From Elusimicrobiota bacterium (GTDB taxonomy: Bacteria > Elusimicrobiota > Elusimicrobia > 2-02-FULL-39-32), in the NCBI GenBank assembly GCA_016180425.1, contig JACPBF010000006.1, positions 1 through 64,000 on the forward strand: DNA of 64,000 nt, read 5' to 3'. Under the pieces are notes generated by a model, which was not told the origin of the DNA, did not search any database, and was given only the letters and a program-made list of their open reading frames with translations. Numbering within the stretch: the first letter of the stretch is position 1; the number at the start of each line of letters is the position of its first letter. Below, in pieces: positions 1 to 64,000 of this stretch. The translations under genes and the position numbers were made by a program.

Positions 1-702
1 TGAAAGAATAATCTTTTCTGTGCGATTTGGCTTATAGCTAGTCTGAATAACTTTGTTGATATGGATAACTTCCTGTACAACTACATTAAGAGCTGATCTC
101 TGTTGTTTAAGTCCGCTAAGTTGACTACTGGTTTGTTTGAGTTGGTTTAATTGATCCTCATTTTCTTTCAGATGATTTAGCCTTATTCCTGCAACAATGG
201 AGAGAGAACCAATAAATGAACTAAGGAGGGTAAACCCTAGATGGTTAGTAGGGCTCCCTGACAAAAGAAAATCTATCCCAAATGGAGCTCCAATCATGGC
301 TGCGACCATCGCGCCCCAGATCAGCAGAATCCCTATGGCTTGTCCTAAAGTCTGTTCCCTGTGGCTCTTAAAGAACTGTACAGGATTAAAGGTATCTAAG
401 AACTCTCTATAAGGAGCAACAAAAAGTTCTTTCATCGCATCCGATATGACCTCTGCGCCCCCATGGGGTATAGAATCTTTCAGTAGAATCCTCCTTGCTT
501 CCCTTGAATTCCCTATCAAGTTACTTCTTTCTCTCATATTGTGATTTTCAGCAGATTTTTCTTCTACAAAGGAAAGGTAACCTCTCTGGTAAGTAAAAGC
601 ATAAGGAGGCAGGATGATAGAACAAAGCAGAGCGCCTGCCACAACTAAGGCAGTGCTTTTCTTAAAGAATTGGTTTTTCTGTTTATGAGTGTATTCAATC
701 AT
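1..702 (-). CDS. Partial secreted/membrane protein with PPYA-type signal peptide (3' end outside window)
   Basis: The frame is open from an ATG at 702 to the window edge, giving 234 codons without a stop, so this is the N-terminal part of a longer protein. Residues 1-35 form a signal peptide or signal anchor (KKSTALVVAGALLCSIILPPYA). Two further hydrophobic segments follow at about residues 125-150 and 160-180 (QAIGILLIWGAMVAAMIG; LLSSFIGSLSIVAGI), and then a Gln/Leu/Asn-rich helical stretch that looks like a coiled coil. The signal peptide ends in the same PPYA pattern as the 5,061-residue protein at 20412-35597, and both genes have the same 25-bp box in their upstream region. I infer that the two are co-regulated and perhaps related envelope proteins. 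I do not recognise a domain and cannot say what the full protein does. Confidence 0.72.
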   Translation of the reverse strand, partial: MIEYTHKQKNQFFKKSTALVVAGALLCSIILPPYAFTYQRGYLSFVEEKSAENHNMRERSNLIGNSREARRILLKDSIPHGGAEVISDAMKELFVAPYREFLDTFNPVQFFKSHREQTLGQAIGILLIWGAMVAAMIGAPFGIDFLLSGSPTNHLGFTLLSSFIGSLSIVAGIRLNHLKENEDQLNQLKQTSSQLSGLKQQRSALNVVVQEVIHINKVIQTSYKPNRTEKIILS

Positions 703-761
703 ACTTTTAAGCACGCATAATGCGTACCCTAAGTATAAAGAATTTAGTTCATGCTGTCTTC

Positions 762-786
762 AACTTTTTGTAAATTTTTTGTGACA
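762..786. promoter_or_regulatory. Conserved 25-bp box, copy 1 (TGTAA-type direct repeats 11 bp apart)
   Basis: The box starts AACTTTTTGTAA and contains TGTAAA (769-774) and TGTGAC (780-785) exactly 11 bp apart. The same 25-bp sequence, with 2-3 mismatches, occurs at 35637-35661 and 53741-53765. All three copies are in intergenic regions between divergent genes and in the same orientation on the + strand. Direct repeats with 11-bp period are the usual binding pattern of OmpR/PhoB-family regulators, one of which is encoded at 35680. The regulator assignment is inference. Confidence 0.5.
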
Positions 787-818
787 AAAATGAAAAGTTT
801 CATGAAAAAATCAACACA

Positions 819-883
819 CAAAAAATCAACAAAAAATAACAACGCTGATGATTCCAGTTCTGATGATTTCAGTTGATTTTTTG
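819..883. repeat. Tandem 15-bp repeats inside an inverted repeat upstream of the ATPase/STAS pair
   Basis: CTGATGATTCCAGTT (845-859) is followed directly by CTGATGATTTCAGTT (860-874), one mismatch in 15. They lie within a 12-bp perfect inverted repeat, CAAAAAATCAAC (819-830) and GTTGATTTTTTG (872-883). This ends 28 bp before the start codon at 911. Position and symmetry suggest an operator or a structured leader; no regulator is identified. Confidence 0.4.
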
Positions 884-910
884 GTATGGTTGGGATATGA
901 TCTATAAATT

Positions 911-1483
911 ATGGAGCTTCTTACATCAGGCATAGAAAAAGCTTTTCATTGGATGGAGTTGCAAAATGGTGAAGGTTTTTTAAATTCTGAGGAACATTGT
1001 CCAACCCGGGATATTTTCCAGATAAGGCTGGATCGTATGTCTAAAGAAATGGAAAATTTTTCTGCAATTCGCCAAAAGTATTCTCTCTTAACTGCTATTA
1101 CAGGAGAGCTTGGCAATAATTCCTTTGATCACAATCTCGGGAACTGGAGGGATGAAAAAGGAATTTACTTTATCAATAATTTCTCTGAAAGGTTTATCCT
1201 AGTTGCTGATCGCGGGCAAGGGGTTCTAACAACACTGAAGGGGGTGAGGCCTAAGCTCAAAACGGAAAGCGAAGCTATTCGACTTGCCTTTACAGAGAGA
1301 ATCTCTGGCCGCGCTCCAGAACAGAGGGGAAATGGACTAAAATTTGTAGAAAAAGTGGTGCGAGAAAATAATTGGAAAATTCATTTTTATTCTGGAAATA
1401 GCATGTTTATTATCAATGATGGACTAGTGGAGGGAGATAAGAAAAAAAATTTGAAGGGAGTGCTTGCGGTTATTTATTTTTAA
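911..1483 (+). CDS. GHKL (histidine kinase-like) ATPase without phosphoacceptor domain
   Basis: This 190-residue protein carries the ATP-binding signatures of the GHKL superfamily: an N-box (ELGNNSFDHN, about residues 66-75), a G1-like box (ADRGQGV, about 98-104) and a G2-like box (RGNGLKFVEKV, about 138-148). There is no HisKA domain, sensor domain or membrane segment, so it is a cytoplasmic stand-alone ATPase like anti-sigma-factor kinases rather than a sensor kinase. The STAS-like gene starts 3 bp after its stop, so the two are almost certainly co-transcribed and act together. In SpoIIAB/RsbW-type systems such an ATPase phosphorylates or sequesters a partner; whether that applies here is unknown. 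The start is preceded by only a weak ribosome-binding site (GGGA, distant), so initiation is somewhat uncertain. Confidence 0.8.
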   Translation: MELLTSGIEKAFHWMELQNGEGFLNSEEHCPTRDIFQIRLDRMSKEMENFSAIRQKYSLLTAITGELGNNSFDHNLGNWRDEKGIYFINNFSERFILVADRGQGVLTTLKGVRPKLKTESEAIRLAFTERISGRAPEQRGNGLKFVEKVVRENNWKIHFYSGNSMFIINDGLVEGDKKKNLKGVLAVIYF

Positions 1484-1486
1484 TTT

Positions 1487-1750
1487 ATGAGAATAGAAAT
1501 AAAAAAATTTGGAGAACTACTTATTTCCCGTCCTGCGGGAAGAGATGCTTACCTAACCGCTAGAGCCTATATCCTTTCCAAAACCAAAGACAATTCAATT
1601 GTGCTTGATTTTGAAGGAGTAAAAGTATTGACCCCTTCCTGGGCAGATGAATTTATTTCTCCATTGATTAAAGACTATGGAGAGAGGACAACATTTGAGC
1701 ACACGGATAACCCATCAGTAAAAGCCACTTTAGAAATTCTTGGCTTCTAA
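1487..1750 (+). CDS. STAS-like protein (DUF4325 type)
   Basis: An 87-residue protein whose core VLDFEGVKVLTPSWADEFI (about residues 39-57) matches the DUF4325 STAS-like family, which has a beta-strand/helix fold related to anti-sigma-factor antagonists. It sits 3 bp downstream of a GHKL ATPase gene. This pairing, ATPase followed by DUF4325, is known in many bacteria, often in accessory regions; the target is not established. By analogy with the SpoIIAA/SpoIIAB switch, the ATPase may control the STAS protein. No serine equivalent to the SpoIIAA phosphosite can be assigned with confidence. The family call is recognition from sequence; the switch function is inference. Confidence 0.75.
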   Translation: MRIEIKKFGELLISRPAGRDAYLTARAYILSKTKDNSIVLDFEGVKVLTPSWADEFISPLIKDYGERTTFEHTDNPSVKATLEILGF

Positions 1751-1799
1751 AATCAAAAACTAAACAACGCTCTTGACGCGCTAGAGTCAGAAAGACAGC

Positions 1800-2014
1800 T
1801 TTAAACCCGTATTTTGCATTAGGCGTTAGGACTGAGACGAATGATGGCGAGACTTTTTCGACGAAAAAAGTGAGAGCGTAGCGTTGCCTACGGTCGAACT
1901 TTTTCGACGAAAAAAGTGAGAGCGTAGCGTTGCCTACGGTCGAACTTTTTGAGGACAAAAAAGTCCGCCATCATTCGTCGAATCCAACGTCCTAATGCAA
2001 AATACGGGTTTAAA
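1800..2014. repeat. Fold-back repeat element, family A copy 1 (with duplicated 46-bp core)
   Basis: The terminal arms TTTAAACCCGTATTTTGC + ATTAGG (from 1800) and CCTAATGC + AAAATACGGGTTTAAA (to 2014) are perfectly complementary over 24 bp. An inner pair, GACGAATGATGGCG near 1838 and CGCCATCATTCGTC near 1967, is perfect over 14 bp. Between them lies a 46-bp unit in tandem (1852-1897 and 1898-1943, then a partial third), itself containing ACTTTTT/AAAAAAGT hairpins. A second copy lies at 59014-59178. The right end of this copy supplies the TAA stop codon of the kinase gene at 2010. No coding sequence or transposase is present, so this is MITE-like or a structured intergenic element. Confidence 0.85.
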
Positions 2015-3749
2015 TCTTAACTTTAAATTCCGTGCCTTTGCCTAAAACGCTTTTTAAAGAAATAGAGGCTTTATGGGCTTCAATAATTCCATGGACAATG
2101 GCTAATCCTAAACCAGTGCCTTTAACTTTTGTGCTAAAAAGAGGTTCAAAAATTCGCTTTTGATCCTCTTCTTTAATGCCCATCCCTGTATCGCGCACAA
2201 ACACGCATACCTCCTGATTTCCTTCCAAAGAAGTTTCTATTTCCAGAGTACCTTCAGTAGGCATCGCTTCCACAGCGTTGTTAATTAAATTAATAAAAAC
2301 CTGGCGCATTCTTTCTTGATCCACAAAAACAGCCGGCAAACTTTGAGCAAATTTTGTCTTTAAATTTACATGCGCGGGAATAGAGACCACGGTAAAGACA
2401 GAATCTAAAATAGTTTGAATGGAAATGGGTGCTGGATTCATTCTCATGACTCTGGAAAATTCCAGAAGATCATTGGAAATCTTTACAGTAGCATTAATCT
2501 CATTGTCCACTATGTCCATCATCTTTTGAACCTGTTCATTGTCTTTTGGCAACGGATTCTTTTTTAAACAAGAACGCACGTAATAAATCGCGTTCTTAAT
2601 GGCTGCTAAAGGATTTCTTAATTCATGCCCAACACCAGAAGCAAGCTGGCCAATGGCTGCCAAGCGCTCTGTGCGCACTAGTTTATCTTGAGCCTCTTTT
2701 AGCTGGGCCATCATGGCGTTAAAAGTATAGGCTAGAAAACCAATTTCATCTTTGGAATCAATTTCCACTCTAGTTTCAGATTCTCCTTTGGCAATGCGGT
2801 CTATCACATCTCTTAAATGTTTTAAAGGAGAAATTAATTTTTGGCTAAAAATATAGGAAAGAGCGATCGCTAACAACAAGGCAAAAAAACCTAAAAGCAT
2901 AATATATTTTTGCGTCCGCTTTTGTAGAAGGATCACTTTTTCTTTGGATAAAAGAATGGCTAAATAAAGATCCCCCACATCTGGTTTTAATTTGGCAAAA
3001 GTGCCCACATAAGTGGAATTCTTCAAGAAAAGTTCTGGAAAAACTTTCTCTTTGTTTTGCAGCAAGTCCCAATCTTTATCACTTAAACTTCTTATGACTG
3101 AAACTAAAGAATTTTTATTTTCTAAAGTGGAGGCATAAATCTCTTTTTTTGAGAAGATAAGGAACTCGCCGTCAATCACAGATTGCAGCTCTTTAAAAAA
3201 ATTGTCATCCAAATAAAAACCCATAAGGATCATGGCTGGAAGGGTTCCCCCCACATCTCCAGGCAAAATAGTCGCAATTTGAATGGAAAGACCTTGGATT
3301 CTTTTTTCTATGCCAACTGTGGAAAGAGATCTTTTCTCCCCATAATTTAAAAGGATCTTTTGAATAAAATGAGAGTCCAGCCTGCTCAATCCTATTTCCC
3401 CTTGATTTTCACTATAAATTACTCTTCCAAAACCATCCAATACCTCCACAATATCTAAATTTAATCCTTTTTTAATGGACTGGCTGACATTGGCAAGAAT
3501 CGTTCTATTCCCATTGCGCACAGCTAAAGGAAGCACTGGGTTGCTGATCGCAAGAAATCCATAAGAAAAAATAGGATCAATTTTATTTTGCACTAAATTG
3601 TTAGTTTGGGTAAGAATTTTAAGCGCGTTATTTTCTAACTCTGACTGAAGGAGACGGGAGGTGATGCGAGTGGTCATAAATGTAACCACTAATAAAGGCA
3701 AAACAACACAAAAGGCGACTAAAAGAACCAGTTTAACCTTAAGCGACAT
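2010..3749 (-). CDS. Membrane sensor histidine kinase (periplasmic sensor-HAMP-HisKA-HATPase)
   Basis: A 579-residue sensor kinase. A membrane segment at about residues 7-27 and a second at about 280-300 (LLGFFALLLAIALSYIF) flank a roughly 250-residue extracytoplasmic sensor region of Cache-like size. HAMP follows at about 300-355. The phosphoacceptor histidine is in GVGHELRNPLAAI, near residue 374. The ATPase domain has an N-box (FINLINNAVEAMP), G1 (VRDTGMGI) and G2 (GTGLGLAIVHG). It starts 10 bp after the small sorting-domain gene (3760) and may be transcribed with the envelope genes upstream. No dedicated response regulator is adjacent; the NtrC-type regulator at 11767 is the nearest on the same strand. 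The stop codon lies in the arm of the fold-back repeat, so the extreme C-terminus may have been altered by its insertion. Confidence 0.93.
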   Translation of the reverse strand: MSLKVKLVLLVAFCVVLPLLVVTFMTTRITSRLLQSELENNALKILTQTNNLVQNKIDPIFSYGFLAISNPVLPLAVRNGNRTILANVSQSIKKGLNLDIVEVLDGFGRVIYSENQGEIGLSRLDSHFIQKILLNYGEKRSLSTVGIEKRIQGLSIQIATILPGDVGGTLPAMILMGFYLDDNFFKELQSVIDGEFLIFSKKEIYASTLENKNSLVSVIRSLSDKDWDLLQNKEKVFPELFLKNSTYVGTFAKLKPDVGDLYLAILLSKEKVILLQKRTQKYIMLLGFFALLLAIALSYIFSQKLISPLKHLRDVIDRIAKGESETRVEIDSKDEIGFLAYTFNAMMAQLKEAQDKLVRTERLAAIGQLASGVGHELRNPLAAIKNAIYYVRSCLKKNPLPKDNEQVQKMMDIVDNEINATVKISNDLLEFSRVMRMNPAPISIQTILDSVFTVVSIPAHVNLKTKFAQSLPAVFVDQERMRQVFINLINNAVEAMPTEGTLEIETSLEGNQEVCVFVRDTGMGIKEEDQKRIFEPLFSTKVKGTGLGLAIVHGIIEAHKASISLKSVLGKGTEFKVKI

Positions 3750-3759
3750 TATGGTTGAA

Positions 3760-4167
3760 TTATCGGGTTACAATCAGTTTTCCGGTTTTTTTAGCGGTGA
3801 GGCTTTCAATCACATAAAGATACACATCTGAGGCAAGCTCTTCTCCATGATCATTTTTAACATCCCAAACTAATGCGCTGGAACCGCTGGTAATAGAAAA
3901 ATTAATTTTTCTTACCTGTTCCCCTTGAGAGCTATAAATTCTAATGCTGCCTTGGTCAGGCAGATTAGTAAAAGTGATATTCTTATGTCCCGAACCTGTC
4001 TTAAAAGGAACCGGATAAGCAAATGCGCTGGAAACATCTGTTTCAGTTCCTGCAAAAAGACTATGAACACTAGATAAAGAAAGGAAGAGTAGTAATATAA
4101 ATAAAACGTAAAAACAATCTCTTGAAAAAAAATGTTTTATTTTTTTTAACTTAAATAATTCATTCAT
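3760..4167 (-). CDS. Small secreted protein consisting almost only of a C-terminal sorting-type (FlgD-Ig-like) domain
   Basis: The 135-residue product has an N-terminal signal peptide (about residues 1-40; FYVLFILLLFLSLSSVHSLFAG) followed by one domain of about 90 residues. That domain is closely similar to the last 90 residues of the 1,220-codon surface protein at 6317: both share AYPVPFK, GHKNITFTNLP, ASDVYLYV, and a KKTGKL[IV]V.R end. This is the FlgD-Ig-like/type IX sorting-domain-like fold found at the C-termini of secreted cargo. Here there is no passenger. A ribosome-binding site (TAGGAAAAA) precedes the start. It may be a remnant of a larger cargo gene, or a real partner occupying the sorting machinery. 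The domain relation is seen directly; the secretion route is inference. Confidence 0.8.
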   Translation of the reverse strand: MNELFKLKKIKHFFSRDCFYVLFILLLFLSLSSVHSLFAGTETDVSSAFAYPVPFKTGSGHKNITFTNLPDQGSIRIYSSQGEQVRKINFSITSGSSALVWDVKNDHGEELASDVYLYVIESLTAKKTGKLIVTR

Positions 4168-4232
4168 GAATATTTTTTCCTAAAATTTATGAACATTTTA
4201 TGAAATCGTTTGCACCTTAAATATAAAAACAA

Positions 4233-4263
4233 ATAAATCATTCATTTTAAAAGAATGATTTAT
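4233..4263 (-). terminator. AT-rich hairpin downstream of the PorV-TPR gene
   Basis: ATAAATCATTC (4233-4243) and GAATGATTTAT (4253-4263) form an 11-bp perfect stem with a 9-base loop. On the minus strand it is followed by a T-rich tract (TTGTTTTTATA). It lies between the stop at 4305 and the start at 4167. It looks like a weak intrinsic terminator or attenuator; the stem is AT-only apart from a few pairs. Confidence 0.45.
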
Positions 4264-4304
4264 GTCTTTATGGTACTAGAGAAAAAGATTTTTGTCTAGG
4301 GCAA

Positions 4305-6311
4305 TTACTGTCCTATTCTTTGTAAACCTCTTTTCGCCTCTTCATTGTTTGAATCTAATTCTATGGATCTTTGCCAAACAGTTTTTGCTTTCTTCTTGTC
4401 TCCGCTTAAAAAGGCTTCTAAACCTTCTTTATATAAATTCTGGCTCAACACTTTTCTTTGCAGTTCCCAACGTCTTTGCACTGTTTCTAAACTGCCTCTA
4501 GCTTCGCTGGATCTGGCATTATGTGTTAAAGCTGCTTTTAAATTTTTAACTGCTGTTTCCCATTCACCTTTTGCCGCATTATCCTGTCCCCGGCTTAAAA
4601 ATTGCCTGTAGAGAATGTCGTGGGAGGAGGTTAAATATCTTTTGGCTTCCCCATTCTCTGCATCAATCTCCAGCACCTGATTAAAGAGGTTAATCGCTTC
4701 ATCATATTGTTCTTTTTTATAAGATACCAAACCCTCCTGAAAAATTTTAGCAGATTCTTCTTTTTGCGCAACAATTTGTTCTTGTCTTTTTCTGGCTTCC
4801 AAAATCTCTATGGATTTTGCAAGTTGAGCTCTAGCTTCTTCATGGTCAGGCTTAATCACAATCACTTTCTCAAAAGCGTCTTTTGCAGTCTCATAGTCTT
4901 CCGCGGCAAAAGCAGCTAATCCTTCCCTATAAAAATTCTCCACAAAAGATTGGAATTGAGTTTCAATCTGCTTTAAATAACCAAGAGCCGCGGCATGATC
5001 TGGCTGCAAGCCCACCACAGCCTGAAAATCCGCCCGGGCATTGATCAAATTGCCTTCTTCAAAAAATCTTTCACCACGGCTAAATAGAGCATTGATCTGA
5101 ATCAATAATTTTTCTTTCTTGTCGCTTTCTTCTAACTCTCTAAAACTCCTTTGGATTTGGGATAAAAGTTTTGTATTTTCATCCAGCCAAGGAGCCACAT
5201 GGTTAATTTGCATAGAGATCATGTAAGCATCCACTAAAAGCCCTTGAGCATAAAGAGTTTTAGCCTCATTTACTTTTTCCCTTAACTGAGAATCTGCTCG
5301 CGGGGTTTTGTAATTTTTTCCAAATCTATATTGCGCGGAAATTCTATGCGTGTCTCCCAAATCTCCAAAAGGAACAAACGCGTAATCTAGCGCGAACAAT
5401 GGATTTTCAAAACCAATGCCATAAGAGAACTCTTTTTCAAAATGTCTTGTGCCTTTATAGCCAGCGCGTATCGCTATCATCCTTAATAAACGATACTCAG
5501 CGCCAATGGCTGGATAAGGATCTAATCCTGGAACAAGCACACCATCTACCATGGTATTAATCGCGTCTCCCCAAAAAGAATAAGCCAACCCTAATCTTGT
5601 AACCCGGGGCAGCTGGCTAGTTTCACTGTCCATTTTTAATCCATTGGATAAATTCTGAATTGCGCCGGCTACTTTTAAACCTTTAACTTTTTTAAATTCT
5701 ATGGGCATGACAAATCCAAAATCCACCGCAAAACCAAACGCAGAATCCCCGGCAAGACTCTTATTCAAAATTTTCAAAGTAGCGCCGCCTGAAACATTCT
5801 CAAATTTTAAATTGCCAAGATAAAAATTCCAAATCTTTGCCCAACTGCCGCTGAGTGAAATATCGCTGGCTGAAAGATCACCTGTAGGAGCTCCGCTGGC
5901 ACTATATCCAGGTATAGAACCATAAGTAAAATAATTAATGGCTCCGCCAAAGATACCTCTACTATCTGTGGGATGGATATAAACTAAAACATCCTGCCTT
6001 AAATCCAGCAGAAATTCATTATGCATGAACCCAACTTCTTTTTGGGACATTTTACTTAAGAAAGCAGGATTGTAGAATTGAGCAAAAGGGCTTGCTTCAC
6101 TGCCAAATTGGTTGCCGGCCATAGCCACGGCCCGACCGCCAACATCTACTTTTAGTTGATTGGAACTTGTTTTTCCAGGAGCGGAAAATAAAAGATGAGC
6201 GCTATTGACTGACAATAAACAGGCAACAAGAAAAACAGCAATAATATTCCGAAACACTATGTTTTTTCCCCAACCCCTCAAGAATATTTTAAATTTTTTA
6301 TGTTGTACCAT
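4305..6311 (-). CDS. PorV/PorQ-like outer-membrane barrel fused to C-terminal TPR repeats
   Basis: A 668-residue protein. Residues 1-44 are a signal peptide (IIAVFLVACLLSVNSAHLLFSA). The region of about 45-345 has the hallmarks of PorV/UPF0164-type barrels: GGRAVAMAGN, FYNPAFLSKM near the N-terminus, alternating amphipathic strands, and a strand-rich end (DTHRISAQYRFG). From about residue 355 to the end come repeated TPR units (YEEAINLFNQVLEIDAENGEAKRYL-type). PorV proteins shuttle type IX secretion cargo carrying a C-terminal sorting domain; two proteins with such a domain flank this gene. The start lies 5 bp from the stop of the large surface protein, with AGGTAAAGAAA as ribosome-binding site, so the two are translated from one message. 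A TPR fusion is not part of ordinary PorV and may anchor peptidoglycan or partners. Confidence 0.83.
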   Translation of the reverse strand: MVQHKKFKIFLRGWGKNIVFRNIIAVFLVACLLSVNSAHLLFSAPGKTSSNQLKVDVGGRAVAMAGNQFGSEASPFAQFYNPAFLSKMSQKEVGFMHNEFLLDLRQDVLVYIHPTDSRGIFGGAINYFTYGSIPGYSASGAPTGDLSASDISLSGSWAKIWNFYLGNLKFENVSGGATLKILNKSLAGDSAFGFAVDFGFVMPIEFKKVKGLKVAGAIQNLSNGLKMDSETSQLPRVTRLGLAYSFWGDAINTMVDGVLVPGLDPYPAIGAEYRLLRMIAIRAGYKGTRHFEKEFSYGIGFENPLFALDYAFVPFGDLGDTHRISAQYRFGKNYKTPRADSQLREKVNEAKTLYAQGLLVDAYMISMQINHVAPWLDENTKLLSQIQRSFRELEESDKKEKLLIQINALFSRGERFFEEGNLINARADFQAVVGLQPDHAAALGYLKQIETQFQSFVENFYREGLAAFAAEDYETAKDAFEKVIVIKPDHEEARAQLAKSIEILEARKRQEQIVAQKEESAKIFQEGLVSYKKEQYDEAINLFNQVLEIDAENGEAKRYLTSSHDILYRQFLSRGQDNAAKGEWETAVKNLKAALTHNARSSEARGSLETVQRRWELQRKVLSQNLYKEGLEAFLSGDKKKAKTVWQRSIELDSNNEEAKRGLQRIGQ

Positions 6312-6316
6312 TTTCT

Positions 6317-9300
6317 TTACCTAATTACCACTAATTTTCCTGTTTTTTTCTTGCTGCCGCTTTCAACCACATAAAGATAAACATCTGAGGCGCAATCTTC
6401 TCCATCGCTGTTTTTTACATTCCAGTTTAATGTGCTTTCTCCAGACGTAGCGCTAAAACTTATGTCTCGCACCAACTCTCCTGCTGCGGTGAATATTCTA
6501 ATTTTGCCATCGCTGGGCAAATTAGTGAATGTAATATTTTTGTGACCATTGCCTGGTTTAAAAGGCACAGGATAAGCATAAACTCCAGAGACATCATTAT
6601 CCGGCGCTCCTAACAAAGCATATGCGCTAAAATGATTAACTTTAAATGTAACTCTCTTCGCGCTTGTATCAATCGTGCTACTAGGCACTTTCTGCCAAAC
6701 ATTATTTGTCTCATCCAAATAATATGCCTCTAAGGTTTTTGCTCTTACCTTTGGACTTGTTTCATCTATAAATCCATCGTTATCCGCATCCGCATAGGGC
6801 ATTTTAATCGTTACTGGCTTATTAAAATTAGAGGTTAACTGCTTTCCATCTTTTTTAAGCGCAATAAACTCGCGAATCGTTACAGATTGAGCAAAATTTC
6901 CTTTGATTCCTTTTATTTTGTCCGTGGCTGTGTCCAAAGCATTCGCAGAAACAAACATAAGAGCATAATAAGGTGAGGAAGGCGCTCCTCTTTTCTTAAT
7001 AAAGTTCTCATGTAATGGCGGAGCGCCGCTGGTTACACCTTTTGTATTCACATGGCTAAAAGAAACCTTCTCATTGACTGTATTAGGTTCTATAATATAT
7101 TCTAAACCGCCTGTTCCCTTACCTGTAAAACTTTCTGATGGATCAGTGAGTGTCTTAAACTTCATTTTCGTTTCCGCATTCAACGCATTCTCACCTAAAT
7201 CCTGGATCCCGGTCTTTAATGTCAGCTCATAGACCCATCCGCCATTTAAATTGGATGCAGGTGTGATTGTCATGGATGTGCTTGCAGAAGAAATTATTAT
7301 TCCTATGGTTGTGTCCACATCGCTTCCCGCGCTGTTTTTTACTGCCTTTAATACCACATTGTCTGGAGTGGTAAACGTGTTTTGTTTCATATCATCATCA
7401 AATGTAACTGTAATCGTAGGTAATACGTCAATTTCCCCATAATAGGTTCCATCCGTCTCCGTATTAGCTGCAGGAGCTGTTACGGTTGCTTTCGGCTTTG
7501 TGCCATCTACTTCATAAACAAATGTAAAGGTAGAAACAGACCCCCAGTTCCCCGCAGTATCTTTTGCTCTGACCTTAAAATAAAATGTTTCGTTTGTACG
7601 ATCTGCATTTGGAAAGTAAACCGCAGTATTGGTTGTTAGAACAGTTGTACCCACCGCATCATCTTTATAAGTAGTGCCAGTGGATAATAGATATGCAAAT
7701 CCGGTCGCAGACGATTCTAAACTACTGTCTGAAACTGTAGAGTTAAATATAAAATATGGGTCACGCCTCTTACTTTTTACATTATCTTTAATGGAAGTTT
7801 CATCCGTAGCGGAAAATTGCGCTCTTACGCTAGTCATGTTTGGATTAGTCGTGTCAATCTTTACTTCAAAAGAGGTTGCATCTCCTAATGTGTTATGTTC
7901 TGGATTAGCGCCTCCTCCTAAACCATCATCATAACCAAACCCATCCCCCAATGAAGCAAAATACCAAGAACCGGATTTTGTCGCAGTTACCTCAACAATT
8001 GTATCATTAGTAGAAAAATGTTGAATGTACCCTCCAGCTGAAGTTGTAATACTATTTTTGTCATTAGCCCCTGCGGTAAAAGTAGAATGAAAATGAGCAG
8101 AACCATCCACAGTGAAAGAAGTAGTTAGAACATTAATCCAAGTCCCAGCAGTTATCCCTTTTTCAGATCTAATTCGCGGTCCTGAAGGTATAACTCTATA
8201 GGAGGTAGCTGCAGAGGTAGCGGTTTCTACATCATATGCATTTCTAGCTTTAACTGTAAAATTATATACCACACCTCCTGCAAGATGCAGTAAAGTTATA
8301 CCTTTACCCTCATTCCACCAATAACTGCCAAAAGATCCCCAATAAGTAGATGCAGATGGAGATTCAAGGTTATCAAAATCACTCTCTCCGCTGGATGGTA
8401 GAGGAATATACTTATTATTGTGCCGATGATTTGGTAGATTTGGAACTGTAACTAAAATCGCATATTCAGTTCCCATAGGATTAGTCCCAGAACTGGTAAT
8501 GATTCTGCCTGTAGTTAAACCTCCAGTTCCAAGTGTTGGCGCAGGAGGTACTGCAGCTAACGTATAAGTTGAGGAACGAATCGTCACAGTTGAAGAATAG
8601 ATGTTCTCATGGTTACGTGCAATGGTATAAAAACTATAAGCGGTGTTGGTAGATAGACCTGTAATAGTAAGAGTGGTAAAGACAACTCCACCATTACTTA
8701 CTCCAAAAGAAGATGCGCTAGCTGTAAAATCAGAGCTGGTTGAAAGTGCAATAACAGTCCCAGATGGATTTCCATTACTGCTTAAATAAACTGAAAAACT
8801 AGTAATGTTTAAAGAAAAACCATTGACAGTTGGACTGGTAGCTCTGGTAACCGTAAAACTACTGGCCATAAAACCTGAATAAACATCTTTCTTTTGGTTA
8901 AAGGATCTGGCGCGGAAATAATAAGTTGTATTGGGAATAAGCCCGGAGATTGTAGGAGTAGCAACTTCCGTAGGATCGCCTGTGTCTGGATCAGAAATGT
9001 TAGTGATAGGACTAGAAGGTGTGGTTGTAGAAACAAGACCTACAGGAAAAGTAGATAGGGTAGAATAATTTATGTCATAAAAAGTCCCATGGGTACTATC
9101 AGCACTAGGATGGACCTGATTAAATCTTGTTTTAAGTCTTAAGATTACAGATGTGGTTAAGACAACAGGGTTCACCCATACAGGTCGAATTAAACCGGTC
9201 ATGGTTGTAATAAGAAGCGTCGGATCATTCACAGGAGCAACGCTGGGAGTAGCGACCCCTACATTATAAGTTGAACCATTTCCATTCAGAGCTACTAAAT

Positions 9301-9940
9301 TAAAATAATAGGTTGCATTGGAATATTGAAGACTGGTAATAGTAAAAGTACTTTGAGTTGCAACCTGGGTTAAAGAGCTGTCATTACGAAAATCAGAGTT
9401 AGTGGATATATAGAGCCTATATTGTGTTCCTGTTGGGTTATAATTTGTGCTCCATTGAACATGAAACTCTGAATCTGGATTAGCTTCAATTGGAGTAGAA
9501 AGTCTAACCAAGGTAAATCCAGTAGGGATATTGGCAAGCGTGTTTGTAGAAACTGCAGTAGTGGTAGCTAATGCAATTCCATTAGTATTATTAATAATCT
9601 CAACTCTTACAGAAAATGAAGTATTGGGTGTCAGAGCTCCTGATTGAGTATAACTAGCAGAAGCAGCATAATTTATTAATCCAGAGATAGCTCCACCTGT
9701 AGTACTAATCACCCTAAACTTTCGCTCATCGTCAATTGGCATGCCGCTACAATCAGTTCCATCATGTGTCCATCGCCATTGAATTGCAGAAGTAGATATT
9801 GCAGTACCCCCTAAATTTGCTGGAGCAGATACCCCTTCGCAACTATATAGATAAGAAGAATGAGTAAATAGGAACGAGCTCAAACCTGTTAGCAATAAAA
9901 TTTTGAATCTATTTTTAACACTTATTATTTTATTTTTCAT
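6317..9940 (-). CDS. Large secreted multi-Ig/Fn3 surface protein with C-terminal sorting-type domain
   Basis: I take the ATG at 9940 (1,207 residues) because it begins a standard signal peptide (MKNKIISVKNRFKILLLTG, cut near LYSC). The frame stays open to an ATG at 9979, which would add 13 residues. The first half is a series of fibronectin type III-like modules with repeated Y[YT]F.[VA]-type strands and Thr/Ser-rich linkers. A middle part has a Ig-like SbsA-type module (TVTFDDDMKQNTFTTPDNVV). The last 90 residues form the same sorting-type domain as the gene at 3760. No catalytic motif is visible, so adhesion or a surface structural role is the best guess. The PorV-like gene follows within 6 bp, which supports export by a type IX-like route. 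Confidence 0.87.
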   Translation of the reverse strand: MKNKIISVKNRFKILLLTGLSSFLFTHSSYLYSCEGVSAPANLGGTAISTSAIQWRWTHDGTDCSGMPIDDERKFRVISTTGGAISGLINYAASASYTQSGALTPNTSFSVRVEIINNTNGIALATTTAVSTNTLANIPTGFTLVRLSTPIEANPDSEFHVQWSTNYNPTGTQYRLYISTNSDFRNDSSLTQVATQSTFTITSLQYSNATYYFNLVALNGNGSTYNVGVATPSVAPVNDPTLLITTMTGLIRPVWVNPVVLTTSVILRLKTRFNQVHPSADSTHGTFYDINYSTLSTFPVGLVSTTTPSSPITNISDPDTGDPTEVATPTISGLIPNTTYYFRARSFNQKKDVYSGFMASSFTVTRATSPTVNGFSLNITSFSVYLSSNGNPSGTVIALSTSSDFTASASSFGVSNGGVVFTTLTITGLSTNTAYSFYTIARNHENIYSSTVTIRSSTYTLAAVPPAPTLGTGGLTTGRIITSSGTNPMGTEYAILVTVPNLPNHRHNNKYIPLPSSGESDFDNLESPSASTYWGSFGSYWWNEGKGITLLHLAGGVVYNFTVKARNAYDVETATSAATSYRVIPSGPRIRSEKGITAGTWINVLTTSFTVDGSAHFHSTFTAGANDKNSITTSAGGYIQHFSTNDTIVEVTATKSGSWYFASLGDGFGYDDGLGGGANPEHNTLGDATSFEVKIDTTNPNMTSVRAQFSATDETSIKDNVKSKRRDPYFIFNSTVSDSSLESSATGFAYLLSTGTTYKDDAVGTTVLTTNTAVYFPNADRTNETFYFKVRAKDTAGNWGSVSTFTFVYEVDGTKPKATVTAPAANTETDGTYYGEIDVLPTITVTFDDDMKQNTFTTPDNVVLKAVKNSAGSDVDTTIGIIISSASTSMTITPASNLNGGWVYELTLKTGIQDLGENALNAETKMKFKTLTDPSESFTGKGTGGLEYIIEPNTVNEKVSFSHVNTKGVTSGAPPLHENFIKKRGAPSSPYYALMFVSANALDTATDKIKGIKGNFAQSVTIREFIALKKDGKQLTSNFNKPVTIKMPYADADNDGFIDETSPKVRAKTLEAYYLDETNNVWQKVPSSTIDTSAKRVTFKVNHFSAYALLGAPDNDVSGVYAYPVPFKPGNGHKNITFTNLPSDGKIRIFTAAGELVRDISFSATSGESTLNWNVKNSDGEDCASDVYLYVVESGSKKKTGKLVVIR

Positions 9941-10020
9941 CTTTTTACCCAACCACATATGTAGCAAAAAGAATGCCAAAACTTAATTTCTATCTATTTT
10001 TATTATTTTAGGCAGGAGTT

Positions 10021-10083
10021 ATGGAATAATTCACTAAAGGTAGGTAATAAATACCTTTCTTCCTTATATAGTTTCTGCACTTA
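10021..10083. repeat. Short intergenic element with hairpin and two dispersed motifs
   Basis: GAATAATTCACT (10024-10035) recurs at 46838-46849 (reverse) and 63946-63957. Next to it AAAGGTA and TACCTTT form a 7-bp hairpin, followed by TAGTTTCTGCACT (10069-10081), a 13-mer found again at 11731-11743 and 36444-36456. The whole lies in the 268-bp gap between the surface protein and the toxin-antitoxin cassette. No gene is seen here. Confidence 0.5.
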
Positions 10084-10208
10084 AATGCGGTTACGATAGT
10101 AAGATGTAATGAGGAAATGTAAAGGGAGGATCAAAAGAGATCGCGTTTATTTAATTTGCGACCTAACTACAGTTTACACTGCTGAGCAATTGTTTCTAAA
10201 CTGGATTC

Positions 10209-11012
10209 TTAGCGCGCGAGCTCTTGCAATAATGGTTCAAAAGTTGCTTCGATTTCGCGGGCAATATCGGCTCTGGGAACATTCCATCCTTGAAAGAATG
10301 GCTCGAGAATCCTATATCCTCTGCTGCCCGGACGTTGAAAAAGTTTTTTCATCTTTTTTCGAAAATCTGGAAACATTCTGTAATTCTTAAGTGCTCTGAT
10401 TCCTTCGATGATGGGTTGGCGGTCTGGGGCGAAACGTAAGACAAATGCCACACTGGCCAAATCTTTGTCTGATTTTCCGGTCGGCATACGTCGGTCAATA
10501 ATCAGTCCCTTTTGGATAAGAAAGGTAGAGGGATTCGCGAACTGCAGGCGAATATCTTTTTCCTGATATCGAATAGTCTGTCTCGACGGTTCAGCCCGAA
10601 AAAGTATATCCGCCTCATCTATGGGAAAGCATTCCACAAACGGGACTTTCAATACCAATGGTTCACGAGGGGCATTGTCAGAACTTGTGATAAAGTCAAT
10701 ACTGACTTTTATATCCTTATCCCTATAGACGAACTGAAAACGGTTTTCATCATCTAGGTCAACCAATTCCGGGTAAAAACCTGCTTTGGAGAGGCGGTCA
10801 TAAACAGGCAAAGAAAATGTTTTTGGACTTGGATTCATTACAGCAAAATCGATATCTAACGTGCGTGGGAATGGAACGTCCTTCTTCCAGAGATATTTCG
10901 TGTATAGATATGGGCACCACCCTCCAACTACAATGAGTTGGTCCAACTGGTCTTGGCCCAGGGCGTGAATGGTCTCAAGGAAAACTTTCTCATAAGCAAC
11001 TAGGTCAGACAA
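10209..11012 (-). CDS. Nucleotidyltransferase, probable AbiEii-like type IV toxin
   Basis: A 267-residue cytoplasmic protein. The N-terminal VVGGWCPYLYTKYLW and RTLDIDFAV (about residues 27-58) give the GG...DxD metal-binding pattern of the polymerase-beta-type nucleotidyltransferase fold; a further acidic position is in VSIDFI (about 102-107). The second half is helical. It is the last gene of a three-gene unit, overlapping the upstream ORF by 8 bp, behind a winged-helix protein and an AbiEi-like segment. AbiEii toxins are nucleotidyltransferases paired with wHTH antitoxins, so a growth-arresting or phage-abortive role is likely. The substrate (tRNA or GTP) cannot be read from the sequence. 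GSU-type nucleotidyltransferases without toxin activity are the alternative. Base composition looks richer in G+C than the flanks, suggesting transfer. Confidence 0.72.
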   Translation of the reverse strand: MSDLVAYEKVFLETIHALGQDQLDQLIVVGGWCPYLYTKYLWKKDVPFPRTLDIDFAVMNPSPKTFSLPVYDRLSKAGFYPELVDLDDENRFQFVYRDKDIKVSIDFITSSDNAPREPLVLKVPFVECFPIDEADILFRAEPSRQTIRYQEKDIRLQFANPSTFLIQKGLIIDRRMPTGKSDKDLASVAFVLRFAPDRQPIIEGIRALKNYRMFPDFRKKMKKLFQRPGSRGYRILEPFFQGWNVPRADIAREIEATFEPLLQELAR

Positions 11013-11334
11013 GCGGCGTTCCTTCCTCTTTTAAATGCTTTAAAATCCATTTAGCCTGTTCCCACCCTGCAGGTGGAAAGCCCATGAGATCTAGATAAAG
11101 TTGAAGATTCGAAACTACAGGAAAATGATTGATGATTTGACTGTCCCGGAACACGGAGCTTTTATAGAATGGTAGCGCAAAAAGTACATTTCCTCCTGCC
11201 TGCAAGCGTTTCAATGAAAAGTAATTCTCAATATCACGAAGAATTTCGTCTGCGCGCTTAAGATCCACGTCCAAATAGATGTGGTGATTCTTGTCCACAA
11301 TGTAAGGTGACATCAATCGGCTTCTGCTGTCCAC
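11005..11334 (-). CDS. AbiEi-like antitoxin, C-terminal half (separate or frameshifted ORF)
   Basis: This 109-codon ORF opens with GTG at 11334 and overlaps the end of the wHTH ORF by 22 bp in another frame. VSNLQLYLDLMGFPPAGWEQAKWILKHL (about residues 75-102, shown here in part as VSNLQLYLDLMGFPPAGWEQ) is the typical C-terminal signature of AbiEi-type antitoxins. In that family it follows the winged helix and an alpha/beta domain in one polypeptide. The join GILEAW...SRLMSPYI reads through naturally if one base is lost or gained near 11314-11330. I infer either a recent frameshift, a sequencing indel, programmed frameshifting, or a functional two-piece antitoxin. The toxin overlaps this ORF by 8 bp, so translational coupling is expected. 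Confidence 0.68.
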   Translation of the reverse strand: MDSRSRLMSPYIVDKNHHIYLDVDLKRADEILRDIENYFSLKRLQAGGNVLFALPFYKSSVFRDSQIINHFPVVSNLQLYLDLMGFPPAGWEQAKWILKHLKEEGTPLV

Positions 11335-11576
11335 GCTTCCAAAATCCCTTTGGCATTCTGAACCTCCGTGTAACTGGTTCTGCCACTCCTATGCCGGTAA
11401 ACGAATCCTGCATTGTGCAACGTCTCTAAGACCGCTACTACCTGCCCCAACGAAAGGCCTTCCTTTACTAAGTCCAATACTTTCCATTTCTTGTCGGGCT
11501 TGTTCAATAAAGCCCGAAGAACCAAGGAGGATTTGTCACTAAAAATATTTAGAGTAGGTCTGGATTGAATGCGCAT
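11313..11576 (-). CDS. Winged-helix DNA-binding protein, AbiEi-like antitoxin N-terminal half
   Basis: An 87-residue protein with a winged-helix fold: FSDKSSLVLRALLNKPDKKW (first helix), a recognition-helix region around LSLGQVVAVLETLHNAGFVYR, then the wing. It has no other domain, and ends GILEAWTAEAD just where full-length AbiEi antitoxins continue into their second domain. The gene is preceded by a 26-bp perfect palindrome one base from its start codon. Negative autoregulation through inverted repeats is known for AbiEi antitoxins, so this protein is the likely repressor of its own operon. Confidence 0.72.
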   Translation of the reverse strand: MRIQSRPTLNIFSDKSSLVLRALLNKPDKKWKVLDLVKEGLSLGQVVAVLETLHNAGFVYRHRSGRTSYTEVQNAKGILEAWTAEAD

Positions 11577-11577
11577 T

Positions 11578-11615
11578 ATATTATCAGTTTAAACTGATAA
11601 TATTATAAACTGATA
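11578..11615. promoter_or_regulatory. Palindromic operator of the AbiE-like cassette
   Basis: ATATTATCAGTTT (11578-11590) and AAACTGATAATAT (11591-11603) form a 26-bp perfect palindrome directly before the winged-helix gene. A third half-site, AAACTGATA, follows at 11607-11615, 16 bp (about 1.5 helical turns) from the previous one. This is what is expected for cooperative binding by a dimeric winged-helix repressor overlapping the promoter. Confidence 0.75.
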
Positions 11616-11730
11616 TTAATCGATAGTCAATCCTTATTAGAACGTTTTCTCAACATTTTTCAAGCGAGATCTAAATTTTTATTTATTTTTAAAAGGTGTC
11701 CGGCCAAGGACGGGATCCGTGAATGATAGT

Positions 11731-11743
11731 TAGTTTCTGCACT
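11731..11743. repeat. 13-bp dispersed motif TAGTTTCTGCACT
   Basis: An exact 13-mer also at 10069-10081 and 36444-36456, each time in an intergenic gap and in the same orientation. It might be an end of a short repeat or a regulator site; nothing more is visible. Confidence 0.35.
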
Positions 11744-11766
11744 AGGTTTGCCTGTATTATTTAAGT

Positions 11767-13170
11767 TTAGATATTAGAGTTTTCGCCAGAATATTCTTTT
11801 AACTTGCTCAGGAAAGTTTTATAGTCCATGTCCAACATCTCAGAGGCTTTCTTTTTGTTGCCTCCGGTTTGCTCTAAAGCAGCAAGAATCTGCTCTTTTT
11901 CTACTTTCTTAATCACCTCTTTTAAGGTTTTTTTCTCCCCTTCCAGAATGGGAAGTTCAACCTGTTCCTTATGGCTAAAATAAGATTGGATGCCGACTGT
12001 TAAATGCTGCACCCCAATTTTATTGGAATCACAAAGCAAGGCAGAAGAATAAAGCGCGTTTTCCAGTTCCCTTACATTCCCTGGCCAAGCATACTCTAAA
12101 AGCATTTGCATGGCGGGTTCTGCAATCACAGGAACCGGCCTTTGCAATTTTTGGCTGTTTTTCTCCAAAAAATAATTTATTAAAAATTCTTTTTCTTCCT
12201 TAATACGGTTTCTTAAAGGAGGCAAATGAATGGTTAAAGTGGACAAACGATAAAATAGATCTTGTCTAAATTTTCCTTTTTCCACCTCTTTTTGCAAATC
12301 TACATTGGTGGCGGTAATCAAACGAATATCTATGTCAATAGTTTTTTTCCCGCCTAAACGGGATACGGTATGATCCTCAATAAAACGCAAAAGTTTTGCC
12401 TGCATGGTTAAAGGCACATTGCCGATTTCATCCAAAAAAAGAGTGCCTCCATCAGCCAACTCAAACCGTCCGACTTTAGCTGTGTCTGCTCCGGTAAAAG
12501 CTCCTTTTTCATAGCCAAAAAGCTCAGATTCAAAAAGAGTTTCTGGAATAGAGGTGCAATCCACAATAATGAGTGATTTCTTAGCTCTTTGGCTCTTCTC
12601 ATGTATAGTGTGGGCTAACATCTCTTTACCAGTTCCGCTCTCCCCTAAAATTAAAACCGGTCCGCTCACAGAAGCAAATTTATCCGCTACTGACAATATG
12701 TTCTTCATTAAAGGAGTTCGGGCCATAAAGGTATAGGAACGAACAGCCTTTGTTTCTTGAGCTATTTTTCCCTCTTTAAGAACTGGCTGCCCTGAAGGAA
12801 AATATTTTTCCACTGCTTTTAAAATCATTTCTGGCTCAAGAGGTTTCACTAAATAGTCTGCTGCGCCAAATTTCATGGCAGTCACTACGGATTCCACAGT
12901 TTGGTAAGCTGTCATCATCACCACTTTTAAAGAAGGTTGAAGTTTAAGAAATTTTGGCAAAGCGCTAATCCCATCTTCCCCAGGCAACCGAATATCGAGA
13001 AAACTAAGTCTAAATTTAGAATCTGATTGAATGGCTGCTAAAGCATCCTCAGCATTAGTAAAATGACGCACCTCGTAACCTTGATCGTTCAATATCTTAG
13101 AGAATATCATGTCCACCCCAGGCTCATCATCTACCACTAAGATTAAAGCGCGCTCTTCTTTATGATTCAC
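11767..13170 (-). CDS. NtrC-family sigma-54-dependent response regulator
   Basis: A 467-residue activator with a REC domain (residues about 9-125; phospho-Asp in SFLDIRLPGEDG, near 58), an AAA+ domain (about 150-385) and a Fis-type HTH at the C-terminus (GGNKKKASEMLDMDYKTFLS). The AAA+ domain has Walker A GESGTGKE, the sigma-54 contact loop GAFTGA, and Walker B GGTLFLDEIG. It will therefore open sigma-54 promoters when phosphorylated. It ends the minus-strand signalling run and is separated by 18 bp from the hybrid kinase at 13189, its most likely partner. Targets are not visible here. Confidence 0.95.
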   Translation of the reverse strand: MNHKEERALILVVDDEPGVDMIFSKILNDQGYEVRHFTNAEDALAAIQSDSKFRLSFLDIRLPGEDGISALPKFLKLQPSLKVVMMTAYQTVESVVTAMKFGAADYLVKPLEPEMILKAVEKYFPSGQPVLKEGKIAQETKAVRSYTFMARTPLMKNILSVADKFASVSGPVLILGESGTGKEMLAHTIHEKSQRAKKSLIIVDCTSIPETLFESELFGYEKGAFTGADTAKVGRFELADGGTLFLDEIGNVPLTMQAKLLRFIEDHTVSRLGGKKTIDIDIRLITATNVDLQKEVEKGKFRQDLFYRLSTLTIHLPPLRNRIKEEKEFLINYFLEKNSQKLQRPVPVIAEPAMQMLLEYAWPGNVRELENALYSSALLCDSNKIGVQHLTVGIQSYFSHKEQVELPILEGEKKTLKEVIKKVEKEQILAALEQTGGNKKKASEMLDMDYKTFLSKLKEYSGENSNI

Positions 13171-13188
13171 TTTAAATCCTCACTTCAT

Positions 13189-14445
13189 TCAAGACCCTTG
13201 AGAACCAACATTAGGCGCAGGGTATGGAAAAACTGGGAAAGTCAGGGTAATAGTTGTAATTTTTTTTGGCTCTTTAATGCCCATCTCTGGCAGGGCTCTT
13301 TCCCCGCTTTCCACAGAGACTTGTCCTCCATGCTGCTCTACAATTCTGCGCGTAATCGCCAATCCCAATCCGCTTCCATTTTCTTTTGTGGTAAAAAATG
13401 GCATAAAAATCTTCTCCCTGTTTTCTTGAGGAATGATGCTGCCTGAATTCATAATTGAAACTAACACTTTCCCATTCTTAGAAAAATCCTTGTTAGAGGT
13501 TTCAGAAACAAATTCGCTCTTAATAAAAATTATTTCCTTTTCTTGAGAGCCAATCGCATGCAATGCATTCACTAATATGTTTTCAAAAGCTTCATGCAAA
13601 ATATGCGGGTCACAAGCTAAAAAAGGAATCCCTTCAGATAATTTCTTAATTAGTTCTACTTTTTGAATTTGAATTTGCACTAAAAGAGATTGAACCGCCT
13701 CTTCCAGAATTTGATTGATATTTTCCATGTTTTTTTGCGGCACATAAGAGCGGGAATAGGTGATGAGGTCAGAGGTAATTTTTTCCAAAACTTTGGTTTT
13801 ATTGATGATCGCTCCCATCACCTCATTAAATTCTTCGCCTTTTTCTAAAATAGGTTTTCCTTTTAGATAATGCGCGCACATGGAGATCACTGAGAGCGAA
13901 TTTCTCATTCTGTGCGATAGCCAGCTAGCCACCCCGCCTAAAGCAGCTAATTTTTCCTGTTCAATTAATTTTTCTTGAGACTCTTTTAATTTTTTTTGCA
14001 GTTCGCTTTTTTCCAAACATTTATGAACCCGATTCATTAAAAAATCCCGGGAAAAAGGTTTGGTGATATAATCATAAGCCCCAAAACGGATCGCCTCAAT
14101 CGCAGTGGGCAGTCCCCCATAAGCGGTCATTAAAATCACGTCCATTTCAGGATACAAACGTCTGGACTCTTTTAATAGATCAATGCCGTCCATCTCTGGC
14201 ATTTGAATGTCCGATAATAAAATTTGAAAAGATTTTTTAGAAAGGATTGCTAAAGCTTCTTTACCGTTGGAAGCGCTCTCAACTTTAAACTGACCTTCTT
14301 CCAGGAAATCACAGCAAATTTCACGGGTGTGTAATTCATCGTCAACAACTAGAACTGAACTTTGCCCATAGGGTGGACTATCTGCCGATTTTTCGTTCGT
14401 CAAATCTAAATCCTGTTCCTGGAACAGTCCTGATTTTTGAACCAT
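13189..14445 (-). CDS. Soluble hybrid REC-histidine kinase
   Basis: I chose the ATG at 14445, which has GGGAG at proper spacing; the frame is open to an ATG at 14532 but that extension lies inside the neighbouring gene. The 418-residue protein has an N-terminal REC domain (phospho-Asp in LLSDIQMPEMDG), a coiled linker (KLKESQEKLIEQEKLAALGG), a HisKA-type helix with SHRMRNSLSVISM as the phosphoacceptor motif, and a HATPase domain (N-box FENILVNALHAI; G2 GSGLGLAITRRIVEQHGG). There is no membrane segment, so it is cytoplasmic and takes its input through the REC domain. It overlaps the OmpR-type gene upstream by 68 bp and probably passes phosphate to the NtrC-type regulator downstream. Confidence 0.9.
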   Translation of the reverse strand: MVQKSGLFQEQDLDLTNEKSADSPPYGQSSVLVVDDELHTREICCDFLEEGQFKVESASNGKEALAILSKKSFQILLSDIQMPEMDGIDLLKESRRLYPEMDVILMTAYGGLPTAIEAIRFGAYDYITKPFSRDFLMNRVHKCLEKSELQKKLKESQEKLIEQEKLAALGGVASWLSHRMRNSLSVISMCAHYLKGKPILEKGEEFNEVMGAIINKTKVLEKITSDLITYSRSYVPQKNMENINQILEEAVQSLLVQIQIQKVELIKKLSEGIPFLACDPHILHEAFENILVNALHAIGSQEKEIIFIKSEFVSETSNKDFSKNGKVLVSIMNSGSIIPQENREKIFMPFFTTKENGSGLGLAITRRIVEQHGGQVSVESGERALPEMGIKEPKKITTITLTFPVFPYPAPNVGSQGS

Positions 14446-15073
14446 GATCTCCCAATTTTCTGCGCAAACGTTCAATATGAGTATAGACTGTGGAAAGTAA
14501 AGAGGCGCAGTGGGATCCCCAAATTTGATCAAAGATCGCTCTTTCGCTTAAAACCTTATGACGATTGATATAGAGCAATTTAAGCAGCTCAAGCTCTTTA
14601 GGGGTTAAATGAACATCTTTATTATTGACCTGCACCACTCTTTTATCTAAATCTACATAAAGAGTTCCAGAACGAATCATGGTTAAAGAACTTTCATAAC
14701 GCGCCGCTCTTCTTAAAGCCACATGAATTCTGGCTAAAAGCTCTCGTTGACGGAAAGGCTTTACAATAAAGTCGTCTCCCCCTAAATTAAGGGCAGCGAC
14801 CCTGTCCACCTCCTGATCTCTGACAGTAAGAAAAATAATTGGAATTTGGCGGTACCGGTCTTTTTCTTTTACTTCCCTGCAAAATTCCAATCCTCCTTTT
14901 ATAGGGATTTCCACATCTAAAAGGATGAGGTCTGGTTCAACCAGCTCCAGCTGTTCCCAGCCCTCTTCAGTGGTATGAGCTTGGGCCACTCTAAAATCCT
15001 GATCTTTAAGAATATCAGAGAGAAGACTGCAAATTTTATGATCATCATCAATGATCAAAATTTTTGCGTTCAT
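14378..15073 (-). CDS. OmpR/PhoB-family response regulator
   Basis: A 231-residue regulator. The REC domain has acidic residues IIDDD at 6-10, phospho-Asp in PDLILLDVEIP (near 54) and the conserved Lys in DDFIVKPFRQRELL. The C-terminal winged helix starts at LTPKELELLKLL and has IERLRRKLGDHGSKIRTVPG, the usual recognition helix and wing. Its 3' end overlaps the hybrid kinase start by 68 bp, an unusually long overlap that implies tight coupling. It is a separate paralogue of the regulator at 35680. Confidence 0.94.
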   Translation of the reverse strand: MNAKILIIDDDHKICSLLSDILKDQDFRVAQAHTTEEGWEQLELVEPDLILLDVEIPIKGGLEFCREVKEKDRYRQIPIIFLTVRDQEVDRVAALNLGGDDFIVKPFRQRELLARIHVALRRAARYESSLTMIRSGTLYVDLDKRVVQVNNKDVHLTPKELELLKLLYINRHKVLSERAIFDQIWGSHCASLLSTVYTHIERLRRKLGDHGSKIRTVPGTGFRFDERKIGR

Positions 15074-15095
15074 TAAAAATTAAATAAGATAAAAA

Positions 15096-15398
15096 CTATT
15101 TTTTCGGAACCGAAGATGGCGCTTTCTCCTCTACTTTCTGAGTTTCTCTTAAACGCTTTTGAATCTCTTCTAAATTCACCTGCTGCTGACGTTGAATATT
15201 GGCTATGCGTGCTCTCATTTGAAATACCCGGATCTCAGAACTCACAAAATAGTAGCTGCCCAAAGCAGCCACTACACCGGAAAGAATATAGGCTGTTAAC
15301 CTTTTTTTAGATTCTTGAATGAGAAATCCTGTGGTCAGGATTAATAAACCAATAGATAATGTCACTAGACCTAGCAATGCGTCCATTGGGGTTGGCAT
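15096..15398 (-). CDS. Small two-helix membrane protein of unknown function
   Basis: This 100-residue protein has two membrane segments at about 8-28 (LLGLVTLSIGLLILTTGFLI) and 35-52 (AYILSGVVAALGSYYF), followed by a charged helical tail (RARIANIQRQQQVNLEEIQK) that probably forms a coiled coil in the cytoplasm. It starts within the last codon of the lipoprotein gene and is followed by a response regulator. I do not recognise a family. The position between FtsH-like/lipoprotein genes and the kinase block suggests a role at the membrane in the same process. Confidence 0.7.
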   Translation of the reverse strand: MPTPMDALLGLVTLSIGLLILTTGFLIQESKKRLTAYILSGVVAALGSYYFVSSEIRVFQMRARIANIQRQQQVNLEEIQKRLRETQKVEEKAPSSVPKK

Positions 15399-16294
15399 TA
15401 TTTCTTCCTCCTTTTAGACTCTTGTTTTTTATTAGTTTGAATGGTAAGCCACTCTTCCCTTGGAATCTCAAACAAAGGTTTTCCTTCGCTATTATTTACA
15501 ATGACTTTGGTTACCCAGTCCGGATCTCTTAAAGGAGAGGTTTGAATTCTTTGATCTAAAACAGGATATTTTTTTTCAACTTGACTCATCTGTTCTTTTA
15601 TTGTATCTCTTAGAAGTTCCATGCTGACAGAGGATGTGGAAGAAAGGGAAATATCGGATGCGCCTTCTACGGTAAAAATAAGCTCTTTGCTTTCAGGTTG
15701 GATTTGAGCCCTCATTTTTTCAATTCCAAGAAGCACGCTTAAAAAAGGATTGGCTCGCGAACCCAAAGAGATTCTCGATGCAACTATGCGGGCCATATAT
15801 TCTGGCAGGGTTATGTCGTGCCATTGGTATGAATCGGATTTTACTATTTTTTCTGTTTCAAGAACAAGTCTCTCGTCAAAATCCTGCTTAGAAATGCCCC
15901 AATACATGAGACCTTTAAGATCTTTCATTCGCCTAATAATATTGGTTTGCACGCCCCAAGTAGGGTCTTCGGCTTGAATCACTGTAAAGTCAATTTCCGC
16001 ATCTGTGCTCAAACTGATTCTGGAAATAGAAATCATCGCATCTTCTAATTTTTCAATTACTTCTTTAGGCAAATCAAAATTTTTGCTTACCAAGTTTTCT
16101 ATTTCAAAGGAAACATAAAGAGTTTTTCCAATTAATTTTGTCTGAACTTCTACTTTTAGTTCCTTGCGAAACAACTTCTGCACTGATTCCATTAGTTTTT
16201 CTTTAGGATAACTAGGGGAACAGCCGCACAAAAACGCAATGAAAGTAAAACTAAACCAAAGATAAAATGAAAAAATTAAACGCTCTCTGCTCAA
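15398..16294 (-). CDS. Predicted lipoprotein of unknown function
   Basis: A 298-residue protein with a lipoprotein signal peptide: hydrophobic core FYLWFSFTFIAFLCGC, with lipobox-like AFLCGC near residues 20-25. The rest is soluble and mixed alpha/beta, with no motif I recognise. Its ATG overlaps the stop of the FtsH-like gene (ATGA), so the two are translationally coupled, and the two-helix membrane protein is coupled at its 3' end. This three-gene unit is probably one membrane-associated module; the lipoprotein may be a client or regulator of the protease on the periplasmic side. Confidence 0.75.
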   Translation of the reverse strand: MSRERLIFSFYLWFSFTFIAFLCGCSPSYPKEKLMESVQKLFRKELKVEVQTKLIGKTLYVSFEIENLVSKNFDLPKEVIEKLEDAMISISRISLSTDAEIDFTVIQAEDPTWGVQTNIIRRMKDLKGLMYWGISKQDFDERLVLETEKIVKSDSYQWHDITLPEYMARIVASRISLGSRANPFLSVLLGIEKMRAQIQPESKELIFTVEGASDISLSSTSSVSMELLRDTIKEQMSQVEKKYPVLDQRIQTSPLRDPDWVTKVIVNNSEGKPLFEIPREEWLTIQTNKKQESKRRKK

Positions 16295-17913
16295 GCAAAC
16301 TTATTTTTAAAGAACAAACGCTCTTTGCCTGCTTCTTTAAAAATCAGGTCAATTTCATCATATTCCAACTCTTCTTTTTTAAGCAGTTCTTGAGCAAAAT
16401 GCTCTAAAATCGGCCATTCTGCCTTTAAGGTTTTTTCTACGTCTTCAATGCAACTCTTTAAAATCGCCTGCACCTGACGATTCAAAATATTTTTCATCTC
16501 TTCAGAAACCTCATGTTTAGGAATGGCAGAAAAGTCTCCGATTGTGCCGTCCGTGCCCATGCCAAACCTCCAGACCATATTGTGCGCAAGCTGCGTGGCT
16601 TTTTCAAAATCAGAAGCCACGCCGCTAGAGGTTACGCCGTACTTAATTCTTTCGGAAACATAGCCGGCTAAAGCTACCTTAATATCTGCCAAGATTTTAT
16701 CCCGGTCAATGGTGTAGTATTCCTCACGGGGCTGATGGTGCACCATGCCTAAAGCTCCTCCTCGGGAAATAATGGAAGCTTTAAAAACATCATCTGTAGG
16801 ATGCAAAAAATAAAGAATCACTAAGTGTCCTGATTCATGGTAAGCGATCAGCTCTTTTTCTCGATCCGTCATGGTTAAACGGTGAGCAATGCCTAAATCT
16901 ATTCTGTCAATCGCCTCTGAAAAATCCTCATAATCTATCTTTTCTCTTTCTTTGCGCGCGGCAATTAATGCCGCTTCTTTTACAATATTCTCAAGATCCG
17001 CGGGAGATTTATACACGCACTTACGAGCCAGACGACCCACATCAATATCCGTAGTTGTGCTTTTAACTTTAGCCAAATAATAGGCAAAGATTTGTTCTCT
17101 TTCTTTAAGGTTAGGCCTGCCAATGTAAATTTTTCTGTCAAATCTTCCTGGACGAAGCAGGGCTTTATCTAAAATATCTTCGCTGGCATTGGTTGCCCCA
17201 ATCACAACCACATTTTCCTGCCGATCATTTAAGCCGTCCATCTCTACTAAGAGCTGGTTTTGAGTGCTGTTGGTTTCTTCCCCAGAGCCCATAAAAGAAT
17301 AGGTTCGTCCACGACCAATCACATCTAGCTCATCAATAAACACAATCGCGGCTCCATGAGCGTACGCTAAATCCCGCGCCTTAGAAAAAAGTTTTCTTAC
17401 CCTAGACGCGCCTACGCCCACAAAAATCTCTACAAACTCGCTTCCTGCCACAGAAACAAAAGGAATGTTGGATTCACAGGCAATGCCCTTGGCAAGCAAA
17501 GTTTTACCGCACCCTGGAGGCCCAACCATTAAAACTCCCTTAATAATTTTCCCCCCGATTTGCCTCACCCGGGTCCTATCCTTTAAAAGCTGAACCACTT
17601 CCCATGCTTCTTTTTTTGCATCATCTAATCCAATAATATCGCGAAAATGGATATTGACATCTTGAATTTTTATCCTTGTCTTTTTCATGGAGCCAAACCC
17701 GCCGCGAAAAACCGTCATATAAAAATAAACAAAAATTAAAGCGTTTAAAGCGGTCAAAAAAATCTGTAAGGGAATTTGCGCTAAGGTAATATTGCGGTAA
17801 AAAGACTCTAAAGACATGAGACCAATCACAGTAAAAATTAGAACAATGATTGTGCCAATAGTAATTAAAATCGTGGCCTTATTATTCATCCAAAAAATTT
17901 TAAGCTTTCTCAT
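16291..17913 (-). CDS. ftsH: FtsH-like membrane ATP-dependent zinc metalloprotease (short form)
   Basis: The 540-residue protein has two closely spaced membrane segments (about 14-33 and 42-65) with almost no periplasmic loop, then an AAA+ domain with Walker A GPPGCGKT, Walker [10 protein letters not shown] and the second region of homology [20 protein letters not shown]. The zinc motif HESGH is near residue 358 and the third ligand Asp in [13 protein letters not shown]. Typical FtsH has 600-650 residues and a 70-residue periplasmic domain, missing here. All catalytic parts are intact, so it should degrade membrane or cytoplasmic substrates. Being embedded among two-component genes and coupled to a lipoprotein, it may be a specialised paralogue rather than the housekeeping FtsH. 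Confidence 0.93.
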
Positions 17914-17934
17914 ATAAGTTCCTTTCTCCTAGGG

Positions 17935-18297
17935 TTACGACTGATTTAAAACCGCGTTGACTTTTTCTTCCAGTTCCTTAATACTAAAAGGCTTAGCAAT
18001 AAAACCCACCACATTAGGAGAGGTTTTAAAAACATCTTCCATTTGAGATTTGGAAGTCATCATGATAATGGGAATTTTTTTTAGCTCTTCATCTTCATAG
18101 AGCTTATTTTGAATGGAAAAACCATCCAGGCCAGGAAGCATAATATCTAAAAGGATCAGCGCTGGTTCTGAAACTTTTGCCATATTCACTGCCTGGCTGC
18201 CATTAGGAGTATTAATAAGTTCATGATTCTTGCCAAGCACCATGCCAATTAAATCCATAATCATTTGCTCGTCTTCCACTACTAATATTTTCGCCAT
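17935..18297 (-). CDS. Single-domain response regulator (REC only)
   Basis: A 120-residue REC domain: acidic pair in VVEDEQM, phospho-Asp in ALILLDIMLPGLDG (near 52), Thr/Ser in IIMMTSKSQ and Lys in GFIAKPFSIKEL. With no output domain it acts by protein contact, as in phosphorelays. It precedes the FtsH-like gene by 21 bp, so a link between phosphorelay and proteolysis is possible. It is divergent from the REC-kinase at 18461. Confidence 0.92.
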   Translation of the reverse strand: MAKILVVEDEQMIMDLIGMVLGKNHELINTPNGSQAVNMAKVSEPALILLDIMLPGLDGFSIQNKLYEDEELKKIPIIMMTSKSQMEDVFKTSPNVVGFIAKPFSIKELEEKVNAVLNQS

Positions 18298-18460
18298 AAA
18301 TTTAAGTTTTCCTTTTAATTTTGGTATAAGTATAGCAGCAGAACCCTATTTTTGCAACTTAAAAAACTTAAAAAAAATAATATTAAATGAAAACTGGTTT
18401 GATTCATCCTTATTCCCAATCAAGTGACCGCAACTTTTCTAAGGAATGGTATAAATAAAA

Positions 18461-19606
18461 ATGAGCCCTTTAACTCCTTCCATTGGTTCACTCCCAAAAA
18501 TTTTAATTGTGGATGACGAGGTTACCATTGGAGAATTATTGCAAGATATTTTAGACGCTTATGATTTTGAATCTAAATTCGCGGAAGATAAAGAGCAAGC
18601 GGTTCAAATCATGAAAGAATTTAATCCTACTGTAGCCTTAGTTGACTACCGTTTAGGCAATAATGTGACTGGCTTTGATGTTGCCAAAGAACTTAAAGAA
18701 CTGGATGAAGATATTCCAATCATCATCCTAACAGCCTACCCCTCATTAGAACTTGCCATGAAAGCAATGCACAATGAAATCTACGACTTTTTAGCCAAGC
18801 CTGTGGACAAAGCCTATTTAATCCGCAGCATCACCAAAGCTGCTGAAAAAAGAATGCTGATTCAAGAAAATAAAAGATTGATCGCTTCCTTAAAAGAGAG
18901 CAACCAAACCCTGGATAAATTAAATAGAATGAAATCGAAATTTCTCTCCATTGTAACGCATGATTTAAGAACCCCCTTAGCCGCGATTCAAGGTTATGCG
19001 GAAGTGCTGCAAAGCATGGAGAACCTTAAACCTGAGGAAGAAAACAAATGTCTGCATGCTATTAGCGCAGCCAGTGAAAGAATGAAAGGGCTGATCAATA
19101 ACCTCATGGACATGGTGAGCATTGAGTCCGGCAAACTAAGAATAGAAAAATCCGCAATAGACTATATCGCTGTTTGCAATGAGGTAAAAGAAATTTTAGT
19201 TCCTGTTGCGCATCTTAAAAAAATGCGGCTTGAATGGGAACTTCCAGCTGCACCGCTCAAACTATTAGGAGATTCTAATCGTCTAGTTCAGGTTCTAACA
19301 AACCTTATTTCCAATGCGTTTAAGCATACTCCAGAAAATGGAAAGATTAAAGTTAAAGTCAGTTTAAAAGAAAAATTCATTTTAACGGAAATAACAGATA
19401 CTGGCGAAGGAATCGCGCAAGAACACCTTAATAAAATTTTTGAACAATATTATCAAGTAGAAACTTCTGAATCTAAGAGGGAAGGGATTGGTTTAGGACT
19501 TTCTATTACAAAAGAAATCGTCACTGCTCATCAAGGAGAGATTGGGGCTCAAAGCCAAGGATTGAGTAAAGGCAGCGCCTTCTGGTTTACCCTGCCAATT
19601 CCTTGA
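18461..19606 (+). CDS. Soluble hybrid REC-histidine kinase
   Basis: A 381-residue cytoplasmic protein: N-terminal REC (ILIVDDEVT; phospho-Asp in VALVDYRLGNN; Lys in DFLAKPVDK), a coiled linker, HisKA with phosphoacceptor FLSIVTHDLRTPLAAIQGY and a HATPase domain (LVQVLTNLISNAFKHTP; DTGEGI; GIGLGLSITKEIV). A Shine-Dalgarno-like AAGGAATGG lies 14 bp before the ATG. It shares a 163-bp divergent promoter region with the single REC gene at 17935, which may be its relay partner. No sensor domain is present. Confidence 0.92.
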   Translation: MSPLTPSIGSLPKILIVDDEVTIGELLQDILDAYDFESKFAEDKEQAVQIMKEFNPTVALVDYRLGNNVTGFDVAKELKELDEDIPIIILTAYPSLELAMKAMHNEIYDFLAKPVDKAYLIRSITKAAEKRMLIQENKRLIASLKESNQTLDKLNRMKSKFLSIVTHDLRTPLAAIQGYAEVLQSMENLKPEEENKCLHAISAASERMKGLINNLMDMVSIESGKLRIEKSAIDYIAVCNEVKEILVPVAHLKKMRLEWELPAAPLKLLGDSNRLVQVLTNLISNAFKHTPENGKIKVKVSLKEKFILTEITDTGEGIAQEHLNKIFEQYYQVETSESKREGIGLGLSITKEIVTAHQGEIGAQSQGLSKGSAFWFTLPIP

Positions 19607-19659
19607 TTTTTAAACCCCTAAATAATTGGAGTGCGACAGCATAACCTTTCACTCAGATT

Positions 19660-20034
19660 TTATATCCCAGCATAAATACTAATACCTTGATAGGGAACTT
19701 CAATATTCCTGTAAGGAGCTCTCTTAACATCTTTTGCCTTACTCATCTGAACTAATCCATAATTCTTTAATATCTGCATATCATCATAAACATTTCTAAA
19801 GTTTCTTCCAGATATCTTTGCAAGTTCATAAATTGAATGCGGATGTTTTTCCCGAATTAAATGAAGTAACCCCAGCCTCTTTTCCGTTAAAAGATTCCTT
19901 ACAGCTTCTAAACTTGTAAAGCATATACCTTTAATAGATTTTACTTTCTTGCCTGCTTGAAGATTTCTAAAAACTCCAATAAACTCTTTATCTGCCTCTC
20001 TCTCACTCTGAATCTTAATTTCAAAAGTTCTCAT
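19660..20034 (-). CDS. tumA: TumA-like antitoxin / HTH transcriptional regulator
   Basis: A 124-residue protein with a winged-helix core: LTEKRLGLLHLIREKHPHSI, then IYELAKISGRNFRNVYDDMQ with the recognition helix, then LKNYGLVQM. The N-terminal 40 residues form a separate strand-rich part. It follows and overlaps by 14 bp a small TumE-like gene. This arrangement, TumE toxin then HTH antitoxin of the HVO_A0114 type, is that of known TumE/TumA toxin-antitoxin modules. It should neutralise the toxin and repress the operon. It is convergent with the kinase gene at 18461. Confidence 0.8.
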   Translation of the reverse strand: MRTFEIKIQSEREADKEFIGVFRNLQAGKKVKSIKGICFTSLEAVRNLLTEKRLGLLHLIREKHPHSIYELAKISGRNFRNVYDDMQILKNYGLVQMSKAKDVKRAPYRNIEVPYQGISIYAGI

Positions 20035-20314
20035 TCTTTATCGCCTCCTGCACATCTTTTTTAAAGTCTGACAATAACCTTTCTACTGTGGAAAACTGAT
20101 AGGTAAGCTCCTCCTGTTTAATATGTTTATGATGACCTTTAGGATGATGATTATCATACAGCACTAAAGGTTTCTTCCGTGGTTTTGAAATATAAGCTAA
20201 TCTATACCGAATACCTTGAGGATGCTTAAACGTTCTTTGAACAAGCCATATGACACGCTCTTCTATAGCTCCATTCTGATGAATCCGTTTACGATGAAGA
20301 ATCAATTTAGCCAT
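20021..20314 (-). CDS. tumE: TumE-like toxin (DUF6516 family)
   Basis: A 97-residue protein with the family core YRLAYISKPRKKPLVLYDNH followed by HHPKGHHKHIKQEE, where a His-rich GHHKH motif is the family hallmark, and a C-terminal helix (VERLLSDFKKDVQEA). It starts the two-gene unit and overlaps the antitoxin gene by 14 bp. TumE is described as the toxin of a two-component addiction module; its biochemical target is not established. The upstream 30 bp are AT-rich (TATATTGTATTATATA), probably promoter and operator. Confidence 0.8.
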   Translation of the reverse strand: MAKLILHRKRIHQNGAIEERVIWLVQRTFKHPQGIRYRLAYISKPRKKPLVLYDNHHPKGHHKHIKQEELTYQFSTVERLLSDFKKDVQEAIKNENF

Positions 20315-20411
20315 TGATTAAATCTACTATATTGTATTATATACCATATAAAACATCAGCGGTCAAGATGGGCGATGCGCTTAACCCGCCCTATAAAGAA
20401 ACGCACCTGTT

Positions 20412-23400
20412 TTACTGAGAGTAAGCAACCACTTTTATTCCGAATAAGCTATTTTCTATAAATACAATTCTGTTTTCTTTAAAAGCCTCATGCCAAATTT
20501 TTCCCATCAAACCTTCTAAAGACCATAAACCATTTTTATTAAGGACTCTTAAAGAATAACCGTCTGCCAAACCATGTGAGCGAATGAGCTTCCTTAAATT
20601 AAACTTGCCTTTTTCCCTTGGTTGAGTGAGAATACGGAACTGCTGCTTTATCTCATAAAGACTAATTCCCTGATTAAGTAGAATTTTTTCTATTTCTCCT
20701 TTAGTTTTTAAGAGATCATCCGTTACTATCACAACCTCATATTTTCTTGAATCTTTTTTCTTCTCTTGACCCATGCTCTCTTCTTTCATCTCTTCTAAGA
20801 AGCTCCTCACTTCCTCAATTGAAGAAGAACAATCCCCTGCATTGAGAACCAACCTTTGATTTTGTTCCTGAATCTTATTATTTTGCAAATAAACCCTGTC
20901 TCCTAAAATATTTGAAAGCAATTTTAATTGATTTTCGGTTGAATTTTTTTGTTTAGATTGTTCAGGGGCAACACTATTCCTAACTGAATTAAAGAGGAGT
21001 TCAGTTCCAGATTGATTCGCAGTAAAGGGGCTAAACCAAACATCAGAAATGCCTTGAAGCGCTGAATCAGACTGTCCCAATAAAGCTTGATTCACTTTCA
21101 CTCTTTTTTCAACAGCATGAGTTAAAATTGGAGAATCCCCTTTTCCAAGCGCTAATGCGATAGAAGGATTCATGGAAAAAGTAGCCTCTTCTCTATCTAA
21201 TTTTTCAAAACTCACAGGAGTTAAAGATGGTTTAATCGTCACTTTAATTTTTAATAACGACCCAATGGATTGCTTTAGATCTTGATGCTCTTGTAAGCTC
21301 TGTTCTCTATAAGTTTGCGCATGACTAAGAGAGAAAGATTGCAACAAAATGGAATTAAAAAATAGTACAGGAATTAAAAACATTGAAAGGAGAACAGATA
21401 AAGTAATTTTCATTTTAACTGTAATTGCAATTTTTGAAAAAATCGTTTTAAAAGATTGGGTTGGAGGCGCGCGGGCTTCTATTTTTTGCCACAACTCATC
21501 CGAAACATTGCCGCCAGTGGCGATCCCTATAATCACTTCTCTATCGCTGAACAGTTCTGGATAAGTTTCAACCGCAAGAGCATTCATGCCTGCAGTAACT
21601 TCTACTCTCTGGCCTCGCAGTTCGCTTTCAGAACTATTTGATAAATCGTCATAAACCATCCTGGTTGCTCTGATCAAATCTTCATTCTTTACAATCACAG
21701 AAGCATCTAAAGTTTTCAACAATACTTGAATCGCAAATTCTTCTGGTTTGGCAACAGCAATTTGATCTTCATCTAAATGATGTTCGGATTCAACTGGAAC
21801 TTCTTGAACTTTCCCTGCTCTTAAAGATTGATGCGCCGCATTCACTTTTTCTGTTTGGACTCCAATGATCTTGATATTGGCGCCTCTCATTAAAGCTAGA
21901 GTTTTCAAAACCCAGGCGATCCCAGCCGCATGCCCGCCAGAACCCATGGGAACAGTCACAGCGATATTCTTATGTAGTAAACCCATGCGCTCCAACTGAT
22001 CGAAAATCTCAAGTCCCGTGGTTGCATATCCTGCCACCACAAACTCATCTCCATGCGGAATATGAAGGAGGGTTCGTTCTTGGCCTTTGGACTTATCTTT
22101 TTCCTCTAATAATTTCACAAACGCGTTCGCCTGATCATAGCCGCTAAATTCTTTGCCCTGATCATCTTGCGTGACAACTCTTGTATAAGGTTGAGATTGA
22201 ATCGCGTTCATCTTGACGGATTTAATTGAGGGCGATGTATAAATTTCAGCAAAGAGATTTTTGGTTTCTTCTGGATAAAGTTTTTTTAAGAGATGAACCG
22301 CATATGCTGTGTTTAACCCATGATTTCCAGTAGAAGCAGTGACCAATTTCCTTATTTTATCTCTCCCCTCTTTGAACATTTTAAATAAAACAAAAGCTTT
22401 TGCCTGGGCCCGAATCTTAAAAGCTTTGCGAGGCTGCAAAAATTCCGGTTTATAAAAAACCATTTTTCCTTCACCAGCCTTCGCGCTTAAATTCGCCATG
22501 GGAATAAGCGGGGTCTCAAGTTTTATGTTATCCATGGCAAGAGCTTCCTCCAATGCCTTCTTAGATTCCAAGACCATAGCCATGTTTAGCCATTCAATCT
22601 CTCTTGAGCGCGAGGCATCTGGATTCAGCCAAACAGTCTCTGGATGAACATTCCCTAAAAGGATCTGAGGAATGTCTATCACAGTTACACCTTGCTTTAT
22701 AAAAAGTTTTAAAAACAATTTGGAAAATTGTTGAGCGCCTAAAGGAGTGGGATTGGACGCGCGTTCGAAATAAAGAAGGTGCAAAAAAATGGCAACTGTT
22801 TTACCTATAAGCCAAGGAATTTCATGAGGATCATCAATAAGCGCGGAATCTTCAGTGTGTTCTAAATCTTTTAAAAGCTGCCGCTCTAAACGATCAAAAA
22901 AATGAAGAAGATCAATCTCTGAACTTGACTTATATTGATCTACAAGAGAATCAATATAGCGCTGAGACTCAATTCTTACATTTCTACTACCATCTACATC
23001 CGGTCTAAGCACTAGTAACATCACTTGAAAACCTTGAGAAAAATCAACCCACAAACCATTCTGGAAGAAAGAAAAATTCAAAAGCGCTTTTGGCAAACGG
23101 TGAACTTTCCGATGCCAATAATATGAGTTCACAATTAGGTGCGGCAAAACCATTAAAATAGGTAATGTTGCTAACAGAAAATAACCGCTCGGGTTTAGGA
23201 AAGAATAAGGGATAAGAAAAATTATGCTTAAAGCAGTGATAAGAAGTTTATCGCTTTTAAAAGCTTTGCCGCGGCCATGCAAGCGGTGCCAAGTGAACTG
23301 GAAAAAACCAAGAATGATAAATAAAGGAGGTCCGATTTCCAAAGGAATCCCAAAAATCCGTTCAAGGATCAAATGCGTTAAAACCGTCATCCCTCCCACC

Positions 23401-26400
23401 CACAAACCCGACTCTATTAAGGAAGGGGAGAGCGCCTGTCCAAACCAGTTCAAACCTAACCAGTCATACAATCCTTGCAAGAATGACCACTTGCCGCCCT
23501 GTTCCACAATCTCTTCTTTTGCTGATTGATCAAACTTGATTTGATCCGCCTGGTTTTTATCTTCTGATAAAAATGAAATTCTTAAAGCCAAAATTTTTGG
23601 CAGAAGTTTTAAGCCTTGCTCTCCTTCCACAAACCTAAATAGATTTCTTTCATCTTGGGTCAATTCAACCTTAAGCTTTTTAAATTCAGCAAGGAATGCT
23701 GGCAAGTGATCCTCAATTTGCTGGATGATTCCGTGAAACAGTTCTTGATTTTTATTGTCGTCTTTACTCCACTTTTCTTGATCCGCAAAATTTATATAAT
23801 CTTCCAAAGATTTAACTAAAGGCTCTGCATTTTTTATAGATTGAGGTTTTTTCTTTTTCTTTTCCCTTTCCAAAACAATTGGCAGCCATACGTGCAGAAA
23901 CCCATAAGCTGATCCAACAATGTCATTGACCAAATCAATATCTTCATAGTCCGTTGTATATTTCCTTACGGAATCTATCCTTCTAAATTCTTCAAACAGA
24001 TATCGCGAGACCTCCAGAGTGAGTTTGCCAGACTCTATTTGAGTTTTTAGATAGTCCAGGGCTAAGAGAACGTAAAACTCGCCGATTGCTTTTTTTAAAT
24101 CTGTCTGAGGAGTCTTCAACAGCTCAGCCAGCCGGCCGCGCTGAATCTGAAGAAGAGCATCCCATCTCTCTGTTGGATATAAAGCCACAGGATCTAACGC
24201 AAAAACATCTGGTTCCCCTAAACTAGAAATAAACTTATAATAGACCTGAAATGCCTCGTCTATCATAAACCTTCGTTTGATTCTACGTTCTAAGGTCTGA
24301 TATTTTGCAGCGGCATTAATATAAACATCTTGTAATTTCATCTTTACCTCAGGATCAGAAATTCCTAAATTAATAATTTCATCACTCATATATTTTGCCT
24401 TTTTGTAAATAGTATCCTCATCTATCAACTCAAGGAGTTCCTTTAAGAGCTCCTCCATGTAATCAAATGGAAAAATTTGAGCAACTGTTTTACCCTGTTT
24501 TATTTGCTGAATCAGATCCTGAATCTGAAGAAGAGAAAATAATTTTTTATCCCTTATCCCCTCTAAAAGATTTTTAATTTGATTTTCTTCCCAGTTTGCA
24601 TTATAGAGCGCGCCGCCTAAAGCTGCTGCCTCTCTAATTCTTAAATCTGGCAAAACATCTAAAATGCGAGACAATAAAAGCTTTCTCTCTTCATGACGTT
24701 TTAATGCGGCAGCAGTTCTTGCTTTATGTTCTTCTTCTTTCTCGCGCTTTTTTGTTTCTTCTGCAACCTGCTTTGCCTCTGCCAAAACTTGTATCTCAGC
24801 CTGCTCGCGTTCAAGCTTTAATTTTGCCTCTCTCTCTTTGGCTTTTTCTTCAGCAGCTTTAGCTTCTCTTAAAGCTTTAATCCTGAGCCGCCATAGATTT
24901 GGCAATAATTGAGCCAAAAGCCTTTTAGCTTTTTCATCTTGCGCTCTTTGTTCTAGCGCGGCATTGCGCGCCATTTCCGCTCTTTCAGCCGCTTCTTTTA
25001 GCCGCAAAGTTTCATTTTCCGCTGCCTGAGTTGCCAATGCCTCTTCTATAATCCTCAAGGTATCTTCCATCGCCTTTTTCAATGCAGCGCTATATTTCAC
25101 TATCTCAGTCTGGAACATCTCCTGTAGAAAATCCACAACTTTCTGATTCGGATTTTCTTTTAAAGATTCTATGCCTTTGATCAAATCTTTAATGGTTTGA
25201 TCCTCTTTTCTCTGTTTAGGTTTTTCATTGAAAAAATCAAACCTTGCCCTTAAAGATTCTAAACGAATTTCTATAGGAGCAAAACCACTTATTTTAGCGT
25301 CAAGGCTCATAACAATTTGAACCAATCTTCTCCGTGTCTGATCATTGGCATTTAGCTCTAAACTCTTTAAAGCCATTTCTTTAAGAACCAAACTGAATTT
25401 TTCTTTTCCTATCATTAAACCTTTAAACGCAGCCACAAATTTTTGTAAAGATTCATTTTGGATTTTTGCGCTGTTCACCCTAAATATAAAATCTATTAAT
25501 TCCTTAATTAATTCTAAAGATTCAGCCTCTTTTCCAGACTCTAAATAGGCTGCGATCAAATCCGTCATGGTATAAATATTTTCAGAATCCAAAAATTTCG
25601 CTTTTTCCCAGCATTCCACCGCCTGCTCTAAGCGACCCGCCCGCTCCGCTCCTTCAGGCAAGGAATAAACAAAAATAGCATGATTCCCTCCAAGGAGCGA
25701 ATAAAAAATTCTATTTCTTTTATCCGTGTCGTTAGATGTGTCTCCATTAGTAAATTTCTCTAAATAAAAAGTAAGAAAATTTCCTGCCTGTTCCATCAAT
25801 CCTAAATTCATCAATGCTCTTGCGCAATATTCAACTGCGCGCCGTTCATGATCTTCAGATAAGTTTGGTTGTTTCAATGCCCAGCTATAGCTATTAATAC
25901 TTCTCCCAAGATTTCTAGAAATTTCAATTTCTAATTTTGCCTTTCTCTTTTTCGACTCTTCCTCCTTAGCCTGTGACAAAAATTCGGTCTTGGCCTCATC
26001 TTCAATCAGCTTTTTAACCTCCTCTCTCCCTTCAACAACTTGTTCAAAATAAACATCTCCTAAAAGCACCCTGACATAAGCAGGCTGAATAGGATTATCC
26101 GGCAATAATAGAGTTTCTGCTTTTTTAAGAGCTGTTAGTGCTTCACTATAAGCTGATTTATCCACGTCTGCTAGATTAAAGTAAGATAGTCCCAAAAATA
26201 CCCAAAGCCTTCCCTGCTCTTTTACCGGGGGATTTAAACCAAGCGCGTTTTGATAACTTTCTATGGCGCTCTTCCAATTTCCTGCTGTTCTAGCTTGATC
26301 TCCTTTAACCGCTTCTTTTAACCACTCTGGGATTTGAGCGCCAAATGAAACCTCTTGCTTGTTATCCATATCTTTCCAACGATTCCTAATATCATCAAAT

Positions 26401-29400
26401 AGTCCTGTGGCCTTATCTTTAGAATCTCCAAAAAGATCTAAAGTGCCTCCAACCATTGGCATAATCAGCGCTCTAGGATCTATCCCGGGTAATACAACTA
26501 TGCCTTGATCTATGGCTCTTATGATTGCTGTGGAAACATTTTCAAATTCACTTGTAATATTACCTCCTTGATTCGCGCTCATATTTTTTCGAGCCGCTGT
26601 ACTTCTTCTATTCCCACGCTGTTTTCCTCTTCTAATCTTCTTTTTCTTTATTTTATTTGTGATCCCATTTCCATTCATAACAATGGGAAGCCAAATTGTG
26701 AAGCGGGCGCCTCCCTGTGAAACTATCTCTCCTTGTTCATTGAAGAGAGGCAGGCGTAATCTGGATCCATTATCCGCCTCAATCGTGCCCTTAGAATCTT
26801 CAACTATAATTTTCCAAGCTTCTGACATTCCAACTCCTCTTTCTTTTCCTCCTGTAGTTCCTCCTCGATTCCAAATCATTTGTCTGCCTGTTAAATGATC
26901 TATAGCCAACATCTCAGATGAAATGCCCTTGCCATCATCCTCAATTGTAATTTCAACTCCCCATTTCCCTTTTTTTCTTTGCCGATTAAACGTAATATTT
27001 ACCCGAGCATCCCAAGATTGACGTTCAAAAGCGTTTTTCTCAGCGCAATTCTTTAAAATTTCGCCTAAAACCCTTTGCAAACCAATAGGATTTGCTATCT
27101 TTACTAAGTCCGCTTCATTTAAAAATTCATGGGTGATAAAAAACTCTTTCTCTCCACCTGCCATACGAAAAGGTATTTTTATTGGTTTTTCCTCTTTTTT
27201 TTCATCTTGGACAACTTCTACTACAGTCAAACCATTCCACCAATCGTTAAAACGATTTCTGGTTTCATTATATTTATAGTTGTCATTCTCCATGTACTCA
27301 ACTCTTTCGCCAAATTGCTGCCATACCCTGTCCAAGGTTTCAGGAGAGTTCTCCCCTTGTTTTTTTAAAAACTGAATTTGCATGTTCAAAATATTAGGCA
27401 TGAACACTAAATAATACGGGTATAAGAAATATTTAATAAATCTTTTCAATCCTTCCGCGTTATCTTTATCCATAAAATTCATTTTAGTCAGCTTTCCCCG
27501 CAAACGATTTATATTGGAATTTAAATCCCGCGGGTGGCCAATCGCTTTAATCAATTCTTCAAAAACCGCAATGATCTCTTCATTAGATAAATTGACCCAA
27601 TCTTGCTTAAACAAAACATTTAATTTTTCCAAAGCTTCTTTAATGATCTTTTCCAATTCAAAAAATTCATCCTCATCTTCTGAATCCAATAATTCCTGCA
27701 AATAAGTTGGAACCAAAGTGGATAAAAGACCAAGATAATCCAATAACGCGTGTGAATTCAAACTGATCCTAGAAATAACGCGCCGCAGGATGGCTTCATA
27801 ATGAACTTTGATCGTCTTATCTTTCTTATGATTTTCAAGGTGTTGAAGCGCCAAAATTAATTTAGCCTTTTCCTCTAATTGATCCAACATCACGTTTGGA
27901 TTGACCATCAAACCATGAAACTCAGCGATCTGAAGGCTTACGAGTTGATCCCATACATCTTTTTGCTTTTTCATCAAGTTATAAGGATCAATGTCAACAA
28001 AATTTCTTTCTATTTCTTGGTCTCCTTGTTTAACCTTAAATTTATGTTCTAAGATGAGTTTGTAATAGGCCGCAACTGAAATTGAAAGATCTAAATCTAA
28101 ACTTTCCATATATTTAACCAGCTTTCCTTCACTCTGGCTTATATTCACATCCGGGCTGTTTCCAAAAACAATTTTAAAACTTGAAACGATTTCATTGAAC
28201 ATCTGATTTTTTTGAGCCTTTTCAATCGCTCTTTGAACTCTTTCTAGATGTTCCTTCAAGGGCAAAACATAAGTGGAATAATAATTATGCCCCTCTACCT
28301 TAATTCCTTGGACAAGATATTCTAAATTTGATATCTCTACAAGAATAGAGCGAACATCATAAGAATCTAAAATTCTATTTCTATATCGCCTAAAAATATC
28401 TTCCTGTTCCTCATCTATTTTAGATTTAATAATTTCAAAAAGAGGATAGTCCCCAATAGAACCTATTTCTTTTATAACAAAACCTAATTCTTTAAAAGCA
28501 GCTCTGAATTCAGTCGCCCGTATTTTATGGCTGAGCATCACCAGAAATTTACCATCATCTTTAAGCACCCTCATGATCTCGCTGGCTGCTTTCAAATAAT
28601 AATCTCGCGGTTTGGTATAGCCAATGTTTTTCATCGCAGTGACATCAAAATATTCATCAAAAAATGGTTCTGCTATAATCAAATCATATTGGTTAGAATC
28701 CTTACGAATATCCAAAACATCACTCTTGCTAAATAATTCGGTTGAGATTCCATTGGTTCCTGCAAATGGGCTGATACTGTCCGCTCCCATTCCAGCTTTA
28801 ACCAAATGTTCAGCAACACAATTCGCTGGAGCACCATTCTCCAAACCAACATACAAGACTCGATTGCCTGACAAACTTTTCATCACCTGATCAATTTGCA
28901 TCCCGTGATCAATCCCATACTTTGCTAAAATAATATTAACCAGCCAAATTCGATGCTCTTGTGTCATTGGGATTCTTGAACGATTTTCAAATAACCCCCA
29001 TGTTTTTTCAGCAACTAACTCTGGGTTTTCTATTGACTGCGCAAGATAAGATTCCACATTGGGATGAGGAAGAGCTTCAAATATAAGATCCAAACTATAG
29101 TTTTTCTGCCATTTTGCAAGAGTAGTCCAAGGCACTAACTTAGTGCTTAAAAGCCTTGCTATTTGCCACTCATTTAAACCATTCTCCTCATAAGTCTTGA
29201 TTTGTTGAAGAAGCCTCTCTGCCAAATCTGCTAAATCAATAGGATCAAAATTAAGTTTTTCCAAACTAGAAAGATCAGATAGTTTTAATAAACCCTCTTC
29301 TTTTAAAAAATCCAGGGATTTTCTTTGCAGTCTAACAAGGGTCCAGGCTATGGTTTTAGCATGGGCATCTGAAATTTCTTCATAAGTGGCCTCATGCAAA

Positions 29401-32400
29401 TTTTGAGAAAGTTTATTTACAAACTCTAGTTCCAAAGGAAAAAGATAGCGTACGTTTCCATAAACAGGCTCTAACCGAGTGAGTGACCTTGAATCTGGAT
29501 CATTGTCTTTATGCTCCACATGCCAAATCATCTTAGTTTTTCCAAAAACATCTAATTGCACCTCAACCTCACCTTTCTTTCTATTTCTAAAAATTGGCAG
29601 ATAGGATTCTTTTGTCGCAGTAAACTTTCCATCTTTATCCAAATGATAATAAAGTAAAGTTAACTCCCCATACTGACTGCTAAGATCAGCCAAGTAACTG
29701 GGTTCAATCTCCTTAGGCTCGCGATAGATATGGACTAATTGATGTTTTGAATTTCTTACTTCAATCATTTTTACAGGTTTATGAGCTTTATCCGGAGTTA
29801 TAAATTCAATTAAAGTTGGGTACTCTATAAGATCGCCATCCATATCCAGACCTTTTTCAGTATGAACCTTTACTTTCGCATTCTTTAATTCTTCGATTTC
29901 TGTTATGGTCCAAAAATCTAAGTCTAGTTGAAGTTCTCCATCGCTTAACTTAGTTATTATGACTGACTTATCCCCTACAGAGGAATCCCCATTATGAGCT
30001 GCGCCTAAAATGTGAGCTAAAGGAAGCCATTTTCTTAAAAATAGCAGCAGGCTTTCCAGTATCTCTGAAATTGTTTCAGCCACAAAACGGCTTTTAAAGC
30101 TTTTAAGGAATAACACAAAAGCATCAGGAAAACCGCTATTAAGGAATAAGATAAAAGCATTATAAGATGAGTGAGCGATTGTGCTCATTGCATAAGCGTC
30201 TAAATAAACTCCCTGAAAATAAAATGCGGGAACAAATGTAAATATTAAGATGTAAACAGCAGTAAAAATAAAAGAAGGAAAAATATATTTAAGAAAATCA
30301 ATGACTGCGTCTTCAAAGCTAGAGTAAATTCTTTTCTCTCTTGGTTTACTCTGATCAACAATCCACTTTACAATCACGTGGCTAGCTGAAAAAAGAAAGA
30401 TGCTTACATATAACATTGAGCCGATTGCTATAGGATCCGAAAAAAAGAAGGATCCAAACGTGTCATCCCTGCCGCCGATTACAAGGTCTCTGAAAATTTT
30501 TTCTTCTAAAAGAGGCCCAACCAAAAGAACCAAAACCAAATAAAGAGGATAGGCATTTTTGCGCAAGAGCTGCACGAATTGAAGCGGATCCAAAATAAAT
30601 GCCGGACCTGATTTTTTAGATGCTAAAGAACCAAGAGCTAAGAGCCGCTGCTGTTTTGAACCTTCCTCTTCCGGAAAAGGGAAATTTGCAAGAGAATCTT
30701 CAGATTTATTTATTTTGATTTCGTTGCGTCGAGGATGAGTCATCCTTAGCCGATTGATGATATCGGACACACCCAAGGTCTTCATATAAGAGGGGAAGCG
30801 ATCCAATATGTCCTGAGGAATGAAACCATTCTCTCGCAGCCAAGCTGTCGCAAAATGGTAGATATGATTGTACCATTCGTCAATATTTTCAACTTCAGCG
30901 CCTCTTCTAAAAAGAGGCGCGTATTTCTGAGTTGCTTGCGTGAGCCGTATGAAATCCGCTTCTTTCATGCGATCGAATATTTGAATCAATCTTTTATACG
31001 CCTCATAATCTAAACTTCCCCTATAAGAATCTGGGAGCATAAACGAATAAACTGCAATAAAAGGAATCGCGGCTAAACAGGTTTTTCTTGCGGCAGCAGG
31101 GAGCGACTTAGTTGAATTAATTTGTTTGCGGTAAGCTCGAAACCTAGAAGGAGAATAGGGTTCAAGCAGCATTGATTTAGGATTCAAGTTCAAAGATTTA
31201 TATTTGCCCCTACTGCCTAATAATTTAGAAGCATTCGAATGACCAGCGCCCACTCGAATAAGAATAGATACCCTAGGATGATCCTGTTTTAATTTTTGCA
31301 CAAGCTCTGCCAAAGCTTGGTCTCTTAAACTAATATGCTTTTCAAACTCCAAATAATAAATCGCCATTTCCTTTAAAAATAACTTTTCATCTTTCTTGTC
31401 ATAAAGAGCTTTCATGGCTCTATCCATAGCAAGTTCCGAACGAATTCCTGCCAGCATGCTCTCAAATGGAGCTTTCTCTCCCCTCACCTGAATCTTAGGA
31501 TTTCTTACAAAATAATCAAAAAGAGCTTGATTATTTCTAATATCCCCGCCAATAGCTTCCCCCCTACGCGCTTTCGCCACCCCTTCTTCATATCCTTTCC
31601 AACCAGCTTTCAAAATTCCTTCTAGGGCTCTCCTAATTGTGGGATCATTCAATTTTTTCGGACTATCTATAATGGATTTAATGTTGGGTAAATATTGTCT
31701 TAAATGCTGAAGTTGGGGAGGAGCTGATTCTATAACAACAAACACTTCCGAATGATTTTTTGAAGCTGACTCAACTTGTTTGATAAACCCTTGAGTAGAT
31801 TCTGTGACATGATTTTCAAAATACCAGATCACTTCACCATGAGACTGCATGGCTCCTGATAATTTTACCGCAGGAACAGGAGCCAAAACCACGGCATCAG
31901 AAAGGAGAGCTTTGCTCAACGTTATTACCGCCGGCGCTGGAGATAAAACTGCAGCATCAGAAGGCTGCGCTTTCCCAAATGTCAGCATCGCGGATGTCAT
32001 TAAAGAAACCAATAAAACTGGAAGAAGACCAAACCATCTCTTGCCTAATTTCTTTTTGGAAGGGGCTTGGGGCGGCGGTGGCAGCTGAGAATGAGTATCA
32101 TTGAATGCCTCTCTTAAGCGCTTTAACTCTTCATACTGCTCCTTTAACTGATTATAAATATCCTGCACCTTCACTACTCCATAGAGCCTGCCGCGCCTTA
32201 AGTGTTCTGGAATTGCATCTCCCCCGCAATTATGATTCTTTTCAGCAATATCAGGATAATGCTTTAAGAGTTTATCCGCCTCTAAGATCGCTTGACCGGT
32301 AGCTTCTAAAATCTGATCTAAAACAGCTGCTAACTCTTCAATTTCAGATGGATTGAGAACTCTTAATTCTCTGCGAGCATTTAGAACCGTTTTCTCATAT

Positions 32401-35400
32401 AAATAATCAAATTCCTTCTGATTAATTACCTCGCTTGCTGAATCTAGGAGCTTATAAATCTTCCGCATCGCCAAATTTTTTAAAGTGGGCGCAAAAACAG
32501 CCCGGCGAGCATCACCCACCCATTTTTCACGCACATTCTCAAAAGCATGAATATATTTAAATGTATCCAAAGAGCTTTTGAGACCACTGGGAAGATTTTT
32601 AATTTGATTCAATTTTTCTTCTAAAGGAGTAAGCATAAAATCATCTAAACTTAAATGTGTGATATAATTTAAAGATTGAAGAGAAGGGATACGATTCGTA
32701 TCTTCTAACTCTGAATAAAGAACTGCTATCACTGGCATATAATCAGAAATAGTTGTAACTACCCTTTTAGGATTTTTTAAAACAGCTAATATAAAAAGAA
32801 CAAACCTAAGCAAAGAAGCCGGGTTCTGAGGATTGTTTGCAATGGATATGTTTGGCAAACTGCGAATATCCTCTATAAGTAAATCATCAAATCCAAACTG
32901 TCTTTGCAAATCTTTTAAAGAAATCTCTTTATGCTGCATAAGAGAACCGTAATTCACAGTTGGATCATACGCATAATTAAAAGTGTCTATGATCTTAAAT
33001 TCAAAGAACTGGCCTTGGGGAACAAAACCCATAGAAACAATAGAGCCACCCATATTATGTCTAAAATTATTTTGAGCATAACTTAAGAGCATGGCTGCTA
33101 AATAAAATTTTTGACCTGCATTGATCTCATCCATATTGGATACAAAATCAATAATTTTTTGTTCATTTGACTCAGCCCAAGTGTGGACACTGGGATCCAC
33201 TCTATCTTCATAGTTTCTATGCGTTGGAATAGATAACCTTGTATCCTCAGGGAATGTCATGGGTAAGGAACCTTCTCTTAAAACAATACTGGTTGCCTGT
33301 TCACTAGAAGAGGTAAGGAAATCTTGGAGTTTAGCTGCTAGAGGAGCTTCTTCATAGGGACGTTGATAGTGAATAATTCCATCAATATGATCCATCTCTC
33401 CCATTAAATCAATAGTTCCATAAGCGCTTGCGCCATTTGTCTTTACTAAAACTGCGCTTACCACAGCCATGGTGAATAAAGGCAGGGAAAGACCCAGTGG
33501 ATCATACCCTTGCTGACCTTCACTCACTCCTGCAACAATCGTTACAGGATGGCTGATCTGAAAAGGTATCTGATTAAAATCTTCCACATGGAAAAATCCT
33601 GTGATTGCAGCTATTTGCGCTTCTGGATGAGAAGAAAGATATTGGTCAATAAACTGCCCCATATAAACTCCACGTTCATAATCGCATTTATCTTTATTTT
33701 GATATTTCTGTTGCTCATTTTTAGGCATGTCCATGAATACAACTTCCAAACCAAGTTCTTGAGCCTGTCTGACCAACTGTATGAAACGATGCGAAATCCG
33801 TGTGCGCTCTGCAATCTCCTCAATATTCTCAACATTTAAATCAGAACCGATTTCTATAAACAAATGTGTAATTCCCGCATCCTTTAGCTCTTTTAAATGT
33901 TCAATAAATCCTCTTTGCACACCCAAGAAACCATGGTTGGTATCTCCAAGTATGATTCCTCTCTTGCCAAAAAGTAATCCGTGATAATCCACACCTTCTC
34001 TCCATCCCCTATCCACAACCTCTTCCCAAAGAGAATTGTCCCCCATTCCAATATCAGTGAGAATGTTTAATTTTTGTTTAGATCTAGGACTAACTCCCTG
34101 TCCTACTGTAATATCCCCAGAAACAGGATAAACGATTTTTGTTCCACTCTCTGTTTGCGCAAGATGAGCAGAATCACGATCCCCTTCTTTCCTATCCTCC
34201 CTAGACAATATAGAAGATTGTAGAGACCGCGCAATATTCAAAATAAGATGAGTGATGGGAGAGGCTATAAAAAGAGCGTAAATGGGAAGAGAAAAAGCAG
34301 GATACAATAAGGCAACATTGATCAGCGTTAAAATGATTGCGTCAAAAAGTTTTTTAGGAGGAGCTTCAGAACCAAACCTCTTTGCAACTACAGGAAGATG
34401 ACCAAAAATGAATAGGGCTCTGGAAGCTAAATATGCGCTGACTAAAGCGCGCTCCAAATTTAAGCCGCTTAAAACAAAAATTGGCAGTCCAACCAAAATA
34501 GCCGCAAAGAAATAAACACCAACTTCTTCCACTAACCAACTTCTTTTAAGGCTGTATTCTCTCTCTGTTAAGCCTGGAAACCATTTTTTCCAAACCCAAT
34601 CCATGTTCGCCCCGGCATTTCCCTGACCTTTTAGTTTCTTAAGAATGGGACTCCCCAGAGATTCTGAACCAGATTTCCCCATGGGAACATCTGTTTGATC
34701 AAAAGATTGAATATCATCCCCGGATGCCCGCGCTAAAACCCGCGGTAGCGCACCTCGTCTTACACTATGTTTAACTTTTGATCGCCTCGGACCAGCAAGT
34801 TTCTTACTCTTGCGGAATGTGAGATTTCCTTTTCTATTGAACTGCGGCACAATTCTGCTTTCCGGCCAAACAGTTTTTTTTGGCGAACGCGAGATAAGAT
34901 TCTCCATCCTCCAATCTCTACTAGCCTCAAACTCTTTATTCCTGCCAACTAAAATCTGCTCGATTTTAGAATCATCTGTTTCTACCCCAGATAATTCTCC
35001 TTGAACCATGAGAGTTGGAAGCGACTTTACTAAAAGAGCTGCTTGGCCCAGATTTAACATGCTGGCAGTTCTTAAAGTGCCCATGGATGCCTTTATTTCA
35101 GATTTAAGATTTTGAACTTTAGAAGGATAGAAATGTTCTCTAGGCGAATACTCTAAAACAAAATGAACTCGGTGTTGGTCTCCTTGATAAGCGCCAAGGA
35201 TATATTCCTTTCCCTCGCGCTCAATTGGAGCTGTAAAAAAGAGCCTGTTCTTTAAAATGTCTAGGACTAAGGCTGCTTCAATTTTTGTTTCACTCTCTTG
35301 GGAACTTTCTCTTAAACCCTCTAGTTTCAAACTGTAATCATTAAGGGAGGAGACGAATTTTTCCGGAGTTAAAATTTTCTTTGGAAGCGATCTAAAATCT

Positions 35401-35597
35401 TCTGGCTGGGACTTTAAGTTGGATTTAGAACTTTGATTTGAATAATTGAAATTAGGCAGAACCTCTGTTCTCATGTTTCTGGCGCTGGCATAAGGTGGAG
35501 CGAGCATTGAAAAAATAAAAGCGAACAAGCTGGCTAGAGCTAAAGCTTTTTTCCAAAGAGTTAAAATTCTTCCTTCTCGCTTAGGCGCTGATTTCAT
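20412..35597 (-). CDS. Giant 5,061-residue multidomain membrane/envelope protein
   Basis: One uninterrupted frame of 15.2 kb. Approximate order: signal peptide or anchor ending in APPYASA (1-40); hydrophobic block (350-460); Tiki/ChaN-like domain (535-690; GDTNHG, FIEIGSD, GFFH); an unassigned region with NNFRHNMGGS (846); membrane segment (about 1190); second Tiki-like domain (1250-1460; FENHVTE, VIESAPP, GAGH); CPBP-type membrane protease domain (1690-1815) with EEKIFR, FSASH and HSSYN; methyltransferase-like domain (2240-2388; VLYVGLENG, DLIIAEPFFD); GHKL ATPase (2830-2970; EILKNCAEKN, EDDGKGI, GKERGVGM); TPRs (3090-3370); Ala/Glu coiled coil (3510-3660); membrane block (4060-4170); fold-type II PLP domain (4370-4700) with FKIRA lysine near 4394, STGNHG and GSGG; a final membrane segment (about 4730). 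Active-site motifs of several domains are intact, arguing against decay. The role is unknown. It is divergent from an OmpR-type regulator. No clear ribosome-binding site is seen at the start. Confidence 0.9.
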   Translation of the reverse strand: MKSAPKREGRILTLWKKALALASLFAFIFSMLAPPYASARNMRTEVLPNFNYSNQSSKSNLKSQPEDFRSLPKKILTPEKFVSSLNDYSLKLEGLRESSQESETKIEAALVLDILKNRLFFTAPIEREGKEYILGAYQGDQHRVHFVLEYSPREHFYPSKVQNLKSEIKASMGTLRTASMLNLGQAALLVKSLPTLMVQGELSGVETDDSKIEQILVGRNKEFEASRDWRMENLISRSPKKTVWPESRIVPQFNRKGNLTFRKSKKLAGPRRSKVKHSVRRGALPRVLARASGDDIQSFDQTDVPMGKSGSESLGSPILKKLKGQGNAGANMDWVWKKWFPGLTEREYSLKRSWLVEEVGVYFFAAILVGLPIFVLSGLNLERALVSAYLASRALFIFGHLPVVAKRFGSEAPPKKLFDAIILTLINVALLYPAFSLPIYALFIASPITHLILNIARSLQSSILSREDRKEGDRDSAHLAQTESGTKIVYPVSGDITVGQGVSPRSKQKLNILTDIGMGDNSLWEEVVDRGWREGVDYHGLLFGKRGIILGDTNHGFLGVQRGFIEHLKELKDAGITHLFIEIGSDLNVENIEEIAERTRISHRFIQLVRQAQELGLEVVFMDMPKNEQQKYQNKDKCDYERGVYMGQFIDQYLSSHPEAQIAAITGFFHVEDFNQIPFQISHPVTIVAGVSEGQQGYDPLGLSLPLFTMAVVSAVLVKTNGASAYGTIDLMGEMDHIDGIIHYQRPYEEAPLAAKLQDFLTSSSEQATSIVLREGSLPMTFPEDTRLSIPTHRNYEDRVDPSVHTWAESNEQKIIDFVSNMDEINAGQKFYLAAMLLSYAQNNFRHNMGGSIVSMGFVPQGQFFEFKIIDTFNYAYDPTVNYGSLMQHKEISLKDLQRQFGFDDLLIEDIRSLPNISIANNPQNPASLLRFVLFILAVLKNPKRVVTTISDYMPVIAVLYSELEDTNRIPSLQSLNYITHLSLDDFMLTPLEEKLNQIKNLPSGLKSSLDTFKYIHAFENVREKWVGDARRAVFAPTLKNLAMRKIYKLLDSASEVINQKEFDYLYEKTVLNARRELRVLNPSEIEELAAVLDQILEATGQAILEADKLLKHYPDIAEKNHNCGGDAIPEHLRRGRLYGVVKVQDIYNQLKEQYEELKRLREAFNDTHSQLPPPPQAPSKKKLGKRWFGLLPVLLVSLMTSAMLTFGKAQPSDAAVLSPAPAVITLSKALLSDAVVLAPVPAVKLSGAMQSHGEVIWYFENHVTESTQGFIKQVESASKNHSEVFVVIESAPPQLQHLRQYLPNIKSIIDSPKKLNDPTIRRALEGILKAGWKGYEEGVAKARRGEAIGGDIRNNQALFDYFVRNPKIQVRGEKAPFESMLAGIRSELAMDRAMKALYDKKDEKLFLKEMAIYYLEFEKHISLRDQALAELVQKLKQDHPRVSILIRVGAGHSNASKLLGSRGKYKSLNLNPKSMLLEPYSPSRFRAYRKQINSTKSLPAAARKTCLAAIPFIAVYSFMLPDSYRGSLDYEAYKRLIQIFDRMKEADFIRLTQATQKYAPLFRRGAEVENIDEWYNHIYHFATAWLRENGFIPQDILDRFPSYMKTLGVSDIINRLRMTHPRRNEIKINKSEDSLANFPFPEEEGSKQQRLLALGSLASKKSGPAFILDPLQFVQLLRKNAYPLYLVLVLLVGPLLEEKIFRDLVIGGRDDTFGSFFFSDPIAIGSMLYVSIFLFSASHVIVKWIVDQSKPREKRIYSSFEDAVIDFLKYIFPSFIFTAVYILIFTFVPAFYFQGVYLDAYAMSTIAHSSYNAFILFLNSGFPDAFVLFLKSFKSRFVAETISEILESLLLFLRKWLPLAHILGAAHNGDSSVGDKSVIITKLSDGELQLDLDFWTITEIEELKNAKVKVHTEKGLDMDGDLIEYPTLIEFITPDKAHKPVKMIEVRNSKHQLVHIYREPKEIEPSYLADLSSQYGELTLLYYHLDKDGKFTATKESYLPIFRNRKKGEVEVQLDVFGKTKMIWHVEHKDNDPDSRSLTRLEPVYGNVRYLFPLELEFVNKLSQNLHEATYEEISDAHAKTIAWTLVRLQRKSLDFLKEEGLLKLSDLSSLEKLNFDPIDLADLAERLLQQIKTYEENGLNEWQIARLLSTKLVPWTTLAKWQKNYSLDLIFEALPHPNVESYLAQSIENPELVAEKTWGLFENRSRIPMTQEHRIWLVNIILAKYGIDHGMQIDQVMKSLSGNRVLYVGLENGAPANCVAEHLVKAGMGADSISPFAGTNGISTELFSKSDVLDIRKDSNQYDLIIAEPFFDEYFDVTAMKNIGYTKPRDYYLKAASEIMRVLKDDGKFLVMLSHKIRATEFRAAFKELGFVIKEIGSIGDYPLFEIIKSKIDEEQEDIFRRYRNRILDSYDVRSILVEISNLEYLVQGIKVEGHNYYSTYVLPLKEHLERVQRAIEKAQKNQMFNEIVSSFKIVFGNSPDVNISQSEGKLVKYMESLDLDLSISVAAYYKLILEHKFKVKQGDQEIERNFVDIDPYNLMKKQKDVWDQLVSLQIAEFHGLMVNPNVMLDQLEEKAKLILALQHLENHKKDKTIKVHYEAILRRVISRISLNSHALLDYLGLLSTLVPTYLQELLDSEDEDEFFELEKIIKEALEKLNVLFKQDWVNLSNEEIIAVFEELIKAIGHPRDLNSNINRLRGKLTKMNFMDKDNAEGLKRFIKYFLYPYYLVFMPNILNMQIQFLKKQGENSPETLDRVWQQFGERVEYMENDNYKYNETRNRFNDWWNGLTVVEVVQDEKKEEKPIKIPFRMAGGEKEFFITHEFLNEADLVKIANPIGLQRVLGEILKNCAEKNAFERQSWDARVNITFNRQRKKGKWGVEITIEDDGKGISSEMLAIDHLTGRQMIWNRGGTTGGKERGVGMSEAWKIIVEDSKGTIEADNGSRLRLPLFNEQGEIVSQGGARFTIWLPIVMNGNGITNKIKKKKIRRGKQRGNRRSTAARKNMSANQGGNITSEFENVSTAIIRAIDQGIVVLPGIDPRALIMPMVGGTLDLFGDSKDKATGLFDDIRNRWKDMDNKQEVSFGAQIPEWLKEAVKGDQARTAGNWKSAIESYQNALGLNPPVKEQGRLWVFLGLSYFNLADVDKSAYSEALTALKKAETLLLPDNPIQPAYVRVLLGDVYFEQVVEGREEVKKLIEDEAKTEFLSQAKEEESKKRKAKLEIEISRNLGRSINSYSWALKQPNLSEDHERRAVEYCARALMNLGLMEQAGNFLTFYLEKFTNGDTSNDTDKRNRIFYSLLGGNHAIFVYSLPEGAERAGRLEQAVECWEKAKFLDSENIYTMTDLIAAYLESGKEAESLELIKELIDFIFRVNSAKIQNESLQKFVAAFKGLMIGKEKFSLVLKEMALKSLELNANDQTRRRLVQIVMSLDAKISGFAPIEIRLESLRARFDFFNEKPKQRKEDQTIKDLIKGIESLKENPNQKVVDFLQEMFQTEIVKYSAALKKAMEDTLRIIEEALATQAAENETLRLKEAAERAEMARNAALEQRAQDEKAKRLLAQLLPNLWRLRIKALREAKAAEEKAKEREAKLKLEREQAEIQVLAEAKQVAEETKKREKEEEHKARTAAALKRHEERKLLLSRILDVLPDLRIREAAALGGALYNANWEENQIKNLLEGIRDKKLFSLLQIQDLIQQIKQGKTVAQIFPFDYMEELLKELLELIDEDTIYKKAKYMSDEIINLGISDPEVKMKLQDVYINAAAKYQTLERRIKRRFMIDEAFQVYYKFISSLGEPDVFALDPVALYPTERWDALLQIQRGRLAELLKTPQTDLKKAIGEFYVLLALDYLKTQIESGKLTLEVSRYLFEEFRRIDSVRKYTTDYEDIDLVNDIVGSAYGFLHVWLPIVLEREKKKKKPQSIKNAEPLVKSLEDYINFADQEKWSKDDNKNQELFHGIIQQIEDHLPAFLAEFKKLKVELTQDERNLFRFVEGEQGLKLLPKILALRISFLSEDKNQADQIKFDQSAKEEIVEQGGKWSFLQGLYDWLGLNWFGQALSPSLIESGLWVGGMTVLTHLILERIFGIPLEIGPPLFIILGFFQFTWHRLHGRGKAFKSDKLLITALSIIFLIPYSFLNPSGYFLLATLPILMVLPHLIVNSYYWHRKVHRLPKALLNFSFFQNGLWVDFSQGFQVMLLVLRPDVDGSRNVRIESQRYIDSLVDQYKSSSEIDLLHFFDRLERQLLKDLEHTEDSALIDDPHEIPWLIGKTVAIFLHLLYFERASNPTPLGAQQFSKLFLKLFIKQGVTVIDIPQILLGNVHPETVWLNPDASRSREIEWLNMAMVLESKKALEEALAMDNIKLETPLIPMANLSAKAGEGKMVFYKPEFLQPRKAFKIRAQAKAFVLFKMFKEGRDKIRKLVTASTGNHGLNTAYAVHLLKKLYPEETKNLFAEIYTSPSIKSVKMNAIQSQPYTRVVTQDDQGKEFSGYDQANAFVKLLEEKDKSKGQERTLLHIPHGDEFVVAGYATTGLEIFDQLERMGLLHKNIAVTVPMGSGGHAAGIAWVLKTLALMRGANIKIIGVQTEKVNAAHQSLRAGKVQEVPVESEHHLDEDQIAVAKPEEFAIQVLLKTLDASVIVKNEDLIRATRMVYDDLSNSSESELRGQRVEVTAGMNALAVETYPELFSDREVIIGIATGGNVSDELWQKIEARAPPTQSFKTIFSKIAITVKMKITLSVLLSMFLIPVLFFNSILLQSFSLSHAQTYREQSLQEHQDLKQSIGSLLKIKVTIKPSLTPVSFEKLDREEATFSMNPSIALALGKGDSPILTHAVEKRVKVNQALLGQSDSALQGISDVWFSPFTANQSGTELLFNSVRNSVAPEQSKQKNSTENQLKLLSNILGDRVYLQNNKIQEQNQRLVLNAGDCSSSIEEVRSFLEEMKEESMGQEKKKDSRKYEVVIVTDDLLKTKGEIEKILLNQGISLYEIKQQFRILTQPREKGKFNLRKLIRSHGLADGYSLRVLNKNGLWSLEGLMGKIWHEAFKENRIVFIENSLFGIKVVAYSQ

Positions 35598-35636
35598 ATA
35601 AGATAAATTTTACTAGAAAGTTCTAAACTTTTCTTG

Positions 35637-35671
35637 AACTTTTTGTAACATTTTTGTAACATTTTTGTAAC
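35637..35671. promoter_or_regulatory. Conserved 25-bp box, copy 2, with three TGTAAC repeats at 11-bp spacing
   Basis: TGTAAC occurs at 35644-35649, 35655-35660 and 35666-35671, exactly 11 bp apart, in the 82-bp gap between the giant gene and the OmpR-family regulator. One-turn spaced direct repeats are the classical binding pattern of that regulator family. The array ends 8 bp before the regulator ATG and starts 39 bp before the giant gene, so one site could control both. Confidence 0.65.
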
Positions 35672-35679
35672 GCAAATCA

Positions 35680-36378
35680 ATGGAACAACATAAACAAACC
35701 ATTCTCGTCATTGAAGATGAAGTCCACATACGCGATCTAGTAGAGACGATTCTCACAGATAATGGTTTTGTTACAACCGGATGTGATTCCGCTGAAAAAG
35801 CCTTAAAAAAAATCCCTTCTATTAAACCAGACCTTATTCTCTTAGATATTCAACTGACAGGCATGAACGGCTTAGAATGCTGTAAACAGATCCGTTCAGA
35901 CTCTCAGATGAGAGACATTCCCATTATCTTTCTTACTGTGCAGTCTTCAGACGCTTATAAAATTACAGGGCTTGAATCTGGCGGGGATGATTTTATCACC
36001 AAACCTTTTAGCCATGGCGAACTCTTAGCCCGGGTCAGAGCTGTTTTAAGAAGAGTGCATCGGCCAAAGGTGAGCTTAAATAAAAACATATTAAAAGATG
36101 ACCTAATCGCTTTAGATTTGGAAAACCGAGTCACTAAAATAGAGAATAAAGAATATGAACTCACCCCAAAAGAATTTGACTTGCTTGTGCTTTTCTTAAA
36201 ATCCAGAGGAAAAGTGTTGAGCAGAGATCTACTTTCCACCCAAGTTTGGGAAAGAGAAAACATAGGAACTTCTAGAACCATAGATACTCACATCGGCAGG
36301 CTAAGAAAAAAATTAGGCAAATATGGCTTGACGATTCATACAGTTGGCCGAATCGGCTACCGTTACAACCCAGAATAA
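35680..36378 (+). CDS. OmpR/PhoB-family response regulator divergent from the giant gene
   Basis: A 232-residue regulator: REC with VIEDE (acidic pair), phospho-Asp in PDLILLDIQLTGMNG (near 54), Lys in DDFITKPFSHGELL; then a winged helix beginning LTPKEFDLLVLFL with SRTIDTHIGRLRKKLGKYG as recognition helix. Triple TGTAAC repeats lie immediately upstream, suggesting autoregulation and control of the giant gene. Its ATG is close behind the array, so the 5' leader must be very short or overlap it. No kinase is adjacent on the same strand; the kinase at 36923 faces it. Confidence 0.94.
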   Translation: MEQHKQTILVIEDEVHIRDLVETILTDNGFVTTGCDSAEKALKKIPSIKPDLILLDIQLTGMNGLECCKQIRSDSQMRDIPIIFLTVQSSDAYKITGLESGGDDFITKPFSHGELLARVRAVLRRVHRPKVSLNKNILKDDLIALDLENRVTKIENKEYELTPKEFDLLVLFLKSRGKVLSRDLLSTQVWERENIGTSRTIDTHIGRLRKKLGKYGLTIHTVGRIGYRYNPE

Positions 36379-36443
36379 ATTCCTTTCTATTTTTAGCTTA
36401 CTTCAACCCAAATGGTCGTTGTTCAACCATAAGTCTAAATATT

Positions 36444-36456
36444 TAGTTTCTGCACT
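36444..36456. repeat. 13-bp dispersed motif TAGTTTCTGCACT (third copy)
   Basis: Identical to 10069-10081 and 11731-11743. It lies in the 89-bp gap between convergent response-regulator genes. Confidence 0.35.
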
Positions 36457-36467
36457 GAAAGTCATTT

Positions 36468-36860
36468 CTACTGCGATTTTGGATGGAGGATTTTGTGAAT
36501 CGTATCTACTAACTCTCCGATTTTAAATGGCTTTGTCATGTAGAGGTTGGCTCCTGCTTTTAACCCTTTTTGAATGTCTGCTGGCTGGGCATAAGCGGAC
36601 AAAATCAATATGGGTATATCCTTTAGTTCTGGGGTTGAACGAATTTTTTTACAAGCTTCCAAGCCATTTAATTTTGGCATTTCCACATCCAAAATAAAAA
36701 TATCAGGTTTTTTTTGACAGGAGATCTCTAAAGCTAGCTGCCCATTGTTAGCTACTTCAACCTGAAACCCCCTCTCTTCTAAATTATCCTTTAATAAAAG
36801 TAGAAGATTTTCCTCATCATCCGCAACTAAAACTAAAACTTTATCTCTGTCCTCAACCAT
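36468..36860 (-). CDS. Single-domain response regulator (REC only)
   Basis: A 130-residue REC protein: VADDEEN, phospho-Asp in PDIFILDVEMPKLNG (near 57), Ser in ILILSAYAQ and Lys in LYMTKPFKIGEL. No output domain. It lies 62 bp downstream of the REC-kinase at 36923, and the two are probably one transcription unit forming a phosphorelay. Confidence 0.92.
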   Translation of the reverse strand: MVEDRDKVLVLVADDEENLLLLLKDNLEERGFQVEVANNGQLALEISCQKKPDIFILDVEMPKLNGLEACKKIRSTPELKDIPILILSAYAQPADIQKGLKAGANLYMTKPFKIGELVDTIHKILHPKSQ

Positions 36861-36922
36861 TTTTTCATCCCAAGTGAACTGCTAACCTAAAACCATTTAG
36901 TTAGAGACCAAAATCCCATTTC

Positions 36923-38119
36923 TTAACTATTTGTTTTCAACGGCAAACTAATTTCCACAGCGCATCCCTCTCCCCCGCTTAATTTATCCACGATCTGGAT
37001 GGCGCCATTCATGCTATTTAAAATTCCTCGCGCTATGGTTAAACCTAACCCGGCTCCTGGAGTTTTTCTATTCACATCATCCATGGATCTAAAAAAAGGT
37101 TCAAATGCCTTTTCTCTCACTGCTCGCGGGACTCCAGGTCCGTCATCCTCTATGCGGATGATAAACTCCTGCTCTTTTTTTTCTGTAAATATCATGATAT
37201 TTAAATGTTCTTTGGAATACTTAATGGAATTCATTAAAATATGAGAAAGAACACTTTTAAAATAAACTGGATCTAACTTTATTTTAACTGGAGCGCCTTC
37301 AATAAATCCAATGGAAAATTGAGGGTAACGATTTCTAAAATCTTGAATGGTCTCTCTTAAAAACTGCATGATATTCAATTCTTCTAAATTAAATATTAGT
37401 TTCCCTTCCTGAATTTTAGAAATCTCAAAAATTTCAGACATCAGCCGCACCATCCGGCTCGCTTCTAAACTTAAGACATCCAAATATTGTTTGATCTTCT
37501 CTGAGGAGAGACGGCTCCAGCCATCTTTAAGAGTGTCGGCAAAACCCATCACTGCTGTAGCAGGAGTTCTTAATTCATGGGACATGATAGAGATAAATTG
37601 AGTTCTCATGTCATAAAGGGTTTGTAATTTTTGATAGGATTCATTTAAAGCCACGGTTCTTCGATGCACCTCTTCTTCTAATTTTTCATTCCATTTCTTT
37701 AATCTTTCAGTAAGCTCCTGGTTTTCTTTGATTAAACGCGCTTTTTCAAAAATCTTATTCAAAATATTTTTTATCTCATCCATGTTATAAGGCTTTAGAA
37801 TATAAGCATACGCCCCAGCATTAACGGAATCAACCGCGCTGGTTAAGTCTGGATTGCCCGTCAACATGATCACTTCTGTTTGGGGAGAATGTTCTCTAAT
37901 CTTTTCCATCACAGTTACGCCGCTCATGTCTGGAAGGCGCAAATCCACCAAAGCTGCTACAGGGGAACTAAAGTTACTTTGATTTAGATTTTTAATGAGT
38001 TCTAATCCGGTTGCAAAAGATTGAACATGGTACCCTTCGCCAATAAGTATGGTCTCAATGGATTGCCGGACCCCGGGTTCATCATCCAAAACATAAATTT
38101 CATTTTTATCAGGATGCAT
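36923..38119 (-). CDS. Soluble hybrid REC-histidine kinase
   Basis: A 398-residue protein with an N-terminal REC domain (YVLDDEPGV; phospho-Asp in AALVDLRLPDMSG; Lys in AYILKPYNMDEI), a coiled linker (LTERLKKWNEKLEEEV), HisKA with FISIMSHELRTPATAVMGF and a HATPase domain (VLSHILMNSIKYSKE; EDDGPGV; GAGLGLTIARGIL). No membrane segment. Its ATG abuts the TAA of a possible 35-codon ORF upstream. The layout is nearly the same as the kinase at 18461, so they are likely paralogues. Confidence 0.93.
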   Translation of the reverse strand: MHPDKNEIYVLDDEPGVRQSIETILIGEGYHVQSFATGLELIKNLNQSNFSSPVAALVDLRLPDMSGVTVMEKIREHSPQTEVIMLTGNPDLTSAVDSVNAGAYAYILKPYNMDEIKNILNKIFEKARLIKENQELTERLKKWNEKLEEEVHRRTVALNESYQKLQTLYDMRTQFISIMSHELRTPATAVMGFADTLKDGWSRLSSEKIKQYLDVLSLEASRMVRLMSEIFEISKIQEGKLIFNLEELNIMQFLRETIQDFRNRYPQFSIGFIEGAPVKIKLDPVYFKSVLSHILMNSIKYSKEHLNIMIFTEKKEQEFIIRIEDDGPGVPRAVREKAFEPFFRSMDDVNRKTPGAGLGLTIARGILNSMNGAIQIVDKLSGGEGCAVEISLPLKTNS

Positions 38120-38227
38120 TTAATCTACAGGATAATGAATTTTTCTCATTCCCAAATCCTCATGTAAGGAGATTTCTTCGTCTCCAGACCCCTTCACCAC
38201 TTGGTGAAAAATGATCTCTCGAGACAT
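38120..38227 (-). CDS. Possible 35-residue small protein upstream of the kinase
   Basis: An ATG at 38227 preceded by AGGTAACGCCC opens a 35-codon frame (MSREIIFHQVVKGSGDEE...) whose TAA directly abuts the ATG of the kinase gene. The hydrophilic, acidic/amphipathic composition resembles a real short protein, and the stop-start contact suggests translational coupling. I do not recognise it. It could also be leader RNA with no coding role. Confidence 0.35.
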   Translation of the reverse strand: MSREIIFHQVVKGSGDEEISLHEDLGMRKIHYPVD

Positions 38228-38294
38228 GGGCGTTACCTGATCTTTTGGGTCTCATTGGACTATTTTGAAAAAAACCAGAAATGAAAGTGCCTCT

Positions 38295-40166
38295 TTATTG
38301 AATTGGGGTTAATTTCCCGCCAGTAGCTTTTTCTAAAGCGGCATATGAGGTGATGTAGAATACAGAGGCTTCTTTTAAGCTAATCTCCGCTTCTTTTAAG
38401 CTGCCCAAACTCTGCAAAAATTGAGTGGCTTCAATCTGATGGAGACGATCCTTAGCTTGAGCAATCGCTGCTTCTTTTCTGCGATATTCCAACTCTTTTT
38501 GAGCGGATTCAATTTGAACTTTTGCTTTTTGATGGTTAAAATAAGCTTCTTTTACTTCCAATAAAATATCCTTTCTAATTTTTCTAAATTCCTCTTTTGC
38601 TTTCTCTTCATCTACCTTAGCCTGCATCAGGCTCGATCCCGCAGGCAATGAATCTAACAACCCAACAGTAATAGTCTGAGCTCTGGTCTCTGTTCGGCTG
38701 GCAGAACCTAAATCAGGAGCTGTTTTTTCCGTGGAAGCCATGGGGGCTATGGAACTGCCGCCAAAATAAAGCACGCCTTTTAAGGCAAGGTTATAACTAT
38801 CTTTCATGGATAAAGATTCTTTGCGAAAAGCCGCTCCAGATTGCCCAATAAAACCACTGGCATCCACTTTAAACAGATTTTCCGCTCTGGAAACTTTGCG
38901 CGCATACTCCTTTGCGCGCTGCGAGAGCAAACCAATTTTAACTTCTGGACGGTTAGACAATGCCAAAGAGATAAGTTGGTTCAATTCAAAAGAAAAATCC
39001 TTAACTTTAGCCAAGGATTCTTCAATAGAAACCTGAATTTCATCAGGCAATAAATCCAGATTAAGCAAAGATAAGAAACGGCTCTTTGCGATTTCCACAT
39101 CTTTTTCCTGAGAAATAGTTTTATAATCAATTTGATTTTTACTGGAAAGCACCCCTAAATATTCAGATTCAGAAGCAACCCCAATCTCTTTCTTTTTCTT
39201 GGTGGTATCCAGAACCCGATCCCCATCCACTTGCAATGCTTTTCTTACTCCTAGAGCTTCCCTAGCTGAAAGGTACGTATATAAAGCCTTAATCACTTCA
39301 AATTGAACTTCCAGTGTTATCTTAGAGATTTGAGTTTCTGCGATCTCTGTCTGAACTTTAGCCCCTTTTTCCGCATTCAGAAGTCTGCCGCTCTGAAAAA
39401 CTGGCTGGCCAATTTCAAGACCAATCTCTTTTCTATTAAAATCCGCGCGCGTGGATGCATCATTAGGATCAGATTGAGTTGTGCCTTCAGTTTGAGTTCC
39501 TCTGCCAGACAGTACAGGAAAAAAATTTCTGCGGGATTCAAAAAGTTTTCTCTTGCTAAGTTTTAGTTCGGATTGAGCAATTTCCAACCCTTTATGATTA
39601 GCTAATCCTACCTGAATAAATTCTTCCTGAGTTGGCCTCATAGAAAGAGTCATTTTGGGAGGTTCTAAAATATCTACAGTTGTATATCCTCCAATACTGG
39701 CAGGCAGCGGGACAACTGTTTCAGCCCCTTGAGCAGCAGGCAATGGTTCTATAACCTCCATGCCTTTTTTAATGTCTAAGGAAAGTATCCAATCTTTTTG
39801 AGAAACTTTTACCAAGCACTTTTGATCCAAAATTAAAGTAATCGTTTTTAATAACTCTTTGCCGCTAGTTCCTTTTTGGCAAACCACTTTCATATCCTTA
39901 ATTAATTTTTTTCCAATCTGTTGAAAAGGTTCTTGATCACAAGATATCTCCTCATCAATGACCAGCTCTATGGTTGGCGGATCTTGAATCTCTTTTAAAA
40001 CATACTTTAATGGCAGCTGCGATTCCACAACCACAAAAGCTGAATTTCCATCTTCCGCTTCTGTCACCACCACATTCTCCACCTTATTAGTTGCAGCAAA
40101 AGTAAGCCTAACAGAGCTGAAAAATACCACTGACAATAAGCAAAAAAGATGGGTGATTTTTTTCAT
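38295..40166 (-). CDS. TolC-family outer-membrane protein with N-terminal AMIN-like domain
   Basis: I take the ATG at 40166 (623 residues): it begins a clear signal peptide (MKKITHLFCLLSVVFFSSVR), has AAAGGAG before it, and overlaps the upstream stop as ATGA. The frame extends to 40244 but that part lies in the upstream gene. After the signal comes an AMIN-like strand-rich domain (about 25-150: AFVVVESQLPLKYVLKEI, PPTIELVIDEEI), which in known proteins binds peptidoglycan or the envelope. Then comes the long helical TolC-type repeat (about 185-615: GLEIAQSELKLSKRKLFESR and its second half). It would form a periplasm-spanning channel. No inner-membrane pump or adaptor gene is nearby. The AMIN fusion is unusual for TolC. 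Confidence 0.85.
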   Translation of the reverse strand: MKKITHLFCLLSVVFFSSVRLTFAATNKVENVVVTEAEDGNSAFVVVESQLPLKYVLKEIQDPPTIELVIDEEISCDQEPFQQIGKKLIKDMKVVCQKGTSGKELLKTITLILDQKCLVKVSQKDWILSLDIKKGMEVIEPLPAAQGAETVVPLPASIGGYTTVDILEPPKMTLSMRPTQEEFIQVGLANHKGLEIAQSELKLSKRKLFESRRNFFPVLSGRGTQTEGTTQSDPNDASTRADFNRKEIGLEIGQPVFQSGRLLNAEKGAKVQTEIAETQISKITLEVQFEVIKALYTYLSAREALGVRKALQVDGDRVLDTTKKKKEIGVASESEYLGVLSSKNQIDYKTISQEKDVEIAKSRFLSLLNLDLLPDEIQVSIEESLAKVKDFSFELNQLISLALSNRPEVKIGLLSQRAKEYARKVSRAENLFKVDASGFIGQSGAAFRKESLSMKDSYNLALKGVLYFGGSSIAPMASTEKTAPDLGSASRTETRAQTITVGLLDSLPAGSSLMQAKVDEEKAKEEFRKIRKDILLEVKEAYFNHQKAKVQIESAQKELEYRRKEAAIAQAKDRLHQIEATQFLQSLGSLKEAEISLKEASVFYITSYAALEKATGGKLTPIQ

Positions 40167-41461
40167 TGAGCTTCTCCTTTTAATTTGGAAAGATTTCTTT
40201 GAGCTGCCGCATGATTTGGATCTATGTGGAGAGCCGCCTCCCACTGTTTGATCGCTTCTTCCACACTGCCTTCAGAATAAAAAACAAGACCTCTTTGATA
40301 AAATTTTTGTGCTTTCTCTGTTTGCTCTTTTTTGATTTTTTCTATCCACTCCAATGCCTCTTTATCCTTTGGATTTTTTGCAACATAAGTTTGCAAAAAT
40401 TGGAGAGATTCCTTATATTCTCCCTTTTCATAAAATACCAAAGCTTTATCGTAAGGCTTTTGAGTTCCTTCAGTTTTTAATACGGGCGTTACCTCTACAA
40501 GAGGCATTGCCCCAGTCTCACTTTTTATCCCTTTAGCATTAATTTTTGCAACATAATTTTTTGCCACTTCATTCTCCGGACTTATGGAAAGAATCGCCTC
40601 CCAATATTTTAGAGATTCAACATATTTTTCTTGCAAGAATAAAGAAAGACCTTTATCATAATATTCTCCTAAAAGGTTTTCCTTGCTTTTTTTCTCTAAC
40701 AGCCCTTCAGCTTTAGCTAATTCTTTTTTAGCCTCTTCATCTTCAGGTTCAACTTCAATAATTTTTTTCAACAAATTGACCGCTTCCTGATAATTCTCCG
40801 CCTGAAAAGCGGATTTTGCTCTTTGACGACCTAAAGTCACCACCTCATAGCGGATGCTGTCATTATAAAGCTGTTCCGCTTTTTTAACATAAATAGCAAG
40901 TTTCACATTCTCTGGGACCATGTACTGGGCTTCTTTCCAAGCTTTAATCGCCTGAGTGTAACGGGCATGCAAATAAAAAATCATTCCTTGAAAAATCAGG
41001 TTATCCGGGGATGAGATGGAAACCATTGCCATTTTTTTTCGAATCATCGCTTCCACATCATTTTTTAATCTTAAAGCTTCGGTATGATTGGGTGAAAATA
41101 AGAGGATGGATGCGATATTGTCCGCAGCTTCCACCCAATCTTCATCACCCATGCTTTTTTTAACCAATTCAATTTTTTCTCTTTGCAGTTTTTCCCTTTG
41201 CTTTCTATTTTGCTCAAGCTTTTCTTTGCATTGCTCAAGCCCTTTAAGAGCGGTTTTATCTTTTGGATCTATTTGCAGAACGCGGGTAAAAATTTGGAAG
41301 GATTTTTCATAATCTTCCGCCACATAAGCGGAAAAAGCAGAGTCTAGAAGCTCATTGAATTTGCTTCTTTGTTCTGGATCTAGCGCTGAGTAACTAGAAG
41401 AGTAACCCAAACCGCAAGAACAACAAAAAAATAACCAAACCAAGATGATTTTTTTATACAT
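40163..41461 (-). CDS. Secreted TPR-repeat protein
   Basis: A 432-residue protein with a signal peptide (ILVWLFFCCSCGLGYSSS) and TPR units throughout: YVAEDYEKSFQIFTRVLQID, YQEAVNLLKKIIEVEPEDEE, YVESLKYWEAILSISPENEV, YKESLQFLQTYVAKNPKDKE, VEEAIKQWEAALHIDPNHAA. A Cys cluster near the cleavage site could make it a lipoprotein, though no classical lipobox is clear. It is translationally coupled to the TolC-like gene, so it probably works with that channel as a periplasmic scaffold. A structured leader lies 14 bp before its ATG. Confidence 0.85.
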   Translation of the reverse strand: MYKKIILVWLFFCCSCGLGYSSSYSALDPEQRSKFNELLDSAFSAYVAEDYEKSFQIFTRVLQIDPKDKTALKGLEQCKEKLEQNRKQREKLQREKIELVKKSMGDEDWVEAADNIASILLFSPNHTEALRLKNDVEAMIRKKMAMVSISSPDNLIFQGMIFYLHARYTQAIKAWKEAQYMVPENVKLAIYVKKAEQLYNDSIRYEVVTLGRQRAKSAFQAENYQEAVNLLKKIIEVEPEDEEAKKELAKAEGLLEKKSKENLLGEYYDKGLSLFLQEKYVESLKYWEAILSISPENEVAKNYVAKINAKGIKSETGAMPLVEVTPVLKTEGTQKPYDKALVFYEKGEYKESLQFLQTYVAKNPKDKEALEWIEKIKKEQTEKAQKFYQRGLVFYSEGSVEEAIKQWEAALHIDPNHAAAQRNLSKLKGEAQ

Positions 41462-41474
41462 ATAAAATAAGACT

Positions 41475-41520
41475 GCCCAGTGGGAGTTAGAGATTCATTT
41501 CTTGAATCAGTCCACTGGGC
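41475..41520 (-). promoter_or_regulatory. Nested hairpin leader upstream of the TPR/TolC operon
   Basis: GCCCAGTGG (41475-41483) and CCACTGGGC (41512-41520) form a 9-bp GC-rich stem; inside it GATTCA (41492-41497) and TGAATC (41503-41508) form a second stem with a 5-base loop. In the minus-strand transcript this ends 14 nt before the ATG at 41461, so it would overlap or adjoin the ribosome-binding region. It may also act as a terminator for the gene at 41619, but no T-run follows. No known riboswitch class fits. Confidence 0.5.
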
Positions 41521-41618
41521 GCTTTAAAGATAGTACGCCTCTCTAACTTTAAAATCAAGTTTAGCAGGGATTATCTGAAAATTCAAGACCTTGGGGACAG
41601 GCAGAGGAAAATAGAGCA

Positions 41619-43223
41619 TTATTTATATTTTATCTTATTTTTTCTTTCTTGGCTAAGTTTTAATTTTTCTAAATTTTGACGCGCGACCATTAGTCCCGGT
41701 TTAATCAAAAGCGCTTTTTGAAAAGATTCTTCCGCTTTCTTCAGCTCTTTTTTTTGCAAATAAATTAATCCTAAATTGTTATGGGGCTCGGCTAACTTAG
41801 GGTTTATTTGAAGCGCATTCTCAAAATAAGAAGATGCCTGATCTAATTCCCCAACCCTTAAAGTATGATTCCCCAAATTATATTGCGCTCGCGCGTTCTT
41901 TGGATAAAGCTGAACCGCTTCCTGCCAAAGAACAATTGGATTCTCATAAAAACGATTCCTCTTCAAAGTTAATCCCGCAAAAATAAAAACAACAAGACAA
42001 ATAGATAGTTTTAAAAAACTTTTATCTTTAAAATTTTCTTTTATGGGAACTTTAAAAATCATTAAACAAAAACTTACCCCGCATAAAATAAAGCCAAAAC
42101 TTGGCAGATAAAGCCTTCTCTCTGTCATGGCGTCATTGATAGGAAAAAAAGAGGAGGTAGGGCTTAGGGTTAAAAAAAACCAGATCATTCCAAAAAAAAT
42201 CATTTTAGAATATTGCCAATTTTTTTTAAAAAAATATACAACTGCCCCAAGACTGGAGCCTAAAACAAGAATGGAAATAAAAGTTCTAAATTCTAAAATG
42301 CTCTTTGCAGGCTCAATAAAATGATCTATAGACTGACCCCTAGGCGCTAAAAGCAGCCTAGAATAATTTAAGATCACAAAAGGTTGAGTTAAAGCATAGG
42401 TAAGTCTAGTCCAACGTTCCCAGGGGTCTGTAATGCGGTCTCCCAAACCCCCAAAATAAAAATAACGAAAAATTAAAAAAATTCCTAAAAGCAGCCAAAA
42501 ACCCAAATGATAAAAATTTCTTTCACCAATTTTTTGCCAAAATGAATTTGAACGATTCCCTTCATTAGATAAAAAAACTGGAGATGAGCCATCTGAATCT
42601 AAAAAAAATTCAAGAATTAAAATCATCAAGGGTAACGTAACCCCGATCTGCTTAGACCAAAAAGAAAATACAAAAGAGATCAAAGAAAGAAAATAAAAAA
42701 TCCTTTTCCTTTGAGAGAAAATCAAGTTTAAAAAAAAGAATATGGAAAATAAATAAAAAAACGTAGCCAAGCCGTCTGCGCGGCCGCTAATGTAGGTAAC
42801 CACTTCTATTTGCAAAGGGTGGCAGGCAAAAACAAGAGCGACAAGCAAAGGAACAAAAAAAAGCCTTACTTTGTAAAATAAAAAAAAGAGTATTTGAGTC
42901 AAAAAATAGATTAAGACCGTATTGCCCATATGGATTAGAACATTGACTAAGTGATAGCCAAAGGGATTCATTTGTCCAAAAAAATAATTTAAGGTATAAG
43001 TAAAATAGGTGAATGGACGGGAAGGATCATTTTGACCTAACCCATAGCTAGACTGATAGATAAGACGATTTTTAAGGCTGCTTAAATCCTTAATATCCGG
43101 GTTATAAACAATATTTGCCAGATCATCAAAAATAAAAGGATGGTTTAAGGTGTTGAGATAAAGTAGAAAGGGCGCAAACAAACAGATCAAAACTGCAATA
43201 AAAACGCCACTCTGCTTACTCAT
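41619..43223 (-). CDS. TMTC-like multi-pass membrane protein with C-terminal TPRs (GT-C type)
   Basis: A 534-residue protein with about ten membrane segments, followed by three TPRs (AQYNLGNHTLRVGELDQAS, PHNNLGLIYLQKKELKKAE). The N-terminal loop has FIFDDLANIVYNPDI, with the acidic pair in the first extracytoplasmic loop expected of GT-C glycosyltransferases, and NPSRPFTYFTYTLNYFFG, typical of TMTC/DUF1736-type proteins. It would transfer a sugar from a lipid-linked donor to an extracytoplasmic acceptor, perhaps protein O-glycosylation. The donor is unknown. It precedes the nested hairpin and is downstream of tRNA-Arg. Confidence 0.8.
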   Translation of the reverse strand: MSKQSGVFIAVLICLFAPFLLYLNTLNHPFIFDDLANIVYNPDIKDLSSLKNRLIYQSSYGLGQNDPSRPFTYFTYTLNYFFGQMNPFGYHLVNVLIHMGNTVLIYFLTQILFFLFYKVRLFFVPLLVALVFACHPLQIEVVTYISGRADGLATFFYLFSIFFFLNLIFSQRKRIFYFLSLISFVFSFWSKQIGVTLPLMILILEFFLDSDGSSPVFLSNEGNRSNSFWQKIGERNFYHLGFWLLLGIFLIFRYFYFGGLGDRITDPWERWTRLTYALTQPFVILNYSRLLLAPRGQSIDHFIEPAKSILEFRTFISILVLGSSLGAVVYFFKKNWQYSKMIFFGMIWFFLTLSPTSSFFPINDAMTERRLYLPSFGFILCGVSFCLMIFKVPIKENFKDKSFLKLSICLVVFIFAGLTLKRNRFYENPIVLWQEAVQLYPKNARAQYNLGNHTLRVGELDQASSYFENALQINPKLAEPHNNLGLIYLQKKELKKAEESFQKALLIKPGLMVARQNLEKLKLSQERKNKIKYK

Positions 43224-43229
43224 GAATTC

Positions 43230-43306
43230 TGGTGCGCCCAGTAGGAGTCGAACCTACGGCCTTTCCGTTCGAAGCGGAACGCTCTATCCAACTGAGCTAT
43301 GGGCGC
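43230..43306 (-). tRNA. tRNA-Arg (anticodon TCG)
   Basis: A complete 77-nt cloverleaf on the minus strand: 5' GCGCCCA pairs with 3' TGGGCGC, D-arm AGCTCAGTTGGATAGAGC, anticodon stem TTCCG/CGGAA around loop CTTCGAA (anticodon TCG), and T-arm with GGTTCGA. CCA is encoded. It would read CGA codons. It lies 6 bp upstream of the membrane protein gene. Confidence 0.96.
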
Positions 43307-43360
43307 AAAAATTTTAACCAAAACAATCAATCTTAAAGGCTCTGTTCAAAATACCAGATC

Positions 43361-43440
43361 TGTTATAAAAATAGGCAATAAGTCATTACTATTGCGTATT
43401 TTCATGCTTCAGAGCGCGCGCCAGCTCATGACAACTAATG
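43361..43440 (+). repeat. 80-bp dispersed repeat, family B copy 1
   Basis: Begins TGTTATAAAAATAGG and ends CATGACAACTAATG. It aligns without gaps to 49521-49600 with about 11 differences in 80, and loosely to 59191-59280 in reverse. It lies between tRNA-Arg and the pgi stop codon. Confidence 0.75.
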
Positions 43441-43454
43441 CGGTTCGCATCTTT

Positions 43455-45179
43455 TTAGGAATGCACCAGCGTTTTAAGTTTTTGAACTGAAACCAGCGCA
43501 TCTTTCTTAAAATGGATATAAAGAACTCTTCTTCCTTTACTATTTAATGCTTGAAAGTCCCCCAAAGCCTGCGCCATCTCTAACTCTTTAAATGAATATT
43601 TTTTCCAAGGAATAGGTAATTTTTTATTTGTATCTTGAGTCAAAATTAAAAAAACTCCTGTATTCGCCCCCCCTTTATGCAGCTGTCCAGTGGAATGCAA
43701 ATATCTAGGACCATAGCCAAATAAAGTAGCTGCTTTAGTTTGATCTCTTAAAGAATTTCTTAAATCTTGAAGCTCATCATGTAAGCTGAGTTTAAAAGGC
43801 AGGTAAGCCAAAAGCCCGATATAATCATTCGGATTTATTTGAGCAAAAAAATCTTTTAGTAATTCAGAAAAATTCTTTTGATTTAACTCTATATTTTGAA
43901 GACAAACATCGCTGAAAGTGACTTTAAAAAATTCATCCTCATAGTGACTTAGAGGACTAGGCAATGAGCCCTTGCTTTCTAATTCTTTTAAAATGGTTCC
44001 GGTCAGATCTTTTGCGGATTGAACATCCGGCTGATCAAACGCATTCACTCCTAAAAGCGCGCAGGCTGCCGCAGCAGCTATTTCCCAACGAATCAATTCC
44101 CCTCCCAAATCCTCTGGCTGATTTAGAACGATCTTTAACAAAGGAAATTTTTTTTCTATATTTTTTAAAAAACTTTCTAATTCGGACATTTCCCCTTTAT
44201 TTTTATAATGAATCGCTACAAAACACCGATCTTCTTTATAATTTTTATTGGCAGTGAATGATTCTCCTGCAATTGGCACAATCCCTTTGCCTTCTTTACC
44301 GCTGCTTTCTGCAATCAGCTGTTCTATCCACAAACCAAATGCTTCCAGCTCTTGAGGTAAAGCCAAGGTCGCTTTATTTAAAGAAAATTTAGCCAGCTCT
44401 CCTAAAAATAGTCCCAACCTTACAGCTGGATTCTCTTTTAAAGGCACATTAGCCGCGCAAAGCGAACCCATTTTCTTTGCGCTCTTTAAAAGCTCTTTTA
44501 CATTCATCCCGCTTAAAGCTGCTGGAACCATGCCAAAATAAGAAAGAGCGGAGAAACGCCCTCCAATATCTCCAGGGTTTAAAAAAATTTTCCTAAAGCC
44601 TTTTTCTTTAGCTAAATTCTCTAGAAATGTGCCTTGATCCGTAATTGCCACAAATTGATTTCCATTTTCTTTAACTCTTTTATAGAAATAATTGAAAAAA
44701 CTTAAAGGCTCAATGGTAGTTCCTGATTTACTGGCAAAAATAAAAAGCGTTTTATCTAATCTTAAAGAAGTTTCAACCTCACAGATCCAGTCTGGATCTG
44801 TGCTGTCTAAAACATGCAGTTTGGGAAACCCTGGTTTAACAGGCAAACTTAAACGAAAAAGCTCTGGGGACAGGCTAGACCCCCCCATTCCCAATAAAAG
44901 GATATGTTCAACTCCATCTTTTTTAACCTCTTCTGCAAATTTAAGCAGTTCATCCAAATTCCCTAAAACCTTATCTGCAACAAAAAGCCAGCCTAAAGAA
45001 TTTTTTATGATCTTTTGATGCTGCGGCTCATTCTTCCAAAGCGCAGGATCTTTAGCCCATAATTTTTGGGCAAAGCCGATTTTCTCCAAGATTTTTAATC
45101 CTTGAAGATAAGCCTTTTCATGACCATGTAAAAACATCTCTTCTTCCTTTGGAAGTTCAAAACATCTCTCTTTATTCAT
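43455..45179 (-). CDS. pgi: Glucose-6-phosphate isomerase
   Basis: The 574-residue protein interconverts glucose-6-phosphate and fructose-6-phosphate in the cytoplasm. Seen in order: HILLLGMGGSSLSPELFRLS (about 93-112), FIFASKSGTTIEPLSFF (about 146-162, the phosphate-binding SKSGTT), NPGDIGGRFSALSYFGMVPA (about 197-216), and DQPDVQSAKDLTG near 370. It is closer to the SIS-domain isomerases found fused to transaldolase than to E. coli Pgi; here no transaldolase is fused. It stands alone, upstream of tRNA-Arg on the same strand. Confidence 0.9.
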   Translation of the reverse strand: MNKERCFELPKEEEMFLHGHEKAYLQGLKILEKIGFAQKLWAKDPALWKNEPQHQKIIKNSLGWLFVADKVLGNLDELLKFAEEVKKDGVEHILLLGMGGSSLSPELFRLSLPVKPGFPKLHVLDSTDPDWICEVETSLRLDKTLFIFASKSGTTIEPLSFFNYFYKRVKENGNQFVAITDQGTFLENLAKEKGFRKIFLNPGDIGGRFSALSYFGMVPAALSGMNVKELLKSAKKMGSLCAANVPLKENPAVRLGLFLGELAKFSLNKATLALPQELEAFGLWIEQLIAESSGKEGKGIVPIAGESFTANKNYKEDRCFVAIHYKNKGEMSELESFLKNIEKKFPLLKIVLNQPEDLGGELIRWEIAAAAACALLGVNAFDQPDVQSAKDLTGTILKELESKGSLPSPLSHYEDEFFKVTFSDVCLQNIELNQKNFSELLKDFFAQINPNDYIGLLAYLPFKLSLHDELQDLRNSLRDQTKAATLFGYGPRYLHSTGQLHKGGANTGVFLILTQDTNKKLPIPWKKYSFKELEMAQALGDFQALNSKGRRVLYIHFKKDALVSVQKLKTLVHS

Positions 45180-45361
45180 GCTCTCCCCATTTAGTTAGAT
45201 TATGTAAAACTATAAAAAATTTTTCATTTTTTCGGATTGGTTCTCACAACTAACTGAATTCTAAGTTAATTTTCAAGCCCAATGGTTTGATCCATTTGAT
45301 AAGCTCCCTTCGATCTTTCTTTTTGAGAAGGCTGCGCATTAGGCAATTTTAATTTTAGTGA

Positions 45362-46057
45362 TTAATTATACCAAGTTGCTAATCTTTTCGGGGAAACTCC
45401 AAGATAAAATAATAAAACCAAAAATGAATTTCTTAATGAATTGCGAAGCGGACCATTCTTAACATATCTCCGTATAGAAGTTATAACCGTGTAATTAAGA
45501 ATTTTAATAGAACCCAATTTTCTCAAATTTGGAATAAAAAGATATTCTTCCATTAATGGCTCTTGCGGAAATCCCCCAGATTCTTTATAAACTTGGCTGC
45601 TCACAAATAACGCCTGATCCCCTTGAGGCACACCCGTGATTTTAGTTCTACAATTTGCCAAAAAAGCGATCAATTTATAGATCGAGCTATCAGAATTAAA
45701 CTTTAACTTAAACGCGCCAGCCGCAATTTTTTGATCTTTAGATTCAAAACAATTTATAACTGCTTTTTGCCAATCCAAAGGCAGCCTAGTATCCGCATGC
45801 AAAAAAATTAAAAGCTCTCCCTTTGCTGCTTCTGCGCCTAAACGCATCTGAGCGCTCCTATTTTTTAAAGGAGAAGAAATAAAATGATCTGCGGTTCTTT
45901 CCCCAATTTCCACTGTGCGATCAGAACTGCCTCCATCCACTACAATAATCTCAATGGGAAGCAGGGTTGAAACTTGTCGAAGATGGCTGATCTCTTCTTC
46001 AATTGAACTCTCTTCATTAAAAACCGGAATGATAATCGAAATTAAATTAATTTCCAT
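45362..46057 (-). CDS. Family 2 glycosyltransferase, TIGR04283 type (rSAM/selenodomain-associated transferase 2)
   Basis: A 231-residue cytoplasmic GT-A enzyme: ISIIIPVFNEESSIEEEISH at the N-terminus, IEIIVVDGGSSDRTVEIG with the nucleotide-binding DGGSSD, and ELLIFLHADTRLP with the metal-binding HADTRLP motif; then GVPQGDQALFVSSQVYKESG. This pattern is diagnostic of TIGR04283, which is linked to arsenosugar formation through co-occurrence with ArsM and a radical SAM protein. Neither is in the window. Its partner TIGR04282 lies 86 bp upstream, so the pair is one pathway step. Confidence 0.87.
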   Translation of the reverse strand: MEINLISIIIPVFNEESSIEEEISHLRQVSTLLPIEIIVVDGGSSDRTVEIGERTADHFISSPLKNRSAQMRLGAEAAKGELLIFLHADTRLPLDWQKAVINCFESKDQKIAAGAFKLKFNSDSSIYKLIAFLANCRTKITGVPQGDQALFVSSQVYKESGGFPQEPLMEEYLFIPNLRKLGSIKILNYTVITSIRRYVKNGPLRNSLRNSFLVLLFYLGVSPKRLATWYN

Positions 46058-46142
46058 AAGAGATCAGCCTATTTTCTACCTAGTTCCTTGAACCCAATAA
46101 AAAGTCCGAAATTGCCATTGATCAAAAATTTTTCGAGATTTT

Positions 46143-46814
46143 CTACTCAATTGGATATTGCAAATTAAGAAACTGTAAATCATTGGGTTCATCTATGTCA
46201 AAATATTCAGGCAAAAGATGAACTTTTAAATTTAATTTCTTCGCGTTCTGAAGCGTCTTTTTTAATACACAGGAACTAGACCAAGGAATATTTTGTATGA
46301 GCTTGGGAAACTTCACCCCCTGATTTAAAGCGATCAAATAATATCCTCCATCCAAACTTGGGCCTATTACCAGATCAGACTTCTTTAAGGCATGGAATGC
46401 CTCTTTAATATAGGCTAAGGGAAGACCGGGAGAATCTGAACCTATGAGGACTACAGTTTTCGCTCCTTCCCTAAAAGTATGGCTAAAAGCATGGATTAAC
46501 CGTTCACCTAAATCTTTTCCTTTTTGCAAAAAATATGGGATTTTATCCTGAAAATTTTTAAAAAATAATTTTTGAGAGATACTGGACTCGCTATTTTTAT
46601 CTCCCTTTAACCATTGGGGATTAGGAAAATTTGGATGAGCCTTATAAGCGATCTGAACTTTTAAAAATTTTAAAGAAGAAAACCTTTTATATAAATCTTG
46701 CGCCCAGCTTTTATAAGCGCCTGCCGCTTGCTCAAAAGTTAAAGGAGGAACCAGTCTGGTCTTAACTTCCCCGGCCACTGGCGCTTTAATAAAAATAACA
46801 AGTTGGCGATCCAT
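46143..46814 (-). CDS. Glycosyltransferase, TIGR04282 type (rSAM/selenodomain-associated transferase 1)
   Basis: A 223-residue nucleotidyl/glycosyltransferase-like enzyme of the TIGR04282 family. It shows FIKAPVAGEVKTRLVPPL near the N-terminus (substrate-binding Lys-Thr-Arg), VLIGSDSPGLP in the middle (metal-binding Asp), and VIGPSLDGGYYLIAL towards the C-terminus. All the usual residues are present. It is co-directional with the TIGR04283 gene. Role in arsenosugar biosynthesis is known only by association; without arsM nearby another glycoside is equally possible. Confidence 0.87.
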   Translation of the reverse strand: MDRQLVIFIKAPVAGEVKTRLVPPLTFEQAAGAYKSWAQDLYKRFSSLKFLKVQIAYKAHPNFPNPQWLKGDKNSESSISQKLFFKNFQDKIPYFLQKGKDLGERLIHAFSHTFREGAKTVVLIGSDSPGLPLAYIKEAFHALKKSDLVIGPSLDGGYYLIALNQGVKFPKLIQNIPWSSSCVLKKTLQNAKKLNLKVHLLPEYFDIDEPNDLQFLNLQYPIE

Positions 46815-46837
46815 TTTTTATTTCTTTTTTATTATAT

Positions 46838-46860
46838 AGTGAATTATTCGGGTTAGTGCA
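46838..46860 (-). repeat. Solo short motif CCCGAATAATTCACT
   Basis: Read on the minus strand, CTAACCCGAATAATTCACT matches the start of the element at the right window edge (15 bp identical to 63943-63957). It is in the gap between the glycosyltransferase and ccdA genes. Confidence 0.4.
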
Positions 46861-46862
46861 AT

Positions 46863-47591
46863 TTAGAGAGAAAACCTATAAAACCAACTGGGAAGATATT
46901 TTAAAAGAGTGGTCAGACGATTGCTAAAGATAAGCCCGCCAATAAATACCAATAGGAGTCCTGAAAATATTTCCCCTAAACGAATGAACCGCTTGTAACG
47001 ATTAAAGAACCTCAAGAAAATATTCATTCCAAAGCCGGCTAAAATAAAGGGAATTCCTAATCCAAGAGAATAAATCAGTAATAATAGAGTTCCCTGAACC
47101 ACAGTATTTTGAGTTGCGGCTAAAGCAAGGATCCCAGCCAAGATCGGGCCAATACAAGGGGTCCAGCCAAAGGCAAAAGCAAGCCCCATGAGAAAAGAAC
47201 CTAATAAGCCTATTGGAATTTTAGAAAGTTGAAATCTTTTTTCATAAAAAAGCCAGCGCAGTTTCAATAATCCCATGGTGTGCAAGCCAAAAAAAATGAT
47301 TAAAATCCCGGCAATTTTACTAATAACAGTTAAATATTGAGAGAGCCATTGTCCGGCTAAAGTTGCGGAAGCTCCCAATAAAGTAAAAACTAAAGAGAAT
47401 CCAGCTACAAAAGCTAAACTGCCAAACCCAACTTTTTTAACCAAAAAAGAATGGTCGGCCCCCTTGGAAATTTCCTCCAAAGATAAACCAGAAACAAAAG
47501 AGATATAGCCTGGGATTAGCGGCAACACACAAGGGGATAAAAAAGAAACTATCCCAGCTATAAAAGCTGTAAAAAAAGAGAGATGATCCAT
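46863..47591 (-). CDS. ccdA: CcdA-type thiol-disulfide transport membrane protein
   Basis: The 242-residue protein has six membrane segments. The two redox cysteines sit in FLSPCVLPLIPGYISF (near residue 21) and FGWTPCIGPILAGILA (near 144), the CcdA/DsbD pattern. It would pass reducing equivalents from cytoplasmic thioredoxin to periplasmic thiol proteins, for cytochrome c maturation or disulfide reduction. No cytochrome or thioredoxin-like partner is adjacent. A Cys-containing His-rich secreted protein (47777) is upstream on the same strand and might be a client. Confidence 0.92.
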   Translation of the reverse strand: MDHLSFFTAFIAGIVSFLSPCVLPLIPGYISFVSGLSLEEISKGADHSFLVKKVGFGSLAFVAGFSLVFTLLGASATLAGQWLSQYLTVISKIAGILIIFFGLHTMGLLKLRWLFYEKRFQLSKIPIGLLGSFLMGLAFAFGWTPCIGPILAGILALAATQNTVVQGTLLLLIYSLGLGIPFILAGFGMNIFLRFFNRYKRFIRLGEIFSGLLLVFIGGLIFSNRLTTLLKYLPSWFYRFSL

Positions 47592-47716
47592 ATCCTTCCT
47601 TTAAGCTAAAAACTACCCCTATTTTACTAACAGCATCTTGTTTTAGCTGTTATATCCAAATATTCACTTGTTTGCTCAACACCTTCATAAATGAATATTC
47701 AAACTATAAGTACAAA

Positions 47717-47765
47717 ACTCCAGAACCAACGTTGGTTTTAAGCTATTCAATGTTGGTTCTGGAGT
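47717..47765. terminator. Terminator-like inverted repeat between ccdA and the His-rich gene
   Basis: ACTCCAGAACCAAC (47717-47730) and GTTGGTTCTGGAGT (47752-47765) form a 14-bp perfect stem with a 21-base loop, 11 bp after the stop of the gene at 47777. T-runs are short on both sides (CTTTTT on the + side). It probably ends the His-rich gene transcript. Confidence 0.55.
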
Positions 47766-47776
47766 ACAAACTTTTT

Positions 47777-48394
47777 CTATTTTAAAGGTACCATGTTGTT
47801 TTGGCTGTCATAAGTGAATCTGGGTTTTCCATTGACTTTATGAATTAATACTTTATTAATGGAAATCGTTCCATCCTCTGCCTTATCCGCATAAAAGTCT
47901 AAATCTAACTTTGATTTTCCATTCACTTCTTGAAAATCAGCGCAGGCAAAACAAACTTTATTCGCCTGTAACATGCAAATTTTCGATTTATGGACTTTGA
48001 TCAATGTAAGATTCCATTCTTTATTCGCAACCTCATCTTTAATGGTATAGACCCCGCCTGTTTTAGCTGATGCCTGATCCACATAATCTTTTACAATTTT
48101 CTCATATTGATCCTGAAACGCTTTTTCCTTAACTCCTTTTTTAGGATGCTCTTTAGGATGTTCTTTTTTTTCTTTAGGGCTCTCTTTAGCTGTCGCATCT
48201 CCTGACTTTCCCTCTGATTGCGGATGCTCTTTACCCATATCGGAATGTTCTTTCTTTACATCAGAAGATTGAGTTTGAGGAGTTGGGTGTTCAGCTCCTG
48301 TAGGATGTTCATGCGGATGTTCAGCCGCTTTTATTGGAAACACCCCAACCGCAAATAATAAACTAAAGACCATCAATGTGCTTCGCTTATTCAT
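47777..48394 (-). CDS. Secreted His/Glu/Lys-rich protein, probable metal binding
   Basis: The start at 48394 (205 residues) is preceded by GAGGAGGAG; the frame also opens at 48421. A signal peptide (STLMVFSLLFAVGVFPIKAA) is followed by a low-complexity segment of about 75 residues with repeated EHP/KEHP motifs (EHPHEHPTGAEHP, KKEHPKEHPKKG). A folded C-terminal domain follows (about 100-205: YTIKDEVANKEWNLTLIKVH, ICMLQANKVCFACADF with three Cys). His-rich secreted segments commonly hold Zn, Cu or Ni. The C-terminal domain looks like those occurring in other secreted metal-related proteins, but I cannot name it. ccdA downstream could keep its cysteines reduced. Confidence 0.78.
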   Translation of the reverse strand: MNKRSTLMVFSLLFAVGVFPIKAAEHPHEHPTGAEHPTPQTQSSDVKKEHSDMGKEHPQSEGKSGDATAKESPKEKKEHPKEHPKKGVKEKAFQDQYEKIVKDYVDQASAKTGGVYTIKDEVANKEWNLTLIKVHKSKICMLQANKVCFACADFQEVNGKSKLDLDFYADKAEDGTISINKVLIHKVNGKPRFTYDSQNNMVPLK

Positions 48395-48501
48395 ACAAGT
48401 TCTCTCCTCCTCTAATTTCATTAAAGGCTGTTCATGCCTTCACAGCCATCTCTTTTTTACTTCTTGTTAAGTAGATTACACTTATAAAAAATTATTTGGA
48501 T

Positions 48502-49494
48502 TTAAGAATGTTTTTTATAAATCCTGGCTAAAGTATAGTCCGAAGTAGGGTTTCCATCAATTTCCACATAGGGTTGAGAAATAAAATTAAGAGCAGGCCC
48601 ATTTTGTTTTGGTTCAAGAACGATTTCTCTGCCAGTGGTAAACAAAATACGGTCTGAGTCTAAATTGCCAAAAAAATAGTTTGCTTTATTGGAATTCTTC
48701 CAGGCTTCAGAAATATCTACAGGTATCCACCCAAGCTCATCGTTATAAAATTCTGCCCAACAATGATAAGTTCTGGAAAGATCGCCCTCGCTTTCTTTTG
48801 GCAAAGGGACCCCCATGTGAAACCTTGCCGGAATATGAACTGCTCTGGCTAATGAAATAAATAAGGAATGGAAATCAGTGCAGTTGCCTTTACCTACTTT
48901 GCAGGCATAAACTGCATCGCCCCTTCCCCATCCTGCGCCAGATTTATCGTATTTCATAAACTTAAGAACATATTGATAAATGGCTCTTGCTTTTTCTAAA
49001 GGGTCGCTAATTCCTTTGGTATTCTCCTCTGCAATTCTTTTAATTTCAGCATCGGCACTTTCCAATCCTCTAGGTTCCAAAAATTGAGAAATTGAACTTT
49101 TTTCAACCTTCTTAAAGTCCAGAGAACTATTTTTTTTAGACTCAGGGCTTTGTTCTTTTCTTAAAACTTGATAACTTACTTTAATATTAAAAATTCCTGC
49201 TTCCACAGGTTCCCTATTTTCAAAAAATAAAAATCTATTTTTATAATTAGGCTCCTCGCTTATTTTATAAGGAAGATCAGATTCTATTTTTAAGATTTTA
49301 GTGCTTTGGTAAAAATCTTGGGCTGGGATAGGCATCCAAACTTTAATGTTCTTAATCCTAGAAGTTACAGGAATGTTCAATTTTTCCAGAATGACGACTG
49401 ATCGGGCTGAGTTTTTTAATGTGCTTATTAAGTAGGGTGGGAAAAGAGTTAAATAAAGAAAAACAAAAATAAAAAATTTTCTTTGCGCAAACAT
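48502..49494 (-). CDS. Secreted transglutaminase-like cysteine protein
   Basis: A 330-residue protein with an N-terminal membrane/signal segment (FFIFVFLYLTLFPPYLI), a strand-rich N-domain, and a transglutaminase-core domain at about 170-275. The catalytic triad is visible: Cys in VGKGNCTDFHSLFISL, His in TYHCWAEFYND, and Asp in WIPVDISEA. Such domains act as cysteine proteases, amidases or crosslinkers. It is expected in the periplasm. It is co-directional with the His-rich gene, 107 bp upstream. Confidence 0.87.
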   Translation of the reverse strand: MFAQRKFFIFVFLYLTLFPPYLISTLKNSARSVVILEKLNIPVTSRIKNIKVWMPIPAQDFYQSTKILKIESDLPYKISEEPNYKNRFLFFENREPVEAGIFNIKVSYQVLRKEQSPESKKNSSLDFKKVEKSSISQFLEPRGLESADAEIKRIAEENTKGISDPLEKARAIYQYVLKFMKYDKSGAGWGRGDAVYACKVGKGNCTDFHSLFISLARAVHIPARFHMGVPLPKESEGDLSRTYHCWAEFYNDELGWIPVDISEAWKNSNKANYFFGNLDSDRILFTTGREIVLEPKQNGPALNFISQPYVEIDGNPTSDYTLARIYKKHS

Positions 49495-49520
49495 TATAGA
49501 ACGTTACTAATGGCGTGTCC

Positions 49521-49600
49521 TGTTATGAAAATAAGCAATAAGTCGTTTATATTGCGTATTTCCATGCTTCAGGATGTGCGCCAGCACATGACAACTAATG
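49521..49600 (+). repeat. 80-bp dispersed repeat, family B copy 2
   Basis: Same length and ends as 43361-43440. Here ATGTGC and GCACAT around GCCA form a clean hairpin; in copy 1 the stem is partly lost. It lies between the transglutaminase-like and citrate synthase genes. Confidence 0.75.
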
Positions 49601-49666
49601 CTCTTTTACAGTGATGATCATTAAGAAAAAATTGTAAAGTCATCCCTTAAGACTTTACATAAGAGA

Positions 49667-50845
49667 TCATCTATTTGCTATAGAAATAAAAGGAAGGTCT
49701 AATGCTCCTCGATATTCAGCCCGAGGCCGAATCAGACGATTATCCCCAATCTGCTCTAAATAGTGAGCGCTCCAGCCAGCAATACGGCTCATCACAAACA
49801 TTGGGGTAAACAAATCTATGGGTATCCCTGCGCAATAGAGCAGGGTTGCAGAATAGAAATCCACATTAGAGGGCAGTTTCTTGGCTTGGGTCACAATCCC
49901 TTCAATTTTTTTAGAGATCTCAAAAAGTTTTTCGTTTCTGGTTTTTTTACATACTTTTTCTGCCATCTCTTTTAAAAGCGGGGATCTTGGGTCCAGCGCT
50001 TTATAAACCCTATGTCCAAAACCCATAATTTTTTTCTTTTCCTTAAATGCGGTTTCAAGATACGCCTCCACATTAGAAACCGCTCCAACCTCTAAAAGCA
50101 TCTTTAAAACCTGTTCGTTCGCTCCGCCGTGCAATGGTCCTTTTAAAGCTCCGATCGCTGTGGTGATCCCTGAATAATAATCTGAAAGAGTGGAGGCTGT
50201 TACCCTCAAAGCAAAAGTAGAAGCATTGAGCTCATGATCCGCAAGCAATACAAGATATAAATTAAAGGCTTCAGCGCTCAATGGTTCCGGCTTTTTTCCG
50301 GATAACATATAAAGAAAATTTTCAGAATGGGTAAGATTTTGATCTGGCTCAACTGGAGTTTTCCCATTCCGAATCCTATCCCAAGCAGCAATGATGGTGG
50401 GGGTTTGAGCAATGCTCTTAATGCTCTTTTTTAAATTTGAATCAAAATTCACTTGATCCGCGTCTGGATCAAAAAAAGCTAAAGCTGAAACCATAGTTCT
50501 TAAAACAGTCATGGGATGAATTGTTTTTGGGATGGAATTCATTCTTTCAATAAATTTTTCCGGACATTTTCTTTCCTGCGCTAACTGTTGAGAGAATGCT
50601 TTAAGTTCCTGAGAATTCGGCAGCTTCTTAAATAAAAGAAGATAAATAATTTCTTCAAAGGTAGTTTGATTGGCTAAATCATTGATGGAATATCCTCTAT
50701 AAATAAGGCGGGAACGCGGGCCATCAATAAAACAGATGGAAGATTCTGTGGCAACCATATCTTCTAAACCAGAGTGAGAGGGAGAAAGTGTTTTTGAATT
50801 TTTAAGCTCAGCCATTGAATTATTCGCATCTAATGCAACTGCCAT
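49667..50845 (-). CDS. gltA: Citrate synthase
   Basis: A 392-residue cytoplasmic enzyme condensing acetyl-CoA with oxaloacetate. Catalytic residues are visible: His in LLADHELNASTFALRV (near 203), His in GPLHGGANEQVL (near 239), the CoA/oxaloacetate-binding GFGHRVYKALDPR (near 276-288) and Asp in VDFYSATLLYCAG. The length fits the short, dimeric (type II-like) form rather than the 430-residue proteobacterial hexameric form. A methylcitrate synthase function cannot be excluded. Upstream on the same strand is the 2-oxoacid:ferredoxin oxidoreductase, giving a TCA-cycle/carbon-fixation context. Confidence 0.94.
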   Translation of the reverse strand: MAVALDANNSMAELKNSKTLSPSHSGLEDMVATESSICFIDGPRSRLIYRGYSINDLANQTTFEEIIYLLLFKKLPNSQELKAFSQQLAQERKCPEKFIERMNSIPKTIHPMTVLRTMVSALAFFDPDADQVNFDSNLKKSIKSIAQTPTIIAAWDRIRNGKTPVEPDQNLTHSENFLYMLSGKKPEPLSAEAFNLYLVLLADHELNASTFALRVTASTLSDYYSGITTAIGALKGPLHGGANEQVLKMLLEVGAVSNVEAYLETAFKEKKKIMGFGHRVYKALDPRSPLLKEMAEKVCKKTRNEKLFEISKKIEGIVTQAKKLPSNVDFYSATLLYCAGIPIDLFTPMFVMSRIAGWSAHYLEQIGDNRLIRPRAEYRGALDLPFISIANR

Positions 50846-50885
50846 AATTTATTAATTATACTCAAGTTTTGCGCTCAAGATCAAC

Positions 50886-50908
50886 CTTGAACCCGAATTT
50901 TTGTATTA
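50886..50908 (+). repeat. Solo arm of the family A repeat
   Basis: AACCCGAATTTTTGTATTAGG resembles the arm of the family A element (AACCCGTATTTTGCATTAGG). No partner arm or core follows. It lies between citrate synthase and the oxidoreductase genes, suggesting a relic or a shared terminal sequence. Confidence 0.45.
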
Positions 50909-51008
50909 GGAAATCAAATTTGATGGATAATGTGCTGCATAGATAAGAAAGGAGGGCTGAAAAAAATTACAAAAAAGCAATGATTCTAAAAATTATTTTT
51001 GGTCAAAC

Positions 51009-51869
51009 TTAAGAGAACTGATCAAACAATTTATCTATAGAACCTTTGCCGGATTTGTTTTGCACAGATTGTGAAAGATTCTTTAAAGTGGTTCCAAGAT
51101 CTTCTCTGCCAGATTCAAAAAAAACGCCCAGATAAACTTTTCCTTTTATTTGCCAAAGATCTAAAGCGGATTTTTTATTATGAACATCATGCTCCTCTGG
51201 AATATTGACAATTCTTTCACGGTAATATTTGTAGGTATCATTAAAAACAGTACAAGGGCTTATGGAATGCACAAAAGAAAAACCTTTATGTTTTATTGCC
51301 TTAACAAATAAATCAGTCATTTGATCAATGGCGCCGGAAAAAGCCCGTGCAACAAAAGAAACATCATAAGCTAAGGACAAAGCTACTGGGTTTAAATTTT
51401 CTTCTTGCACCCCATAAGGCAAAGCTTTTAAATGAAAATCAGGGGAAGTGGTGGGAGAACCTTGTCCTTTAGTTAATCCATAAGTGGAGTTGTCCATCAT
51501 GATATAGGTCATGTCCACATTCCGTCTAGCTGCATGAGGGAAATGGCCTCCGCCAATAGCTAAACCATCTCCATCGCCGCCCACTGCAATCACTTCCAAA
51601 TTTGGATTAGCTAATTTTATGCCTGTAGCAGTAGGCAAAACCCGTCCATGCACTCCATGAAAACCATAACATTTAGTAAAAATAGGAAGTCTGCCTGAAC
51701 AACCAATGCCTGAAACAATCACGGTATTTTTTAAATCTAAATCCATTATAAGGCAAGCTCTATAAATGGCAGAAAGCACCCCAAAATCCCCGCAGCCAGG
51801 ACACCAGACTGGGTTTACCTTACTTTTAATATCAGCAACTGATTGCACGTGCGTATTTACATTAGCCAT
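51009..51869 (-). CDS. korB: 2-oxoacid:ferredoxin oxidoreductase, beta (TPP-binding) subunit
   Basis: A 286-residue subunit with NPVWCPGCGDFGVLSAIYR (Fe-S or structural CxxC) near the N-terminus and SGIGCSGRLP. The TPP/Mg-binding motif is GGDGDGLAIGGGHF followed by NVDMTYIMMDNSTYGLTKGQ. It accepts electrons from 2-oxoglutarate or pyruvate oxidative decarboxylation and reduces ferredoxin. Its start is 5 bp after the stop of the alpha subunit. Which 2-oxoacid is used cannot be told from the sequence; a 2-subunit layout is more often 2-oxoglutarate. Confidence 0.92.
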   Translation of the reverse strand: MANVNTHVQSVADIKSKVNPVWCPGCGDFGVLSAIYRACLIMDLDLKNTVIVSGIGCSGRLPIFTKCYGFHGVHGRVLPTATGIKLANPNLEVIAVGGDGDGLAIGGGHFPHAARRNVDMTYIMMDNSTYGLTKGQGSPTTSPDFHLKALPYGVQEENLNPVALSLAYDVSFVARAFSGAIDQMTDLFVKAIKHKGFSFVHSISPCTVFNDTYKYYRERIVNIPEEHDVHNKKSALDLWQIKGKVYLGVFFESGREDLGTTLKNLSQSVQNKSGKGSIDKLFDQFS

Positions 51870-51874
51870 GATTT

Positions 51875-53602
51875 TTAAGTTTTAGTAATAACTTCCTCAA
51901 TTTTATTTAAGATCTCTTCCGGGGTAAAAGGCATGCCAGCGCATTTGTTTAAACGAATCGTTGGGATTAAATATTTTGCTCGAATAATCTGATTGAACTG
52001 TCCTGTAAAATTCAGTTCAGGTACGATCACCTGCTGCACGGAACTTAAAAAATTGCGAATCTCTTCATCTGGCAAAGGATGCAGCATTTTTACCTGCAAA
52101 GCAGCTACTTCATACCCAAGTTGATTTGCCTTGCGAATCGCCTCTTCAATAGGCCCTTCTGTAGAACCCCAAGAAAGAATGCCCACTTTAGCCTGTTCAT
52201 CTCCAAAACGGCGTGTAAATCCCTTTTCTTTTGCTATGTATTCTAATTTTTTATGTCTTTTAGTAGTCATTCTAAAATGGTTAGCAGGCGTATAAGTAGG
52301 ATATCCATGTTCATTATGTTCTAATCCAGTCGCCACGTAAGTTGAAGAATCTTTGCCTGGAAGAGCCACAGGAGAAACCCCATTATCTGTAATTTGATAT
52401 CTTAAATATTCCCCAGCGCTGCTGCCATTCGCCTTGATTCTATCCCATACTGGAATGGTGTTTAATTTAGGTCTTGTGTAGGTTTGTGTTCTTTGGGAAA
52501 GAGACTGGTCTGAAAGCATGATTACAGGGATCTGATATTTTTCCGCAATATTAAATGCTTTAATAATTCCAAAAAAACAATCTTTTACATTTGCTGGAGC
52601 CATCACCACTCTTGGAGCTTCTCCATGTCCGCCAAAAACCGCTTGCATTAAATCAGATTGTTCTGTTTTTGTAGGAAGCCCTGTGGAAGGGCCGCCGCGC
52701 TGGCAATCTATAATTACAATTGGAGTTTCTGTCATGGAAGAAAGTCCTAGAGCTTCCAACATTAAAGAAAAACCAGGGCCGCTGGTTGCTGTCATTGCTT
52801 TAGCCCCTGCAAAAGAAGCTCCAATACAAGAGATCACAGCAGCAATCTCATCTTCAGTTTGAATCGCGACCCCGTCAAATTTTGGCAGCTGTTTTTGCAT
52901 AAATTCTAAAATTTCAGAAGCAGGCGTAATAGGATACCCTGCATAATAACGACAGCCCGCATGGAGTGCTCCTGCAGCCATCGCTTCATTGCCAGACATC
53001 ATCAGCTTAGAAGTTTTTAGCTCTCTGGGCTTAACTGCAAAATCTTTAAGCACGCTATTTTTTAAAGCCCAGGACCAGCCTGATTCTAAAGCTTTTAAAT
53101 TAGCTTCAATTACGTTTTCAGGCTTATGTTGAAACTGTTCTTTAACCACTTGTTTAACTGATTCTAAGGGAAGGCCTAGAATTTCAGCAACAACCCCCAT
53201 GGCAACCACATTTTTAGCTTTTTTATTTCCGGCATCCTTTTGAGCTAAAGAGATAAATGGCACTCCATAAGCCTGTTCTTTATACATATCCTCCGCCATA
53301 AAAACATCAGCATCAAAAATTAAAAGTCCTTCTGCTTTTAAATCTTTCCCATGCATTTTAAGACATTCTTCATCATAAGCAATCAGAACATCCAGGTTGG
53401 TCCCTTGAGAAAGCACTGGATGGTTGCCCATTCGCACCTGAAACATCGCTTGACCGCCTTTGATTTCCGCAGGGTTGGTTCTAAAGGTAAATACATCGTA
53501 TTGAGAACGGGCTAAGGCGAGAGTAATCATTTCCCCAGTAGAAATAACACCGGTCGTTGTGCCGGTATCCCCTCCTACCCGAATGGTTAGATTGTTAGGC
53601 AT
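51875..53602 (-). CDS. korA: 2-oxoacid:ferredoxin oxidoreductase, fused gamma-alpha subunit
   Basis: A 575-residue fusion. Residues 1-185 form the gamma domain (RVGGDTGTTTGVISTGEMIT, RMGNHPVLSQGTNLDVLIAY), and 200-575 the alpha domain with AAGALHAGCRYYAGYPITPA, the substrate/TPP-pyrimidine motif YPITP. It works with the beta subunit downstream for CoA-dependent 2-oxoacid oxidation or, in reverse, reductive carboxylation. No ferredoxin-like delta subunit is encoded, so ferredoxin must come from elsewhere. The 170-bp upstream region is shared with the divergent MntA-like gene. Confidence 0.92.
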   Translation of the reverse strand: MPNNLTIRVGGDTGTTTGVISTGEMITLALARSQYDVFTFRTNPAEIKGGQAMFQVRMGNHPVLSQGTNLDVLIAYDEECLKMHGKDLKAEGLLIFDADVFMAEDMYKEQAYGVPFISLAQKDAGNKKAKNVVAMGVVAEILGLPLESVKQVVKEQFQHKPENVIEANLKALESGWSWALKNSVLKDFAVKPRELKTSKLMMSGNEAMAAGALHAGCRYYAGYPITPASEILEFMQKQLPKFDGVAIQTEDEIAAVISCIGASFAGAKAMTATSGPGFSLMLEALGLSSMTETPIVIIDCQRGGPSTGLPTKTEQSDLMQAVFGGHGEAPRVVMAPANVKDCFFGIIKAFNIAEKYQIPVIMLSDQSLSQRTQTYTRPKLNTIPVWDRIKANGSSAGEYLRYQITDNGVSPVALPGKDSSTYVATGLEHNEHGYPTYTPANHFRMTTKRHKKLEYIAKEKGFTRRFGDEQAKVGILSWGSTEGPIEEAIRKANQLGYEVAALQVKMLHPLPDEEIRNFLSSVQQVIVPELNFTGQFNQIIRAKYLIPTIRLNKCAGMPFTPEEILNKIEEVITKT

Positions 53603-53630
53603 AATAATAATTATAGCAGACCATCATGGT

Positions 53631-53677
53631 TTGTCAAGTTAAGAAACCTGACTATTTTGTCAAGTTTCTTTACTTGA
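53631..53677. promoter_or_regulatory. Direct and inverted repeat in the divergent korA/mntA-like promoter region
   Basis: TTGTCAAGTT occurs at 53631-53640 and 53658-53667. TCAAGTTAAGAAAC (53634-53647) and GTTTCTTTACTTGA (53664-53677) are inverted repeats with one mismatch. It could be a repressor site or a hairpin; no regulator is named. Confidence 0.4.
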
Positions 53678-53740
53678 TTTTGAAAAACTATTCCTCTCTT
53701 GATGTGTAATGGTATTTAAAAACTTGCTGACTAAGTCTTA

Positions 53741-53772
53741 AACTTTTTATAAAATTTTTGTAACATTGTTAC
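53741..53772. promoter_or_regulatory. Conserved 25-bp box, copy 3, directly before the MntA-like start codon
   Basis: Starts AACTTTTTATAA and has TGTAAC at 53759-53764; only two mismatches to the copy at 35637. An inverted TGTTAC follows (53767-53772), giving GTAACATTGTTAC, nearly palindromic, and it ends at the start codon. Unlike the other copies the distance to the start codon is minimal. Confidence 0.5.
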
Positions 53773-54090
53773 ATGAACACCAAAAACACTAACACCCCAA
53801 AGATTAAAATAGATCGAAAATGGGTGTCCAATTTTTGCCAAAAAAATCACATAAAAAAGTTGGCATTATTTGGATCTGTTTTAAGACAAGATTTCAACCC
53901 AGAGAGCGATATTGATATTCTTGTGGAGTTTGAGCCTGGACACGTTCCAGGCCTAGCATTCTTTAAGCTAGAAGATGAGCTCTCAACCCTCTTAGGAAGA
54001 AAAGTAGATCTCAATACCCCTAATTTCCTTAGCCCTTTGATAAGAAGTCAAGTCCTCAGCCAATCACATATAGAATATGACGCAGCATAA
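53773..54090 (+). CDS. MntA-like minimal nucleotidyltransferase (orphan)
   Basis: The 105-residue protein has the nucleotidyltransferase signature LALFGSVLRQDFNPESDIDILVEF (in parts LALFGSVLRQDF and SDIDILVEF), with GS...R and the DxD aspartates, plus a C-terminal Asp in KVDLNTPNFL. In MntA/HepT modules the MntA adenylyltransferase inactivates the HEPN ribonuclease HepT. No HEPN gene follows; the next gene is on the other strand 7 bp away. Many orphan copies exist and their substrate is unknown. It is preceded by the 25-bp box. Confidence 0.83.
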   Translation: MNTKNTNTPKIKIDRKWVSNFCQKNHIKKLALFGSVLRQDFNPESDIDILVEFEPGHVPGLAFFKLEDELSTLLGRKVDLNTPNFLSPLIRSQVLSQSHIEYDAA

Positions 54091-54097
54091 TCCGGGT

Positions 54098-55243
54098 TCA
54101 AAAAAAATTAAATAGTGTGGCGATAAGAAGCGTGGCTGGAACAGCTATGATAGGAAGAAATAGCGCTGTCCTCCAACCAATATTAGTCCACAAAAGGCCG
54201 ATTTCCGTATAATCTGTAATAACCCCAGCCATTAAAAATAAAAACGTATTGCCAAAAGCATGAGTTTGACGATATATCTCAAAAGCAAGAGGAGCAGTGC
54301 CTTCAGAACAAACCTCAAGAATCGTTGCAAAACCTAAGGTAACCCCCATTCCCAAAAAACTTTTTCCCATCCAATTGTGAAAAAAAGTTGCGGGGATAAG
54401 AACCCCGGCTAAAGAAGCAAGAGTCATTCCTAACAAAACCCACCATAAAACCATCTGAGACAAATGAAACGCTCCTATAAAAATTTTAGGAAAATCTTGC
54501 TTTATAAAAACAGTTGCATGGAAATGATAATTTTCCCAGCGGGATTGAATGTCTTTTTTTATAGAAAACTGATCTAAAAAATCTAAACTATTGAAATTTT
54601 TTTCAACCATTCCTTTTTTACTTAAAAAAGCAAAAAGAGAACCTGTAAAAAAAGAAACCACAAAAGCGCCTAAGACTATCAGGATTCCCTTAGTTCCAAA
54701 AAAACTAAAAAGTAAAAGAGTAATGGAGATATTCGCCCAGGGACTAGCTAAAAGAAAAGATATGACTGCGGAAGGAGATGCGCCTTTCTTATACAGCTCT
54801 AGAGCAATCGCTAAACAGCCATGAGAGCAGCCGCTAAAAATAAAACCAAGAAAAACTGCTCGCAGGATTGTCTTAAAGCTTGAACCTGCCAGAGATTTAG
54901 AAATATAGCTTCTTGGGATATAAACTTCTATAAAACCGCCGATAAGAAAACCAAGAACCAAAGGAAACCATATTTTTTTAAAATAGATCCAAAAGTAATT
55001 CGGAAAATCTGATAAGTAGAATATAAATTGAGATAAAACTAAAATAAAAACAATCGTTAAACTTACCCAAAAAACCGGGTAAGAATAAACCGATTTTTTT
55101 TCCACAGCGCGCAAAATTTCTTCTTTTAATGGAGAAAGAGCTTTTTCCTTTTCAAACTGCCGCACGCAATGAATAGAACAAAACCATGCTCCATGAGCAG
55201 AAATCTTTCCTGCCATGCCGCAAATCGGATCTATTTTTTTAAT
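54098..55243 (-). CDS. ArsP/YraQ-type permease (DUF318) with N-terminal metal-binding motif; probable AUU start
   Basis: About nine membrane segments and the DUF318/ArsP_1 pattern: VLGFLIGGFIEVYIP, FLGFIFSGCSHGCLAIALE, SPSAVISFLLASPWANISIT and, in the second half, MGVTLGFATILEVCSEGTAP. The nearest ATG is at 55216 (372 residues), but the codons before it read KKIDPICG, so the conserved DPICGM motif starts upstream of that ATG and continues with FCSIHC, a YHS/TRASH-like heavy-metal site. The only in-frame candidate with proper spacing from AGAGG is ATT at 55243 (381 residues). A stop lies further upstream. It probably exports a metal or organoarsenical. An ATG-to-ATT change or assembly error is the alternative. 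It follows tonB by a 5-bp overlap. Confidence 0.82.
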   Translation of the reverse strand: MKKIDPICGMAGKISAHGAWFCSIHCVRQFEKEKALSPLKEEILRAVEKKSVYSYPVFWVSLTIVFILVLSQFIFYLSDFPNYFWIYFKKIWFPLVLGFLIGGFIEVYIPRSYISKSLAGSSFKTILRAVFLGFIFSGCSHGCLAIALELYKKGASPSAVISFLLASPWANISITLLLFSFFGTKGILIVLGAFVVSFFTGSLFAFLSKKGMVEKNFNSLDFLDQFSIKKDIQSRWENYHFHATVFIKQDFPKIFIGAFHLSQMVLWWVLLGMTLASLAGVLIPATFFHNWMGKSFLGMGVTLGFATILEVCSEGTAPLAFEIYRQTHAFGNTFLFLMAGVITDYTEIGLLWTNIGWRTALFLPIIAVPATLLIATLFNFF

Positions 55244-55247
55244 TGTT

Positions 55248-55988
55248 TTAATCCTCTAATTGGAAGATGATGCTTTGACGAATTTTTACTGCAATCGGTT
55301 TGTCCTGTAACAGGGCTGGAGAAAAACGCATTTTTGTGGAAACTTTTTTTGCCACCTGATCAAAAGAGAGTCCTGCAGATTCAATCACCTCCATTCCCAA
55401 AACCATCCCTTCTGCGCTTAAATGAAGATCCACCACCACGACTCCTTCTGTTCCTAATTGCCGTTCCTGAGGAGGATAATGCTTCTTCAGCAACTTTAAA
55501 ATCTCTCTTCTGTTTAACAGTTTTGGGAAACGAGATAATGGGATTCCACCCCCCTGTCCTTCACCCCCGCCCTGCCCCCCACCGGTTCCATAAAAACCCT
55601 CGCCTTCGCCTTCTTCTGAACTGCCTGGAATTTTTTCAATATTTGGGCCGCTTTCCATTTCTCTTTTTTCAGTCTCTTTTACATCAGGGCCAGGTAAAAA
55701 CCACTCCTTAGGGCTCTGTTTTTTTTCACTAAAAACTTCAGACACAGCCGGTTTTCCTTCTACTTTTGGAATTTGTAGAGTTGTTCCGCCTCCAGGTTTT
55801 AATAAAGGATTGCCGCCAACATGAAAAGGTTTGGTAAGATCTATTTCCAGAGTTTGAGGCTGTGTTCCCTCTCCAAAAAAAATATTCCTTAAATGGATGC
55901 TTGCCAAAAAAAGAGAGTGAACTAGAATGGAAAAAATAAGAGCTTTTTTAAAAAGAGTCTCTTCATTCACACTAGTTGAGTTACTCAA
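55248..55988 (-). CDS. tonB: TonB-family energy transducer
   Basis: A 246-residue protein with one N-terminal anchor (FSILVHSLFLASIHL, about 14-32), a Pro/Gly-rich periplasmic linker with a Gly tract (GEGFYGTGGGQGGGEGQGGG), and a C-terminal TonB domain (GTEGVVVVDLHLSAEGMVLG, MRFSPALLQDKPIAVKIRQS). It carries proton-motive energy from ExbB/ExbD to outer-membrane receptors; none is recognised in this window. Its start overlaps the end of exbD by 8 bp. Confidence 0.92.
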   Translation of the reverse strand: MSNSTSVNEETLFKKALIFSILVHSLFLASIHLRNIFFGEGTQPQTLEIDLTKPFHVGGNPLLKPGGGTTLQIPKVEGKPAVSEVFSEKKQSPKEWFLPGPDVKETEKREMESGPNIEKIPGSSEEGEGEGFYGTGGGQGGGEGQGGGIPLSRFPKLLNRREILKLLKKHYPPQERQLGTEGVVVVDLHLSAEGMVLGMEVIESAGLSFDQVAKKVSTKMRFSPALLQDKPIAVKIRQSIIFQLED

Positions 55989-56391
55989 CTTTTTTTGAAC
56001 GAACTTCCAAAGCTATTTTTTTCACGCCAGAGCCTCTGATCAGATCAAGAATCTCAACCACTTCCCCATAAGGGATGGTTTGATCCGCTAAAAGAGCGAT
56101 ATGTAATCCAGGATCAGCCCGCAGCATGCTGGAAAGTTGAAATTTTAAATCGTGCTGAGAGATTTTATCTTCTCCCAAATAAAGCTCTCTTTTTTCTGTA
56201 AAGGCAAGGTTTAAAGCAGCAGTGACTTTTTGTTCCGCATACGCGGCCTTAGGCACATTCACATTTACGGATCTCCTATGAATCAAAGGAGCAGTGGCCA
56301 TAAAAATAATTAAAAGCACAAGCACCACATCCACCAATGGAGCGATATTGATTGCGGTTATAGATTCTTCGTCCGTTTGAGAAATATTCAT
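55981..56391 (-). CDS. exbD: ExbD/TolR-family protein
   Basis: A 136-residue protein with one membrane segment carrying the conserved Asp (NIAPLVDVVLVLLIIFMA, Asp near 22) and a periplasmic domain (DPGLHIALLADQTIPYGEVV). It forms the ion-driven motor with ExbB. It overlaps tonB and is separated from exbB by a 172-bp gap containing a hairpin repeat. Confidence 0.93.
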   Translation of the reverse strand: MNISQTDEESITAINIAPLVDVVLVLLIIFMATAPLIHRRSVNVNVPKAAYAEQKVTAALNLAFTEKRELYLGEDKISQHDLKFQLSSMLRADPGLHIALLADQTIPYGEVVEILDLIRGSGVKKIALEVRSKKVE

Positions 56392-56449
56392 CTAAAAATC
56401 CTTAAACTTCTATTTGCCTGAATAATTTATATAAAACTTACAACCCAAT

Positions 56450-56540
56450 CTAGTGTAGTGTCTCGTAAATCCCTTTCCGACGGAAGGTGTTTTTTCTCCG
56501 TCGAGCCAAAAGTAAAGAAGCGTTAGGGACACCACACTAG
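56450..56540. repeat. Short hairpin repeat between exbB and exbD
   Basis: The outer arms CTAGTGTAGTGTC (56450-) and GACACCACACTAG (-56540) pair with one mismatch, and the inner CGACGG/CCGTCG is a clean 6-bp stem. It is about 91 bp long and unlike families A and B. It interrupts an operon and may attenuate transcription from exbB into exbD. Confidence 0.7.
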
Positions 56541-56562
56541 CAAGTATCTTCTTTTAAGTCTT

Positions 56563-57177
56563 TTAAGATTTAAGTTTAGCTAAAAGCAGCCTGGCTAAAG
56601 ATTCCGTATCTAAAAGTAAATCTTTGATCTGTTTTTGCAAAATGTTATAAGCCACCACGCAAGGAAGAGCCACTAAAAGGCCCACAGCAGTTGCAATCAG
56701 CGCTTCAGAAAGCCCTTGCATCACCACTTCCGGACCTGAATTGCCGTTTTCACTAAGGTCATGAAACGCTTTGATCACTCCCAATACAGTTCCAAAAAGA
56801 CCAATATAAATAGCGTTGTTGCCTAAGGTTCCTAGTATAATCATTCTTTTTTCTAATCTCTGTTTTTCTTTAGAAGTAACTGAAAGAATCTCTTCTTCTA
56901 CAGCCTGAGCCCCTCTTTGGCTTTGTAAAAGTCCAGTGCGCAGGATCGTTCCTGAAAGACCTGTAAAATTTTGAAAGGTTTGAGAAATTTGATTAAAATT
57001 CAGGCTTTGCAAAACTTTTAAAAACTCTTCTTCTACTTTTTTAAATTCCTTTTTTTCCTTAGAAAAAAGTATGGTTCTTTCAACCATCACAGCAACAGCA
57101 AGAATTGAGCAGATTCCCAAAAGATAAATGACCCATTCCCCACCGGTTAAAGCCATGCCTTTAAATAACGTAATCAT
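56563..57177 (-). CDS. exbB: ExbB/TolQ-family proton channel protein
   Basis: A 204-residue protein with three membrane segments (about 17-35, 110-135 and 155-180) and the MotA/TolQ signature GLFGTVLGVIKAFHDLSE followed by GLSEALIATAVGLLVALPCVVAYN. It forms the pentameric channel driving TonB. It starts the motor genes; the HEAT-repeat gene ends 94 bp downstream of its ORF on the same strand side. Confidence 0.93.
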   Translation of the reverse strand: MITLFKGMALTGGEWVIYLLGICSILAVAVMVERTILFSKEKKEFKKVEEEFLKVLQSLNFNQISQTFQNFTGLSGTILRTGLLQSQRGAQAVEEEILSVTSKEKQRLEKRMIILGTLGNNAIYIGLFGTVLGVIKAFHDLSENGNSGPEVVMQGLSEALIATAVGLLVALPCVVAYNILQKQIKDLLLDTESLARLLLAKLKS

Positions 57178-57271
57178 TTTACACCACCCTTTTAAAAAAA
57201 TTTATGCTCCAACAAAACACTTTGTCTCGTGCTTTTAGACCAAAGAATCAGTTGGTTATGCCTCTATAGGC

Positions 57272-59248
57272 TTATTCCCCTTCTTCTTTAAATCTTTTTG
57301 CGTGAAGACGAAGCAGACTGGAACACATTTCAGCCTGCACAAACTTTTTTTGGTCTGATCCAAAATAAGATAATAATTTAGGATATTCTTGGGCTCCTCC
57401 TAACTCGCCCAGATAACGCATCGCCATGGCCTTACTGACCCAATCCTCCTCATCCAAAGAACGAATAAGAAAATCTTTCCCTAAAAGATCCCCCATTCTT
57501 AAAATCGCTCCTGCGGCAAAAACTCGCACAAAAGGGGAAGTGTCTAATTTTGTAACCCCTACAAGAATAGAAATTGCTTCCTCATAACCCCAAATTTCCA
57601 TGGCCTCTACCGCCGCAAAACGATCTGCCGCATGCTCGCTCCTTAAAGCGTTTTGAAAAAGACCCAGGTGACTTCTATCCTTAGAATAGGCTAATGCGAT
57701 CAAGGCAAAAGAACGCACATCTGGATTTTTCCCTTCTCGGACAATCCGGGCTAACTCATTTTTTAATTGAAAATCTTTTGTGCCTGCAAGCCCTTCTGTT
57801 AAAAGAAATCCTAATACTGTATATCGGGCTTTTAAACGAATGCCGTTTGGGGTCACAAGCTCATTTAAATCCCTATAGGCAGTGGACTGGTCAATCATTT
57901 CTTGAGTGACTCTAAAGTCCTCTTTTTCCTGCACAATTTTTAAAAGTTGAAAATTAATTCTTGAATCCACCAATTCTGTCTGGGGAATCCTTAAGCGGGG
58001 AGCTGTAACAATCAAAGGGTCTAGCTCAAAATAAGTTCTTTTTTTTAAGAGCGGCTCTTTCTTTGCCTGCGGCTCATTTTGAGGAGGAACAACTAATCCT
58101 TTTTTCTTTTTTTTCTCCAGAGCTTTCCTTTCCCGCTCAAGCTTTTCTTTTTCTATCTTTTGAGGAAAAAGTTTTAAAGCAGCAATGGAAATCTCTGTAA
58201 TCACAAACTCATTGGGAGTTGCAGTCTGTTCCCGATTTAGTTGATCCAGCAAAAGATCATAATCTTCTTCTGTGCCAACCTCTCCTATAAACTTAGCGGA
58301 AAAGGTTCTGATCAGCCAATCTCTATCCTCTAAATTTTCACGCAAAAACTTTATTCCTCTAGGATCACCCAAAAGAGCTAAACTGCCTTGCGCAAAAATT
58401 CGTATTAATTTAGATTCATCCCTATTTGAGATCTCTTGTAAAAGCTCGATGGATTCCTGAAGGTTCCACTTAACTAAAGCTTCAACCGTGGCAAAACGGA
58501 TGCCGATATTTCTAGACCAAAGCGCTTCCTTAAAATAAACTAAATCATTTTTATCCTTTAAGGAAGCCAGGGCTATTAGAGCGATGGAACGCACGTTCGG
58601 AGAATGATCCCAGCGAGCCACTGTGGTTAAACGCTGTTTTAAATTCTGTTCGCTGATCACGCGAATATGTTTAACCTCTTCCCATCCTAAGGATTCAGAA
58701 AGTACCACGCCTAAACGGGTATAACGATTTTTTAACTCAAAACCCTGCGGGGTTATAAAAGAATTAATTTCTTTAAGGGTAGGGATTTCTTCTATGTCCT
58801 CTAATTTTCCTAAATTAGGCTCTTCCAACAAATCAATAATCTTCTGAATAATTTGTGGATCCACGCTTTTAAAAACAGGACTGGTGCTAATGGCAGGAGC
58901 AGGCGGCTGATAAATAAAAATCTGCGGCTTCCAACTCTCTTTTTCTACAGTTTCAGCAAATGAAAATGAAGCAAAAAATAAAAGTAAACTACCTAAAAGG
59001 AAAAAAACTGTTTTTAACCTGAATATTGCATTAGGCGTTAGGACCGAGACGAATGAGGGCGAGACTTTTTCGACGAAAAAAGTGAGAGCGTAGCATTGCC
59101 TACGGTCGAACTTTTTGAGGACAAAAAAGTCCGCCATCATTCGTCGAATCCAACGTCCTAATGCAATATTCAGGTTTAACCCGTATTTTGCAATAGTTGT
59201 CATGAGCTGCGCACATCCTGAAGGATGAAAATGAAGAATATAATACAT
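57272..59248 (-). CDS. Secreted HEAT-repeat protein with internal duplication; N-terminus derived from intergenic repeats
   Basis: The frame is 658 codons. Residues 1-78 are encoded inside intergenic repeats (family B, then family A); the body starts with a signal peptide (LKTVFFLLGSLLLFFASFSFA, about 78-98). There is no ATG, GTG or TTG in frame between the repeat and the end of this signal, so translation must begin in the repeat, perhaps at ATG ATG (59135-59140), giving a 36-residue extension. The mature part has two similar modules of about 190 residues (about 145-345 and 460-650): ITPQGFELKNRYTRLGVVLS / VTPNGIRLKARYTVLGFLLT, each with HEAT repeats (NVRSIALIALASLKD; DVRSFALIALAYSKD). A role as a periplasmic scaffold is likely. 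It is in the exbB-tonB region but does not look like a known partner. Confidence 0.83.
   Translation of the reverse strand: MYYILHFHPSGCAQLMTTIAKYGLNLNIALGRWIRRMMADFFVLKKFDRRQCYALTFFVEKVSPSFVSVLTPNAIFRLKTVFFLLGSLLLFFASFSFAETVEKESWKPQIFIYQPPAPAISTSPVFKSVDPQIIQKIIDLLEEPNLGKLEDIEEIPTLKEINSFITPQGFELKNRYTRLGVVLSESLGWEEVKHIRVISEQNLKQRLTTVARWDHSPNVRSIALIALASLKDKNDLVYFKEALWSRNIGIRFATVEALVKWNLQESIELLQEISNRDESKLIRIFAQGSLALLGDPRGIKFLRENLEDRDWLIRTFSAKFIGEVGTEEDYDLLLDQLNREQTATPNEFVITEISIAALKLFPQKIEKEKLERERKALEKKKKKGLVVPPQNEPQAKKEPLLKKRTYFELDPLIVTAPRLRIPQTELVDSRINFQLLKIVQEKEDFRVTQEMIDQSTAYRDLNELVTPNGIRLKARYTVLGFLLTEGLAGTKDFQLKNELARIVREGKNPDVRSFALIALAYSKDRSHLGLFQNALRSEHAADRFAAVEAMEIWGYEEAISILVGVTKLDTSPFVRVFAAGAILRMGDLLGKDFLIRSLDEEDWVSKAMAMRYLGELGGAQEYPKLLSYFGSDQKKFVQAEMCSSLLRLHAKRFKEEGE
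59014..59178. repeat. Fold-back repeat element, family A copy 2
   Basis: TTAACCTGAATATTGCATTAG (left) pairs with its complement at about 59157-59178. The core (one 46-bp unit, not two) is the same as in copy 1, with one base different in the inner GACGAATG arm. The outer arms differ from copy 1 (CCTGAATATTGC against CCCGTATTTTGC) yet remain complementary to each other. It covers the start region of the HEAT gene. Confidence 0.83.
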
Positions 59249-59280
59249 CTTTTGGCTATTTTCATAATAGGACGTTGGCT
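59191..59280 (-). repeat. 80-bp dispersed repeat, family B copy 3 (diverged, reverse)
   Basis: Read in reverse it has TATTATGAAAATAG, CTTCAGGATGTGCGC and CTCATGACAACTATTG, the landmarks of the copies at 43361 and 49521, but is about 10 bp longer and more diverged. It directly abuts the family A element. Confidence 0.6.
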
Positions 59281-59333
59281 TGAACCTGAATATTTCATAA
59301 TGGACTTTGCAAAATCCGGATTTACCTTTTTTT

Positions 59334-59927
59334 TCATTTTGATCTTTGGATCGTCACCTTTTGAAGAATGACTGGGGTTAGCGGTTTATCTCCGGGTCCT
59401 TTTTGCGCATTGCCAATAGCCATCACCACATCTTGCCCATCCACCACTTCCCCAAAAATAGTGTGATGACCATTTAACCAAGGAGTAGGAATATGAGTGA
59501 TAAAAAATTGAGATCCATTGGTTCCAGGTCCGGCATTAGCCATGGCAAGTTTTCCAGGCCGATCAAATGTAATGGTTGGAACAATCTCATCCTGGAATTG
59601 GTATCCTGGCCCGCCAGTGCCATTGCCAATGGGGCAGCCTCCTTGAATCATAAAATTTGGAATAACCCGATGAAAAATTAAACCATCATAAAATCTCTTT
59701 TTTACTTTTTCCCCGCTCTTTGGATCCATCCACTCAATTTTGCCTTCTGCCAAGTCAATAAAATTTTTTACTGTGATTGGAGTTTCTTTTTCAAAAAGCT
59801 TGCAGCTGATTTTTCCCATCGTTGTTTCAAAAATAACCATAAGTTTCTCTCCTTTATTAACTGTTTGGTAACATCCCATTCCTACAAATAAAAAAGTAGT
59901 GATTATACCATAGACTACAAATTTCAT
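59334..59927 (-). CDS. Cyclophilin-type peptidyl-prolyl cis-trans isomerase (lipoprotein)
   Basis: A 197-residue protein with a lipoprotein signal ([15 protein letters not shown], lipobox VGMGC) and a cyclophilin domain: [47 protein letters not shown] and [11 protein letters not shown]. The catalytic Arg (FHRVIP) and the Gln/Phe pair (SQFFIT) are present. It folds periplasmic or envelope proteins. Confidence 0.94.
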
Positions 59928-59943
59928 AGTACCTCCTCTAAAG

Positions 59944-60966
59944 TCACCAATAATATTTTTTGTTCTCTTTGTAAAACTCGATAGTTTTTTGAAGTCCCTC
60001 TTTCAAAGAAACCTTTGCTTGCCAGCCAATTTCCTTTTTAATTTTATCAATATTTGCGGTAAAATCTCCCACATCAATTTTCTTATTTGTTTCTGGCCAT
60101 GGCACGTAAACAATTTTTCCAGATCCTGCGATCTTCACGATCTTTTTTACAATTTCAATCAAAGGGATCCCCTTTCCGCACCCTACATTGTAAATGTTGC
60201 CTTGTCCTTGCTGAACTGCGCCCGCGTTTAAAAACGCCTGCACAATATCCGAAACATACACATAATCCCTTACCTGTTTTCCATCTCCAAAAATTTTAAT
60301 CTCCTGATTGTCCAACGCTAAACGAATAAACCAATTTAAAATGCCAAAAGAAGGCTGAAGCATTTGGGCTCTTGGCCCATAACCATTGGCGCATCTTAAA
60401 ATAATAGTATCTAATCCAAAAACTTTTGCGTAAATGCGATGATAATTTTCTCCCGCAAGTTTATCCGCAGAATAGATATCCATAGGGTTTGGCAAAATTT
60501 CCTCATCTAAAACTTTTTTTTTAGAAGCGCCGTAAACCGCGCGGGTAGAGCAATAAACAATTTTTAAAAGAGGGTTGTCTGTTTTTGCAGACTCTAAAAT
60601 ATTGATTTGCCCTTTTGTATTGATCTCTACATCTAAAAAAGGATGGGCAATGCTGTCTGTATGGCTGGTTTGGGCTGCAATGTTAAAAAGCAGATCTTTT
60701 CCTTTAATCAATCTCTGAACAAGAGAAAAATTGCGTATATCCCCTTTAACCCATTCAACTTCTTTCTTAATTCCATGGATATTAAAGGGATTGCCGCCAT
60801 GAGCTTCTAAAAGACAATCTAGGAGAGTAACCTTTGCCCCAGATTTTACTAACTGATGAGCAAGATTACTTCCTAGGAAGCCCAAACCGCCTGTAACAAG
60901 GACTTTTCTACCTTTATAAAAATTGTTCATCATCTTATCATTTAGGGTGAGCTCTGAATTGCTCAT
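59944..60966 (-). CDS. NAD-dependent nucleotide-sugar epimerase/dehydratase (extended SDR)
   Basis: A 340-residue enzyme with [15 protein letters not shown] (NAD-binding, about 22-36), the Asp of the second strand, a catalytic Ser/Thr region YCSTRAVYG, and the YSADK catalytic Tyr/Lys (YxxxK). The [17 protein letters not shown] segment is typical of the sugar-nucleotide family. It probably acts as UDP-glucose 4-epimerase or a related dehydratase, supplying surface sugars; the substrate is not determined. It is downstream of tldD by 15 bp. Confidence 0.9.
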
Positions 60967-60982
60967 TTTAAACCCGAATATT
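60963..60982. repeat. Solo motif resembling the family A arm
   Basis: TTTTAAACCCGAATATTTAT lies in the short gap between tldD and the epimerase gene and resembles the element arms at 1800 and 59014. It covers the tldD stop and the epimerase start. Confidence 0.35.
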
Positions 60983-62355
60983 TATTGTCCTCCAATCAGA
61001 AGTTTTGGAATTCTTATGGTGGGCTGGCCGTCAGAAACCGGCACACCTTGCCCATCTTTCCCGCAAGTTCCCACACCAAACCCCATATCATTCCCCACCA
61101 AATCAATGGACTTAAGCACTGCTGGCCCATTGCCTAGCAGGGATGCGCCTCGAACCATACTCTTTATTTTGCCATTCTCCAATAAATAACCTTCCTCTAC
61201 CTCAAAAACAAAATCTCCTGTTACAGGGTTCACCTGTCCGCCGCCCATGCGGCGAACTAAGAGCCCATTTTCAACTGAAGCTAAAATAAGTTTAGGATCA
61301 TCTGGTCCAGAACCAATAAAAGTATTAGACATTCTTGGAATTGGTTTATGCGCGTAAGATTCTCTTCTGCCATGTCCATTGGACTTAATCTTTTCTTTTC
61401 TGGCAGAAAAACGGTCATAAAGATAATTTTTAAGAATGCCTTTTTCCACTAAAATGGTTTTTTCAGATTTTGTCCCTTCATCATCATAGAAGAATGAACC
61501 CCGGAAAGAGCTCAGGGTTGGATCGTCATAAACTGTAATCTTTTCATTCGCAACCTGCGCGCCAATTTTTCCAGCATAAACAGGAGAAATCCCTTTTTGA
61601 ATTCCATCCGCTTCCAAAGAATGGCCAATCGCTTCATGGATCATGGTGCCGCCGGCTTGAGCTTCTAAGATCACTGGCATCTCGCCAGTTGGAGCAGATG
61701 GCGCCAGTAATTTTTGTATGGCTCGCTTAGCAGCTCTCACCGCAACTTCCGAGGGGTCCGTGCTATCAAAAACTTCAAATCCAGAGAGAGCTCCTATCAC
61801 CTCTGTAGCTGTCTGCAAAGTATGATCTTTTGATGCCACTACCGTGACTGCAAATACCGTATAAACTCTTTCTTCAGAGAAAGAAGAGAAGAAACCCCCT
61901 TCTTGAGAAATACAGTATATTTTTTTAACGCGCTCCCCTAAAGTTAAAGAGACCTGACGAATGGTTTCACTTCCCTTCACTGAATGAGCAGCATGGTCTG
62001 CTGTTTGAAGAATTTTTATTTTTTTATCCAAAGAAATCTCAAGGGGATTTTTTAAAATTTTGTGCCGCAAAGGCATTGGTTGAGAAGGCAATTCTATCTG
62101 CTGAATGCTCTTTAAACCTTGTGAGAGCTCTTGCTTTAATCTAAAGATAGATTCCTGATCACAGCCATCCACATGGCCAAAACGAGTTTCTTCCCCTTCA
62201 ACATATCTTAAACCAAGACCATTGGATTGCCCGCTCTCAATCTCATCAGTTTTGCCGTCTTCAAAACTAATGACTTGTCCGTAAGACTCTTCCGCATAAA
62301 TTTCACTATAATCTCCAAAAATTAATACAGGTTCTAAAATTTTCCAATCCATCAT
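60982..62355 (-). CDS. tldD: TldD-family metalloprotease
   Basis: A 457-residue protein with the zinc motif MIHEAIGHSLEADGIQK (HExxxH, His near 235), flanked by the TldD pattern (GTMIHEAIGH, FSARKEKIKSNGHGRRES) and C-terminal MVRGASLLGNGPAVLKSIDL with GNDMGFGVGTCGKDGQGVP. TldD works with a TldE/PmbA partner to degrade or mature peptides. No partner gene is in the window. Its start overlaps the kinase stop (62352) by 4 bp. Confidence 0.94.
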   Translation of the reverse strand: MMDWKILEPVLIFGDYSEIYAEESYGQVISFEDGKTDEIESGQSNGLGLRYVEGEETRFGHVDGCDQESIFRLKQELSQGLKSIQQIELPSQPMPLRHKILKNPLEISLDKKIKILQTADHAAHSVKGSETIRQVSLTLGERVKKIYCISQEGGFFSSFSEERVYTVFAVTVVASKDHTLQTATEVIGALSGFEVFDSTDPSEVAVRAAKRAIQKLLAPSAPTGEMPVILEAQAGGTMIHEAIGHSLEADGIQKGISPVYAGKIGAQVANEKITVYDDPTLSSFRGSFFYDDEGTKSEKTILVEKGILKNYLYDRFSARKEKIKSNGHGRRESYAHKPIPRMSNTFIGSGPDDPKLILASVENGLLVRRMGGGQVNPVTGDFVFEVEEGYLLENGKIKSMVRGASLLGNGPAVLKSIDLVGNDMGFGVGTCGKDGQGVPVSDGQPTIRIPKLLIGGQ

Positions 62356-63920
62356 TTTGAATTTTTAGAATCTAAGATGGGACAATGGATGATAAAAACG
62401 CTTCCCTCTCCCATTTTAGATTCTACCTCCACCCGCCCGCCATGAACCTCTATCAAACGCTTGACTAAAGCTAAGCCTAAGCCCGCTCCCTCCACTTGTC
62501 CTGTAAAAGATTCTTCAATCTGATAAAACTTTTGAAAAATTTTATCAAACTCTTCGCTGGGAATTCCAGCGCCATTGTCTCTAATAGAAATGCAAATCTC
62601 TAAACTATTGATCATTCCAGAAAGGGTGATATTCTTCTCGTTTTTTGGGTTAAATTTAATCGCATTTTCCATCAGGCACTTAATCACTTCTTTAAACTTT
62701 TCCTGATCTAGCGGCATCATTGGAATTCTATCCAGAGATTCATCCAAAACCAAATTAATTTTCTTCTCCTCCAAAACTGTTTTCATTCCGGCGATAACTT
62801 CTAGGACAATCTTTTTTATTTCACTTTGCCTTTTATTTAATTTCAATTCCTCTGCCTCAATCAGAGAAAATAAAATCAGTTTTTCCACGAGCTGCTTTAA
62901 ATGAATCCCTTGATTATGAATCGCTTCAATCGCTTTTTTAAAGTATGGCTGAAGTTTAGGAAGCTCCTCGTCTTCTAAAAGCATGGGAGTGTATCCCGTA
63001 ATCGCCACTAGAGGGGTTTTTAATTTGTGCGACATTAAAGAAAGAAAATCCCTTTTTAGTTTTTCTTCTTTCTTTTCTAAAGTGACGTCCCTAAGAATCG
63101 TTAAATAACCAATTAACTCTTTTTTTTCTGAAATAATTTTTTTCATTAAACCAGAAAGGATCAAGCTCTTTCCTTCTTTTCGGGTCGCTTCAAAAGTAAT
63201 ATGGTTAGATTCACTTTTGATAAATTGAGCCAGAGGAGGATTGAGAAAAAAATTTTTAAAAATTTCCCAAATATTATTTTTCTCTTCTTCATTAATCGCC
63301 AACAACCTAGAACCAGAGGGGTTGCATAAAAGCAAATTTCCTTTATCCTCTATCAGCAAAGCTCCCTCTGACATCTCAGAAAATATCGTTTCCACTTTTT
63401 CTTTTTCCTGCTTCAAAGAAGAAAATAATCTTGCGTTTTGCAGAGCCACTCCTGCCTGGGATGCGAACGCCTCTAAAACGATTCTATCCTCCTCTGAAAA
63501 GCCAGAGGAGTCTTTCCGATTGATCGCCTGAACCACTCCTAAAATTTTTCCCTGATGCACCATAGGCACACAAAGGATGCTTCGGGTAATAAATTTTGTT
63601 TTATCGTCAGCCCTCCTAGTCCAACGGGGGTCATTGGCAGGATCGTTCACAATTAAAGGCTTATTCTCTTTTGCCACCCAACCAGCAATCCCTTCGCCTA
63701 ATTTCAAACGAATAGTTTTTAAGGTTTGGCCAGCATTTCCTAGAGCAACATCAAAAACTAATTCATTGGTTTTTTCATCCAAAATCAGAAGAGAGCCGGT
63801 CTCAGCGCGCACCACTTCTGCGGCCAGTTCCAAAACAACTTTTAAAAGTTTGTCAATTTCTAAGGTAGAGGAGAGTATTCTGTTGGCTTTAAGAAGGTTT
63901 TCAATGTCTGTTAAATTCAC
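62352..63920 (-). CDS. Soluble GAF-PAS sensor histidine kinase
   Basis: A 522-residue cytoplasmic kinase. GAF at about 15-170 (LGEGIAGWVAKENKPLIVND, SILCVPMVHQGKILGVVQAI), PAS at about 185-285 (MSEGALLIEDKGNLLLCNPS), HisKA with FLSLMSHKLKTPLVAITGY and HATPase at about 400-515 (VIKCLMENAIKFNP; DNGAGI; GAGLGLALVKRLIEVHGG). No partner regulator is adjacent; tldD follows by a 4-bp overlap. Confidence 0.93.
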   Translation of the reverse strand: MNLTDIENLLKANRILSSTLEIDKLLKVVLELAAEVVRAETGSLLILDEKTNELVFDVALGNAGQTLKTIRLKLGEGIAGWVAKENKPLIVNDPANDPRWTRRADDKTKFITRSILCVPMVHQGKILGVVQAINRKDSSGFSEEDRIVLEAFASQAGVALQNARLFSSLKQEKEKVETIFSEMSEGALLIEDKGNLLLCNPSGSRLLAINEEEKNNIWEIFKNFFLNPPLAQFIKSESNHITFEATRKEGKSLILSGLMKKIISEKKELIGYLTILRDVTLEKKEEKLKRDFLSLMSHKLKTPLVAITGYTPMLLEDEELPKLQPYFKKAIEAIHNQGIHLKQLVEKLILFSLIEAEELKLNKRQSEIKKIVLEVIAGMKTVLEEKKINLVLDESLDRIPMMPLDQEKFKEVIKCLMENAIKFNPKNEKNITLSGMINSLEICISIRDNGAGIPSEEFDKIFQKFYQIEESFTGQVEGAGLGLALVKRLIEVHGGRVEVESKMGEGSVFIIHCPILDSKNSK

Positions 63921-63942
63921 GAGATTAGAATGGATGTTCTAG

Positions 63943-64000
63943 CCCGAATAATTCACTTGGTTGTGAGAACTGAGACGAAAAAGACAGCCGTTTTTTCGAA
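63943..64000. repeat. Partial repeat at the window edge, related to family A
   Basis: It starts CCCGAATAATTCACTTGG (15 bp shared with 46838-46852 in reverse) and continues with GAACTGAGACGAAA, like the inner part of family A (GGACTGAGACGAAT). The window ends before a right arm could be seen. Confidence 0.45.

Follow-up and report, generated by a model that had tools for sequence, protein, structure and literature searches.

The question raised by this locus is whether an open reading frame of 15.2 kb encodes one protein and, if so, what a chain joining several enzyme domains would be used for. The window, i.e. the whole stretch of 64,000 nucleotides that was analysed, is contig 3 of a genome of 2.6 Mb (98% complete). 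The initial annotation had reported an uninterrupted frame of 5,061 codons at positions 20412-35597, and both length and coordinates were borne out: the gene lies on the minus strand, with its ATG at 35597 and its stop at 20412, and reads through 5,061 amino acids, the plus strand across the same interval being riddled with stops.

Giant ORFs have been described in Omnitrophota and other uncultured phyla (Seymour et al. 2023, PMC10066038; a survey, PMC11573180; West-Roberts, via PMC12057145), and the accessible portions of this literature list Elusimicrobia among the phyla rich in huge proteins, several papers calling the roles of giant bacterial ORFs unclear or poorly understood. As far as these portions describe them, the published giants resemble the present gene in being very long single frames with membrane helices and few annotated domains in uncultured lineages. 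The present gene differs from the published Omnitrophota giants in that its host belongs to Elusimicrobiota and its 15.2 kb fall below the 20-kb cut-off of Seymour et al. (PMC10066038), and from the published giants in that those of its domains that can be recognised belong to enzymes rather than to adhesins or glycan hydrolases.

A related genome was found to carry an orthologue with the same domain order, in a single frame of 4,880 aa without a stop in 14.6 kb. This genome, an Elusimicrobia MAG (contig MGUU01000017.1, Elusimicrobia bacterium RIFCSPLOWO2_02_FULL_39_32), represents a sister species of the same genus; Omnitrophota as host was rejected on the record title of this sister contig, which places the host in Elusimicrobiota. 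The two proteins align end to end at 82-87% identity, with one large difference at residues ~314-480, a region holding a membrane block. Synonymous divergence between the two genes is 0.37 and whole-gene dN/dS is 0.23, with all 200-residue windows between 0.06 and 0.38; the lowest full-size window is the PLP domain (0.073) and the highest the coiled-coil-like stretch. The flanking genes are also kept in the sister species: the response regulator (99%), a hybrid kinase (95%) and an M41-type protease (98%). Other giants in both MAGs show apparent frame breaks (contig 10 of the source genome, G000, versus contig 16 of the sister genome, G001, and contig 19 versus contig 24), but a fusion of adjacent genes by assembly error or missed frameshifts is extremely improbable for this gene and was rejected, since frame, order and flanks all recur in the separate genome of the sister species, and dN/dS agrees. 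Separate orthologous genes, a frameshift or an assembly join, against which the initial annotation had set its claim, were not what the orthologue, its domain order, the flanks and dN/dS revealed. The 15-kb giant gene is real; its product is a single membrane protein of 5,061 residues with several enzyme domains. A strong Shine-Dalgarno sequence before the internal ATG ahead of the last module was looked for, and none was found.

The features of the locus are listed below (window coordinates).

20412-35597, minus strand: giant gene, 5,061 codons (P0001; ORF list, orthologue, dN/dS)
35640-35672, minus strand: three tandem 11-bp repeats (C/T)GTTACAAAAA, promoter motif common to other giants
35680-36378, plus strand: OmpR-type response regulator, candidate regulator of the giants (regulatory link inferred)
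35478-35567, minus strand: N-terminal signal-peptide-like segment, residues 11-40, ending in APPYASA (hydropathy, comparison with other giants)
34893-35423, minus strand: module A2, family-specific N-terminal module, residues 59-235
34194-34580, minus strand: membrane block 1, residues 340-468, recurring in other giants, absent from the sister orthologue
33528-33980, minus strand: first Tiki/ChaN-like region, residues ~540-690, weak assignment
31875-32045, minus strand: signal-like membrane segment ahead of the ChaN-like module, residues 1185-1241
30696-31859, minus strand: Tiki/ChaN-like module A1, residues 1247-1634
30129-30590, minus strand: CPBP/Rce1-like intramembrane protease domain, residues 1670-1823, with EExxxR, FxxxH and HxxxN
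28398-28880, minus strand: methyltransferase-like domain, residues ~2240-2400, weak assignment
26682-27092, minus strand: GHKL ATPase of histidine-kinase type, residues 2836-2972, with N-box, DDGKGI and GVGM kept
25398-26330, minus strand: TPR region, residues ~3090-3400 (profile search)
24678-25100, minus strand: charged coiled-coil-like stretch, residues 3500-3640, least conserved part (sequence by eye, dN/dS)
23565-24647, minus strand: helical region kept in the short form, residues 3651-4011
23073-23465, minus strand: membrane block 3, residues 4045-4175, recurring in other genomes of the class
21528-22517, minus strand: PLP fold-type II (threonine-dehydratase-like) domain, residues 4361-4690
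21312-21425, minus strand: signal-like membrane segment ahead of the last module, residues 4725-4762
20415-21080, minus strand: module A3, C-terminal module common to other giants, residues 4840-5061

Next to the 3′ end of the giant gene, ~800 bp (19607-20411) separate it from the following gene. This stretch is missing from the sister genome and holds two small ORFs, one of them an HVO_A0114-type HTH protein; the insert looks like a toxin-antitoxin-like pair.

The joining of several enzyme and scaffold domains in one long gene, as originally proposed, is supported, and the several separate membrane blocks are present in the sequence. Three of the proposed domains proved firm: the fold-type II PLP domain (PALP, E=4.5e-36), the GHKL ATPase (HATPase_c, E=7e-11) and the TPRs (E ~2e-4, single repeats staying below the curated score). 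The CPBP-like domain can be regarded as good, with a Rce1/CPBP match (E=5.7e-4) just under the gathering score and three catalytic motifs, and the proposed coiled coil is visible as a charged, coiled-coil-like stretch. Of the two Tiki/ChaN-like domains, the second is probable, being a recurring module with invariant residues; the first is a weak candidate. The methyltransferase-like domain is likewise a weak assignment from a sub-threshold match (12.5 bits versus a cut-off of 20.1; PADLOC mad2, 2.4e-6 over 88 residues only). A role in anti-phage defence was considered and rejected, the matches being weak only.

The PLP domain matches PF00291 with 125 bits (cut-off 35) over profile positions 7-290 of 295, and contains the PLP-lysine motif KAFKIR at 4391, TGNHG and the glycine loop GSGGHA at 4552, which align to threonine dehydratase PDB 8y1j. 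It thereby resembles the threonine dehydratase/serine racemase branch in its full domain, PLP-lysine motif, S/TGNH loop and glycine loop, but differs in falling below every equivalog cut-off: as threonine dehydratase its best score was 84 bits versus NCBIfam cut-offs of 371-801, none of which was reached. The nearest relative found is not a stand-alone enzyme but a domain in another mosaic protein, a chain of 2,109 aa from another family of the class (31%, E 1e-32; L107:5063-11389 in genome G020). That protein has a signal peptide, a ChaN-like N-terminus (IQDIHKNFEAQ), the PLP domain, membrane helices and a GNAT-like part. An origin of the embedded domain by recent capture from the source genome's threonine dehydratase was rejected, as the four stand-alone PLP enzymes of the source genome do not match this domain at 1e-3. 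From this closeness to a mosaic of another family, and not to stand-alone enzymes, the giants seem to draw on a common pool of domains.

The CPBP domain scored 20.6 bits against PF02517 (cut-off 22.4) and carries EExxxR, FxxxH and HxxxN at 1698, 1736 and 1809. It shares with CPBP/Rce1 intramembrane glutamic proteases (PF02517) the placement of these motifs in hydrophobic helices, and differs from them in being embedded in a giant chain and in scoring just below the curated cut-off. Membrane blocks 1 and 3 were considered as extra CPBP domains on account of FxxxH- and HxxxN-like motifs, and profile comparison gave no support.

Module A1, the second ChaN-like domain, is one of eleven copies, all inside long ORFs of the genus of the source genome, the only place where it was found. 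In these eleven copies E17, H19, E46, E130, E135, R181 and H209 are invariant, and one of them matches PF04187 (E 0.0017). In a fold search with the AF2 model (pLDDT 81), ChaN (2g5g) had the highest probability among the listed matches, a weak one (0.69, E 0.39). The strand and helix order of the model and the invariant ExH...E...E...R...GxxH set resemble the Tiki/TraB/ChaN superfamily (PF04187; 2g5g), from which A1 differs by the absence of a significant sequence or fold match and by ~150 extra helical residues on the C-terminal side; A1 is therefore described here as a probable Tiki/ChaN domain. For the first ChaN-like region, with no match in Pfam, a G-D-T-x-H motif, a homologue in another giant and a PDB profile search at E ~0.013 only hint weakly at a Tiki/ChaN domain. 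Comparison of the two regions gave no support for their being homologues.

How such a chain may have been assembled is suggested by a short form of 2,002 aa in another genus of the family. It consists of a signal, A2, a degenerate methyltransferase-like region, GHKL, TPR, the helical region and A3, and thus keeps both ends of the long form; the ChaN-like, CPBP and PLP parts are missing, and a second, diverged copy of the helical region (residues 3651-4011) stands ahead of its GHKL domain. The additional ~2,000 and ~690 residues of the long form sit between segments that are adjacent in the short form, and the comparison favours gain rather than loss, because the ChaN-like module is restricted to the genus. 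Module A2 was found in the N-terminal part of long ORFs in eight of the nine family genomes, whereas the 226 other genomes of the class gave no match; its model is of moderate quality (pLDDT 67), with no significant PDB match. Module A3 recurs at or close to the C-terminal end of further long ORFs, and other giants also contain membrane blocks 1 and 3. Read from the sequences, the constant ends and variable interior are a fixed chassis with changeable cargo. Right after the signal peptide, many giants (for example L058, L068 and L107), including one of another family, show W-x-(E/D/A)-R-(R/K)-(K/D)-A; this motif is missing from the window's giant.

In the fetched part of the source genome, the ORFs of ~2,000 aa or more number at least 22. 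They sum by hand to ~91,000 codons and make up at least 10% of the genome, a lower bound since giants were counted in fetched stretches only. Cargo in the sister giants, some of it identified from the sister genome's copy, includes triose-phosphate isomerase (TIM), GAPDH, a Glu/Leu-type dehydrogenase, patatin, a metallophosphatase and a methyltransferase. TIM and GAPDH retain their catalytic motifs, with dN/dS ~0.1, and ordinary TIM and GAPDH genes are present elsewhere in the genome. Both domains (TIM, E 1.5e-32; GAPDH C-terminal, E 2.6e-18) are carried by a signal-peptide-bearing giant of 4,034 aa (L068:7884-19985 on contig 43 of G000; L147 in the sister genome). An open frame of 11,491 aa lies on contig 16 of the sister genome (296851-331263; L091-L093); its counterpart on contig 10 of the source genome (L054) consists of overlapping ORFs of 2,914, 805 and >2,000 aa, likely owing to frame breaks or sequence errors. 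Genes for AAA_14/DUF4143 ATPases (L198:17845-19101, L195:698-1846, L188:1296-2534) are found divergently beside, or just ahead of, several giants.

The giant and the divergent OmpR-type response regulator are separated by 82 bp, which hold three 11-bp repeats (TGTTACAAAAA); the repeats are identical in the sister species. With up to three mismatches, GTTACAAAAATGTTACAAAAA occurs 41 and 44 times in the source and sister genomes, versus 0 and 3 times for a reversed-pattern control. In loci chosen by protein homology alone, plus the window, the motif lies within 350 bp upstream and on the same strand in 11 of 19 ORFs of at least 2,000 aa and in 7 of 124 shorter genes (Fisher p=1.9e-7); the 19 giants were drawn from two sister genomes, so not all are independent. 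Four of the seven shorter genes are a gene or frame fragment immediately ahead of a giant, and at least three of the eight giants without a direct site stand right behind such a motif-bearing gene or fragment. Shuffled motifs gave 0 in 200 trials, and GTTACA-N5-GTTACA was the only spacing that scored (10/19), gaps of 2-4 and 6-8 giving 0/19. After most sites, a conserved GTT(T/G)(A/G)AGA is followed by a TATAAT-like box. Ten loci in the source genome match exactly: eight precede a giant (one cut by the contig end, one broken by a stop), and the other two precede a LacI-type regulator and a 277-aa protein.

Across genomes, the motif count is 2-44 in all nine members of the family versus 0-2 in 32 others, close to the distribution of A2, and both motif and module appear essentially confined to the family. 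Long ORFs of other genera (G005, G002) also bear the motif, and the 2,002-aa homologue has an exact site ~40 bp ahead of its likely ATG. A highly conserved variant, AACTTTTCATTTTTGTCACAAAAAATTTACAAAAAGTTgAAGAC, stands ahead of several genes at 741-785 of the window and on several other contigs, and could be either another class of operator or a dispersed repeat. A further copy with two mismatches was seen at 53602-53764, ~140 bp before a pyruvate:ferredoxin oxidoreductase gene.

Pho-box and OmpR-type operators are tandem direct repeats with an 11-bp period near the promoter. The putative operator described here, proposed from sequence alone, shares with them the 11-bp period, the position upstream of a TATAAT-like box and the adjoining OmpR-type regulator gene; its repeat sequence is different. 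The response regulator (35680-36378) is the obvious candidate for binding the motif, because the motif ends 8 bp before its start; against this choice, the source genome encodes other OmpR-type regulators. Orthologues of the regulator (57-76%) were found in five of the seven other family genomes, the best match outside the family being 54%. Four of the five have the same neighbours in varying subsets (kinase, Rec protein, outer-membrane efflux protein), and the motif stands directly ahead of the orthologue in G003 and G006, the latter genome having only two motif matches. Many giants share end modules and promoter repeat, and they therefore appear to be switched on together as a set. The best reading would be a two-component-controlled regulon of exported or membrane-anchored mosaic giants; a limited literature search, with preprints outside its scope, found no regulon of giants. 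The fuller proposal, that the family devotes at least one tenth of its genome to dozens of giant signal-peptide mosaics with copies of ordinary enzymes, family-specific end modules and one regulator acting via 11-bp repeats, is tentative, its probability falling a little short of even.

The same neighbourhood invites the reading of the giant as a sensor kinase, in which a working GHKL histidine-kinase ATPase would partner the divergent regulator, the outside modules would be sensors and the enzyme domains accessory. The GHKL domain (43 bits against PF02518, cut-off 26.4) indeed has histidine-kinase-type motifs, an N-box and two glycine boxes that the short form also keeps, and the locus, in which the OmpR-type regulator lies at a distance of 82 bp, has many two-component genes. 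However, a profile search of the giant found no HisKA family match, i.e. no HisKA/DHp domain with a phosphoacceptor histidine, and no such histidine was identified near the GHKL domain, a conserved ‘HALLD’ lying ~230 residues before the N-box. Moreover, in G003, G006, G004 and G008 the regulator has an ordinary kinase and a Rec protein as its neighbours, and no giant adjoins it in the stretches read. A giant sensor kinase is accordingly judged quite improbable.

With membrane sides assigned from hydropathy and charge only, the flanking charges favour A2 outside, an inside-out segment ahead of the ChaN-like module and the GHKL-TPR-helical part inside; by the same criterion block 3 would have its two ends on the inside, PLP would likewise be inside, and A3, behind its signal-like segment, would be outside. 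The side of the ChaN-like module is uncertain, given the number of helices around the CPBP part. The most likely product would be a membrane-tethered multi-enzyme scaffold made within a regulated set. Under this model, the response regulator encoded back-to-back with the giant would bind the repeats and switch the giants on together, and the giant would enter the inner membrane by means of the N-terminal signal and the membrane segments within the chain. Modules A2 and A3 and the Tiki/ChaN-like module would lie outside the cytoplasm and the GHKL-TPR-PLP part inside. A TPR/helical scaffold would tether four enzymes: the membrane protease, the Tiki/ChaN-type hydrolase, the GHKL domain, which would use ATP, and the PLP lyase. 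Their use would probably be at the cell surface, in the handling of envelope or partner-cell material. Taken as a whole, a single multi-pass membrane protein with tethered enzymes for cell-surface use, within a regulon of giant mosaics, is the best explanation, and we give it an even chance of being correct.

A surface or predation factor, as proposed for Omnitrophota giants, would instead make the protein an adhesin or a coat protein degrading partner cells. The signal peptide, membrane segments and giant size would suit such a role, and the phylum has already been noted for huge proteins; but profile searches of the giant found no adhesion, glycan-binding or glycan-hydrolase domain, and the cargo consists of cytoplasmic-type enzymes, which leaves this role rather improbable. 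A polyprotein, cut into separately acting enzymes by its own CPBP domain, by signal peptidase at the internal signal-like segments or by the M41/FtsH-like protease encoded at 16291-17913, is unlikely as well, albeit worth serious consideration: both the ChaN-like and the last module follow a signal-like segment with an A-x-A-like end, the chain includes a CPBP protease domain of its own, and the M41-type protease gene nearby is conserved. Separate products would not need the domain order and the TPR and helical scaffold regions, yet these are under purifying selection as a whole, and processed polyproteins are rare in bacteria.

For the preferred reading, a tethered scaffold within a regulated set of giants, the accessible portions of the literature on giant ORFs (PMC10066038, PMC11573180, PMC12057145) mention neither end modules in common nor a promoter motif or regulator. 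Giant ORFs of such a size class are already known from these sources; the end modules, promoter motif and candidate regulator are, to the extent that the sources cover them, the new part. With a common promoter motif and a candidate regulator, what was a list of odd genes becomes one system that can be tested, and the pattern of chassis and cargo, seen as a short form and a long form in sister genera, suggests the way in which giant proteins grow. It is unexpected to find metabolic enzymes copied into signal-peptide giants with their catalytic residues kept. If this reading is true, the family would possess a dedicated, regulated giant-protein system.

Follow-up and report, generated by a model that had tools for sequence, protein, structure and literature searches.

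Mobile palindromic elements most likely inserted directly behind the ancestral start codon of a HEAT-repeat protein gene in Elusimicrobiota

Introduction

Rickettsia palindromic elements (RPEs) are palindromes of ~105-150 bp that end in inverted repeats and occur both within and between genes, and their open frame is fused in frame to host ORFs, according to the sections of PMC10969869 and PMC2229807 drawn on here; a table of the latter gives their target duplication as '?'. In the portion of PMC2759123 available to us, ORF fusion is reported for bacterial MITEs, namely RU-1/ERIC, RU-2 and the 107-bp Correia element, all short, non-autonomous and bounded by inverted repeats, and RU-2 is described as forming N-termini and, in YPO1552, even a portion of a predicted signal sequence. 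GTAG/CGTC REP palindromes also lie within ORFs, some of them N-terminal, and most of the N-terminal cases are suspected to be extragenic through misannotation (excerpts of PMC3733652).

Here, we describe a HEAT-repeat protein gene with palindromic elements at its start, located in a 64,000-nt window of an Elusimicrobiota genome (G000). The window was compared with Elusimicrobia bacterium RIFCSPLOWO2_02_FULL_39_32 (G001), the only genome of the same genus searched, and with further genomes of the phylum.

Results

The HEAT gene comprises a signal peptide and a mature part (57272..59041, minus strand) within a 658-codon ORF in the same frame (57272-59248, minus strand). The assignment rests on Pfam matches to HEAT_2 (E 2.7e-33) and HEAT (E 1.8e-8), 95% amino acid identity to the G001 orthologue and the dN/dS value given below. 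On one side lie ExbB/ExbD/TonB genes, and on the other, upstream, is a gene for a cyclophilin-type peptidyl-prolyl isomerase (59334..59927, minus strand; Pfam Pro_isomerase, E 4.2e-44), which is also the neighbor in G001. Both flanks of the locus are syntenic with G001.

Upstream of the signal peptide (RLKTVFFLLGSLLLFFASFSFA-ET, assigned by eye), the HEAT frame contains no stop as far as 59353. As the initial annotation had observed, the signal peptide directly follows the arm of a family A repeat, and between the end of that arm (59018) and the signal peptide there is no ATG, GTG or TTG in frame. The only such codons further upstream are ATGs at 59248, 59203, 59140 and 59137. One way around this arrangement is a rare start just before the signal peptide, such as ATA 59026 in the A arm, which would give a signal peptide of normal length, or one of several in-frame ATT codons. 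Starts other than ATG, GTG and TTG are rare, however; ATA 59026 is paired in the A hairpin, and the four in-frame ATGs make such a start unnecessary, so we consider it very unlikely.

Comparison with G001 revealed an ancestral start that the initial annotation had overlooked, upstream of the repeats. The G001 orthologue begins at ATGAAAAAAAA, where ATGA overlaps the cyclophilin stop, and reaches the signal peptide core ~29 codons later with no repeat in between. In the window, the same ATGAAAAAAAA overlaps the cyclophilin TGA, with its ATG at 59335..59337 (minus strand), followed by ~307 nt of repeat DNA that leaves the signal peptide >300 nt from the old ATG and out of frame. Other members of the HEAT family show the ATGA overlap (G006 and G007) or an adjacent TAATG (G003). 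Because the same start occurs without elements in G001 and the relatives start at or near the cyclophilin stop, mobile elements most likely inserted directly behind the ancestral start codon. The repeat-free orthologue thus bears out the earlier suggestion that a repeat had landed at the gene start, whereas an assembly error that removed a normal start does not apply, as nothing is missing and the start is present at 59337, separated from its gene. The difference may reflect a gain on the G000 side or a loss in G001, and the n-region of G001 is too diverged for the empty site to be placed to the base. A related concern is that repeat copies were mis-joined at this point, given that the assembly is of metagenome type and that several of its contigs (C21, C37 and C42) end within A copies. 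Both flanks are nevertheless syntenic with G001 on one contig, and like insertions with clean target duplications occur elsewhere in G000; we regard such an artefact as extremely improbable.

Two insertions can be distinguished behind the old start. The one nearer to the signal peptide, A1 (59018..59174, minus strand), is a palindromic family A copy of 157 nt, open in the HEAT frame and flanked by TTTAA at 59013-59017 and 59175-59179. Upstream of it is a second, degenerate A-like element, A2 (59180..59319, minus strand), recognized from tip matches, with one tip at 59180-59196 that matches the tip pattern, an inner arm piece from 59271 and the other tip near 59306-59319; we infer its outer border, where the target duplication is imperfect (TTTAA / ATTTA). 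Nested in A2 is a 74-nt family B element (59197..59270, plus strand), which on the minus strand carries TCATGA and thereby ATG 59203 and TGA 59202. Other copies of B occur in the window (43360-43441 and 49520-49601) and elsewhere in the genome, and the copy at 49520 is absent from G001. Within A-type arms, B sits after CATTAG or CAATAG, both in L056 and at 59197-59270. The start region has a predicted fold of -136.7 kcal/mol (z -10). A start at ATG 59248, the first of the ORF, would place 78 codons ahead of the signal peptide, all of them repeat DNA. The initial annotation derived these codons from two intergenic repeats, a count of codons that assumes the 59248 start; the second repeat is composite, with A-like arms carrying B, and the repeats are not purely intergenic, as other copies lie inside ORFs.

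Family A is mobile and MITE-like, being short and multi-copy with terminal inverted repeats and target duplications of 5-6 bp. All seven copies measured are 157 nt long, with terminal tips inverted at both ends, and many copies are scattered genome-wide. A further window copy, expanded inside, lies between genes (1791..2028, no strand assigned; 91-92% matches). The copy ends are alike at the HEAT gene, L002 and L004 and slightly unlike in L003, L005 and L006, the tips varying between copies. Base-precise empty sites were found in G001 for three copies: one at a rodA-like gene (C39; duplication TTCTAA, net insertion 163 nt) and two in giant ORFs (C19, duplication TTAAA; C21, duplication TTAAA, net 162 nt). 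The C21 copy (L006/L099, G000 C21:63177-63343) lies in frame in the middle of a 2,740-codon ORF, whose G001 frame has 2,650 codons without the copy, while the C19 copy (L007/L100, G000 C19:57303-57464) is antisense and splits the giant ORF. Open frames of ~7,000 to 13,472 codons in G001 C16, C10, C24 and others encode very large proteins related to the C21 giant ORF. Among the A/B loci compared, no orthologous pair was found in G001.

The element's length also bears on reading frame. An insertion of 157 nt plus a 5-bp duplication amounts to 162 nt, or 54 codons, and therefore keeps the frame. Six of nine copies (HEAT, L002, L004, L005, L006 and L061) have no stop in the frame that begins CCG GAT TTT; of the others, L003 contains a single stop, L007 carries a small insertion and the 1791 copy is expanded. 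At this length, one stop-free frame of six is unremarkable by chance. Selection on an A-encoded peptide was rejected as an explanation, since the variable columns in the open frame fall 19/7/6 at codon positions 1/2/3, without a third-position excess (six of seven copies counted, L061 left out), and hence give no sign that the added peptide is selected.

In G000, the tip pattern gave 41 matches and a reversed-pattern control none. No facing tip pair 1-2 kb apart, as expected for an autonomous IS sharing these tips, was found among these 41 matches on 43 contigs, in a search whose pattern could miss diverged ends and in an assembly that breaks at repeats. Across the phylum, the pattern occurs in 30 of 340 genomes, and at least three times in only eight: besides G000, these are G327 (13), G001 and G326 (11 each), G002 (9), G033 (5), G004 (4) and G005 (3). 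Single matches mean little because the reversed control matches 12 genomes, G000 not among them. At gathering thresholds, Rfam identified one tRNA in the window and nothing else. Short AT-rich repeats of the AACTTTTTGTAACATTTTTG type were also noted at 757-786, 35618-35666 and 53722-53770, with many in G001 too.

The ancestral start now opens a leader ORF of 45 codons (59200..59337, minus strand), which ends at TGA 59202-59200. Overlapping this stop by 4 nt as ATGA is an ATG in the HEAT frame (59201..59203, minus strand), the proposed present start. We suggest, with middling confidence, that A and B inserted behind the HEAT start, that the old start drives the leader and that translation re-initiates at 59203 and reads through A. 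The original start, still coupled to cyclophilin through its ATGA, has persisted and would now drive the leader; ribosomes would terminate at TGA 59202-59200, re-initiate at the overlapping ATG and translate A, in its stop-free frame, before reaching the signal peptide. The product would gain a 64-residue, mostly element-encoded n-region (MTTIAKYGLNLNIALGRWIRRMMADFF to NAIFRLK); the peptide encoded from 59203 includes MTTIAKYGLNLNIALGR. Cleavage after SFA would then remove all 83 added residues, the n-region presumably being lost. Our preference for re-initiation at 59203 rests on the 4-nt overlap, which is the commonest arrangement and an efficient one, and which the cyclophilin-HEAT pair already had; such an overlap is the favored geometry for translational coupling in the part of PMC10666635 consulted. 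However, TCATGA is part of the conserved end of B, and the overlap may therefore be coincidence. The initial annotation's proposal that an element supplies the initiation codon is plausible, with four in-frame ATGs within the repeats and 59203 overlapping the leader stop.

Initiation at another of these codons, uncoupled from the leader, is possible but rather doubtful. Both the 59140/59137 pair in the A1 arm and 59248 in B are in the HEAT frame, and at an msrB-like gene the same A-arm ATGATG is the first in-frame start; the product of the A-arm start would begin MMADFFVLK. The pair is, however, buried in the strong A hairpin, and to use 59248 a ribosome would have to initiate anew within the leader. 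In the predicted RNA hairpins, ATG 59203 is paired, as are 59140 and 59137, and by eye no clear ribosome-binding site precedes any of the four ATGs.

Alternatively, the insertion may have silenced the gene, its intact frame merely reflecting recency: the old start is out of frame, its leader stops early, and most G000/G001 substitutions may predate the insertion. Against this, the 560 codons of the mature part contain 0 stops and 0 frameshifts, with a dN/dS of 0.119 versus G001, similar to the 0.064-0.220 of six neighboring genes. This is a weak test if the insertion is young, and the ratio argues against old decay, not against very recent loss. In addition, the HEAT frame is open through the element DNA to and past ATG 59248. 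The mature protein has been under constraint and, judged from these sequence comparisons, the gene looks functional; we consider silencing unlikely and retain re-initiation at 59203 as our preferred reading.

Insertion behind a start codon is not confined to the HEAT gene. Twelve full A copies were listed with their surrounding frames, and three lie within ~20 nt behind an ancestral ATG recognized from G001, at the HEAT, msrB-like (L003) and rodA-like (L005) genes; two are inside giant ORFs and seven elsewhere. In the window, 12 of 684 TTTAA/TTAAA sites fall 3-24 nt behind a start codon, and at that rate the chance probability is 0.0014 for 3/13 copies and 0.0006 for 3/10, figures that depend on crude gene calls and a zone picked post hoc, with selection presumably removing most mid-gene insertions. 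At all three genes the ancestral ATG opens a leader, and an ATG in the displaced frame lies near the leader stop, at -4 nt (HEAT), +3 nt (msrB) and -20 nt (rodA). In the msrB-like gene, it is the A-arm ATGATG 3 nt behind the leader stop; in the rodA-like gene, the restart ATG is the element tip itself, giving MQNTG-SKAPLFF where G001 has MKED-SKAPLFF. Shuffled inserts placed an in-frame ATG at -20..+10 nt of the leader stop in 37/4000 (0.9%), 31/4000 (0.8%) and 73/4000 (1.8%) trials for HEAT, msrB and rodA, respectively, within a window fixed after seeing the cases: rodA lies exactly at -20, and -10..+10 passes only HEAT and msrB. As the window is post hoc and the elements are related, the three results are not independent tests.

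Two further genes, named by eye, were noted. In a CoaC-like flavoprotein gene (L136, G000 C19:10906; L174 in G001), G001 has ATGAAAAAG and G000 AAGAAAAAG; the G001 start codon is AAG in G000, where an A-type arm provides the first in-frame ATG, two codons past a TAG, and codon 12, a TTG, is the alternative start. The other gene is Nramp-like (L067, G000 C13:62804-62955); the tip of its A-type element reads ATG CAA TAT TCG GGT, and this ATG is the sole common start ahead of a stretch that looks conserved by eye.

We speculate, while judging it improbable, that family A is frame-neutral, prefers landing behind starts and brings its own restart codons (the ATGATG arm and the ATG tip) together with an open exit frame. 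Were this so, termination of the leader followed by re-initiation would immediately rescue a displaced gene, and the transposon would be adapted to translation through it at gene starts, repeatedly making new N-termini.

Lastly, palindromes occur at the same start in relatives. The 29 loci with orthologue matches (L012-L040) yielded 17 with an assigned start for analysis; L028, which has none, and 11 others with partial matches or no upstream sequence were left out. Perfect inverted repeats of at least 12 bp lie in the 180 nt around the HEAT start at 3 of the 17 loci (G003, G004 and G032), with ~0.3 expected at starts from the eight present across 71 kb of other sequence at these loci; the G002 orthologue has an imperfect 18-bp inverted repeat near its start. 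The palindromes in orthologues from four other genera (L015:1417-1444, L019:1649-1713, L027:3115-3179 and L018:3135-3175) sit at the start or in the signal peptide region; one is GTAG-REP-like and in frame, and in the G003 orthologue the signal peptide region contains a palindrome of the GTAG type. Because the relatives' palindromes differ in sequence, the HEAT start has taken up palindromes more than once.

Discussion

The HEAT locus offers a before-and-after case in which mobile palindromes stand behind a start codon, a relative lacks the insert and the gene is not evidently lost. It suggests ATGA-type re-initiation as a testable route to the rescue of a displaced gene and the birth of a new N-terminus. 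In the literature on palindromes and MITEs, as far as our partial view of it extends, no description of family A was found in connection with Elusimicrobia or signal peptides.

By analogy, the closest known kind appears to be the Rickettsia palindromic elements. From the partial accounts used here, and by description, not sequence, family A resembles them in its palindromic structure, inverted ends, stop-free frame and in-frame ORF insertion. It differs in its host, Elusimicrobiota being a different phylum, in its clear target duplication and in the position of three of the twelve full copies just behind start codons. Family A is also like RU-1/ERIC, RU-2 and Correia in being a short, non-autonomous element with inverted repeats; at the HEAT gene, however, the old start is visible and an element-free orthologue is at hand, a comparison absent for those MITEs from the portion of PMC2759123 available. 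REPs, at 20-40 bp, are unlike the 157-nt family A, and unlike the suspected misannotated REPs, the HEAT case comes with a comparison that places the elements behind the ancestral start.
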